A stretch of 38,913 bases of DNA, taken from NCBI GenBank assembly GCA_947426455.1, contig CANEEC010000005.1:1-38913 (forward strand). The letters run 5' to 3'. Every line of letters begins with the position of its first letter. Position 1 is the first letter of the stretch. Positions 1 to 38,913 of the stretch are shown one piece after another. The translations under genes and the position numbers were made by a program. Under the pieces are notes generated by a model that was not told the DNA's origin, ran no database searches, and saw only the letters and a list, made by a program, of their open reading frames with translations. The stretch is from an uncultured Clostridia bacterium. Its GTDB lineage: Bacteria > Bacillota > Clostridia > Peptostreptococcales > Anaerovoracaceae.

Positions 1-1984
1 ATCCTACAATTGTGGGTTTAGCCTTTTCTTTATTGACACAGTTTACGGAAAAGTCTTATGGGACGGATGTGAACGGAATGCTCTTGGTCGTTAACGTTCC
101 AGAAAAGAGTAAACCGTTTATTGGAAAGGATGTTCCACAGAAAATTTTGATGGGAACTATAACCTGGTTTTTCCATCTTGTAAGTGATATGGTAGGGTCA
201 AGTAGTACGGCAGGAATTACTGGCGGAACGGGTATTCCGGGACCGATACTCGCATTGGCAAAAGAAATATCTGCCATCCCGCTTTTCAAGAACTTAAAGG
301 TTAATGATAATACATCATTATCGCTCTTTTTTCCAAATTGTTCAACGGAACACTCATGATGCAACGTGATGAAAACGGGCAGATTATTAAGGAGTCTGTT
401 ATTAAGTTTGATTTGCGTGGCGAACTTGGCGTTGCGGTGGAACTTGGCAAACAGGCAATTCCTGTGGTTGCGAATGAATGCACTGTACGTGTATTCTATT
501 TTGTAAGGCGTCTTGCATTGGCAATGAAGGAAAATCGTGTTAGCAGTATTGCTGATATGAAGACGATAGATTGGAATTCAGTTAAACCAATAAACAATCC
601 GACTATTGCTCGAATGTTAACTGTTTCGACAGGGGTGTTTACTTCCATTGACATTGGAAAAGCAATTGCAGCGCAGAAATATTGGGTGTCGATTAATTAT
701 GTCGGTATCGGAAGATTTGCAGTTGCTATTGGTTCTGATGTGAGTTGGGGGTTAAAAGCGCGTAATGTAAAAAAGGTTCGAGCTGTGTATGAAAATATAA
801 AGCGTCAAACGTTCCAAAAAGCAGATGCTGATGTGTATGAAAGAATAGGAGCCGATATGGATTTACAGATGGATAAACTTGGTCTTTCATTGGAACAGAC
901 GGAGATACTGTATAACCTTGAATACTACAAAACGCTCAATGATATAGAAACAACTAATATTCCTATAATAGGTGAAGCTATCAAGAAATTAAAAACAGCG
1001 TGGCTACAGGAATGGACTAAGTTCATATCTGATGGGTTTGAAAGTTTTACGCAAGTCCCGGGCGCGAGGATGCACTGGTACAGTATAGATGAGTTGAATC
1101 AACGGATTTCAGAGCATAACCCCAATGAACTGTGGTACCGATTAAATCTTCTTGAATCTATGTTGTTTGAGCCATATTATCCGCTTGGAATGGAGAAGGA
1201 TAAGAAAGGCAATGATGTTCCGTGCAAAAAGTACAAAAACCTAAATAATCCCATCAACGGATTTAAGAAAGGCGAAGGCGACCGCTTTTTAAACGAACAA
1301 TTCGCAGGTAAATATTGTGAACAAGGATATGTAAAACGATTACGTAAGTCTTATGATAAGCGAATGAATGAACTTAATGAAGTTCTTAAGACGGTGATTA
1401 CCTCTTTGTCCATTACTGCGGTTATAGCTATTGTTACTGTTGCAACCGCAGGTGCATTCGCAGGACCTATAGCAGTGGCACTGGTAGGTTCAAATTTTGC
1501 AGGACTTAGTGGTGCGGCGTTAACAAGCGCTTGCCTTGCATATCTTGGTGGGGGTGCAATTGCAGCAGGTGGTGCCGGAATGCTTGGTGGAACGATTGCT
1601 ATCGTTGGCGGCGGTGCTGCACTTGGGATTGGTGTGGGTGCCGGAGTTGGTGGGGCTGTCGGTTCAGCGGGTCTCATGGGAAAGAAAAATACGATAATGC
1701 AGTCTGTAAAGCTGCTTACTTCGGTTAGAGAAATTTTCCTTAACGATGAACAAGATGTTGAGTTTTCAAATAGCGTTTATGAGCAGTACCTTCAGAATAT
1801 TACTGAAATTGAAAAAGGTCTGGTTGAACTCAGATTAAAGAGGGATGTTGCCAAAGGTAAGGAGAAAAAGGCAATTACCGAAATAATCAAAAAGGCAGAA
1901 GAGTCTGTAGAGGCAATGAAGGTGGCTCGTAAGAGTATGCTCAAATACAACAGTTCCTTTGCTGAAGGTTTACAAGCAAAATAA
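1..1984 (+). pseudogene. Glycine-zipper membrane protein, frameshifted, 5' end outside window
   Basis: The reading frame is open from the first bases (Pro-Thr-Ile-Val precede the first possible GTG at 12), so the gene starts to the left of the window. Frame one runs to a stop at 357-359. The frame one base back is open from about 311 to 1984 and reads on sensibly. Joining them at the six-T run at 327-332 gives a continuous protein of more than 650 residues. The C-terminal third has a hydrophobic glycine/alanine-rich stretch (roughly codons 340-450 of the second part) like a glycine zipper that could insert in a membrane, followed by a charged helical tail. I do not recognise the family and assign no function. 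The shift could be a real mutation, a sequencing error in the homopolymer, or, less likely, programmed -1 slippage on C-TTT-TTT. Confidence 0.6.
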
Positions 1985-2055
1985 ATTGTTGATATGGACA
2001 TATTCCCGCAAACGGCAAAACTGTAACATAGGCTATTGATGTATTCCCGTAATCG

Positions 2056-2398
2056 GAAAATACCAAGGAAATTCAGCCTATCCAGACGTGCCATGTGGAG
2101 ACGGTGTGTTTATTGTCCAAATTAGAATAGACTCAGCATAATGAAGTTGAGTTGAGGATGGACGAGCTGGACTTGACGGTGGCAGAGAGCAGAGGAACAT
2201 ACGCCGAAATAAAGCAATATGTGTTAGATAAGACAGGATTTAAGATATCTCAAATATATAGCACAAGTTAAAAGAAAACATGGTCTGATAGAAGGAGTCA
2301 ATTATAATTTAGGTGAAAAAGAATCGAAAGTTCCACAAGTGTCACCAGAAAAGGAACAGACAATCGAAGATGCGTTAAAATATTTTAAGATGATTTAG
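2056..2398 (+). pseudogene. Remnant of the C-terminal domain of a RumA/RlmD-like rRNA methyltransferase
   Basis: Translation in pieces gives EIQP, then QTCHVETVCLLSKLE, a stop, then a stretch beginning DELDLTVAESRGTYAEIK. After a frameshift near 2260 it continues IAQVKRKHGLIEGVNYNL and ends KYFKMI before TAG at 2396-2398. The QTCHVETVCLL block is the conserved end of clostridial 23S rRNA uracil-methyltransferase-like proteins, and the rest matches the small extra domain often fused to them. The catalytic body is gone, there is an internal stop and a frameshift, and part of the motif is deleted. It is a decayed fragment, not a gene. It suggests this stretch received and lost DNA repeatedly. 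Confidence 0.6.
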
Positions 2399-2514
2399 TG
2401 GGATGAAAGAATTTTAATAGTAAACACAAATTGGTTATTTAAAAGAGCGAATGGAATCTGAACAAATTGATGAAATCCTAAGAAGATGATTTGAAAAAAC
2501 AGGAAGGGGTCTAA

Positions 2515-3239
2515 ATGATGAAGAACAACAAAGATAATATAATATTATAGGGAGTGAAATCGTCATATATCAAACGGATGATGGACATACAAAAATTCAT
2601 GTTAAATTTGAGGACGAGACTGTTTGGCTTACGCAGGCACAATTATGTGAACTTTATCAAACCAGTAAATCTAATATCAGTGAGCATATTAAACATATTT
2701 TTGAAGAGGAAGAATTGGATGAAGAGTCAGTTGTTCGGAATTTCCGAACAACTGCTGCTGATGGGAAAAACTATAATACAACTTATTATAATCTTGACAT
2801 GATTATTTCTCTTGGATATAGAGTGAAATCCAAGACTGCTACAAATTTCCGCCGTTGGGCTACTGAACGCTTAAAAGAACATATGATAAAAGGCTTTACG
2901 ATGGACGATGAACGGCTGAAAAATCTGGATGATGGTAATTGCTGGAAAAAATTATTGGATCGTATTCGGGATATCCGCTCATCTGAAAAAGTTATGTACC
3001 GACAGGTGCTAGATTTGTATGCAACAAGTGTTGATTATGATCCCAAAAGTAATGAATCCATTGCGTTTTTTAAAATGGTACAAAATAAATTACACTATGC
3101 GGCACATGGACATATAGCAGCAGAAGTTATATACGAGCGTGCGGACGATAGTCGGCCTTTTATGGGATTGAAAAGTTTTTCTGGTGATTTCCTTGCATTG
3201 AAAGATATCAGTATTGGTGCTGTTCATTTACTCGTATAA
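2515..3239 (+). pseudogene. rhuM: RhuM family protein, frameshifted at the start and truncated at the end
   Basis: From 2538 the frame encodes a protein starting IGSEIVIYQTDDGHTKIHV, followed by DETVWLTQAQLCELYQTSK and SVVRNFRTTAADGK. This is the typical N-terminal half of the RhuM (virulence protein) family, which includes a Bro-N-like DNA-binding region. An ATG with a plausible leader lies at 2515 but in another frame, and that frame stops at 2548-2550, so the authentic start appears frameshifted. The other end stops after FMGLKSFSGD plus a short unrelated tail, about 100 residues short of the family's usual length of about 330. RhuM genes are common on islands and beside restriction systems; their biochemical role is uncertain. 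The family assignment is firm, and non-function is likely. Confidence 0.75.
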
Positions 3240-3254
3240 TGTTTTTCCATATTG

Positions 3255-3297
3255 AAAGACCTCACTTGATACTGCCGTTGTACCAAGTGAGGTCTTT
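3255..3297. terminator. Bidirectional hairpin between convergent genes
   Basis: A perfect 14-bp inverted repeat (AAAGACCTCACTTG at 3255-3268, its complement at 3284-3297) with a 15-nt loop lies between the end of the RhuM remnant and the end of the convergent ATPase gene. The stem itself begins with A's and ends with T's, so it can act as a terminator in either direction. Confidence 0.7.
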
Positions 3298-3324
3298 ACT
3301 TGCGCGAATATGCGATTTTTAAAA

Positions 3325-4683
3325 TCACAGGCACATGACCATATATGGAGGAATACAGATGATCCCGTCGTGGATTGTGAGGTTTCGAGGATGGATAATA
3401 TAGCAATCTTCAATCCTCGCTTTGTATTTTTCCTTGAACCGGAGCAGAGATGTGACGGAGTAACGTTCGCTGGATTTCACTTCGATGGGATACATCTTAT
3501 ATTTTGTTTTTCTGTTATTTGAGATAATGAAATCAATTTCAATATCGTTGTGTTTCTTTTCCGCGTTATATTGGGTGTAGAAGAACAGACGGTGTCCATT
3601 TGCCACCAGCATTTGGGCAATCGCGTTTTCGTATAGCATTCCCTCGTTCAGACCCAGCTTGCCGGCAAGGATCTGTTTATAGACCTCGTCTTCCAATAAC
3701 TCGTTTTCATCAAAGGCATGGCTGATCAGCAGACCCGTGTCTCCCAGATAGCATTTGATGTAGGAATCAGATTCTGTCAGGGAAAGTCCCACATTTGGGT
3801 CGGTGGTGCGCCGGCACTCGTTGGCAATCATGGAATCGGAAAGCCAGAAAAAGGTATCTTCGTATTGCTCTGCTGAAGAACCTTGTACAATGCGATTAAA
3901 TACGACTCGCTTTTCATGCCGGGAAAGCGGACCGGGGATTTGATCGAAGATTGCTAAAACCTTGGAACGGTATTGCGTTTTGATCTTCATAATATCATTG
4001 CGGTACAGTGCCAGAATATCACGCTTTTCAAGGTCTGCCTTACCGAAGTCCTTTCTCCCTTCTAAAAAAGCGACAATACTCATGGGCATTCCGCCAATCA
4101 GAAGATACTGCTTGAAAAGAAGCATCGCCTTATTGTGGAGGCTTCGCTCCAGAGGAACCTTTTTGTCAAAGCAATTCCGGATATATGGTGTCAGGGAAGC
4201 CTCGTTCAACGCCTCACAGAACTCTTCAAAATCCAGAGGGTACATCTTGAGTTGACGCTCTTCGGAAGGGATCACAATGTCCTTTACATTTTCCTTGATG
4301 GAGATCAACGATCCGATCTCAATGAAGTCGTAGCGCCCATCGGCAACGAGGTAATTGATTGCCTCTCTCGCTTTAGGGAATACCTGAACCTCATCAAAGA
4401 TGATGACGCTCTCTCTGAGATGGAGCTGAACGCCGTACTCTGTGGATAGCAGCATATAGAAAGTATCGAGATCATTCAGATACTGCCGGAAATAGTCTTT
4501 CACAGCCTCTGATGCCCTGGCGAAGTCAATCAAGATATAGCTTCTGTATTCATTTTTGGCAAACTCTTCTACAATGGTAGATTTACCGATCCGACGAGCT
4601 CCTTCGATCAACAGTGCCTTTTTGCCGTTTGCTTCCTTTTTCCACGCAAGGAGTTTTTCGTATATTTTTCGTTTGAAGATCAT
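3325..4683 (-). CDS. AAA_14/DUF4143 family ATP-binding protein
   Basis: The product has about 452 residues. Near the N-terminus it has a Walker A loop (GARRIGKST) and further on a Walker B (VIIFDEVQ), as in the AAA_14 ATPase domain. The second half matches DUF4143 and ends with an EIDFII...PIEVKSSERY pattern resembling the PD-(D/E)XK nuclease fold, which is usual for this family. The start chosen is the ATG at 4683, preceded by GAGGTGAT; the open frame upstream (to 4764) has no ribosome site and spans the promoter. Such ATPases are widespread in gut anaerobes, often in variable islands; their cellular role is not established, and a defence or nucleic-acid function is only a guess. The promoter at 4702-4730 contains direct repeats suggesting tight control. 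Confidence 0.85.
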   Translation of the reverse strand: MIFKRKIYEKLLAWKKEANGKKALLIEGARRIGKSTIVEEFAKNEYRSYILIDFARASEAVKDYFRQYLNDLDTFYMLLSTEYGVQLHLRESVIIFDEVQVFPKAREAINYLVADGRYDFIEIGSLISIKENVKDIVIPSEERQLKMYPLDFEEFCEALNEASLTPYIRNCFDKKVPLERSLHNKAMLLFKQYLLIGGMPMSIVAFLEGRKDFGKADLEKRDILALYRNDIMKIKTQYRSKVLAIFDQIPGPLSRHEKRVVFNRIVQGSSAEQYEDTFFWLSDSMIANECRRTTDPNVGLSLTESDSYIKCYLGDTGLLISHAFDENELLEDEVYKQILAGKLGLNEGMLYENAIAQMLVANGHRLFFYTQYNAEKKHNDIEIDFIISNNRKTKYKMYPIEVKSSERYSVTSLLRFKEKYKARIEDCYIIHPRNLTIHDGIICIPPYMVMCL

Positions 4684-4701
4684 CACTATCACCTCAGCTT
4701 T

Positions 4702-4730
4702 ATGATAACATAGATTTCGGTAATACGCAA
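4702..4730 (-). promoter_or_regulatory. Promoter of the AAA_14 ATPase gene
   Basis: Read on the minus strand there is TTGCGT (4730-4725), a 17-bp spacer and TATCAT (4707-4702), about 20 bases before the start codon. The -35 box lies inside the first of three repeats (see 4722-4804). Confidence 0.6.
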
Positions 4731-4804
4731 ATTTAATAGGGCAATAAAATCCAATAATACGCATATATGATATCCCATATATTTTCGAAAATACGCAAAT
4801 TTAA
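4722..4804. repeat. Three direct repeats at exact 34-bp spacing, probable operator array
   Basis: The 15-mer AATACGCAAATTTAA occurs exactly at 4722-4736 and 4790-4804. A third, partial copy (AATACGCA followed by TATAT) sits at 4756. All three starts are 34 bp apart. The array covers the -35 box of the ATPase promoter and extends upstream of it. Confidence 0.7.
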
Positions 4805-4827
4805 AACTCCGGTTGCCTGCAATAAAA

Positions 4828-4857
4828 TCACCCCCCTGGATGTGGCCAGGGGGGTGA
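4828..4857 (-). terminator. Rho-independent terminator of the first XRE gene
   Basis: A perfect 12-bp stem (TCACCCCCCTGG and its complement) with a six-base loop. On the minus strand it is followed by TTTTATT, and it lies 27 bases after the stop of the XRE gene at 4885. Confidence 0.85.
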
Positions 4858-4884
4858 CGATACTGGATGAAAAATGAAACTCAT

Positions 4885-5232
4885 TTAGAAATCCGTAGAT
4901 TGTGTGGCTGGAAACAGGGCGTTCAGTCCTTCCAATATATCGATGATGAACATTTTTGCTTCGGCGGTGCAGCCGTTGAAAAGTTCATACAATTCTTCTC
5001 CGCCGTTGGAAGAAGACTCTGCGGGGTCTCGCAGCAGCAGCTGATCCGCAGAAACCTTCAGAGCATCGGCAATTCCCACAAAGACCTCCAAGCTGAGTTT
5101 GGTAGAAGCGGTTTCGATTTTGGAAATGTGATTGGGAGAGACGCCGACGATTTCGGCTAATTCGGCCTGCGTTAATCCCTGTTTCCTGCGATATTTTTTG
5201 ATGCGTTTTCCTAATAGGGTGTAGTTAATCAT
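4885..5232 (-). CDS. XRE-family transcriptional regulator (paralogue 1)
   Basis: A 115-residue protein. Residues about 8-62 form a Cro/CI-type helix-turn-helix (GLTQAELAEIVGVSPNHISKIE). A short C-terminal domain contains an FNGCTAEAK...IDIL pattern shared with the other small regulators in this window. The start is the ATG at 5232, with AAGGAGG seven bases upstream; a longer open frame to 5292 has no ribosome site. It is about 85% identical at DNA level to the gene at 5468-5821, with tRNA-Ser between the two copies. It probably binds a palindromic operator as a dimer; the target is unknown. Its terminator at 4828-4857 is clear. Confidence 0.85.
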   Translation of the reverse strand: MINYTLLGKRIKKYRRKQGLTQAELAEIVGVSPNHISKIETASTKLSLEVFVGIADALKVSADQLLLRDPAESSSNGGEELYELFNGCTAEAKMFIIDILEGLNALFPATQSTDF

Positions 5233-5298
5233 ATTGTACCTCCTTAATGTGTTTTGTTGTAATTGGGGGAAATTGGAATTTCTGCTTTCCATTTTTCA

Positions 5299-5327
5299 TT
5301 GACTTTCTCTTTGGGTTATAGTATTAT
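5299..5327 (+). promoter_or_regulatory. Promoter of tRNA-Ser
   Basis: TTGACT at 5299-5304, a 17-bp spacer, TATTAT at 5322-5327. The tRNA begins 12 bases further on. Confidence 0.75.
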
Positions 5328-5339
5328 GAATAAAGTTAT

Positions 5340-5427
5340 GGAGAGTTGTCAGAGTGGTCGATCGTGCGGCACTCGAAATGCCGTGTCCCGCAAGGGACCC
5401 AGGGTTCGAATCCCTGACTCTCCGCCA
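5340..5427 (+). tRNA. tRNA-Ser (anticodon CGA), CCA encoded
   Basis: The acceptor stem GGAGAGT pairs with ACTCTCC at 5417-5423. The anticodon arm GGCACTCGAAATGCC gives anticodon CGA, which reads UCG serine codons. A long variable arm (TCCCGCAAGGGA), typical of class II serine tRNAs, is followed by the GGGTTCGAATCCC T-arm, the discriminator G and an encoded CCA. It has its own promoter and terminator and lies between two duplicated XRE genes on the other strand. Confidence 0.97.
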
Positions 5428-5431
5428 AAAG

Positions 5432-5464
5432 CCTGCAAACAAGAGAGTTTGCGGGTTTTTTCTT
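5432..5464 (+). terminator. Terminator after tRNA-Ser
   Basis: Stem CCTGCAAAC / GTTTGCGGG with a six-base loop, then a T-rich run to 5464. On the other strand the same hairpin is followed by four T's and could also end the XRE gene at 5468. Confidence 0.85.
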
Positions 5465-5467
5465 TCA

Positions 5468-5821
5468 TCATTTTTTTGAATTTGTGGATTGGTTGGAGAG
5501 AAGAAGTGAGTTGATGTTTTCCAGTATATCGATGATGAGCATTTTTGCTTCGGCGGTGTGGCCGTTGAAAAGCTCATACAGTTCTTCTCCGCTGTTGGAG
5601 GAGAATTCTGCGGTGTCTCGCAGCAGCAGTTGATCCGCAGAGACCTTCAAAGCATCGGAAATTCCCACAAATACCTCCAAACTGGGTGTGGTAGAAGCGG
5701 TTTCGATTTTGGAAATGTGATTGGAAGAAACACCGATAGCTTCCGCCAGTTTGGCCTGTGTTAACCCCTGTTTTTTGCGATATTTTTTAATGCGTTCTCC
5801 TAACACGACATAATTGATCAT
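5468..5821 (-). CDS. XRE-family transcriptional regulator (paralogue 2)
   Basis: A 117-residue near-copy of the gene at 4885-5232, with the same helix-turn-helix (GLTQAKLAEAIGVSSNHISK) and C-terminal FNGHTAEAK...IDIL segment. The start ATG at 5821 has AAGGAGG just upstream. The two genes lie in the same orientation around a tRNA gene. That arrangement is what a tandem duplication, or integration at the tRNA, would leave. A DNA-binding role is clear; the target is not. Confidence 0.85.
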   Translation of the reverse strand: MINYVVLGERIKKYRKKQGLTQAKLAEAIGVSSNHISKIETASTTPSLEVFVGISDALKVSADQLLLRDTAEFSSNSGEELYELFNGHTAEAKMLIIDILENINSLLLSNQSTNSKK

Positions 5822-6211
5822 AAATTACCTCCTTATTTTCTTTGCGATTTGCGTCGAAAGTTAAAATAATGAAAAGAAGAAATAGCAACCCTCCCCTGTC
5901 ATATTTTCGCTCTTAAAACTAAAACACAACAAGAAAAGACGTATTTTCGCCCCCAAAATATACGATATCCCGCGAAGAATATTGATACGGAAAACATTTT
6001 TACTTTTAAAACCCAATCCTTTTTGAATTTTTTCTGTGAAGTGTCGGGTAATCGAAAAATCTCTTCACTTATTCCCACTGAGAGCATACGAATTCCAACC
6101 CTTAAATTGAAAAAGGTCAAAAACAACGCTTATCGAAAGCGACAGACGCTGAATTTTGACATTCAAAAAGCATTTTAGTAAATCACAAATGAGTAAATGA
6201 TATATAAGCGA
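5822..6211. other. Intergenic, AT-rich, no gene seen
   Basis: No convincing reading frame or ribosome site. It contains the first copy of the 47-bp repeat described at 5955-6001. A minus-strand frame at 5899-6126 has no Shine-Dalgarno and its similarity to another frame near 8000-8200 comes only from that repeat. Confidence 0.6.
5955..6001 (+). repeat. 47-bp direct repeat, copy 1 (left of the Fic operon)
   Basis: Begins AAAATATACGATAT, contains GAAGAATATTGAT and ends AAACATTTTT. It matches 8071-8117 at 41 of 47 positions in the same orientation. The two copies bracket the fic gene pair. Confidence 0.75.
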
Positions 6212-6240
6212 TTGACAATGCGGCTAAAGCTTGTTATTTT
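6212..6240 (+). promoter_or_regulatory. Promoter of the Fic operon
   Basis: TTGACA at 6212-6217, a 17-bp spacer, TATTTT at 6235-6240. A leader of roughly 70 bases precedes the first fic gene. Another TTGACA at 6156 has no good -10 partner. Confidence 0.65.
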
Positions 6241-6315
6241 TAAGTAAATGCTGAAAGCGTAAAGATAGGCTTGCAATATAGCACTGAATAACACAAAGAA
6301 TAATGGAGGTGCGGT

Positions 6316-6921
6316 ATGGCACTTGAAAATAAATTGGGTCTGACAAGTTCCGCTGACCTTGCCCGTGAGGAAGAACGCATCAGTAAGAAAAAGGCCGCGG
6401 AGCTTTTTGAAAACGGAATTCTTGATAAATTAGAACCCGGGAAGTTTTCTGCTCTCAAGGCTATTCATAAATATCTCTTTGACGAGATTTACGACTTCGC
6501 CGGAAAAGTTAGAACGGTAAACATTGCTAAGGGCAATTTCCGTTTTGTGCCGGTGATGTATTTGGAAGCGGCACTGGAAAACATCGACAAGATGCCGCAA
6601 TCTACATTCGATGAGATCGTAGAAAAGTATGTGGAAATGAATATTGCCCACCCCTTCAGAGAGGGAAACGGGCGCAGCATCCGCATTTGGTTAGATTTAA
6701 TTTTCAAAGCCGAGCTTCACAAGGTCGTTGACTGGAGCAAGGTGGATAAGGAAGATTATCTTTTAGCTATGGAGCGCAGTTCAATCAAAGATATCGAAAT
6801 AAATCACCTTCTAAAAAATGCCTTAACCGATGACATAAACAGCCGTGAAGTCTATATGAAAGGCATCGACCACAGCTACTACTACGAGGGTTATACGACC
6901 TTTAAGACGGAAGAATTATGA
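6316..6921 (+). CDS. fic: Fic family protein adenylyltransferase, class III type
   Basis: A 201-residue protein with the Fic signature HPFREGNGR at residues 112-120. The invariant His is the catalytic base, and the GNGR segment holds the ATP phosphates. It is a short single-domain Fic. Near the C-terminus there is SYYYEG (Ser187-Glu191-Gly192), which fits the inhibitory (S/T)xxxE(G/N) motif that defines class III Fic proteins, so the enzyme should be self-inhibited until the helix is released. The usual reaction is transfer of AMP from ATP to a hydroxyl side chain of a target protein; the target is unknown here. The ATG at 6316 has GGAGGTG nine bases upstream. A second fic gene follows after 20 bases, making an operon. 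It may be a toxin-like system. Confidence 0.9.
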   Translation: MALENKLGLTSSADLAREEERISKKKAAELFENGILDKLEPGKFSALKAIHKYLFDEIYDFAGKVRTVNIAKGNFRFVPVMYLEAALENIDKMPQSTFDEIVEKYVEMNIAHPFREGNGRSIRIWLDLIFKAELHKVVDWSKVDKEDYLLAMERSSIKDIEINHLLKNALTDDINSREVYMKGIDHSYYYEGYTTFKTEEL

Positions 6922-6941
6922 TGACGAAATGAGGTACAAAT

Positions 6942-8024
6942 ATGCCCGACAAGAATTGGCAATTCGAATTGGAAGAATACATTAGACAGGGCGAGCCTGA
7001 AAGAGCGGAAAGAAGCGAAGCTTGGCAAACTGCTATCGGACTACAGGCGGTTGACGGATTGAAAACCTCCGAATATTTGTTGGATACTGCAAAGGAACAC
7101 ATCGAGGGTAAAATAACCATCGATGAGGCTCAGAGACGGATTCACAGCTATTATGAGCAGAGCTCTACCCGCACAGAAACCCAAAGCGAAACAAAAGAGG
7201 CGGATATTGTATCTGCAAGAATAACTAAGCTTTTGGGCGAAAAGGCGTTCCAGTTTTCTCCGGCCGAATGGATTACCATTCACCGCAGATTGTTTGAGGG
7301 CGTATTCGATCACGCCGGACAAATCCGTCAGTATAACATTTCCAAAAAAGAATGGATATTGAATGGTGAAACGGTTATCTACGCTGATTTCAACAGCATA
7401 AAAGACACTTTGGATTATGATTTTGCCGTCGAAAAACAGTTTTCCTATGAGGGATTTTCGGTTGAAGCATCGGTGAAGCACCTTGCAAAATTCGCATCGG
7501 ATATTTGGCAGATTCATCCCTTCGGCGAGGGTAACACAAGAGCTACCGCCGTGTTTATGATTAAGTATATAAAAACCTTTGGGTTCCGTGTCAATAACGA
7601 TGCGTTCCGTGAAAACTCCTGGTATTTCCGTAATGCATTGGTTCGGGCAAACTATAACGATTTGCAAAAAGGCATTCATTCCACCACAAAGTTTTTGGAA
7701 TTGTTTTTCTCAAACCTTCTGTTGGGTACAAATTACGAATTAAAGAATCGCTATATGCATGTTGATTTTGTGGATGAAAACACCGCCCAAAGTATCAATC
7801 CTAAAGTTCCAAAGTATCAATTTGATACTTTAGACTGTTCTTTAGAAGAACTTGCAGTTTTGGAATTGGTTGCAAAGAACCCCGCCATGAAACAGCAAGA
7901 GATTGTAGAGGCAACCGGAAAATCGATTGCAACCATCAAGCGAATTATGAAATCGCTGCAGGATAAAAATTATATCCGACGTGAAAGCGGCAAACGCTAT
8001 GGCAAATGGGAGGTGTTATTGTAA
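6942..8024 (+). CDS. Fic family protein with VbhA-like N-terminus and C-terminal winged helix
   Basis: A 360-residue protein. Residues about 28-72 resemble the small VbhA-type antitoxin domain, fused in cis (LQAVDG followed by a GKITIDEA stretch). The inhibitory position reads LxxxDG rather than the usual (S/T)xxxE(G/N), so inhibition may be weaker or different. The Fic core carries HPFGEGNTR at residues 192-200, a common variant with Thr for the second Gly. The last 70 residues look like a winged helix (QQEIVEATGKSIATIKRIMK), suggesting DNA binding and perhaps control of its own operon. The start ATG at 6942 has a GAGGT site and lies 20 bases after the first fic gene. The fold assignment is firm; the target and reaction are inferred from the family. 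Confidence 0.88.
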   Translation: MPDKNWQFELEEYIRQGEPERAERSEAWQTAIGLQAVDGLKTSEYLLDTAKEHIEGKITIDEAQRRIHSYYEQSSTRTETQSETKEADIVSARITKLLGEKAFQFSPAEWITIHRRLFEGVFDHAGQIRQYNISKKEWILNGETVIYADFNSIKDTLDYDFAVEKQFSYEGFSVEASVKHLAKFASDIWQIHPFGEGNTRATAVFMIKYIKTFGFRVNNDAFRENSWYFRNALVRANYNDLQKGIHSTTKFLELFFSNLLLGTNYELKNRYMHVDFVDENTAQSINPKVPKYQFDTLDCSLEELAVLELVAKNPAMKQQEIVEATGKSIATIKRIMKSLQDKNYIRRESGKRYGKWEVLL

Positions 8025-8070
8025 TATAGCTGTGCGGTATATACAAAGCATCCATCACAGCTACTATCAA

Positions 8071-8117
8071 AAAATATACGATATTTCGTGAAGAATATTG
8101 ATGCAGCAAACATTTTT
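8071..8117 (+). repeat. 47-bp direct repeat, copy 2 (right of the Fic operon)
   Basis: Matches 5955-6001 at 41 of 47 positions in the same orientation, starting 46 bases after the end of the second fic gene. The rest of 8025-8293 shows no gene. Confidence 0.75.
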
Positions 8118-8293
8118 TCATCGAAAATTGCGGTTTGGCAGGTAATTTGCCAAAAAGAGAAAGAAAAAGGACGTGTCATCTGTTTTTTGGACGACAAACC
8201 CTTTTGATCATCAGAATATTTTTTTACACCGAACCTTTTTCAGCTTTTGATCATGCGTCAAAGACTTCCGGTGATTTTACTGAAATTTTGGAT

Positions 8294-8653
8294 TTACTCA
8301 GAATCCTCGTGTTCGTCGGTTTGAAGCATGGCGTTGAGCTCCTCTAAAATCTGAATGACGGATATTTTCTGTTTGGCGGTACAGCTATCGAAAATTTGAT
8401 TCACTTTATCTGTGTAGGTCGAAGAACCTGCGGCGGATTTGTTCGGATTTCGCAGCATCAGCTGATCCATGGGAACGTTCAGGGCGTCTGCGATGTCCGC
8501 GAATACCTGTAAGCTGGGCTTGGTAGTTCCGTTTTCGACTTTTGAGATGTGATTGGAAGAGATGTCTATCATTTCCGCTAATTTAGCCTGGGTCAAGCCC
8601 TGTTCTTTGCGACATTTTCTGATACATTTTCCTAACGCGATATAATCTATCAT
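8294..8653 (-). CDS. XRE-family transcriptional regulator (paralogue 3)
   Basis: A 119-residue protein with the same layout as the genes at 4885 and 5468: a Cro/CI-type helix-turn-helix (GLTQAKLAEMIDISSNHISK), then a C-terminal segment with FDSCTAKQK...IQIL. It is more diverged than those two are from each other. The start ATG at 8653 has GGAGGTG nearby. It stands alone between the Fic operon repeat and a small plus-strand gene. A DNA-binding role is clear; the target is not known. Confidence 0.85.
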   Translation of the reverse strand: MIDYIALGKCIRKCRKEQGLTQAKLAEMIDISSNHISKVENGTTKPSLQVFADIADALNVPMDQLMLRNPNKSAAGSSTYTDKVNQIFDSCTAKQKISVIQILEELNAMLQTDEHEDSE

Positions 8654-8848
8654 AGTTCACCTCCATGTTGTATTGTACCTAAAAAGCAGCAATCAATACA
8701 TAATTCAAAAATCCGAAAAGGACTTATAGATATAATTTTAAAAAATAAATTGAAATATATCTCTTTTTAGGATATAACAAAGAAAAAAGATCGAATTTCT
8801 ATGCGGAAAAAGAACGAAAAAAGTCGAATTAAGTCGAAAAAAACCATC

Positions 8849-8877
8849 TTGTTACGATAAAGCTCGTACGATACAAT
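8849..8877 (+). promoter_or_regulatory. Promoter before the small ORF at 8906
   Basis: TTGTTA at 8849-8854, a 17-bp spacer, TACAAT at 8872-8877. Just upstream (about 8818-8838) the octamer AAGTCGAA occurs twice, 12 bp apart, and may be a binding site. Confidence 0.5.
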
Positions 8878-8905
8878 AGAGATATAAAGGGGCATGGGGG
8901 ACGCT

Positions 8906-9082
8906 ATGGAGAAGTTGTTGAATGGCATTCTGAGAAAGACGAAAGAAGAAAAAAGAGATAACATAATCCTGTTGATTGAGATTATGACCGAGGTGATAAA
9001 ACGGTGTCCTTACCTGGCCGCCGCGCCGCGGGAAGAACAGAAAGAGGTATTGAGGATTCTAAGAGAACGAAGCCTTATTTGA
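8906..9082 (+). CDS. Small hypothetical protein
   Basis: A frame of 58 codons from the ATG at 8906, with GGGGG six bases upstream (an earlier in-frame ATG at 8894 lacks a ribosome site). The product is charged and helical, rich in Lys, Arg and Glu, with no signal peptide or motif I recognise. It has its own promoter and precedes a broken regulator gene. It may be a real small gene of an accessory element. Confidence 0.5.
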   Translation: MEKLLNGILRKTKEEKRDNIILLIEIMTEVIKRCPYLAAAPREEQKEVLRILRERSLI

Positions 9083-9095
9083 TGGAATGCCGTTA

Positions 9096-9116
9096 ATTGA
9101 GTAACGAATACTCAAT
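9096..9116. promoter_or_regulatory. Perfect inverted repeat, probable operator
   Basis: ATTGAGTA, a 5-nt spacer, TACTCAAT: eight-base arms with no mismatch, ending three bases before the -35 box of the promoter at 9119. It is a likely site for the downstream XRE protein, now interrupted, or a relative. Confidence 0.6.
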
Positions 9117-9118
9117 AC

Positions 9119-9147
9119 TTCACTAATACGGATAATTACTATATAAT
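9119..9147 (+). promoter_or_regulatory. Promoter of the interrupted XRE gene
   Basis: TTCACT at 9119-9124, a 17-bp spacer, TATAAT at 9142-9147. The weak -35 and perfect -10, next to the inverted repeat, suggest regulated expression. Confidence 0.5.
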
Positions 9148-9170
9148 TAACGAAAAGATGAGGTGATCGA

Positions 9171-9536
9171 ATGTTTACAAATCAAGACATCATAGACACA
9201 TTAAACGTTCTGCTGAAAGAGCGCGATTGGTCGGTCAATCACCTGGCGGTAGTGGCACAGCTGCCTCAGAGTACGATCAACTAGATGTTCCATGGGCGCA
9301 AGGAGTATTATCCTTCGTTCCCTACGCTGAATAAAATTTGCGACGCTTTGAATATTAGCGTATCGGAGTTTTTGCTCATGGTGGAAAGTGACAGCAGGCC
9401 GGAACCCTCCCCGGAAGAAAATCGCATGATAGCGCAGATGCGCAAGCTAACATGGTTACAGCGAAAATACCTGCTGGAATTTTTAGAAGCCATGAATTTC
9501 GTTCAATCGGATGAGGATGATGAATCCGGTGTTTAG
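9171..9536 (+). pseudogene. XRE-family regulator interrupted by an in-frame amber codon
   Basis: The ATG at 9171 follows GAGGTGAT. The frame runs 37 codons through the start of a helix-turn-helix (QLPQSTIN), meets TAG at 9282-9284, then continues in the same frame with FHGRKEYYPSFPTLNKICDA and a C-terminal tail to TAA at 9534-9536. Read through, it is a 121-residue regulator of normal layout. The stop lies at or next to the recognition helix. An ATG follows immediately, so the second part could be re-initiated, but it would lack a working DNA-binding helix. The promoter and operator are intact, suggesting recent loss, or less likely readthrough. Confidence 0.75.
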
Positions 9537-9845
9537 CGCAGCGTACCCATGCGCCTTGCGGCGAGAAAAACGTCGCAGGACGGCGTAAAACGCCTGTGAG
9601 ACGAAAGAAACCGTAACGCTGATACAACATTATGGCAAGAACGAAACACCGCATGACACAGCGAAAATGCGGCGCAGAACAATGTCTGCGGCGCAGGATA
9701 ACCGATGCAACGCGGAGCGGAAGCTGTAACATGGAGCAAAGATCAAGGAGCAATGGTTTCATGTGCAGCGAAAGCTGTGGCGTAAATATAGTAAAAGATA
9801 TAGTAAACGCAGTAGTAATAGCAGTAATAATAGGAAGTAGTTGCG
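9537..9845. other. Intergenic, no gene seen; AGTA-rich tract at its end
   Basis: No frame here has a ribosome site and plausible product. From about 9786 to 9842 the tetramer AGTA recurs many times in a short AT-rich stretch leading into the ECF sigma gene. The function is unknown; it may simply be low-complexity sequence. Confidence 0.5.
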
Positions 9846-10457
9846 ATGGAAAAGAAAATAAATCTGTTTACGGATGTACCTTATGAAGACATGAAAGCCA
9901 TGGAAGAGGATGAGGACGGAATCGTTTGTTTTTATTATAAGTACTTTCACAAGAATAGCGAGTACGTATACAACTGGATTTGGAGCAGGCTGAGAGACGA
10001 TCCCACATTGGTAGATGAAATTCATCAGGAGACGATGTTAAAGGCTCTGGAAAACCGCCATCGTCTGCGGGAAGTCAATCAATGCAAAACCTGGCTGTGT
10101 ACGATTGCCTCTCACCTGATCGCGGATCGCTTCAGGGCGAGACAAAAGGAAAGCACCACTTCTTGGGAGGGACTCTTGGATTCAGAAAAAGACAGAGCTT
10201 ACGAGGACGAAACGGATTTAACATTTCGGGAAGTTGCGGAAAGATCGGACAACCGTGTCTTAATCAAATGTCTGGAACAACTGTCCGAAAATCAGAAATA
10301 TGTCATTTGTCAGCATCATTACGGCGGTTTCACGTTCCAACAAATCGCTAAAATGATGGGAGAGAGTCCCAACACGGTTTCCAGTTGGTATTACCGCGGC
10401 TGTAAAAGGCTGAGAATCTTGCTGAGCGAGGAAGGTGGTTTCACGGGGAATGAATAA
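9846..10457 (+). CDS. ECF-type RNA polymerase sigma factor
   Basis: A 203-residue protein. Region 2 spans about residues 58-100 (DEIHQETMLKALEN, then KTWLCTIASHLIADRFRARQ), which contacts core polymerase and the -10 element. Region 4 spans about 140-195 (LSENQKYVICQHHYGGFTFQ and the helix-turn-helix MGESPNTVSSWYYRGCKRLR). Regions 1 and 3 are absent, as in all ECF sigmas. The start ATG at 9846 has GGAAG upstream. The next gene overlaps its stop by eight bases and encodes a membrane-anchored protein, the standard arrangement of sigma and anti-sigma factor. The signal and target promoters are unknown. Confidence 0.9.
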   Translation: MEKKINLFTDVPYEDMKAMEEDEDGIVCFYYKYFHKNSEYVYNWIWSRLRDDPTLVDEIHQETMLKALENRHRLREVNQCKTWLCTIASHLIADRFRARQKESTTSWEGLLDSEKDRAYEDETDLTFREVAERSDNRVLIKCLEQLSENQKYVICQHHYGGFTFQQIAKMMGESPNTVSSWYYRGCKRLRILLSEEGGFTGNE

Positions 10458-11187
10458 CAGGGAAGAATGGAGTCAGACGGAGCAGGAGATGCAGAAGATG
10501 CTGGACAACATTCGCAAAGAGTACCCTGACTTTTGGGCGGAAGAACCGAAGCTGCCCAAAAGCTGTAAAAACGGAAAGAAACTCTACGATGCGGAAAAAT
10601 CCCGCAGGCATAGGCGCCGCGCTACTATCGCGGCCTGCCTTACCGCCTGTGTTCTCGGCAGTACTGCCCTAACGATTTTCGTCAACTCCGAAACTGCCCA
10701 CGCTATGAAATTTGCGTTGGAGAAAAAATACTATGAACTGTCTGGGATGGCTATCGCCGCTACGAATCCCGATATGGTCAGCGATGAGAATACAATATCT
10801 GTGAATATTGCTGATGAAAGCCAGATAGAAACGTACAAGAAATTTTGGGATGGATTGTTGATACCAGAATATATGACGGCCGGATATAAATTTGAAACGT
10901 TGATAATAGAAAAACATTTGAAAGGGGAGGTTCTTGCCAATTATAGTTACAGTAATTGTGATGGCGATAAGTTGCAGATACAAATGAATACGATTTCAGA
11001 GAAAGATAACAGTATTTTATGGATGGTTTCAGATGAAGTAAGGGATGGAGATCAAGAATATCATACTTGGAAAGATGAAATAGCAGGCATAAATGGCATA
11101 AATGTTCTTTTTCCTGAAAGATTGGTATCCGTATCGGGAAAGTTATCCGATGCGGAATTGATTAATATTGTAAACAGATTAAAATAG
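10450..11187 (+). CDS. Putative membrane-anchored anti-sigma factor with extracytoplasmic sensor domain
   Basis: The start ATG at 10450 overlaps the sigma factor's stop, so the two are translationally coupled. Residues about 1-60 are cytoplasmic and charged. A transmembrane helix follows (about 61-80, beginning ATIAACLTACVLGSTALT), then about 165 residues outside the membrane. The outer part (ending with LVSVSGKLSDAELINIVNRL) resembles DUF4367-type domains found in clostridial anti-sigma factors. It probably holds the sigma factor inactive until a cell-surface signal arrives; this is inferred from gene order and topology. No zinc-binding HxxxCxxC motif is visible in the cytoplasmic part. Confidence 0.75.
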   Translation: MNNREEWSQTEQEMQKMLDNIRKEYPDFWAEEPKLPKSCKNGKKLYDAEKSRRHRRRATIAACLTACVLGSTALTIFVNSETAHAMKFALEKKYYELSGMAIAATNPDMVSDENTISVNIADESQIETYKKFWDGLLIPEYMTAGYKFETLIIEKHLKGEVLANYSYSNCDGDKLQIQMNTISEKDNSILWMVSDEVRDGDQEYHTWKDEIAGINGINVLFPERLVSVSGKLSDAELINIVNRLK

Positions 11188-11206
11188 CAGTCGGATGACT
11201 GCTATT
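11183..11206. terminator. Hairpin between convergent genes
   Basis: Perfect 10-bp stem AATAGCAGTC / GACTGCTATT with loop GGAT, overlapping the stop codon of the anti-sigma gene and lying just after the convergent secreted-protein gene. No long T-run follows on the plus strand; TTTAAT follows on the minus strand. Confidence 0.6.
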
Positions 11207-11213
11207 GCTGTTA

Positions 11214-11621
11214 TCATTGTCGATATTCATAGAAGGTAACAGTGTTATCTTGGCCGTTAGTGTTATCCGTTACTTCCATTTTGACTCGATATTCCTTTTT
11301 CGTAGTGATTGTAAATGTTACTGAATGCATTATAGAAGAATAGTTGCTGGTCTTTGTTTTGGGGCTTACGTCGGAATCTGTGTAGCTTGTAGTGCCCAAG
11401 GGGGCTTCCTGTAGTGTCATTTTAGATTTCATATATGGAGTGTTGGGATTGGAAGAATGGGCAGTTATGGTAGCGGTTCCCTTTGTGCTGGAATCCCGTA
11501 CAAAGGAAGAAACCGTACTGGTGATCATTTTTTCCTGGGCGAAGGCCACACTTGACATGGAAAGTACTAAGCATAGAATTAAAGTGAAAGCAACAACTGT
11601 TTTGATGTTTTTCTGTTTCAT
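11214..11621 (-). CDS. Small secreted protein of unknown function
   Basis: A 135-residue protein with a clear signal peptide: a basic start (MKQKNIK), a hydrophobic core and a likely cut after AFA. The mature part of about 105 residues is rich in Ser and Thr and predicted to be mostly beta strand. I recognise no family. The start ATG at 11621 has AAAGGAGG ten bases upstream; the longer open frame to 11807 has no ribosome site. It is convergent with the ECF sigma operon and could be a target of it, but nothing in the sequence proves this. An inverted repeat lies about 40 bases upstream of the start. Confidence 0.75.
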   Translation of the reverse strand: MKQKNIKTVVAFTLILCLVLSMSSVAFAQEKMITSTVSSFVRDSSTKGTATITAHSSNPNTPYMKSKMTLQEAPLGTTSYTDSDVSPKTKTSNYSSIMHSVTFTITTKKEYRVKMEVTDNTNGQDNTVTFYEYRQ

Positions 11622-11657
11622 GATGAAACCTCCTTTAATTAATATAGTATTTACAGA

Positions 11658-11679
11658 GAATTCACTGTAGTGTGAATTC
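11658..11679. promoter_or_regulatory. Perfect inverted repeat upstream of the secreted-protein gene
   Basis: GAATTCAC, six bases, GTGAATTC: eight-base arms without mismatch, 37 bases upstream of the start codon of the minus-strand gene. It is a likely operator. A second palindrome, CCGGAA-A-TTCCGG, lies at 11762-11774. Confidence 0.5.
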
Positions 11680-11826
11680 ATTTGTAGAAATAGACGACCA
11701 AACAAGGGTATTTTTTGCATCGGTACGTTCGCAAGATAGAAATTGGAGCGGGCGCGGTTGTCCGGAAATTCCGGGTGGGCGCAGCTGATGGCAGTATTGT
11801 GTGTCATTGACTTGTGTTTTGTACGT

Positions 11827-12090
11827 ATGCCACAGATCAGACCGATTACAGACCTTAGAAATACTACTGAAATTTCCGAGCTTTGCCATGCAAGGCGTGA
11901 GACTCTTTTTATTACAAAGAATGGCTACGGCGATTTAGTGGTTATGAGCATTGAGGCATACGAGGAAATGATAGAAACAGTAAAAACAGATGCGGCAATC
12001 AGCGAAGCTGAACAGGAATACGCCGCTGACGGTGCTTTATTGGATGCAAGGGAAGTTCTTTCCTCTTTACGGAGGAAACACTTTGGATAA
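11827..12090 (+). CDS. Type II antitoxin, Phd/YefM family
   Basis: An 87-residue protein with the Phd/YefM pattern: an N-terminal DNA-binding half (IRPITDLRNTTEISELC, then LFITKNGYGDLVVMSIEAYE) and an acidic helical C-terminus that would wrap the toxin. It normally represses its own operon together with the toxin. No Shine-Dalgarno sequence is visible before the ATG at 11827 and no promoter is clear, so expression may be low. The toxin gene starts within its last codons. As the toxin gene is split, the antitoxin may be an orphan. Confidence 0.8.
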   Translation: MPQIRPITDLRNTTEISELCHARRETLFITKNGYGDLVVMSIEAYEEMIETVKTDAAISEAEQEYAADGALLDAREVLSSLRRKHFG

Positions 12091-12256
12091 ATACGTTGTA
12101 AAACTCTATGCACGCGCTTACCGGGATTTGAACGGTATTTATACTTATATTGCCGAAACCCTCTTGGAACCCGGGACAGCCTTGCACATGGCTGATGAGC
12201 TGGAAGAAGCGATTTTCAGTCTGGAGCAGTTTCTAAAACGGAACAAAGACAAATGA
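12083..12256 (+). pseudogene. RelE/ParE-type toxin, N-terminal fragment
   Basis: A TTG start at 12083 has GGAGG seven bases upstream and overlaps the antitoxin stop by eight bases. The product begins DKYVVKLYARAYRDLNGIYT, continues through DELEEAIFSLEQF, and is then replaced by a short tail ending at 12256 (57 residues; the family has about 95-100). The missing C-terminus appears 1.5 kb away at 13775-13864. The intact family cleaves mRNA (RelE) or poisons gyrase (ParE); this fragment lacks the C-terminal strands and should be inactive. Confidence 0.8.
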
Positions 12257-12257
12257 G
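12224..12257 (+). repeat. Direct repeat, copy 1, at the left edge of the insertion in the toxin gene
   Basis: GAGCAGTTTCTAAA is repeated exactly at 13852-13865. The following 20 bases also match (GAACAAAGA identical) with one indel and a few changes. The two copies are 1,628 bp apart and bracket the AlbA_2 gene. Confidence 0.65.
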
Positions 12258-12376
12258 CGGGTAGATTCCTGCTAAAATCATGTACTCTTCTTGAAATCCG
12301 GCATTCACTCGCAGTATTTTTAAGTGCGAAAAAACGAGAATAGATGAGTCCTCGCCTTTCTTAGAAATGATTTACT

Positions 12377-13690
12377 TTATTGAGGAAGGCAATAGTGGGT
12401 GTTCTTACCCTTTCCTTCTTGGATAAGCTGACCGTTTTCCATCATTTTTTTTAGTAGCCGTCCGCATGATGACTGACCGATACTAAGCAGTATTTCTATT
12501 TCTTTTCTTGTAATAAATCCCCGTTGCTTTGTCAGAGCAATCACCTTTTCTTCTGGTGAGGCTTTCTCTGGAGTTACCTGCATTTGCCTTGCAGGTTCAG
12601 GCGTTGCATTCAGGTTGGGGAGAATCATCTTAAATGCATTATCAGATGTTTCAATCTGCGGTGTCATCCCAGTTCCCTCATACGCTTCCATGATTTTTGT
12701 AATCCCAGTTCCATAGGCCTCTATCAACTCCAAACGGTAAAATATATTTGCCAGTTTGGTATTCCGACAGACGGAAATACCCATTGTTAAATCTTTTAAG
12801 GATACGCCGCTTACCAGACCACCGATAGAGGTAAATTCAAGTCTGTCTGCGTAAAGGCTGATGAAGGCGCTGGCACGGAATGAATATTCACGGTGTACCA
12901 GAAGATTCAAAAGCGCCTCCCTGACTGCTGTTTCGGGATAATCTCGCCTGTCAATACGATATAACTTATCAAAGGTTGAGTGTGTCTGATTGCGGAAATC
13001 AATAAAGTCATACACTTCATCCATTTGCCGAAACAGGGAGCCGGCGAACTCTTTCCGATCCTTAAACTCACCCTGCGTTGTGCCTTGAAAAACAGCTGCT
13101 TTAATTGTATGCACACATTGATCCGAAAGCAATAATCCCAAGTTCGTATAGACACCATCCTGTGTTACCATTCCCAACGTTTTCATTTGTGCAGAACCGA
13201 ACTTTACATTTCGCTTGGCAAATATTTTTTTTGCACTTTCAAAGGTCAAATTTTGTTCCAAAGACCGCATTTCTTCAAAATGGTCACCGTCTGTTTCCTT
13301 AATCATTCGACGGATTGCCGTATTTGTAGCCGGGACAGAAGAATAACCTTGACGGACATAAACGCCTTCAGGACGCAACCCCTTTTTGGCTATATAATAT
13401 GGCCGTTCTGTTCCCTGCTGAATATCAACCGCGACGATCTTCTTTCCATCTACTGTTACTGTTTCATAGTGAAGAAACATCGTCAGATCCGGTTTAATTG
13501 CGTCTCGAACTATATTGCTAATCTGCAAAGAGGTTTCGTCTGGGTTATCTAATCCTGACACTGTTCCGTCATCCTGAACGCCGATATACAGTTTTCCTCC
13601 CTCACAGTTTGCAAAAGCAATGATTTCTTTTTTTATATCTTCCATTACGATTGCTTTTAGTTCAATCGTTTCGCTTTCTTGAAAAATCAT
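12377..13690 (-). CDS. AlbA_2-domain transcriptional regulator / ATP-binding protein
   Basis: A 437-residue protein. The N-terminal half (ESETIELKA, then FANCEGGKLYIGVQDDG) is the AlbA_2 (divergent AAA_4, Schlafen-like) domain. The middle (REALLNLLVHREYS, then LEFTSIGGLVSGVS) matches the HATPase_c_4 domain that follows it in this family. The C-terminus, including GFITRKEIEILLSIGQSSCG, looks like a winged helix. Such proteins are thought to be transcriptional regulators. The start chosen is the ATG at 13690, with AGGAGG eight bases upstream. It has a near-ideal promoter surrounded by repeated GTAGAATG motifs, suggesting it controls itself. It sits inside a split toxin gene in the opposite orientation, so it arrived as an insertion. 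Confidence 0.85.
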   Translation of the reverse strand: MIFQESETIELKAIVMEDIKKEIIAFANCEGGKLYIGVQDDGTVSGLDNPDETSLQISNIVRDAIKPDLTMFLHYETVTVDGKKIVAVDIQQGTERPYYIAKKGLRPEGVYVRQGYSSVPATNTAIRRMIKETDGDHFEEMRSLEQNLTFESAKKIFAKRNVKFGSAQMKTLGMVTQDGVYTNLGLLLSDQCVHTIKAAVFQGTTQGEFKDRKEFAGSLFRQMDEVYDFIDFRNQTHSTFDKLYRIDRRDYPETAVREALLNLLVHREYSFRASAFISLYADRLEFTSIGGLVSGVSLKDLTMGISVCRNTKLANIFYRLELIEAYGTGITKIMEAYEGTGMTPQIETSDNAFKMILPNLNATPEPARQMQVTPEKASPEEKVIALTKQRGFITRKEIEILLSIGQSSCGRLLKKMMENGQLIQEGKGKNTHYCLPQ

Positions 13691-13719
13691 CCGGCTGCCT
13701 CCTGATTTTATTCTACCCA

Positions 13720-13774
13720 CATTCTACTCATTCTACTCGTTCTTGTCAATCGTTTGGTTAGAATGAGCAGAATG
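13720..13774. repeat. Inverted and direct repeats over the AlbA_2 gene promoter
   Basis: CATTCTACTCATTCTA at 13720-13735 is mirrored by TAGAATGAGCAGAATG at 13759-13774 with one mismatch. Each arm is itself two tandem copies of an ATTCTAC-like unit. The array covers the -10, the spacer and the region just upstream of the -35. Confidence 0.7.
13721..13749 (-). promoter_or_regulatory. Promoter of the AlbA_2 regulator gene
   Basis: On the minus strand: TTGACA (13749-13744), a 17-bp spacer, TAGAAT (13726-13721). It is overlapped by repeats that are probably operator sites. Confidence 0.8.
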
Positions 13775-13864
13775 TCAAAAAATGATTGTATTATCTATCG
13801 TGTGCTGAAGAAAAAGAAAGAGGTGCATATCGTTACAGTACGGTATACGCCGAGCAGTTTCTAA
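13775..13864 (+). pseudogene. RelE/ParE-type toxin, C-terminal fragment
   Basis: This frame reads SKNDCIIYRVLKKKKEVHIV followed by TVRYTPSSF and TAA at 13862-13864, the usual end of this toxin family (CVIYRV...VTVRYTPS). It continues the N-terminal fragment ending near 12235, in the same orientation, with about 25 residues lost in between. It therefore marks the right border of the inserted segment. Confidence 0.75.
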
Positions 13865-13886
13865 AGCTTGAACAAAGAGAAACGAG
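13852..13886 (+). repeat. Direct repeat, copy 2, at the right edge of the insertion in the toxin gene
   Basis: Second copy of the repeat at 12224-12257; the first 14 bases are identical. It overlaps the end of the toxin C-terminal fragment. Confidence 0.65.
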
Positions 13887-14134
13887 AAAGATAATCTGAG
13901 ATGAACTGTTCTTTTCCCTCGAAAAATATCGATTTTTCGATCACCGTGCGCTTTTACGAAAAATCTTCTTTAAAATCCCTCCGATACAAGTTTAATTTTC
14001 CCCAGGTTTGAGCAAAATAGTAACGATGAATTTGACTTTGGCCGGAATATTTCCATTTTTTGAGCGAAGCGGGGGACGGTAGCGAAAAAAATGGCGAAAA
14101 CAGCCCAAAACCGCCATTTCAGGCGAAAGGGGGA
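13887..14134. other. Intergenic with two hairpins, no gene seen
   Basis: A perfect 9-bp inverted repeat with loop ATCG lies at 13919-13940 (TCGAAAAAT / ATTTTTCGA). A second one pairs CCATTTTTT (14053-14061) with AAAAAATGG (14086-14094). They may terminate transcription entering the redox operon. No coding signal is visible. Confidence 0.5.
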
Positions 14135-14163
14135 TTGCGGGACGGCTAAAAGTATGTTAAAAT
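14135..14163 (+). promoter_or_regulatory. Promoter of the redox operon
   Basis: TTGCGG at 14135-14140, a 17-bp spacer, TAAAAT at 14158-14163; the start codon at 14202 follows after a leader of about 30 bases. Confidence 0.5.
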
Positions 14164-14201
14164 ATTATCGTTTCTATATACCAAAAGGAGGAAATAATTC
14201 G

Positions 14202-15227
14202 ATGAAAAAATTTTTAGCAATGGTTTTGTGCCTGTGCATGCTGTTTGCAATGGTTGCCTGCGGCGGCGAAGGCGATGGCGCAGGAGATAACGCTGCCGGC
14301 GGAGAGTACAAGCTGGGTATGGGCGTTGTTCTCAACACGGACAGCTCCAAGACAGAACTGGCTCAGGTAGACGCTACGGTAGCCGCTGTCGTTACCGACG
14401 CAGACGGCAAGATCGTTTCCTGCCGCATCGACTGCGTACAGGACAAGATGGAAGTCGTAGGCGGTGCGGTAGATCCTGCGCTGACCTTTAAGACCAAGAT
14501 GGAACTGGGCGACGACTACGGCATGGTAGCCTACGGTGCAGCTATTGCCGAATGGGATGCTCAGGCAAAGGCCTTCGAAGAATACGTTGTAGGTAAGACC
14601 GGCGACGAAGTTAAGGCCATCGAAACTACCACCAACGACCACGGTTATACGGTAGCTGCCGACGAAGCGCTGTATGCCGGCTGCACCATGCAGATTTCCG
14701 AATTCATGGAAGCGGTCGCTAAGGCCTGCGCCGACGAAAAGGGTCAGACCTTTACTGCTGCTGACACATTTACGCTGGGTCTGGCTGCTACTTCCGACGC
14801 CAGCGAATCCACCGCTGCTGCCGACGGCAACGACGCTGTTGTAAAGATGTACAGCGAATACGGCGCTGCTGTTGTGGACGCTGACGGTAAGATTCTGGCC
14901 GCTGTGAACGATGCGACACAGCCGAAGATCAATGTAAACGCTGCCGGAGAAATCGTATCCTCCGAATACAAGGCGACCAAGAGAGAACTGGGCGAAGAGT
15001 ACGGCATGGTCGCTTACGGTGCAGCCATCGCTGAATGGGATGCGCAGTCCGACGCCTTCTCCAAGTACGTTGTGGGCAAGACCGCCGAAGAGGTTCGCGG
15101 CATCGAAACCACGACCAACGATCACGGTTATGCAGTACCCGCCGACGAAACCCTGTATGCCAACTGCACCATGCAGATCACCGGCATGATGGAAGTCATC
15201 GCTCGCGCCGTTGATTACGCTCGCTAA
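14202..15227 (+). CDS. Lipoprotein with two tandem repeats, FMN-binding-like
   Basis: A 341-residue protein. A lipoprotein signal ends in MVAC, with Cys20 as the lipidated residue. Two repeats of about 140 residues follow, each with a VTDADGKI or VVDADGKI strand segment, then ELG(D/E)(D/E)YGMVAYGAAIAEWDAQ, YVVGKT and ETTTNDHGY. The strand pattern recalls FMN_bind domains, and such proteins sit beside rnf and apbE genes in other Clostridia. No flavinylation motif of the SGATxT type is present, so covalent FMN is unlikely. The start ATG at 14202 has AGGAGG nine bases upstream (an open frame from 14091 has none). First gene of the redox operon, facing the outside of the membrane; a role as electron or flavin carrier is inference. 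Confidence 0.75.
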   Translation: MKKFLAMVLCLCMLFAMVACGGEGDGAGDNAAGGEYKLGMGVVLNTDSSKTELAQVDATVAAVVTDADGKIVSCRIDCVQDKMEVVGGAVDPALTFKTKMELGDDYGMVAYGAAIAEWDAQAKAFEEYVVGKTGDEVKAIETTTNDHGYTVAADEALYAGCTMQISEFMEAVAKACADEKGQTFTAADTFTLGLAATSDASESTAAADGNDAVVKMYSEYGAAVVDADGKILAAVNDATQPKINVNAAGEIVSSEYKATKRELGEEYGMVAYGAAIAEWDAQSDAFSKYVVGKTAEEVRGIETTTNDHGYAVPADETLYANCTMQITGMMEVIARAVDYAR

Positions 15228-15257
15228 TTTCAACCGAATCATTTAGGAGACGAGATT

Positions 15258-16310
15258 TTGAAAACCACGAAATCTTGGATCTGCCTTTGTTGTGTGCTGG
15301 GGCTTCTCGTCAGTTTGGCGGGTTGCTCCGGCTCCACAGAGAAGACGGAGCCAATGGGAAAAGCTTTTTTTTCATATTTTGATACGGTCTCCTATGTTTA
15401 CAGCTACGCGGGAGATTCTGAAGAACGCCTGAATGCGTGTGCGGAAGAGGTCTCCCATATTTTAGAAGAATACCATCAACTCTTTGATATTTATCACGAA
15501 TATTCTGGTATCACAAATTTGTGTACGATCAATCGTATGGCCGGCGGCGAACCCTTGCAGGTAGATGAAAAGCTCGTCGACTTTTTGCTGTATGCAAAAG
15601 AACTGCATCGGCAGACGGATGGGGAAATGAACGTGATGATGGGTTCGGTGCTTCGCCTGTGGCACGATTGCCGCGAACAGGCTGCGGAAAATCCGCAAAG
15701 CGCCGCCATTCCCACCGAAGCGGCGCTTTCTGAGGCCGGCAAGCATACGGATATCTCCCTTCTGGAGATCGATGAAGAAAAGGGTACGGTGCGCATTGCC
15801 GATCCTCAGGCCTCCATCGACGTGGGAGCGCTGGGAAAGGGATACGCTACGCAAAAGGCGGCGGAACATTTGCGGCAAATCGGTGCGGAGAGCTACGTGC
15901 TGAATATCGGCGGCAATCTCAGCGTCATCGGGACAAAACCCGACGGATCGTCCTGGAATACCGGAATCCGTGATCCCCACAATCCCGATGGTGAATATGC
16001 ATTGAATTTGAAATTGCAGGATACGTCCTGCGTTACTTCGGGAACGTACGAACGGTACTTTACCGTGGACGGCGTGAGATATCATCACATTATCGATAAG
16101 GATACGCTGATGCCTGCCGGTTATTTTTCTTCTCTGACGGTGGTGACGAAGGACAGCGCCCTGGCGGACGCTCTCTCTACGGCTCTGTTTTGTATGAGTT
16201 ACGAAGAAGGATCGGCGTTGGTGAAATCCATGGACGGCGTGGACGTGCTTTGGATTTTCCCCGACGGAACCATGAAAATGACGCCGGGTTTGGAAAGCCT
16301 GACGATATAA
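15258..16310 (+). CDS. apbE: FAD:protein FMN transferase, lipoprotein form
   Basis: A 350-residue ApbE. A lipoprotein signal ends SLAGC (Cys23). The core shows SIDVGALGKGYA and NIGGN for FAD binding, and HHIIDKDTLMP and DALSTALF, which include the metal-binding residues. ApbE cleaves FAD and attaches FMN by a phosphoester bond to a Thr in target proteins, here most likely RnfG and RnfD encoded just downstream. Translation starts with TTG at 15258 after AGGAG; no ATG fits. The gene follows the lipoprotein by 30 bases. Length and motifs are normal. Confidence 0.93.
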   Translation: MKTTKSWICLCCVLGLLVSLAGCSGSTEKTEPMGKAFFSYFDTVSYVYSYAGDSEERLNACAEEVSHILEEYHQLFDIYHEYSGITNLCTINRMAGGEPLQVDEKLVDFLLYAKELHRQTDGEMNVMMGSVLRLWHDCREQAAENPQSAAIPTEAALSEAGKHTDISLLEIDEEKGTVRIADPQASIDVGALGKGYATQKAAEHLRQIGAESYVLNIGGNLSVIGTKPDGSSWNTGIRDPHNPDGEYALNLKLQDTSCVTSGTYERYFTVDGVRYHHIIDKDTLMPAGYFSSLTVVTKDSALADALSTALFCMSYEEGSALVKSMDGVDVLWIFPDGTMKMTPGLESLTI

Positions 16311-16329
16311 TATATAAATGTAAGAAAAA

Positions 16330-16360
16330 TTGAGAATGATATGATCGACGATCGTATAAT
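16330..16360 (+). promoter_or_regulatory. Possible internal promoter before rnfC
   Basis: TATAAT at 16355-16360 is perfect, but the best -35 (TTGAGA at 16330-16335) is 19 bp away. A GATCG-A-CGATC palindrome lies between them. This is a weak candidate, possibly regulated. Confidence 0.35.
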
Positions 16361-16393
16361 AAAGTGAATTTCCAATAGAGGAGGAACCGACTG

Positions 16394-17728
16394 ATGATTT
16401 TTAAGAAAAACATTTCATCGCTGCACGTGCCTCACAACAAGAATACCGCGGGCAGTGTTCCGGTACCTGTGAGCGCGCCCAGGGAGGTTGTGCTTCCCAT
16501 GAACATGCAGTCCGGACACGAGGCTGTGCCTGTGGTCAACGTGGGTGATCACGTGTATCTGGGGCAGCTAATAGCGAAAGAAGAAGGGAGAGCGTCCTCT
16601 CCGGTTCACGCTTCCGTCTCCGGAACAGTGACGGAAATCGCCCCCATCCGGCTGGCCGGCGACAGGGAGGTTCTGGCCATCCGCATTGAAAACGATGGAA
16701 AGATGGAGCGTCATCCCGACATGAAAGCCCCTGTCGTTACCAATCTGGACGAATTTTTGGAGGCGGTACGCAATAGCGGCGTGGTAGGCCTAGGCGGCGC
16801 AGCCTTCCCGGTATGGGCGAAGCTGGACGCCGTTCGCAATAACGAAATCGAGACGATTCTGGTCAATGGCGCCGAATGTGAGCCTTACATCACCAGCGAC
16901 CACCGCATGATGCTGGACAGAAGCGACCTGGTGGTCAGGGGCGTCAACTTAATGAAAGAACATATGAAGGTGCCCAGAGTGGTTATCGCCATTGAAAACA
17001 ACAAGCAGGACGCCATCGACAAGATGAAGGAACTGTTCCGGGACGATCCTGCGGTGGAGATCTATCCGCTGGAAACCGTCTACCCTCAGGGGGCAAAGCA
17101 GGTGTTGCTGTACAATGTCACCGGTAAGGTGGTCAAGGGCGGTCAGCGCATGGCGTCGCTGGGCGTGCTGATCATCAACGTATCCTCCGTGGCAAAGCTG
17201 GCGGAATACATCGAAACCGGCATGCCGCTGGTGGATCGCATCGTTACCGTGGACGGTTCCGCTGTGAAGGAGCCGAAGAACCTGATCGTTCCCATCGGAA
17301 CGCCCATTCGCCACCTGTTAAACGAAGTGGAAATGAAGGCGGAACCGGGGAAGATTCTCATCGGCGGCCCCATGCTGGGACATGCCATCACGGAATTGGA
17401 CAGCCCTGTCATCAAGGCTACCAATGCGATTTTGGCCTTTGAAGAAAAGGACAGCATCGACTTGGAGGCCAGCTCCTGCATTCGCTGCGGCCGCTGCATG
17501 GCCAACTGCCCGGTGGGGTTAAACGTGGTGGGCATAGAGCGCGCCATGGCTAAGAAGGACGAGGACGAGCGCGCGGCGGCGCTGACCAAGCTGGGATTGA
17601 AGCAGTGCATCGAGTGTGCTTGCTGTTCTTACGTCTGTCCGGCGCATCGCCCCATTTTAGCCAGAAATTTAGAAGGAAAAGAATTCTTGAAAAAATACAA
17701 CGCAGCAAAGAAGGAAGGAGGGAAATAA
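16394..17728 (+). CDS. rnfC: RNF-type complex subunit C
   Basis: A 444-residue peripheral subunit on the cytoplasmic face. The N-terminus has the conserved start and a barrel-sandwich segment. The nucleotide/FMN region shows VGLGGAAFPVWAKL (131-144) and LVNGAECEPYITSDHR. Two 4Fe-4S clusters are bound by Cys362/365/368/372 and Cys405/408/411/415, all present in CxxCxxCxxxCP form. In classical RNF this subunit exchanges electrons with NAD(H). It looks fully competent, in contrast to RnfA and RnfE of the same operon. The start ATG has GAGGAGG about nine bases upstream. The next gene, rnfD, starts three bases after the stop. Confidence 0.93.
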   Translation: MIFKKNISSLHVPHNKNTAGSVPVPVSAPREVVLPMNMQSGHEAVPVVNVGDHVYLGQLIAKEEGRASSPVHASVSGTVTEIAPIRLAGDREVLAIRIENDGKMERHPDMKAPVVTNLDEFLEAVRNSGVVGLGGAAFPVWAKLDAVRNNEIETILVNGAECEPYITSDHRMMLDRSDLVVRGVNLMKEHMKVPRVVIAIENNKQDAIDKMKELFRDDPAVEIYPLETVYPQGAKQVLLYNVTGKVVKGGQRMASLGVLIINVSSVAKLAEYIETGMPLVDRIVTVDGSAVKEPKNLIVPIGTPIRHLLNEVEMKAEPGKILIGGPMLGHAITELDSPVIKATNAILAFEEKDSIDLEASSCIRCGRCMANCPVGLNVVGIERAMAKKDEDERAAALTKLGLKQCIECACCSYVCPAHRPILARNLEGKEFLKKYNAAKKEGGK

Positions 17729-17731
17729 GTC

Positions 17732-18655
17732 ATGAGTCAGCTTCATGTTTCTGCCGCTCCTCACATACATAGCGGCAACGCTACAAACAAGATCATGCGC
17801 GACGTGATTATCGCGCTGCTGCCAGCGTCTGTCGCCTCCGTGGTTCTGTTCGGAATGCAGGCGCTTGTGATCATTGCGGCCTGCGTGGCAAGCGCCGTGG
17901 TGTTTGAGCTGCTCTTTTGTAAACTCGTGAAAAAGCCGTCTACCATCGGCGATCTCAGCGCCGTGGTAACCGGCCTTCTGCTGGCGCTGAACCTGAGTAC
18001 CAACGTACCCGTATGGCAGTGCGTGGTGGGTTCGGCCTTTGCCATCGTGATCGTCAAGTGCCTGTTCGGCGGTCTGGGTCACAATATCGTAAATCCGGCG
18101 ATTGCCGCCCGCGTATTCATGCTGGTGGCCTTCTCTCAGGTGGCCGGAGGCGCCGCCTGTGTTTTGACGGATGCCACCACACAGGCGACGCCCCTGGAGG
18201 TTCTGGCTCCCGGCGCGGAGGAAGCTCCCTCGCTTGCGGAACTGTTTCTGGGCACCCATGGCGGCGCCATCGGTGAAACCTGCGCGCTGGCGTTACTGCT
18301 GGGTTTTGCCTGGCTGCTGATCCGCAAGGTGATTCGCTGGCACGTTCCCGTAGTGTTCATCGGTACGGTGTTCGTCCTGTATCTGGTGACCACCGGCGAT
18401 GTATATTACGCCGCACAGCAGATTCTGGCCGGCGGACTGTTCCTGGGCGCCATTTTTATGGCCACGGATTACGTGACGGCTCCTGTGAATTTCAGGGGCA
18501 GATTGGTATTCGCTTTCGGCTGCGGCCTGATCACCTTTGCGGTTCGCCAGTTCTTCGCGTATCCGGAAGGCGTATCCTTCTCCATTCTGTTCATGAATCT
18601 TTTGACGCCGCTGATCGAAGAGTGGACGGATAAAGAACCTTTGGGAGGTGTGTAA
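17732..18655 (+). CDS. rnfD: RNF-type complex subunit D
   Basis: A 307-residue integral membrane protein of the RnfD/NqrB family, with about nine or ten hydrophobic segments and the signature GGLGHNIVNPAIAARVFM. The site for covalent FMN is in the outward loop TDATTQATPLEVL; Thr153 fits the (S/T)xxAT position used in the family. The start ATG at 17732 follows GGAGGG. It passes electrons across the membrane through bound flavin in known complexes and would be a substrate of the ApbE encoded upstream. Confidence 0.92.
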   Translation: MSQLHVSAAPHIHSGNATNKIMRDVIIALLPASVASVVLFGMQALVIIAACVASAVVFELLFCKLVKKPSTIGDLSAVVTGLLLALNLSTNVPVWQCVVGSAFAIVIVKCLFGGLGHNIVNPAIAARVFMLVAFSQVAGGAACVLTDATTQATPLEVLAPGAEEAPSLAELFLGTHGGAIGETCALALLLGFAWLLIRKVIRWHVPVVFIGTVFVLYLVTTGDVYYAAQQILAGGLFLGAIFMATDYVTAPVNFRGRLVFAFGCGLITFAVRQFFAYPEGVSFSILFMNLLTPLIEEWTDKEPLGGV

Positions 18656-18657
18656 CC

Positions 18658-19911
18658 ATGGCGAAGCAAAACAGCAGTGTGAAATCTCTGGCAATGCCCG
18701 TTGTGGCGGCGCTGGTATTTGCGGTTCTTTTGGCAGGCCTGAACGTGGGTCTGGGACCGATCATAGAAGAAAATCAATCATCGCAGGCATTCGGACCGCT
18801 GATGGAGGTCATGCCCGAGGCAACCGGTTTCGAACTGGTAGAAGTGGAACTTCCCGAGACGGTAGTGGGAGTATATAAAGAAGTCTCCGGTCAGGGTTAC
18901 GCTGTTCGCTGCGCGGCCACGTCTCAGTATTCGGAGCAGCCCATGGAAATGACCATAGGAATCGACGCGGAGGGTAAGATCTGCGGAATAAAGCTGGACG
19001 TCTACACGGAATCCAAGGATTTCGGACTGGAATACCCCCAGACATACGTGGGTCAGGATTCCACTTTGGCGGACGTAGGCGTGGTATCCGGGGTCACCTA
19101 TTCTTCCGTGGCGTTTAAAGGAGCTGTGGAGGACGCCTTTGCCGTTCTGATTGAAAACGGTCTCATCGCAGAGGGCGTCAAGGGAGAGGATCAGCTGTTG
19201 ATGGAATTGCTGCCTCAGCTGCACTCCGGTCTGTTCCTGGGAACGGTAGGACAGTATGAAGAAATGGAAGTTTCCGGCTCTATGGTAAGCGCCATGAAAG
19301 CCGCAAACGGCTCCGGTTTCGCCTATATCATGAAGGAGGGCGACGGCAGCTATCTGGCGGTCTGCAACAACTTCGGCGTGTGCAAGATCTACGACATAGA
19401 GGGCGCGGAGGTGACCGCGGAGCATTCCGCACTGGCGGATGAAGCGAAGGCTCATGCCCAGTCCAATGCGACTTCTTACTTCGATGCGGCCAAGAGCAGA
19501 TTTGAAGCCATGCTGCCGGGAATTTCCGGCGTGACAGAAGTGGAAACCGTGGGCGTATGCAACAGCATCGTGGAAGCCGTGACCTTCCAGTATAACGGCG
19601 CTGTGCACTACGGCTTCTACAGCAGAAGCTACGGCTACGCCAACGAACCCATGGACATCTTCATCGCCATGGACAGCAATGGCGCTATCGCGGCGCAAAC
19701 AGCCAAGGAACTGATTCTTCACGGAGAATATTTCAATGCGTACACGTTGGACGAGCCGTCCTATAAAGCTGGATTTAAGGGTTTGACTGCGGAAACCTGG
19801 TCGCCCGATGTGGCGGCTATCTCGGGAGCGACTATGACTTCCGACGCCATGGCAACGGCTACGGAAGATGCCTTTGCCGCGTTCCAGAGTATTCAGAATG
19901 GAGGGAATTAG
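18658..19911 (+). CDS. rnfG: RNF-type complex subunit G with two FMN-binding domains
   Basis: A 417-residue protein, about twice the usual RnfG length of about 200. One N-terminal transmembrane helix (about residues 11-32) anchors it, with the rest outside. The first FMN_bind domain ends in SGVTYSS (Ser144-Thr147), the second in SGATMTSDAM (Ser389-Thr392). The second is a full ApbE flavinylation motif with Thr392 as the expected FMN site. The first has Val for Ala, so it may or may not be flavinylated. The start ATG at 18658 follows GGAGGTG, two bases after rnfD. The doubled domain suggests a longer flavin wire on the outer face. Confidence 0.9.
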   Translation: MAKQNSSVKSLAMPVVAALVFAVLLAGLNVGLGPIIEENQSSQAFGPLMEVMPEATGFELVEVELPETVVGVYKEVSGQGYAVRCAATSQYSEQPMEMTIGIDAEGKICGIKLDVYTESKDFGLEYPQTYVGQDSTLADVGVVSGVTYSSVAFKGAVEDAFAVLIENGLIAEGVKGEDQLLMELLPQLHSGLFLGTVGQYEEMEVSGSMVSAMKAANGSGFAYIMKEGDGSYLAVCNNFGVCKIYDIEGAEVTAEHSALADEAKAHAQSNATSYFDAAKSRFEAMLPGISGVTEVETVGVCNSIVEAVTFQYNGAVHYGFYSRSYGYANEPMDIFIAMDSNGAIAAQTAKELILHGEYFNAYTLDEPSYKAGFKGLTAETWSPDVAAISGATMTSDAMATATEDAFAAFQSIQNGGN

Positions 19912-19913
19912 AA

Positions 19914-20507
19914 ATGACGGAAAAGACCAGCATTTTACAAAAAGATCCTCTGCTGCTTCTGCTTTTGGGAGCATGTCCTGCTCTGGCAGCTACCGCTGAT
20001 GTTCGCGCCGCTTTGGGTATGGGCATCATGGTGCTGGCGGTTCTGCTGCTTTCCGGCATCATCGCCTTTGCGCTGCGGGGTCGCCTGTCTCAGGGAGCGG
20101 GTTTTGCCACCTGCGTGATCATCGTGGCCGGCTGCGCGTCGGTGATGCAGATGCTGTTAGCTGCATTTTTGCCTGCGTTTTATAACCAATTGGGAATTTA
20201 CGCCGCCATCGTGGCGGTCATCGCGCTGACCGGCCGTTTCGCGGGCGGGGTGAAGGAGGCGGAAAGCATGGGTCAGGCGGTGAAAACGGCGCTGACCATC
20301 GGCCTGTATCTCCTGGTGGTCATGGTGATCGTGGCTGCCGTTCGCGAGGTATTGGGTTTCGCCTCCATCGCCGGCGTATCCCTTGACTTTTTCGAAAGCT
20401 ATAAAATCTCCGCCATGGGGAAGGCCCCCGGCGCTTACATTGCACTCGCTATGGCAGCCGCAGTAGTGGCCGCCTGCGGATCCAAAAAAGAAAAGGAGGG
20501 GAAATAA
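19914..20507 (+). CDS. rnfE: RNF-type complex subunit E, one cluster cysteine missing
   Basis: A 197-residue membrane protein with about six helices. The first conserved motif is present (LLGACPALAAT, Cys21). The second, usually VTNC(x)3GR, reads AVIALTGR here, with no cysteine in reach. In RNF, RnfA and RnfE together hold a [2Fe-2S] cluster inside the membrane, two cysteines from each; here only one of RnfE's remains. The start ATG has GGAGGG upstream and follows rnfG by two bases. The family is firm; the loss of the ligand is seen directly. Confidence 0.88.
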   Translation: MTEKTSILQKDPLLLLLLGACPALAATADVRAALGMGIMVLAVLLLSGIIAFALRGRLSQGAGFATCVIIVAGCASVMQMLLAAFLPAFYNQLGIYAAIVAVIALTGRFAGGVKEAESMGQAVKTALTIGLYLLVVMVIVAAVREVLGFASIAGVSLDFFESYKISAMGKAPGAYIALAMAAAVVAACGSKKEKEGK

Positions 20508-20510
20508 ACC

Positions 20511-21044
20511 ATGAACCAATCCATGTTTCTCGTCCTGTTGGCCGGAATTTTGGCCGACAACTATGCGATTCAGAACTTTTTGGGAGTGGAGTCTCTTCTG
20601 GGAAACGGCAGCGGCGCGAAGAAGGCGCTGAAATTAGGCGGTTTGACGGCGGCAGTGATGATTCCCTCCGCGGCCATCGCCTGGCCGTTACAGAACTATG
20701 TGTTAAACAATGCGCCCTACCTGCAGACCCTGGTCTTTGTGGCGATCATTCTCCTTGTGGCCGCTGTGGTTTCCAAGGCGGCGAAGCGTCCCTTCGATGA
20801 AGGCTTCGTCCTGCTGACAGTGAACGGCGCGGCTTTGGGACTGTGCCTGACAACTGCCCAGATGGGCTTTGGAGAAGCCATGATGACCGCCATCGGTGCG
20901 GGCGTGGGGTTTGCCCTGGCCATGGCTGTGTTCGCTTCTCTGCGGGAGCGTGTAGAGGACGACAAAGTACCCGCGGCCTTTCGCGGCTTGCCGGTGAGCC
21001 TTCTGATCGCGGCCATGATGTCGCTGGTTCTGTTTGCTTTCTGA
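20511..21044 (+). CDS. rnfA: RNF-type complex subunit A, both cluster cysteines missing
   Basis: A 177-residue membrane protein with six helices, aligned to RnfA over its length (ADNYAIQNFLG, then FGEAMMTAIGAGVGFALAM and ASLRERVEDDKVPAAFRGLP). Where RnfA has FLGxCP this protein has FLGVES, and where it has TNCAVLG it has VNGAALG. Both cysteine ligands of the intramembrane [2Fe-2S] cluster are thus replaced. The fold and conserved tail are kept, so the gene is under selection but without the metal. A GGAGGG site precedes the ATG. The next gene overlaps its stop by one base. No rnfB follows. Confidence 0.88.
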   Translation: MNQSMFLVLLAGILADNYAIQNFLGVESLLGNGSGAKKALKLGGLTAAVMIPSAAIAWPLQNYVLNNAPYLQTLVFVAIILLVAAVVSKAAKRPFDEGFVLLTVNGAALGLCLTTAQMGFGEAMMTAIGAGVGFALAMAVFASLRERVEDDKVPAAFRGLPVSLLIAAMMSLVLFAF

Positions 21045-21394
21045 TGAAAAAGCGAGACGGCATTCTCATCGGCGGATTGTTGCTGATTGCCCTGGTTTTG
21101 TTTCTCGTGATGCAGCGGGGAGCACAGCCGGGGGGATCGGTGATCGTTCGGGTGGACGGTGAGATCATAGAAGAAATTTCCCTGGAGGAGGAGGGAACGT
21201 ATTCCTTAAACGGCGGGACGAATCTCCTTCGCATCGAAAATGGCCAGGCGTGGCTTTTGGAGGCGGACTGTCCCGACAAGCTGTGCGTTCGTCAGGGAAG
21301 GATTTACAGAACGGGTGAGGTCATTACCTGTTTGCCCAATAAATTGACCGTTACGGTCACGGGAGCGGAAGAATCGGTAGATGTGGTGATGTAG
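21044..21394 (+). CDS. NusG domain II-containing membrane-anchored protein
   Basis: A 116-residue protein: one N-terminal transmembrane helix (about residues 7-23), then a small outward beta domain of the NusG_II (DUF1312) type, with ADCPDKLCVRQGRI and ITCLPNKLTVTV. Two cysteines in CPDKLC and one in TCLPN are typical. It has nothing to do with transcription elongation in this form. Such proteins are usually found with apbE, FMN_bind proteins and the gene type that follows, so a part in an extracytosolic redox system is likely. The ATG overlaps the rnfA stop (ATGA). Confidence 0.85.
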   Translation: MKKRDGILIGGLLLIALVLFLVMQRGAQPGGSVIVRVDGEIIEEISLEEEGTYSLNGGTNLLRIENGQAWLLEADCPDKLCVRQGRIYRTGEVITCLPNKLTVTVTGAEESVDVVM

Positions 21395-21407
21395 GGGAGA
21401 AGATGAC

Positions 21408-21899
21408 ATGAAGACTTCTAAAATTTCATTTTTGGCCTTGTCCATCGCCTTAGCCATGATTCTTTCCTTTGTGGAAAGCCAGATTCCGGTGTTCATCTCC
21501 ATTCCGGGAATCAAGATGGGACTTCCCAACATCGTGATCGTATTTTTGTTGTACAAAGTGGGAGCGAAAGAGGCGGCCGCCGTCAGCATGGTTCGCGTTA
21601 TTTTGGTAGGATTTTTGTTCGGTTCTATGATGAGCATGGCATACAGCCTGGCAGGCGCGGCGCTGAGCTTTTGCGGCATGGCGCTGCTGAAAAAGACCGA
21701 CTGGTTTTCCGTGACGGCGGTCAGCGTGACGGGGGGCGTTCTCCACAATGTAGGACAGATTTTAACAGCCTGTTTCGTTACGGAGACGGCGCAGCTTCTG
21801 TATTACCTGCCTGTGCTGATGATAAGCGGCGTGATTTCCGGCATCGTCATCGGCGTGGCTGGAGCCATGATGGTCAAGCGCGTTCCCGGCAGCTTCTGA
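21408..21899 (+). CDS. Heptaprenyl diphosphate synthase component I / Gx transporter-type membrane protein
   Basis: A 163-residue hydrophobic protein with about five helices, including SIPGIKMGLPNIVIVFLLY near residues 32-50, characteristic of the Hpre_diP_synt_I family, which resembles ECF transporter substrate-binding (S) components. In many Clostridia it is paired with the NusG_II protein as here. Roles proposed for relatives are transport of a flavin or quinone precursor, or help in quinone synthesis; the sequence does not decide. A GGGGAGA site precedes the ATG, 13 bases after the previous gene. It is the last gene of the redox operon; the converging XRE gene ends two bases beyond. Confidence 0.8.
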   Translation: MKTSKISFLALSIALAMILSFVESQIPVFISIPGIKMGLPNIVIVFLLYKVGAKEAAAVSMVRVILVGFLFGSMMSMAYSLAGAALSFCGMALLKKTDWFSVTAVSVTGGVLHNVGQILTACFVTETAQLLYYLPVLMISGVISGIVIGVAGAMMVKRVPGSF

Positions 21900-21901
21900 C
21901 T

Positions 21902-22249
21902 TTATTCCTTTATGAACGGTATGCTGCTCTTCAATATGTTCAATGCCACCACTAATTGATTGTCGGTGCAGTTTTCCAGCAGTTCATTGATTTCTTTCAA
22001 ATAGATATTGTTTTTTTCGGTTCGTTTCTGACCTGTGCAGGGAGTGGGGATGATATCGTTTGCGGTAACGCCGAAATAATCGATGAGATCCATCAGCTTG
22101 TCCAGGCTGAATCTGCGCTCTCCGCGTTCGCATTGGCCCAGATAGTTCGCTTCTGTTTCCAGCACTTCTGCCAGGTTTTCCAGCGTTAGACCCTTTAGCT
22201 TTCGATACTTTCTCATGTTTTTCCCGATTTCAAAAGACAATTCATCCAT
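21902..22249 (-). CDS. XRE-family transcriptional regulator (paralogue 4)
   Basis: A 115-residue protein: helix-turn-helix in residues about 10-65 (GLTLENLAEVLETEANYLGQ) and a C-terminal segment with LENCTDNQLVVALNIL, recalling the three regulators at 4885, 5468 and 8294. It is divergent from the BTAD regulator; two perfect palindromes lie between the genes. It may repress both. The start ATG at 22249 has AAAGGTGG nine bases upstream. Confidence 0.83.
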   Translation of the reverse strand: MDELSFEIGKNMRKYRKLKGLTLENLAEVLETEANYLGQCERGERRFSLDKLMDLIDYFGVTANDIIPTPCTGQKRTEKNNIYLKEINELLENCTDNQLVVALNILKSSIPFIKE

Positions 22250-22322
22250 CGCAAGACCACCTTTCTGTTAGTATTTTACAGGCAGGCGACGCAATAGGCG
22301 AGATGCGCAAAGCCATTGGTTT

Positions 22323-22339
22323 CATGGCAGGTTGCCATG
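22323..22339. promoter_or_regulatory. Perfect palindrome upstream of the BTAD regulator promoter
   Basis: CATGGCA, three bases, TGCCATG, ending nine bases before the -35 box. A likely protein-binding site between the divergent regulator genes. Confidence 0.55.
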
Positions 22340-22347
22340 TTTTGTCG

Positions 22348-22377
22348 TTGACACACGCAAATTGCGTGTGCTATCAT
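22348..22377 (+). promoter_or_regulatory. Promoter of the BTAD regulator with operator in the spacer
   Basis: TTGACA at 22348-22353, an 18-bp spacer, TATCAT at 22372-22377. The palindrome CACACGCAA-A-TTGCGTGTG (22352-22370, nine-base arms, no mismatch) fills the space between the two boxes, the classic position for a repressor that blocks polymerase. Confidence 0.7.
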
Positions 22378-22520
22378 AACATATAAGGATAGATTACGCA
22401 CACCAGACCGACATGTTCGAAGGGATAACCGGCATGCGGTTATTTTGCATTGAATTGACTTTCATCCAAGCTTTACAACAATCGAGTTCGATTTGGACGG
22501 AAAGGGAGGATACGAAAATA

Positions 22521-23783
22521 TTGGAGAATGTACGGTATTCTTTGTATGTATCTACATTAGGGAAATTTTCCGTTTCCGCAAGCGCTGCGGAAGCCGGCGC
22601 CGCTCTCGCCCAGGGTTCCCCCGGGGATGTGAAATTGCGTCGGCGCAGCTTTTTCCAGTACCTCTGTGTGTTTCATCACCGTGCGGTCAGTCAGGAGGAG
22701 GTAATCGACGCGATCTTTGACTCCGAGGACGGAGTCGGCGATCCGGTCAATACCTTGAAAAACACCCTGTACCGAACACGCCGGCTGTTGGAGGAACTGG
22801 GTTTTTCTGATGCAAAAAAATTATTGCTTTATCGCGACGGCTTTTTTTCCTGGTCTCCGGACATCCAAATCACTTTAGATATCGAAGAATTTGACGAGCT
22901 TTACAATCGCTTTTACGAAGCGGAACATCTATCGGATCATCTGGATTCGGCTCTGAAGGCGCTGTCCCTTTACAATGGGGAATTTCTCATGAATTCGGCC
23001 AACAGCCTCTGGGCCATGTCTCTGCGCACCTATTATCACGGCAAATATATGAAGCTGGCGAAAGAAGTGGCCGAAATCCTGTACGAACAGAACAGATGGA
23101 AGGACAGCATGAGAATCTGTCAGATGGTTGCCGCTGAAGAACCGTTTAATGAAGAAAACCAGCTTCTGCTGATGAAGCTGCTTCACGCCTCGGGAATGAC
23201 CCAACAGGCGGTTCATCACTACGAGAAAATACGAAAGATGTTCATGGATCAGCTGGGCGTCAGCCCGTCTCCGGATCTTTCCGACTTTTACAAGATGTTG
23301 ATACATAGCAAAGAAAACAGGGAATTCAATCTCACGGTGATTCGCGATCAGATGTTAGAGGGAGATTCCACGGATGGGGCGTATTATTGCGATTATTCGG
23401 TATTTCAGAGCATCTACCGGCTGATTGCCCGCTCCATGCCGAGAAACGGGCAGGCCATTCAGCTGGTGATGACCACATTAAACGACGTTTCGGGGGAACT
23501 GCTTTCGCCAAAGCGGTGCGGCGTTCCCATGGAAGAATTATATAAAGCGATTCATCAGGCGCTGCGTAACGGCGATGTATTTACCCAGTACAGCCGCGAT
23601 CAATATCTGATTTTGCTGATGTCCTCCAGCTATGAAAACGCCGCGGCTGCCATGGAGCGCGTCTTGCGGCTTTTCCGCATGCTTGAAAATGGTAAAATCC
23701 GAGTGCAGTACAGCATTTTGCCCGTATTGGCGCCCAGAGTTGTGGAAAAACCCGTGGGTTGGTCGGCGATAAAGAAAAGGTAG
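22521..23783 (+). CDS. SARP-like (BTAD) transcriptional regulator with degenerate GGDEF-like C-terminus
   Basis: A protein of about 420 residues from the TTG at 22521, which follows GGGAGG (the open frame from 22413 has no ribosome site). A winged-helix domain at about 10-100 (KLRRRSFFQYLCVFHHRAVS, then NTLKNTLYRTRRLLEELG) is followed by the helical bacterial transcriptional activator domain (about 120-270, ending MFMDQLGVSPSPDLSDFYK). The last 130 residues resemble a diguanylate cyclase fold, but the GGDEF site reads YSRDQYLIL, so no catalysis is expected. SARP-type proteins bind direct repeats with an 11-bp period; two such repeats occur just downstream (23822 and 25274). It is the likely activator of the pilus genes. 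Confidence 0.85.
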   Translation: MENVRYSLYVSTLGKFSVSASAAEAGAALAQGSPGDVKLRRRSFFQYLCVFHHRAVSQEEVIDAIFDSEDGVGDPVNTLKNTLYRTRRLLEELGFSDAKKLLLYRDGFFSWSPDIQITLDIEEFDELYNRFYEAEHLSDHLDSALKALSLYNGEFLMNSANSLWAMSLRTYYHGKYMKLAKEVAEILYEQNRWKDSMRICQMVAAEEPFNEENQLLLMKLLHASGMTQQAVHHYEKIRKMFMDQLGVSPSPDLSDFYKMLIHSKENREFNLTVIRDQMLEGDSTDGAYYCDYSVFQSIYRLIARSMPRNGQAIQLVMTTLNDVSGELLSPKRCGVPMEELYKAIHQALRNGDVFTQYSRDQYLILLMSSSYENAAAAMERVLRLFRMLENGKIRVQYSILPVLAPRVVEKPVGWSAIKKR

Positions 23784-23821
23784 ATGAAAGAAAATCAAAA
23801 AAATTTTCGATTTGTGTAAAC

Positions 23822-23854
23822 TGTGACGTATTTGTGACTTTGCAGCGGTAAGAT
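23822..23854 (+). promoter_or_regulatory. Activator-type promoter with TGTGAC direct repeats, site 1
   Basis: TGTGAC at 23822 and again at 23833, an 11-bp period, then ten bases and the -10 TAAGAT at 23849-23854. No normal -35 is present at the right distance; the repeats lie over it. The layout is identical to that at 25274. Confidence 0.75.
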
Positions 23855-23892
23855 GTCATTGTAAATTTACAGTGGCAGAAAGGGAGTTATTT

Positions 23893-24336
23893 ATGAGCAT
23901 AAAGAAGAGTTTTACCTCTCGGGGCAAAAGCATATTGACGATCAGGGTAACCTCTTATGAAAATTGCTGCCTGCAAGGGTATGTCAGCACCGATCAGGAG
24001 GAACGGGGGCAGGCGTTTTGCAGCGGCATTCAAATGCTTTTGATGGTGGATGCGTTTATGAATTCTGTAAACACGCCCCAGAGAAACGAAGAACAACGCA
24101 GATTCGTCTCCCAGAATGAATGCTTCTCCATGAAAAACGACTGGTCGGAAAATCTGGAAGACATTTCACCCATCGCTACCTTTCATATGGATGTGATGTT
24201 CCGGCAGCACACCACGTGGCAGGGAAGTTTGATTTGGGAAGAGGCGGAGCAGGAGGCCTGTTTCCGCAGCGTATTGGAACTGATCTGTCTGATGCACGAT
24301 GCGCTGACGGTTTCAGAGGAGCGACCGGAAGAATGA
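23893..24336 (+). CDS. Hypothetical protein, first gene of the pilus-linked operon
   Basis: A 147-residue soluble protein starting MSIKKSFTSRGKSILTIRVT at the ATG 23893, preceded by AAGGGAG. It has no signal peptide, membrane segment or motif I recognise; the composition is that of a cytoplasmic protein. It follows an activator-type promoter with TGTGAC repeats and overlaps the next gene by four bases. Its linkage to the signal peptidase and pilin genes suggests a role in making or controlling the pilus, but this rests on position only. Confidence 0.75.
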   Translation: MSIKKSFTSRGKSILTIRVTSYENCCLQGYVSTDQEERGQAFCSGIQMLLMVDAFMNSVNTPQRNEEQRRFVSQNECFSMKNDWSENLEDISPIATFHMDVMFRQHTTWQGSLIWEEAEQEACFRSVLELICLMHDALTVSEERPEE

Positions 24337-24638
24337 AGCAGGAAAATCTGACAAAACTGAAACGAGTGGATCTTTTGGAGCTTCTGATCGCTCAGGGAAA
24401 GGAAATCGACCGGCTGACCGAAGAACTGGCCAGAGCGCAGGAGGAACTTTCACAGCGGCGTCTGGTTTTGGATAACGCCGGTTCCTTAGCCGAGGCAGCG
24501 CTGCGGATCAACGGTGTGTTTGAGGCCGCGCAGGCGGCGGCGGATCAGTATCTGGAAAACATCCGGATCATGGAATGGGAAGCCAGAGCGCGCAATGAAA
24601 TGTCGGAGGATAGACGGAGAGATGAGGTTAAAGCGTAA
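24333..24638 (+). CDS. Small coiled-coil protein
   Basis: A 101-residue protein starting at the ATG of an ATGA overlap with the preceding gene. Residues about 10-50 form a heptad-rich coiled coil (KRVDLLELLIAQGKEIDRLT, then ELARAQEELSQRR). A second helix follows with AALRINGVFEAAQAAADQYL. No membrane segment. The signal peptidase gene starts 17 bases before its end, so the three genes are translationally coupled. The function is unknown; it may be an adaptor of the surface assembly system. Confidence 0.78.
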   Translation: MKQENLTKLKRVDLLELLIAQGKEIDRLTEELARAQEELSQRRLVLDNAGSLAEAALRINGVFEAAQAAADQYLENIRIMEWEARARNEMSEDRRRDEVKA

Positions 24639-25230
24639 CCAAACGCCTGTGGCGTCGCCAAGCGTCGAACAGCTGGAACAACAACTGAAAAACGAACGGC
24701 ATCGCATCCGTTATCTGTACGCTCTCCGAACGACGGTCTATACCATATTAGCGGTGGCGGCGCTGGCAATTTTGGTGGCCACGCTTTGGCTGCCGGTGCT
24801 GCAGATCTACGGAACGTCCATGTCTCCCACCCTGACGGAGGGAGAGCTGGTGCTGGCTGTAAAGACTAAGAATTTTGAGCAGGGACAGCTGATCGCCTTT
24901 TATTACAACAACAAAATATTGGTGAAGCGGGTGATTGCCGGCCCGGGCAGTTGGGTGGATATCGACGATGAGGGTACGGTGTACGTGGATCGGGTTGCTA
25001 TCGATGAGCCGTATCTGGTGGAAAAGGACTACGGTATGTGCGATATCGATTTGCCGTGTCAGGTGCCGGATGGACAGTATTTTGTGCTGGGAGATCACCG
25101 ATCCGTTTCCATGGATTCCCGCAGTTCCGCCATCGGCTGCGTATCTATTGACAACGTGGTGGGTCGGTTGGTGGTGCGCATTTGGCCGTTCAATCGGATT
25201 GACCTTATCAACAGCAATAGCATAGAATAA
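24622..25230 (+). CDS. lepB: Signal peptidase I
   Basis: A 202-residue type I signal peptidase: an N-terminal charged region, one transmembrane helix (about 38-57), then the catalytic domain outside. The nucleophile Ser66 is in YGTSMSPTL, the general base Lys102 in LVKRVIAGPG, and the conserved GDHRSVSMDSR follows. It removes signal peptides from exported proteins. Position between the coiled-coil gene and the pilins suggests a dedicated enzyme for pilus subunits, as known in other Gram-positive pilus loci. The start ATG at 24622 has GGAG upstream and overlaps the preceding gene. Confidence 0.92.
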   Translation: MRLKRNQTPVASPSVEQLEQQLKNERHRIRYLYALRTTVYTILAVAALAILVATLWLPVLQIYGTSMSPTLTEGELVLAVKTKNFEQGQLIAFYYNNKILVKRVIAGPGSWVDIDDEGTVYVDRVAIDEPYLVEKDYGMCDIDLPCQVPDGQYFVLGDHRSVSMDSRSSAIGCVSIDNVVGRLVVRIWPFNRIDLINSNSIE

Positions 25231-25273
25231 AAAAGCTCAAAAAAGTTTCAGAAAAACAAAAAATGTTCAAAAC

Positions 25274-25306
25274 TGTGACCTATCTGTGACTTGACAGAGT
25301 TAAAAT
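25274..25306 (+). promoter_or_regulatory. Activator-type promoter with TGTGAC direct repeats, site 2
   Basis: TGTGAC at 25274 and 25285 (11-bp period), ten bases, TAAAAT at 25301-25306. The surrounding sequence is alike at 23810-23880 (AACTGTGAC, TTGTAAAT and GGCAG shared). It drives the pilin genes. The TTGACA at 25291 is too near the -10 to be a -35. Confidence 0.78.
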
Positions 25307-25353
25307 AAACTTGTAAATAGGAATGGCAGGAGTAAAGAAAGGAGGGAATGCAG

Positions 25354-28300
25354 ATGAAACAGAGTTTTCTGGCTAAGCTGCGGCGTCTGATGGATCGACG
25401 CGAGATTAAAAGAAAATTCACACTGGTGACTAATATAATCTGTTGCATGATCGTATTCTGCATTACCTACGTCCTGATTTCTCCCGTCGTTACGCAGGAA
25501 TGGCAAGCCGTGTGCGGTATGGAAGAGCACACTCACACCGAGGAATGCTACGCGGAGGTTCCCGTAGAAGACGAAGAGGAAAGCGGTGACGAAGGTGGTG
25601 CACTGGCAGAAGAAGCCGCTACCACAGGTTCCGCTGTCAGCGTTTCTGAGAAGTCCTCTTCCCGTAAAACCAAAAAGGTTCTGATTTGTACTTTAGAAGA
25701 ACACACTCATTCGGAAAGCTGCTACTATGCTGCAAAACCGGAGGAGGAAGAAGAATATATCTGCGGCCTGAACGAACACACGCATACGAGCGAATGCTAT
25801 TTTGAAAACGGCGAGCTGAAATGCACCCAGCAGGAACATCTGCACACCGCGGCGTGTCTGGCCTCCGGAGAAAATCCCGTCGACGAGACTGTGGAGGAAA
25901 TGTCCGGCGGAATCGTCCCCATCGACCGCGAATTCACTTACGAAAATGAATATATCACGGCGACGGTTGCCATTACCGGTAAAATCCGGTTGCCTGAAAC
26001 CATAGAGACTGCGGCTGCGGAGGAGACGACAGCCGACGCGGCGGACAGCGATGATGCGGTTGCCGTAAACGATACAGCGGATGTAAACGATGCGCCTGAT
26101 GTAAACGATGCAGAGACACAGGGCGATACCGCTGCGGAAGAAAATACCGGCCTGTATCTGGATGTAGTCGAGTCGGAAGACATGGACGACTACAGCGAAT
26201 ACGAGGAGATGGCGGAAGAAGACGGCGACGTTATGCTGCTGCAGGTGTTCGACTACAGCCTGAAAATGAACGGCGAAAAGATCAGCCTGAAAAACTGTAC
26301 GGTGGATGCGACCATAACGGCGAAACCGGAATTGCAGGAAATGATGGACGCGCCGCAGGCAGCCATGTATGCTGCGGAAGAAAGCGAATCCGCAGGCGAG
26401 TCCGTCAATAACTACATGGAGCTTACCACCTACACGGAAGAGAAGAACGTCATGGCATACGCGGTGGTAGAGGCTGCCAATCCCAGCTTTACGGTTCAGT
26501 ATTACGCCAATATCCAGCGGGCGGTAAAAACCGACATAGGGGCTACCGTTTCGGACCCCAATGCTCTGGCTCGCCAAAATAAATTGCTTCTGATCAATAC
26601 GGACAACGGAAGTACAGCTGCCAACAGCAATAAAGGCGGCAAGATGCCGAAAAACGGCACCGGCGTTGCGACATCGCCCAACGATAACCCGCTTTCGTAT
26701 TTGGAACTTGTCGGCAATCGCATCAAGACGCAGGAAACGCTGACGGAGATTTATAAGAGTGAAGAACTCACCTACCAGAGGGCGCCCGGCCTGATGTATT
26801 TCAACATCGTATTGTCAAATACCGAAAGCGAATATCAGCTGAAGGAAATCTGGGTATTAAAACCCGGCAGAAATGCCGACAGCATCAAGCGGGATGATTG
26901 GGAGATACACGAATATACGACTACGACCCGATTCACCAATCGGCCGGAGACGGCGGCCAAGGACAGCAACTATATCTTAATCGACGATAACGCGGTGATC
27001 CGCCTGGTCTACAATCCGGAAGAAACCACGGAAAACATGCCCGCTCACTTCTACGATTACGACATCACCGGCGGTAAGTTATACCAGACTTCCGCATTGA
27101 GTGGCTCCTATTATCTTCCCAATGAATTGGATACAGCGCTTTCCGAGTGGGGAAACGTCTATCTCAGATCATCGGAAGAGGGCATCAACAGCAACAGCAA
27201 TTATCAAGGTTCCGGTTCCCGATTGGCTTTCGGTAACGCCAATATGGGCACCAAATACGGTAAGGCAACCTGGGACGGGAATGCGCTGAATACAGCGAAT
27301 CGCGCAACCACCGGAGGAAAAGACAGCTTCCGGTTTTCCACCTTCGGACTGGTGACCGGCCTCTCCGGCGGCAAGCTGCAATACAATACCGGCGTGGACG
27401 CTCCCAAGCTGTTTAACGAAGGAAGCGCCGCAGGTAAGACCAATTATGACAATAATGAATATTCTCTGGATTTTCAGCGGGTGGGAGATACCTATACGCT
27501 GTCCGCGGTAAGGGGCGCGCAAACGGCGTCAAAGCTGGATGAATTCCGGCACCCGCAATCGAAGCACAACCACATTTGGACAAATGACTTCTGGCCCATG
27601 GATTCGGCTCCCAGTTGGGGAGCGTATGACAGCGTTGCGGGCGTATACCACGATCCAAAGATAGGAAGCTCGGCCAAAACCAGCAAGGTTCACCGGCAGC
27701 TTTCCTCCGGCGAGAACTGGGATACGATAGCCGAAAACGACGACGCAAAGGATCACAATTCCTACTTCGGTATGCAGTACAGCGTAACCTTCGATTTGAG
27801 CTCCAGCTATATTGGCCCTCTGGAATATTACTTCTTCGGCGACGACGATATGTGGGTATTCCTGAACGATCAGCTGGTATGCGATATCGGCGGCGTTCAC
27901 AGCGCCGTGGGCGAATATGTCAATCTCTGGGATTACATCGACAGGAGTCAGCTGCTGGACGAAAAAGGAAATCCCATCAAGGAGCCGAAGAAAGATGCCA
28001 ATGGCGATCCGATTCCCTTGAAGGATAAAAACGGAAATCCGGTGTTCGATGCGGATGGAAATCCGGAATATGAAATGACGGATAAGGTGCAGACGTATAC
28101 GCTTTCGTTCTTCTATACTGAGCGGGGCGCCTCCGGTTCTACCTGCTGGATGCAGTTCACACTGCCTACGGTGGCCGGCATCGACCTGGACAGCGTCCTG
28201 GACGAACAGCTGTCGGAAAACACCGGATCCCTGAGCATTGAAAAGAAGCTGCAGGGCGTGGAAAATACCGAATGGTTTGAATTCGATCTGCAATTTGAAG

Positions 28301-28746
28301 GAGCGGATGATAACTATGAACCGGATTACCGGCTACGAGACGCCAACGGCAATCTGGTGGATAACGAAGAACTCAGTCAGAACAACGACTATGTCATCGC
28401 CGACGGATCGCGTTTCCGCATCCGAGCCGGAGATGTGCTGGTCATCCGCAACCTGCCGAAGGATGCCACCTTCCAGGTGACGGAGCTCAACTGCGACGGT
28501 TATCAACCCGTGGTCACCATCGACGGAGCGGTTCAGGATACGGCTCCGGTTGCCAGAGGTACCATCACCGTTGATAAGCGCACACAGGTGGTTTTCACCA
28601 ATGTGGCCTCGTATGAACTGCCTGCCACCGGCGGCAGCGGTACTGCAAATTGGTATATCATGGGAGCGGCGCTGTGCATGATGGCGTTGGCTCTGGGATA
28701 TAAAAAAGTCAAAGTTGCGCGGGAAGAAGGGGGGACGGATATGTAA
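25354..28746 (+). CDS. LPxTG-anchored pilus tip adhesin with fibro-slime (PA14-like) domain
   Basis: About 1,130 residues. A basic N-terminus and a hydrophobic segment (about 22-45) direct export. Four C-x4-HxH-x3-C motifs follow, at Cys54-65, 112-123, 137-148 and 157-168, in an acidic Ser/Thr-rich stretch. A large central part contains SVTFDLSSSYIGPLEYYFFG and FGDDDMWVFLND, a fibro-slime/PA14-type domain, interrupted by a GNP-repeat loop. Near the end is a CnaB-like domain (FQVTELNCDGYQPV), then LPATG, a membrane helix and a basic tail for sortase anchoring. The ATG at 25354 fits GGAGGG better than that at 25348. First gene of the pilus set; size and layout fit a tip adhesin. Confidence 0.88.
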   Translation: MKQSFLAKLRRLMDRREIKRKFTLVTNIICCMIVFCITYVLISPVVTQEWQAVCGMEEHTHTEECYAEVPVEDEEESGDEGGALAEEAATTGSAVSVSEKSSSRKTKKVLICTLEEHTHSESCYYAAKPEEEEEYICGLNEHTHTSECYFENGELKCTQQEHLHTAACLASGENPVDETVEEMSGGIVPIDREFTYENEYITATVAITGKIRLPETIETAAAEETTADAADSDDAVAVNDTADVNDAPDVNDAETQGDTAAEENTGLYLDVVESEDMDDYSEYEEMAEEDGDVMLLQVFDYSLKMNGEKISLKNCTVDATITAKPELQEMMDAPQAAMYAAEESESAGESVNNYMELTTYTEEKNVMAYAVVEAANPSFTVQYYANIQRAVKTDIGATVSDPNALARQNKLLLINTDNGSTAANSNKGGKMPKNGTGVATSPNDNPLSYLELVGNRIKTQETLTEIYKSEELTYQRAPGLMYFNIVLSNTESEYQLKEIWVLKPGRNADSIKRDDWEIHEYTTTTRFTNRPETAAKDSNYILIDDNAVIRLVYNPEETTENMPAHFYDYDITGGKLYQTSALSGSYYLPNELDTALSEWGNVYLRSSEEGINSNSNYQGSGSRLAFGNANMGTKYGKATWDGNALNTANRATTGGKDSFRFSTFGLVTGLSGGKLQYNTGVDAPKLFNEGSAAGKTNYDNNEYSLDFQRVGDTYTLSAVRGAQTASKLDEFRHPQSKHNHIWTNDFWPMDSAPSWGAYDSVAGVYHDPKIGSSAKTSKVHRQLSSGENWDTIAENDDAKDHNSYFGMQYSVTFDLSSSYIGPLEYYFFGDDDMWVFLNDQLVCDIGGVHSAVGEYVNLWDYIDRSQLLDEKGNPIKEPKKDANGDPIPLKDKNGNPVFDADGNPEYEMTDKVQTYTLSFFYTERGASGSTCWMQFTLPTVAGIDLDSVLDEQLSENTGSLSIEKKLQGVENTEWFEFDLQFEGADDNYEPDYRLRDANGNLVDNEELSQNNDYVIADGSRFRIRAGDVLVIRNLPKDATFQVTELNCDGYQPVVTIDGAVQDTAPVARGTITVDKRTQVVFTNVASYELPATGGSGTANWYIMGAALCMMALALGYKKVKVAREEGGTDM

Positions 28747-28833
28747 GATTTGTTCCACCCAAGGGACAGCATCCCACAGCGCAATCATGAATAACAAGCA
28801 AAGTGAAAGAAAATTTGAAGGGAGAATGAAATC

Positions 28834-30315
28834 ATGAAGAATTTGAAGAAGATGATGGGCATCGCGTTAGTGCTGATCATGACGCTGGCAATGACCATTC
28901 CGGCGTTTGCCGCTAACATCACCATCAACGTAACGACCCCCGAGGGCGCTACCGATACCGGTGAAACCTATCAGGTTTATCAGATTTTCGAAGCCACCGT
29001 GGCAAAGGAAACCGCGAACCAGCCTGGCACCGAACCTGACGGAACCGTCAGCACCTTTGAAAACGTTTCTTACTATATCGAAAGCACCAGTCCGTTCTAC
29101 GACATCATCAAGGACTTTGAAGACGGAGGCCAGAAGGTGTTTGAACTGAATCTGGTTGCGGGTTCTACTACCAGATACAACGTCACCCTGGCAGAGGGCG
29201 TGGAAAGTTATTCCGCCGCCGCTTTGGCTACCGAGCTGCAGACCGTGAAAGATCAGGCGACTCCCGTTGCTTCCGGCAAGTCTCCTCTGAAGGTAGATAA
29301 CAAGGGTTACTATATGATTCTCAGCTCTCTGGGTTCCATGGCGGTTGTTGATACCGTGGGCCAGTCCGACATGACCATTCAGACCAAGAACGATCTGCCC
29401 ACGCTGAACAAGACCATCGAAAGCATCACCAACGGTACGGTGGATCATTCTGACGATAAGAGCGGTACTGCTTCTTACGGAAGCACCGTTACCTTCAAAA
29501 TTACGGTAGACGTTCCGGCCTCCGCTGTGGGCGCTATCACCGTACACGATGAGATGGACGAAGCGTTTGCCTATGTTGCTTTGGATGTCGCCACTACCGA
29601 AGGCGTTACGGAAACCGCTGCACCGGCTGATGACTGCACCAAAGAATTCGTCATCCCCGCAAGCGTAGTTGCTGCTGCTGTGGCGAGCGACACGGATGTA
29701 GAGATCGTTTATACGGCTACTCTGAACGAAAAGGTAGACACGGCCATCGATTTCAACAACACCGCATATCTGACTTATTCCAACTACACCAGCGCTTCCA
29801 GCGTAGCCACGGTACAGACCTACAAGTTCGATCTGGTAAAGACCAACAGCGATGAGATGGGTAAAGAACTGCTGAACGGTGCTGAATTCAAGCTGTATCG
29901 CGAAGCAACCGGCGGAACTCCTATCCAGTTTGAGCTGGTAGACGGCGTTTACAGCGTAACCGCAAGCGGTACGGACACCATCGTAGTGACTGACGGTAAG
30001 ATCAATGTAAAGGGTCTGGCCGACGGTAAGTACTACCTGGAAGAAACCAAATCTCCGGAAGGCTACAATCCTCTGAACGCTCGTCAGGAAATGGAAATCG
30101 CTGGTGCGGATCTGACCGCTTCCGTCACCGAAGGCGCTGAAGGTGCGGCAGACACCTATGTTTCCGGCGGTGTTCGGGTTGTCAACCTGACCGGCGCAGA
30201 ACTGCCTTCCACCGGTGGTATCGGTACGACCATCTTCTATGTAGTAGGCGGACTGCTGGTCGTTGGAGCCGGAATTGCTCTCACCGTCAGAAAGCGCGTA
30301 AGCGACCAGGAATAA
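28834..30315 (+). CDS. Major pilin, SpaA type, LPxTG
   Basis: A 493-residue protein. A signal peptide is cut after AFA; the mature part starts ANITINV. Domains: an N-terminal domain, a middle domain of isopeptide-forming type (TVTFKITVDVP), and a C-terminal CnaB/SpaA domain with the E-box YYLEETKSPEGYN. The sorting signal is LPSTG followed by a hydrophobic helix and RKRVSDQE. The lysine in TLNKTIE, just before the second domain, is the likely pilin-motif Lys used by the sortase to polymerise subunits. A GAAGGGAG site precedes the ATG. It follows the tip gene by 87 bases without a terminator and is followed by the sortase. Confidence 0.92.
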   Translation: MKNLKKMMGIALVLIMTLAMTIPAFAANITINVTTPEGATDTGETYQVYQIFEATVAKETANQPGTEPDGTVSTFENVSYYIESTSPFYDIIKDFEDGGQKVFELNLVAGSTTRYNVTLAEGVESYSAAALATELQTVKDQATPVASGKSPLKVDNKGYYMILSSLGSMAVVDTVGQSDMTIQTKNDLPTLNKTIESITNGTVDHSDDKSGTASYGSTVTFKITVDVPASAVGAITVHDEMDEAFAYVALDVATTEGVTETAAPADDCTKEFVIPASVVAAAVASDTDVEIVYTATLNEKVDTAIDFNNTAYLTYSNYTSASSVATVQTYKFDLVKTNSDEMGKELLNGAEFKLYREATGGTPIQFELVDGVYSVTASGTDTIVVTDGKINVKGLADGKYYLEETKSPEGYNPLNARQEMEIAGADLTASVTEGAEGAADTYVSGGVRVVNLTGAELPSTGGIGTTIFYVVGGLLVVGAGIALTVRKRVSDQE

Positions 30316-30346
30316 TACGAAAACACGGAAAGGGCGGTGATTATTT

Positions 30347-31264
30347 TTGAAGAAAAAGAAAAGGACCACCGTCCTTTTAGTTATTCTGTTCCTTCTGGGA
30401 TTCAGCATCATGCTGTATCCCACGGTCAGCGATTATTATAATTCCTTTCACTCCTCCCGGGTGATTACAAGCTACGCGGAGGACGTGGCGCACATCGACA
30501 CCGAGACCTACAAGCGGGTCTGGAATCAGGCGGTGGAATACAATCGTTCCTTAGCCAATCAGGTGAACCCCTTTTATATGACAGAGGCGCAGAGGGAGGA
30601 CTACCTGTCTGTACTGAATCTTTCCGGGGACGGCATGATGGGTTATATCGAGATTCCGAAGATTCATTGCGAGCTGCCCATCTATCACACCACCGAAGAA
30701 TCGGTATTGCAGGTGGCGGTGGGACACATCGAGGGAACCTCCCTGCCGGTGGGCGGTGAGTCTACGCACTGCGCGCTCTCGGGACACCGGGGACTGCCCA
30801 GCGCCAAGCTGTTCACCAATCTGGACCGCATGGAGGAGGGCGACGTGTTCATGATGCAGATCATGGACGAAACGCTGGCCTATGAAGTGGATCAGATCCG
30901 CATTGTAGAACCCGATGAGGTGAAGGATATTCACATCGAAGAAGGAAAAGATTATTGTACTCTTGTGACCTGTACGCCTTACGGTATCAATTCTCACCGT
31001 TTGCTGGTGCGGGGACACAGAGTGGACAGCAGTGGTATGCTGGGCGTCAGAATTACGGCAGACGCCATGCGAATCGAGCCTGTTTTGGTGGCTTCCGCCA
31101 TTGCGGTACCGTTGCTTTTGATGCTGCTTCTGTGGCTGTTTGCCGGCAGCGGAAAACCGAAGAAAAACCGTAAGAAAAGCAAGGATATTGCAAAAGATAA
31201 TACTGTGAAAGACAATATGCACGAGACCATTGCGAAAGAAACGGAAGGGAGGGATGACCGATGA
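30347..31264 (+). CDS. srtC: Class C pilin-polymerising sortase
   Basis: A 305-residue protein with an N-terminal membrane helix (about 7-26), a catalytic domain and a second helix near the C-terminus (SAIAVPLLLMLLLWLFAG), the topology of class C sortases. Catalytic His is in SGHRG, Cys in TLVTCTPYG and Arg in HRLLVRG. The lid that class C enzymes carry is represented by VNPFYM (usually DPF/DPW). It joins pilin subunits through the Thr of LPxTG and a Lys of the next subunit. Translation starts with TTG at 30347, preceded by GGGCGGTGA. It overlaps the next gene (ATGA). Confidence 0.92.
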   Translation: MKKKKRTTVLLVILFLLGFSIMLYPTVSDYYNSFHSSRVITSYAEDVAHIDTETYKRVWNQAVEYNRSLANQVNPFYMTEAQREDYLSVLNLSGDGMMGYIEIPKIHCELPIYHTTEESVLQVAVGHIEGTSLPVGGESTHCALSGHRGLPSAKLFTNLDRMEEGDVFMMQIMDETLAYEVDQIRIVEPDEVKDIHIEEGKDYCTLVTCTPYGINSHRLLVRGHRVDSSGMLGVRITADAMRIEPVLVASAIAVPLLLMLLLWLFAGSGKPKKNRKKSKDIAKDNTVKDNMHETIAKETEGRDDR

Positions 31265-32304
31265 AACACACGAAAAGGAGGTTTGTGAAAACCTCGCTGA
31301 TATTGAGCCTGTTGATGCTGGCAGCTTTATGGATGCCCTCCTATGCCAGCGGCACGGATGACAACTCGCTGACGGTCAAATATGTTTTAGAGGAACAGGC
31401 CATGCCCGATGTAGAGTTTTCTTTATATCGGGTGGCTGACATTGATAAAGAGGAATTGACGGCTACGGCGATTCCGCCTTACAGCGATTACCATGTGCTT
31501 TCCTCTGGCGGAACATGGTCGTCCAAGGCGGCTACGCTGGCGGGTTATGTTTCCCGGGACGGACTTCCTGCCGATGTGGTGAAGACCACCGATGCCAACG
31601 GACTGGTGCGTTTTGACGGATTGGCGGACGGCATGTATCTGATCGTAGGACAGTCCAGCAGACAGGGCAGCTACACCTATCGCCCCACGCCATTTTTGCT
31701 GTTTCTGCCCAATACCACAGATGGACTTGTCTGGGACAGCGACATTCAGGCAGATGTGAAATATACCCGGCGGGGCGGCCAGACGCCCGAGGGGCCAGAA
31801 GAAGGCGAGACGCGGGATTTGCGCGCGCTGAAGGTCTGGGAGGACGAAGGTTATGAAGATCAGCGCCCGGCATCCATCACTGTGGATCTGCTGAAGGACG
31901 GCGAGGTGTTCGATTCTGTGGAGCTTTCCGCCGGCAATAACTGGCGCTATGACTGGCGCGGACTTGCGGCGGACGCGTCCTACGAGATTTTGGAGCAGCA
32001 GGTTCCGGAGAACTACAGCGTTTCCGTGGAAGAGGGCGGCATTACCTTCATCATCACCAATACCGTTTCGGAGGAAACGGAAATCATCGACGGCGATACG
32101 CCGTTGATTGACAGACCGGATCTGCCGGGCGGCGAATCGGGTTCTGATTCGGGACTCACCGATCTTCCCGACGGCGATGTTCCGCTCACCGACCTGCCGA
32201 AATTGCCGCAGACGGGGCAGCTTTGGTGGCCGGTACCGATTTTGACCGTCGCGGGAATCGCGATGCTTTTGGCAGGCGTGATCGTCAGAAGAAGGAGCGC
32301 CTGA
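31261..32304 (+). CDS. Minor pilin or pilus base protein, LPxTG
   Basis: A 347-residue protein with a signal peptide cut after YAS, an N-terminal pilin-like domain (VEFSLYRVADIDKEEL) and a CnaB domain (LRALKVWEDEGYEDQRPASI, then YEILEQQVPENYSV). A proline/aspartate-rich spacer precedes the sorting signal LPQTG, then a membrane helix and RRRSA. Its size and place after the sortase fit the small subunit that links the pilus to the wall. The ATG overlaps the sortase stop. The LPQTG differs from LPATG and LPSTG of the other subunits and may be read by the second sortase. Confidence 0.88.
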   Translation: MKHTKRRFVKTSLILSLLMLAALWMPSYASGTDDNSLTVKYVLEEQAMPDVEFSLYRVADIDKEELTATAIPPYSDYHVLSSGGTWSSKAATLAGYVSRDGLPADVVKTTDANGLVRFDGLADGMYLIVGQSSRQGSYTYRPTPFLLFLPNTTDGLVWDSDIQADVKYTRRGGQTPEGPEEGETRDLRALKVWEDEGYEDQRPASITVDLLKDGEVFDSVELSAGNNWRYDWRGLAADASYEILEQQVPENYSVSVEEGGITFIITNTVSEETEIIDGDTPLIDRPDLPGGESGSDSGLTDLPDGDVPLTDLPKLPQTGQLWWPVPILTVAGIAMLLAGVIVRRRSA

Positions 32305-32305
32305 T

Positions 32306-32914
32306 ATGGAAAAGAAACGGGGCGGAAAACTGATTGCGGGAGGACTGTTGCTTCTGGCAATGGCTTTGCTCCTTGTGATGTACAATATCGTCGACGAGCA
32401 GCGCGCCGGCCGGAGAGCCGATGACGCTATGGCGGAAATGGATCGGATTTTTAAAGAGTTGGAGAGCCAGGAACCGCTTACCGGTTTGATACCGGACTAC
32501 CAGCTGGCTTCGGGCAAGGAAATGCCCACGGCGCTGATCGACGGCAAGGAATACGCCGGATATATCGAGATACCTGCGCTGGATTTGCGGCTGCCCGTGT
32601 TTAGCCAGTGGAGCTATGCCAATTTAAAGTATTCTCCCTGCTGTTATACTGGCACGGCTTATGAAAACGGTTTTGTGATCTGTGCGCACAACTATAAATC
32701 TCACTTTGGCAAGCTGAAAAGTCTGTCTTTGGGTGACGAAATCCGATTTGTGGATATGGACGGCAACTGCTTTGACTACGTGGTTGCGGATCTGGAGCAG
32801 CTTGCGGGGACCGATACCGAGGAGATGCTCTCTGGGGATTGGGCGCTTTCGCTGTTTACCTGTACCAGAGGCGGTCAATTCCGCTTCACTGTCCGCTGTG
32901 ACAGAGCAAATTAA
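32306..32914 (+). CDS. Second sortase, single-helix type
   Basis: A 202-residue sortase with one N-terminal membrane helix (about 7-26) and no C-terminal helix. Catalytic His is in ICAHNYKSHFGKL, Cys in SLFTCTRGGQ and Arg in FRFTVRC. The sequence YAGYIEIPALDLRLPVF is the usual start of the barrel. It is smaller than class C; it may be the housekeeping or base-anchoring enzyme of this pilus set. It starts one base after the minor pilin stop and is the last gene before a terminator. Confidence 0.88.
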   Translation: MEKKRGGKLIAGGLLLLAMALLLVMYNIVDEQRAGRRADDAMAEMDRIFKELESQEPLTGLIPDYQLASGKEMPTALIDGKEYAGYIEIPALDLRLPVFSQWSYANLKYSPCCYTGTAYENGFVICAHNYKSHFGKLKSLSLGDEIRFVDMDGNCFDYVVADLEQLAGTDTEEMLSGDWALSLFTCTRGGQFRFTVRCDRAN

Positions 32915-32925
32915 AACGTATTTTT

Positions 32926-32957
32926 GAGGAACTTCCGAAAGGAGTTCCTCTTATTTT
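32926..32957 (+). terminator. Terminator of the pilus operon
   Basis: GAGGAACT(T)CC, loop GAAA, GGAGTTCCTC, then TTATTTTTT. The rest of the gap up to 33203 holds no gene; a possible promoter is listed separately. Confidence 0.85.
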
Positions 32958-33070
32958 TTGTTGGGGATTGATAAACGCGGCCGCGCCCGTTGCAGCGGGG
33001 ACTTTACCGGCGGAGCAATTTGTTCAGCGATGAAAGAAAAATACATTGGATTGGAAAAAATCGATTGGTA

Positions 33071-33099
33071 AGGACAAATCCACTTCGGTGTGTTATTAT
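33071..33099 (+). promoter_or_regulatory. Possible promoter of the RidA gene
   Basis: AGGACA at 33071-33076, a 17-bp spacer, TATTAT at 33094-33099. The -35 is poor; the -10 is good. Confidence 0.35.
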
Positions 33100-33203
33100 G
33101 TAAATAACCGAGATTGGCGGCCGGAAGAATAATGGCCGGCAGGCCGTAAAACGCAGGCAAAGCGGCGGCAGAGTAAGGTGAAACGATATTAGGAGGTACG
33201 AAT

Positions 33204-33587
33204 ATGGCAAAGACGATGGAATATTTTAAGGTGACGGAAGGCCCCTACTCCGATGTAGTGGAAGTGGACGGCGATTTTCTGTTTCTTTCCGGTCTGGTGT
33301 CGGAGGATCTGAAAACGGGTAAGCCGGTATCCGGCGATATCACCACAGAAACCCGCCAGACGCTGAACAATCTGGAAACCATTTTAAAGCAGCATGATTC
33401 CGATATGGAACACGTCATTCGGGTAGAAGTGATTTTGTCCGATTTTTCTCAGCGGGACGAGATGAATGCAGAGTATGTGAAGCATTTTTCCTCGGAGAGA
33501 ATGCCGGCGCGGGTATGTTACGGCGGCGTAGATTTAGCTGGCGGCTGTAAAATTGAAATTATGACCATTGCCAGAAAGGCAAAATAA
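33204..33587 (+). CDS. ridA: RidA family protein (YjgF/YER057c/UK114)
   Basis: A 127-residue RidA-family protein, with LFLSGLVSEDLKTGKPVSGD near residues 26-45 and a C-terminus with RVCYGGVDLAGGCKIEIMTIA. RidA enzymes hydrolyse reactive enamine/imine intermediates from pyridoxal-phosphate enzymes. The catalytic Arg of true RidA lies in a PARxxVxVxxL segment; here that part reads MPARVCYGGVDLAGG, so an Arg is present but the spacing is not standard and activity is uncertain. It has AGGAGG before the ATG and is followed by the peptidase gene after 54 bases, probably one transcript. Confidence 0.88.
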   Translation: MAKTMEYFKVTEGPYSDVVEVDGDFLFLSGLVSEDLKTGKPVSGDITTETRQTLNNLETILKQHDSDMEHVIRVEVILSDFSQRDEMNAEYVKHFSSERMPARVCYGGVDLAGGCKIEIMTIARKAK

Positions 33588-33641
33588 AGAGGGATCTGCA
33601 AATAAAAATATCAAGCGCAACGATGTAATAGGGAGGGCACG

Positions 33642-35297
33642 ATGGAACTGACGATGTTAAAACAGTTGGTGGGAACGGACAGTACCACCAATACGGCGAA
33701 GGAAGTCCCCATGGCGCAGGTGATCTGCGACATGATCGGCGAAAACGAATATTTCCAGAAGCATCAGGAGCAGTACGGCATGTACGACTTGCCGGGGGAT
33801 CCCCTGGGACGCAAGGCCGTCTGGGCGCTGCATCTGGCGGGCGATCCGGCAGTGGCCGGGCAGGCCAATACGCCCACAGTGATTTTAGCCGGTCACATGG
33901 ACACGGTATCTACCGACAATTACGCCGGTTTGGAGCCGCTTTCCAGAACCCCAGAGAAGCTTGCGGCTGCCATGAAAGAGCAGGGCAAGGATGGAAAACC
34001 CGTCTTGCTGCCGCTTTCTGCGCAGACGAAGCAGGATCTGGAATCCGGCGAATGGATTTTCGGCAGGGGAACCGCCGATATGAAGGGCGGTTTGTCTGTC
34101 AATCTGGATCAGGTGATGCGGGGAGCGGAGGATAAGAATCTGATGTTTTTGGCCGTGCCCGACGAGGAGACGTATTCCGTGGGAATGCGCGGTGCGGCGA
34201 ATCTGCTGCTGGAATTGCAGGAGCGGTTTGGCCTGGATTATCGGCTGATGCTCATGGGTGAATCCCATCTGCGGGATGAGCGGGGCTCCGTGTATTTCGA
34301 CGGCACCATCGGCAAGATGACGGTGAACATTGTGGTGCGGGGCATTCCCTCCCACGTCCGGTTTTATTACGGCGCTTCCAACGCCATTTTGCTGGCGTCG
34401 AAGATTGCTGCGGCAATCGACGGCAACGCCGCTCTGACGGAGCGCTATCTCAGCGAGGTGACGCCGCCGCCCAGCATTTCTTATTTTCGGGACACCAAGC
34501 CGCGCTACGATGTGACGCTGGCGGAATCGGTGGACATGTCTCTGGTGCAGTTCCTGTATAAGAAGTCGCCGGATCGGGCGATCCGCGACATCTGCGAGCT
34601 TGTAGCGAAAGCGGCGGAGGAAACCACGCAGTATGTGGAAGACCAATACCAGATCTGGAAAGGGGAGTATGCGGTCAATGCCAAACCTCACGGAAAGAAA
34701 ACGGAGGTTTTGACCTACAGCCAGTTAAAGGATCGGGTGCGGCAGCACATGGGTACGGAATTTGACTTGTGGTACGACGGCCAGCTGAAAGCGGTTGCCG
34801 AAGAACGCAGAGCGGGGACGTGCAGCATGAACGACGGGACGAACCGCCTGGTACATGCGCTTTTAAATGTTTGGAAACCGGATATGCCGGTGGTTGTGGT
34901 AGCGCTGGCACCGCCCATGTATCCGGGATTTAAAAACGGGGATATCTGCGATGCGGAGGATCCGGTGATGACGCTGCCGGAGGAAATCTGCCGGTTCTGT
35001 CGGGAACAGCTGGGTTACGACGCCTATTTTGAACACTATTTCGGCGGAATTTCCGACATGAGCTATGCCGCCTGCATCTATGGAGCGGAGGAATCCCGCA
35101 CGGTGGGCGAAAATATGCCGCTGTGGGGCGATTGCTACGATGTGGATTTCGACGCCATTCGCAAGCTGCAGATTCCGGTTTACAACATCGGTCCCTTCGG
35201 CAGAGACATTCACACGGGGACGGAACGCGTCAATAAGAAGAGCTTGACGGACGAAACGCCCCGCCTGATTCGATTCGTTTTGGATCACATAAAATAA
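33642..35297 (+). CDS. M20 family metallopeptidase, RocB-like
   Basis: A 551-residue M20-type zinc enzyme. Metal-binding and catalytic motifs are VILAGHMDTVS and GRGTADMKGG, then AVPDEETYSVG (catalytic Glu pair), and a His in DIHTGTERVNKK near the end. The length and the unusual middle match the RocB group (arginine utilisation protein in Bacillus) rather than ordinary M20 exopeptidases. RocB's reaction is not proven; a hydrolase acting on an amino-acid derivative is likely. The start ATG follows GGGAGG. Its pairing with RidA fits amino-acid breakdown. Confidence 0.88.
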   Translation: MELTMLKQLVGTDSTTNTAKEVPMAQVICDMIGENEYFQKHQEQYGMYDLPGDPLGRKAVWALHLAGDPAVAGQANTPTVILAGHMDTVSTDNYAGLEPLSRTPEKLAAAMKEQGKDGKPVLLPLSAQTKQDLESGEWIFGRGTADMKGGLSVNLDQVMRGAEDKNLMFLAVPDEETYSVGMRGAANLLLELQERFGLDYRLMLMGESHLRDERGSVYFDGTIGKMTVNIVVRGIPSHVRFYYGASNAILLASKIAAAIDGNAALTERYLSEVTPPPSISYFRDTKPRYDVTLAESVDMSLVQFLYKKSPDRAIRDICELVAKAAEETTQYVEDQYQIWKGEYAVNAKPHGKKTEVLTYSQLKDRVRQHMGTEFDLWYDGQLKAVAEERRAGTCSMNDGTNRLVHALLNVWKPDMPVVVVALAPPMYPGFKNGDICDAEDPVMTLPEEICRFCREQLGYDAYFEHYFGGISDMSYAACIYGAEESRTVGENMPLWGDCYDVDFDAIRKLQIPVYNIGPFGRDIHTGTERVNKKSLTDETPRLIRFVLDHIK

Positions 35298-35331
35298 TCC
35301 TGTTTTTTTGTCAAAAACCGGAGGCCTTTAC

Positions 35332-35361
35332 TTGTAAAATATATTTTTCTTGTGATATAGT
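35332..35361 (+). promoter_or_regulatory. Possible promoter of guaA
   Basis: TTGTAA at 35332-35337, an 18-bp spacer, TATAGT at 35356-35361. I see no purine riboswitch; the gap is too short for one. Confidence 0.4.
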
Positions 35362-35414
35362 ATTATATTATTTGTTTCATACTGTGCTGTATGGAAAGAA
35401 CGGAGGAAATGGAA

Positions 35415-36395
35415 ATGGATAACAATAAGCGTCCGGAATCGATGGTACGCATCACTACGCCTCAGCTTGCGGAAGCGTTCATCGAAGAGCAGGTGGAGGC
35501 TGTCAGAGCGCAGGTCGGCGATAAAAAGGTACTGCTGGCGCTGTCCGGCGGCGTGGATTCTTCGGTGGTAGCAGCGCTGCTGATCAAGGCCATCGGCAAG
35601 CAGTTGGTCTGCGTACACGTCAACCACGGTCTTTTGCGCAAGGGCGAGCCGGAGCAGGTAATTCAGGTATTCGGCAAGGAACTGGATGCCAACCTGGTCT
35701 ATGTGGATGCGGTGGATCGCTTTTTGGACAAGCTGGCCGGTGTCGCCGATCCGGAGACGAAGCGGAAGATCATCGGCGCAGAGTTCATCCGCGTCTTTGA
35801 GGAAGAGGCTCGCAAACTGGAGGGTATCGAATTCCTGGCACAGGGAACCATTTATCCCGACATTCTGGAAAGCGACGGCGTAAAGGCGCATCACAACGTT
35901 GGCGGCCTTCCCGAGGACATGCAGTTTGAACTGGTAGAGCCGGTAAAGCTGCTGTTTAAGGACGAAGTCCGCGTTGTGGGCAAGGCCCTGGGTCTTCCCG
36001 ACAACATGGTTTACCGTCAGCCCTTCCCGGGTCCCGGCCTGGGCGTTCGCTGTCTGGGCGCGATCACCAGAGACCGTCTGGAAGCCGTTCGCGAATCCGA
36101 TGCGATTTTGCGAGAAGAGTTTGCAAAGAACGGCCTGGAAGGTAAGGTGTGGCAGTATTTCACCGTGGTTCCCGATTTCAGATCCGTGGGAATCAAGGAC
36201 GGCAAGCGTACCTACGAATATCCCGTCATCCTCCGTGCCGTCAACACCGTGGACGCCATGAGCGCCACCGTGGAAGAGCTGGACTGGAATCTGATGAAGC
36301 ACATCACAGACCGCATCACCAAGGAAGTCAAAGGCGTCAACCGCGTGGCGATGGATCTGACACCCAAGCCGTCAGGGACGATTGAGTGGGAATAG
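35415..36395 (+). CDS. guaA: GMP synthase, ATP-pyrophosphatase subunit only
   Basis: A 326-residue protein consisting of the synthetase half of GMP synthase: the P-loop SGGVDSS near the start, then HVNHGLLRKGE, KAHHNVGGLP, RQPFPGPGLGVRCLG and the C-terminal dimerisation domain ending SGTIEWE. It makes GMP from XMP, ATP and ammonia. The N-terminal glutamine amidotransferase domain of usual bacterial GuaA (about 190 residues) is absent, as in the two-subunit enzymes best known from archaea. The ATG at 35415 lies eight bases after GGAGG; upstream ATGs at 35391 and 35409 are poorly placed. A strong terminator follows. A separate glutaminase would be expected elsewhere. Confidence 0.93.
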   Translation: MDNNKRPESMVRITTPQLAEAFIEEQVEAVRAQVGDKKVLLALSGGVDSSVVAALLIKAIGKQLVCVHVNHGLLRKGEPEQVIQVFGKELDANLVYVDAVDRFLDKLAGVADPETKRKIIGAEFIRVFEEEARKLEGIEFLAQGTIYPDILESDGVKAHHNVGGLPEDMQFELVEPVKLLFKDEVRVVGKALGLPDNMVYRQPFPGPGLGVRCLGAITRDRLEAVRESDAILREEFAKNGLEGKVWQYFTVVPDFRSVGIKDGKRTYEYPVILRAVNTVDAMSATVEELDWNLMKHITDRITKEVKGVNRVAMDLTPKPSGTIEWE

Positions 36396-36416
36396 TCCTA
36401 ATCAGCTTTCAAGTAG

Positions 36417-36453
36417 TCTCTCAGTGTTGCATTTGTAATGCTGAGAGATTTTT
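36417..36453 (+). terminator. Terminator of guaA
   Basis: Outer stem TCTCTCAG / CTGAGAGA with an inner CATT/AATG stem, followed by TTTTTCTTT. Confidence 0.88.
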
Positions 36454-36480
36454 CTTTGTCTTTTCCTTTATAAGGTAAAA

Positions 36481-36612
36481 TTACTGTAGCGCAGTTGGAG
36501 CGCATGAAAGAACTGTGCAAAGAGCGTAATAATCTGTATGAGAAACACCATGTTTTTCAGCGTAACGAATCAGGGATAGACGATATTCCATATCTTGTGT
36601 TATACTTGCCAT
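36481..36612 (-). pseudogene. Transposase N-terminal remnant
   Basis: A minus-strand frame of 43 codons starts MASITQDMEYRLSLIRYAEK from the ATG at 36612, preceded by AAAGGA. This is the usual beginning of helix-turn-helix transposases of the IS481/IS3 kind common in Clostridia. After residue 25 the family match ends and the frame soon stops; the catalytic DDE domain is gone. It lies exactly between the guaA terminator and the restriction-modification operon, marking the edge of acquired DNA. Confidence 0.6.
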
Positions 36613-36753
36613 GCGGAGATCCTTTCTGTATTGGTTGTTTAGTGTGGTAACTTCAACATAACACAGATTTCAGATTTCCGCATTTTATTTATTCAGTTGT
36701 AACACATGTATTGTAATCCTACAGTTTTGACACCAAAACATTACATACGGCAG

Positions 36754-36782
36754 TTGAAAAAGTGGTAGTAATATGCTATAAT
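36754..36782 (+). promoter_or_regulatory. Promoter of the restriction-modification operon
   Basis: TTGAAA at 36754-36759, a 17-bp spacer, TATAAT at 36777-36782. Transcription would begin near 36789, so the ATG at 36784 cannot be the start of the first gene. Confidence 0.75.
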
Positions 36783-36816
36783 AATGCGTGAAAAACGACG
36801 GAAGGATGTGATTGCG

Positions 36817-37062
36817 ATGGCACTATCTGTGAGTATTAAAGTGTTGCGGCAGAAATCATTAATGTCGCAAATAACATTTGCCAAAGAGCTTAATGTCTCG
36901 CCAACTACGGTAAATCGTTGGGAAACAGGAAAGGTTAAACCGAATCTAACGGCAATGAAAGCGATTAAAACTTTCTGCGAGCAAAATGGCTATTCGTATT
37001 CTGACATTGAGAAGGAATGGCTCGACTACGAAAATGCTATTCAATGGAGTGAAGAAAAATGA
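36817..37062 (+). CDS. HTH regulator of the restriction-modification operon (controller-like)
   Basis: An 81-residue helix-turn-helix protein (SLMSQITFAKELNVSPTTVN, then RWETGKVKPNLTAMKAIK). The start ATG at 36817 has GGAAGGA upstream and lies downstream of the expected transcript start. It overlaps the methyltransferase gene by four bases. Small HTH proteins at the head of type II systems often act as C proteins that delay the nuclease after entry into a new cell, but I see no clear C-box in the promoter. The sequence is AT-rich compared with guaA, which suggests transfer. Confidence 0.82.
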   Translation: MALSVSIKVLRQKSLMSQITFAKELNVSPTTVNRWETGKVKPNLTAMKAIKTFCEQNGYSYSDIEKEWLDYENAIQWSEEK

Positions 37063-38096
37063 ATTGGGATAGTTTTAGATTTATTGACCTTTTCGCAGGA
37101 ATAGGCGGCATTAGATTGGGGTTTGAAAGCGTAGGCGGTCATTGTGTGTTTTCATCTGAATTTGATGAAGCTGCTTGCGTCACTTATGAAGCAAATTTTG
37201 GCGAACATCCTGCGGGAGATATTACCAAGATAGATGCTGAAGATATTCCAGATTTTGATATTCTTCTTGGGGGGTTTCCCTGTCAGGCATTTTCTATCAT
37301 TGGAAAAAAAGAAGGCTTCGCAAACGAAACTTGCGGGACACTATTTTTTGATATAGAACGCATTCTCAAGGAGAAAAAACCACCCGCATTTATGCTTGAA
37401 AATGTTCGTAATTTAGTCGCACACGATGGTGGTAATACTTTCAAAATTATCAAAGAGCATTTAGAAGCATTGGGCTATAATGTTTATGCAAAAGTTCTCA
37501 ATGCTCTTGATTATGGCGTCCCTCAAAAGAGAGAAAGAATAATAATTGTGGGTTTTCTGAATGATGTGAAATTTCAATTTCCTCTACCAGTTGAAGCAGA
37601 AAAGAGAAAAAGCCTTGCGGACATTTTAGAAACTAAAGTTGATAAAAAGTATTATGTTAAAGACGCTATTAGAGTATCCCGATTATCAAGATTAAAAGAT
37701 AAAAATTATCCTAAACCTTATATTTCTCACGAGAATATGGCGGGTACTGTTACGCCGCACCCTTATTCATCAGCTTTACGGGCAGGAGCTTCGGCAAACT
37801 ATATTCTAATTAACGATGAACGCCGTCCAACTGAGCGAGAGTTATTAAGATTACAAGGGTTTCCAGAAACATATAAAATCGTAGTTCCCTATGGACAGAT
37901 TAAAAAACAAACTGGAAATTCTGTCGCTGTACCAATGATATGTGCGGTAGCAAAAGAAATGATAAAATCATTAAAGGATTACGATGAAATGGAGATGAAA
38001 CAGCATGGAACAGAGACCAAAATTACGAGATTCAAAACGGCTTACAACGCAAACCTTGTATCCGCTAAATATCTTTCCGAAAGAACTTGTGAATAA
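37059..38096 (+). CDS. DNA (cytosine-5-)-methyltransferase, type II
   Basis: A 345-residue C5-methyltransferase with the motifs in standard order: motif I DLFAGIGGIRLGFE (SAM binding), motif IV GGFPCQAFS with catalytic Cys75, motif VI ENVRNL, motif VIII QKRERI, a target-recognition region at about 190-270, and motif X GNSVAVP. It protects host DNA from the nuclease encoded next. The recognition sequence cannot be read from the protein. The ATG overlaps the regulator stop (ATGA). A C5 enzyme followed by a Vsr-like gene is a common set, because 5-methylcytosine deamination gives T:G mismatches. Confidence 0.95.
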   Translation: MNWDSFRFIDLFAGIGGIRLGFESVGGHCVFSSEFDEAACVTYEANFGEHPAGDITKIDAEDIPDFDILLGGFPCQAFSIIGKKEGFANETCGTLFFDIERILKEKKPPAFMLENVRNLVAHDGGNTFKIIKEHLEALGYNVYAKVLNALDYGVPQKRERIIIVGFLNDVKFQFPLPVEAEKRKSLADILETKVDKKYYVKDAIRVSRLSRLKDKNYPKPYISHENMAGTVTPHPYSSALRAGASANYILINDERRPTERELLRLQGFPETYKIVVPYGQIKKQTGNSVAVPMICAVAKEMIKSLKDYDEMEMKQHGTETKITRFKTAYNANLVSAKYLSERTCE

Positions 38097-38739
38097 AATC
38101 GGCGGTTATTTGGTTTACCTTATTTATATTGGCAGGAAAGATGTTTCTGGAAATGATTGGGGAGATGCGTTTGCCGATGCTATTGGAGGCACGCACCTTG
38201 ATTCCCCAGTTGGAATTGCAGATGTGGTGCTTGACAAAAATTGTTGGTCAATGAAAACGGTTAAAGCGACAGATCCATTTTCAAGTACAAGCGTTAGATT
38301 GATAAGCGGAAGATGTTCTCCAGATTATTCCTACGGTATTACCGATCCTCATAAAGATGTTCAAAAAACAGGTGAAGCTGTTTTGAACATTTGGAATGAA
38401 CGAATCAACATCGCAACTGATCATTATAGCCGAGTGAGAACTATTGTGCTGGTGCGAAGCTATGATTTGCTTTCTTACAGGATGTTTGAAGAAGAAACGC
38501 AAAGATTTAGAACAACAGATTATCATTGGGAAGTGAATGCTAACGGCAATCTGATAGGATTAGACCATAGCGGTAGGACTTGTTTTACTTGGCAACCTCA
38601 TGGTTCTCAGTTCACAATTCATACAGAAGTACCACAGGAAGCTGTAAAATTCCGTATAAAAAAGCCTCCTATGTTACGAAAGGCAGATGTTTTGAAAAGT
38701 ATTGATTTTGACGAAAGTTGGATAACAATACTGGATTAA
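38005..38739 (+). CDS. Putative type II restriction endonuclease
   Basis: A 244-residue protein of a family I do not recognise by name. Residues about 50-85 contain GDAFADAIGGTHLDSPVGIA followed by DVVLDKNCWSMKTVKA, which fits a PD-(D/E)xK nuclease core (Asp in the DVV strand, Ser-x-Lys after it). Position directly after a C5-methyltransferase supports a restriction enzyme. The start overlaps the methyltransferase by 92 bases, an unusually long overlap; the ATG at 38005 has GGAG about 12 bases upstream. The C-terminus has a KFRIKKPPML segment. AT-rich, as the rest of this operon. Confidence 0.7.
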   Translation: MEQRPKLRDSKRLTTQTLYPLNIFPKELVNKIGGYLVYLIYIGRKDVSGNDWGDAFADAIGGTHLDSPVGIADVVLDKNCWSMKTVKATDPFSSTSVRLISGRCSPDYSYGITDPHKDVQKTGEAVLNIWNERINIATDHYSRVRTIVLVRSYDLLSYRMFEEETQRFRTTDYHWEVNANGNLIGLDHSGRTCFTWQPHGSQFTIHTEVPQEAVKFRIKKPPMLRKADVLKSIDFDESWITILD

Positions 38740-38778
38740 TCTCACAATAAACATAATATGCAATGGATATGAAAAATT

Positions 38779-38913
38779 ATGGCGGATGTATTTGACGACA
38801 GAAAACGCTCGGAGATAATGAGTAGAGTGCGATCTAAAAATAACAAGTCTACGGAACTTAAGTTGATACAGATTTTCAAGGAGAATGGAATAACAGGTTG
38901 GAAAAGGAATTAT
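38779..38913 (+). CDS. Very short patch repair endonuclease (Vsr)-like, cut by window end
   Basis: The frame begins with an ATG at 38779 and is still open at the last base (45 codons). The product starts MADVFDDRKRSEIMSRVRSK, followed by NNKSTELKL, the typical N-terminus of Vsr, with RxxxMSRxRSKxxxxE. Vsr nicks next to T in T:G mismatches that arise from deaminated 5-methylcytosine, so it is the expected companion of the methyltransferase. The catalytic residues lie beyond the window and cannot be checked. Confidence 0.8.
   Translation, partial: MADVFDDRKRSEIMSRVRSKNNKSTELKLIQIFKENGITGWKRNY

Follow-up and report, generated by a model that had tools for sequence, protein, structure and literature searches.

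An RNF-derived operon without rnfB and with lost RnfA/RnfE [2Fe-2S] ligands as a candidate one-way NADH dehydrogenase of gut Clostridia

A stretch of 38,913 nucleotides from an uncultured Clostridia bacterium (hereafter the window) carries an RNF-derived operon that probably encodes a five-subunit (C-D-G-E-A) membrane NADH dehydrogenase, which would have lost the ferredoxin-linked ion-pumping arm and would export electrons in one direction. In classical RNF, ferredoxin electrons enter through RnfB and the RnfA/RnfE [2Fe-2S] cluster. RnfB is absent from the window operon and from six related operons, and the cluster site has been lost from all seven. These features suggest that an ion pump has been turned into a one-way electron exporter in a small clade of gut bacteria.

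The operon spans 14202-21899 on the + strand, as do all of its genes, and opens with a lipoprotein gene (14202-15227; ATG at 14202 with a GGAGG ribosome-binding site, lipobox LFAMVACG), whose product has two FMN_bind-like repeats and is a candidate extracytosolic electron shuttle, and with apbE for a FAD:protein FMN transferase (15258-16310; PF02424, 224 bits). These are followed by rnfC (16394-17728; TIGR01945, 419 bits), rnfD (17732-18655; TIGR01946, 303 bits), a doubled rnfG (18658-19911; PF04205 in two stretches), rnfE (19914-20507) and rnfA (20511-21044), and then by genes for an EetA-like NusG_II domain membrane protein (about 21044-21394; PF07009, 101 bits) and an EetB-like FAD-export ECF-S protein (Hpre_diP_synt_I; 21408-21899; PF07456, 131 bits). 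Pfam and NCBIfam annotation agrees with the initial annotation in the order rnfC-D-G-E-A, NusG_II, Hpre_diP_synt_I and in finding no rnfB between 14202 and 21899; the extent first assigned, 16394-21899, holds for its genes but not for its start, since the lipoprotein gene and apbE precede rnfC. EetB of L. monocytogenes is a FAD exporter serving flavinylation (PMC9973259), and the ApbE and EetA/EetB pair of this operon would attach FMN and supply FAD outside.

The ligands of the intramembrane [2Fe-2S] cluster of A. woodii are C25 and C113 of RnfA and C25 and C108 of RnfE (PMC11889175). When cysteines were mapped via the solved RNF chains in A. woodii numbering (PMC11889175), the window was found to carry E27 and G106 at the RnfA C25 and C113 positions and A104 at RnfE C108, while RnfE C25 is retained (C21), in agreement with the earlier claim that three of the four cysteines are gone. 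Across the seven variant loci, one ligand of four remains in five and none in two. This loss lies far outside chance, because 67/67 different canonical RnfA/RnfE pairs taken from the retrieved loci have the cysteines and all four ligand columns are Cys in every member of a 28-operon alignment (28/28). Sequencing error or a single odd genome is ruled out by the recurrence of the losses in six further independent loci. Other cysteines holding the cluster at the same place, which would have undercut the initial annotation, are likewise ruled out: the seven variants have no common Cys column in either RnfA or RnfE (0 columns at 7/7), and two RnfE proteins (G119 and G149) contain no Cys. Seeming motif losses in L100, L111 and L021 proved to be pattern-matching artefacts, the first two reading FMGICP and the L131 copy of L021 retaining its Cys (SLGVCP). 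Judged from these alignments, the intramembrane site of RnfA/RnfE is destroyed, and the proposal that the ferredoxin/RnfB/[2Fe-2S] route is closed is upheld by the absence of rnfB from 7/7 operons together with the loss of at least three of the four ligands in each. The RnfA fold itself is retained (top Foldseek match 9eri_A RnfA, TM 0.67), with a TM3-TM4 loop that is 7 residues shorter.

The remaining subunits have been conserved to a very different degree. Near-invariant residues are kept over the seven variants at 91-97% in RnfC and 93-96% in RnfD, as against 43-66% in RnfE and 44-56% in RnfA; by this measure the loss is confined to one arm of the complex. RnfC of the window keeps 59/65 such residues, an NADH/FMN domain and two 4Fe-4S motifs, whose eight cysteines are all kept in 7/7 variants. 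RnfD of the window keeps 96% of its near-invariant residues, has C. tetanomorphum RnfD as its top solved match (E 1.5e-86), and combines a riboflavin site with a predicted covalent-FMN threonine (T153 in DATTQAT) that is kept in all variants. RnfG has two FMN_bind domains, and its predicted FMN sites T147 (SGVT) and T392 (SGAT) are invariant in the seven loci, so that the covalent-FMN threonines of RNF are present at the sequence level in both RnfD and RnfG. The original description of RnfC (with eight cysteines), RnfD and RnfG as intact therefore stands for the RnfC sites and for RnfD, but not for RnfG, which is doubled, nor for the cysteine count of RnfC, which is ten. The conservation of the RnfC, RnfD and RnfG sites fits what would be expected if NADH electrons go outward, and supports that reading.

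On the favoured model, NADH would reduce FMN in RnfC, whose 4Fe-4S clusters would pass the electrons to riboflavin and FMN in RnfD; from there they would cross to the two FMNs of the doubled RnfG and exit to extracytosolic acceptors, with the operon's lipoprotein as the probable carrier. RnfA and RnfE would be left as a structural platform, itself redox-silent, on which RnfG and RnfD dock, and the one-way flow would be uncoupled from redox-driven Na+ pumping at RnfA/E. The ordinary RNF pump of the cell is encoded by a separate canonical operon. We infer the direction, acceptor and cofactor content of the variant complex, and outward transfer from RnfD to RnfG is an extrapolation because the two subunits are not in direct contact in solved RNF/NQR (PMC10979944). 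No terminal reductase was found, the genome's only FMN_bind matches being its two RnfGs.

The lipoprotein gene stands at the operon start in 6/7 loci, and the seventh contig ends before that point. Its product has no match in Pfam, remaining below the thresholds; Foldseek comparison of its model with the PDB gave no significant match, and neither did profile comparison with RnfG. In a sequence-profile comparison it hits 2kzx with E 8e-5; that entry is an FMN_bind (PF04205) protein (PMC4348036), and its ISGAT motif is aligned to AGCT of the lipoprotein, which has AGCT/NCT where FMN_bind has [S/T]GA[S/T]. With its two repeats, the lipoprotein would seem to be a PplA-like shuttle with two FMNs.

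The seven variant loci, which share the absence of rnfB and the ligand losses, come from at least three genera and form one clade in the tree (support 100/100), as the initial annotation had envisaged for such losses. Within the genus, 4/5 genomes carry the variant operon, and the same 4/4 also carry a canonical rnf operon. Searches keyed on the doubled RnfG, which single-domain-RnfG variants would escape, detected the variant in 4/350 genomes of the family and 1/391 of the class, while the families to which G520 and G438, the nearest canonical relatives, belong yielded none. Several of the records are from deer, cattle and poultry. Low dN/dS is seen in every gene of the variant operon, with values of about 0.08-0.26 for RnfA/RnfE indicating purifying selection; canonical RnfE and RnfA are under stronger constraint (0.022 and 0.008, window and G150 genomes). 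This weaker purifying selection points to variant RnfA and RnfE being working proteins with a relaxed role.

A search of the genome for a second cluster, as initially suggested, located a complete canonical rnfCDGEAB on another contig (G000:C11:1376-6462). No rnfB groups with the variant operon: the sole good match sits inside this C11 operon, which rules out a detached rnfB belonging to the variant. The variant RnfC/D clade is far from the resident canonical copy and therefore represents a different lineage; among the canonical operons closest to it are some of the form rnfCDGEAB-eetA-eetB (L114, L128), which offers a simple origin via rnfB loss. With a complete canonical RNF in the genome, the variant copy would have been free to diverge. 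The coexistence of both operons in all four variant-bearing genomes of the genus also invites the thought that variant RnfC/D/G join canonical RnfA/E/B and alter ordinary RNF output, canonical A/E receiving electrons from canonical RnfB and variant RnfA/E competing for assembly or being minor parts. We consider such mixing unlikely, as variant RnfA/E occur in every member under purifying selection, which argues for partners from their own operon, and variant RnfC/D form their own remote clade.

Ion transport deserves separate consideration, since RnfA/E had been thought kept as structural or ion-channel parts. The structural half of that suggestion is in keeping with the dock proposed above, whereas the channel half loses ground, since residues of the Na+ path defined by mutagenesis have changed: T110 in 6/7 variants, T111 and RnfE N107 in 7/7. 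In our estimate it is improbable that RnfA/E continue as a cluster-free, alternating-access Na+ transporter powered by redox changes of the RnfG/RnfD flavins. The retained RnfA fold, RnfA N112 and RnfE V106 (kept in 7/7) and the R67-E115 pair, which five relatives (5/7) either retain or replace conservatively (K-D, R-E, K-E), would suit such movement; however, R67 and E115 are both Gly in the window, and T110, T111, N107 and L103 are mostly replaced across variants. If it did occur, the complex would oxidise NADH with extracytosolic acceptors and still conserve energy although its iron-sulfur site is dead, and in this enzyme family ion transport would be set apart from the chemistry of the cluster. 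Electron import, in which reduced extracytosolic donors would feed NAD+ reduction at RnfC by way of RnfG/RnfD, seems similarly doubtful: RnfC reduces NAD+ in normal forward RNF and all its sites are kept, but the ion-coupled arm able to supply the drive is gone, and gut extracellular donors (sulfide, reduced flavins, Fe(II)) are, on general bioenergetic grounds, for the most part too high in potential to reduce NAD+ unless a gradient drives the reaction. A non-functional copy undergoing loss, to which the strong divergence of RnfA/E and the state of G150 (apbE split, eetA/eetB absent) might point, is very improbable given intact rnf frames in seven loci, low dN/dS throughout and the persistence of the accessory genes and the doubled RnfG in different genera.

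The variant can be seen as a respiratory ion pump taken apart by evolution: the entry point for ferredoxin electrons and the [2Fe-2S] cluster within the membrane were removed, and five subunits were kept. In the current pumping model, the RnfA/RnfE cluster gates Na+ movement; the variant offers a direct test of that model and of the ability of RnfC-RnfD-RnfG to work by themselves in the outward direction. It also indicates that rnfB loss after duplication can end elsewhere than in NQR, and points to a flavin-based route of NADH disposal in gut Clostridia. Published surveys, to our knowledge, define RNF by rnfB, so the variant would go unclassified in them.

Compared with RNF (RnfABCDGE), the variant has homologues of five subunits (C, D, G, E, A) in canonical order and keeps RnfC, RnfD and the FMN sites, but it lacks RnfB, its RnfA/RnfE [2Fe-2S] site is destroyed, its RnfG is doubled and its Na+-path residues are altered. 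The Listeria flavin-based EET locus (ApbE/FmnB, PplA, EetA, EetB, Ndh2) shares ApbE, EetA/EetB and a two-FMN-like lipoprotein with it, so that the ApbE plus EetA/EetB combination of Gram-positive EET loci (FLEET) is present; in contrast, the membrane step of the variant is RNF-derived, and no Ndh2-type dehydrogenase or demethylmenaquinone genes lie among the genes of 14202-21899. Two-subunit Nqr/Rnf-like systems, for which one-way transfer from NAD(P)H to extracytosolic flavins via RnfD and RnfG homologues has been proposed (PMC8238504, PMC10979944), carry an NqrF-type NAD domain as a fusion to RnfD and lack RnfC/E/A and the RnfD flavinylation site, whereas the variant takes its NADH site from RnfC, retains five subunits and keeps the RnfD site on a single-domain protein (PF03116, no fused PF00175). 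Na+-NQR descended from a duplicated rnf operon after rnfB loss (PMC4014512, PMC12174285) and is, like the variant, an RNF derivative without rnfB. No NqrF (FAD/2Fe-2S NADH dehydrogenase) is encoded in the window operon, the other six loci match it in gene set and leave no room for one between their rnf genes, and RnfC, with all cofactor motifs, is not of the NqrA type (TIGR01945 419 bits vs nqrA 44 bits). NQR gained NqrF, retained the RnfA/E (NqrE/D) cluster and lost the RnfC cofactors, whereas the variant gained no new input gene, lost the cluster and kept RnfC, and is in this sense its mirror image.

By Pfam and NCBIfam assignment, the operon at 14202-21899 encodes ApbE, RnfC, RnfD, an FMN_bind protein (RnfG), two Rnf-Nqr proteins (best fits RnfE for the first, RnfA for the second), NusG_II (eetA) and Hpre_diP_synt_I (eetB), and no RnfB was found in it. 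Its first gene, starting at 14202 with a GGAGG site, encodes a lipoprotein, and the 417-aa RnfG owes its length to the presence of two FMN_bind domains. The source assembly (1.89 Mb, 96% complete, the window being one contig, C5) also encodes, at G000:C11, a complete canonical rnfCDGEAB in which every ligand is present, and a second ApbE elsewhere. Upstream of the operon, on the minus strand, 12377-13720 encodes a Schlafen/AlbA_2 protein that ends in a RecG-like domain. Genes for a BTAD regulator (22413-23783) and a signal peptidase I (24514-25230) lie beside that of a large surface protein (25348-28746; 1132 aa, DUF7601 domain, LPATG-like C-terminal sorting signal).

Alignment of window RnfA and RnfE to solved RNF chains (A. 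woodii numbering, PMC11889175) placed E27 at C25 and G106 at C113 of RnfA, and A104 at C108 of RnfE, with RnfE C25 kept; the RnfA/RnfE motifs had been read correctly in the initial annotation. The same operon occurs in three more genomes of the genus (G119, G149 and G150), is absent from a fifth (G049), and recurs outside the genus at three loci (L077, L078 Candidatus Limivicinus, L082 Oscillospiraceae), ordered lipoprotein-apbE-C-D-G-E-A-eetA-eetB, again without rnfB. Listed as window, G150, G119, G149, L077, L078 and L082, the ligand columns read E/D/D/D/S/S/E (RnfA C25), G/G/G/G/S/S/S (RnfA C113) and A/V/A/A/L/L/P (RnfE C108); RnfE C25 is kept in five variants and is T in G119 and G149. Chance or error as the source of the losses is ruled out by this recurrence, set against Cys in all four columns of 28/28 canonical operons. 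No other Cys column, as a replacement ligand, is common to all seven variants. The earlier claim of an RNF-derived operon lacking rnfB and cluster ligands holds, and widens to a clade with six further such loci. Screens for the doubled RnfG indicate a thin distribution (4/350 family and 1/391 class genomes). At the G150 locus (L059), apbE falls into two separate frames (3043-4094) and eetA/eetB do not follow rnfA (after 8786), reflecting either assembly error or partial operon loss. Canonical RnfE of the family (e.g. L005, 4196-4870) has a Cys-rich C-terminal tail of the C-x2-C-P-x4-C type in about 16/28 operons, possibly an extra metal site.

Of the residues nearly invariant across the 28 canonical operons, 91-97% are retained in variant RnfC, including all eight 4Fe-4S cysteines and the glycine-rich NADH/FMN region, and 93-96% in RnfD, including the flavinylated Thr and, assigned by position, the riboflavin-site Asn/Asp. 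Only 43-66% are kept in RnfE and 44-56% in RnfA, whose TM3-TM4 loop is 3-7 residues short in all variants and whole in 27/28 canonical operons. The window RnfA model, of moderate confidence (pLDDT 66), has six helices and best matches RnfA and NqrE in the PDB (TM 0.67 to 9eri_A). At Na+-path positions tested by mutagenesis in A. woodii, RnfA T111, RnfE N107 and RnfE L103 are replaced in all seven variants and RnfA T110 in six, while RnfA N112 and RnfE V106 are unchanged. Positions R67-E115 read G-G (window), V-C, K-D, K-D, R-E, R-E and K-E, and are therefore kept or lost together. A very divergent RNF copy (L131; G126:C58, rnfC-D-G-E-A at 4939-9072, contig ending after rnfA) has the opposite pattern: RnfA/RnfE ligands are kept, whereas the glycine-rich RnfC NADH/FMN motif (LLNFGRDRTP) and RnfD flavinylation site (TSGDTPLEL) look degraded.

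Degeneration of variant RnfA/RnfE into pseudogenes is unlikely from their substitution rates. By a counting method, close pairs give a dN/dS of 0.08-0.13 and wider pairs, where dS nears saturation, 0.11-0.26. Between the window's genome and G150, canonical copies give 0.022 (RnfE) and 0.008 (RnfA) and variant copies 0.25 and 0.18; for G119-G149 the contrast is small (RnfE 0.098 against 0.067, RnfA 0.127 against 0.184). Selection thus still maintains variant RnfA/RnfE, under looser constraint in at least some members of the clade.

In RNF, electrons pass from ferredoxin through RnfB, the RnfA/E [2Fe-2S] cluster, which gates Na+, RnfG, RnfD and RnfC to NAD+ (PMC11889175, PMC12174285). FMN is attached outside by ApbE, for which EetB exports FAD (PMC9973259). 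With RnfB and the cluster gone, RnfC, RnfD and RnfG would be the only remaining electron carriers, so that NADH would feed extracytosolic flavins in one direction, the best-supported reading. The lipoprotein, which may be compared with PplA, the two-FMN lipoprotein of Listeria, is a plausible next carrier after RnfG. Profile comparison links it to the FMN_bind protein 2kzx (E 8e-5; PMC4348036), whose ISGAT motif aligns over AGCT of the lipoprotein. No further FMN_bind proteins, as possible acceptors, were found in the genome besides the variant and the canonical RnfG.

In a maximum-likelihood RnfC+RnfD tree, the seven variants form one clade (100/100) within Clostridia RNF, far from the same genomes' resident canonical copies; L114 and L128 (C-D-G-E-A-B-eetA-eetB) are among the canonical operons that neighbour it. 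Most simply, an RNF operon with eetA-eetB already attached would have lost rnfB and next the cluster, gained the second RnfG FMN_bind domain and the lipoprotein, and spread among gut lineages; both this sequence of events and the transfers between lineages are inferred.

In the main texts of mostly open-access articles, a full-text search turned up no account of an RnfCDGEA operon that lacks rnfB and has lost these ligands. NQR derived from a duplicated rnf operon minus rnfB, after which the RnfC cofactors were lost and NqrF was recruited (Reyes-Prieto and colleagues, PMC4014512); the variant operon shares the first step, but then shows the opposite loss. In the scheme of Meheust and colleagues (PMC8238504), a cluster must contain RnfB to count as RNF, and an RnfD fused to an NqrF-type domain to count as Nqr/Rnf-like. 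The variant operon falls under neither definition, and should be classed as RNF-derived rather than RNF.
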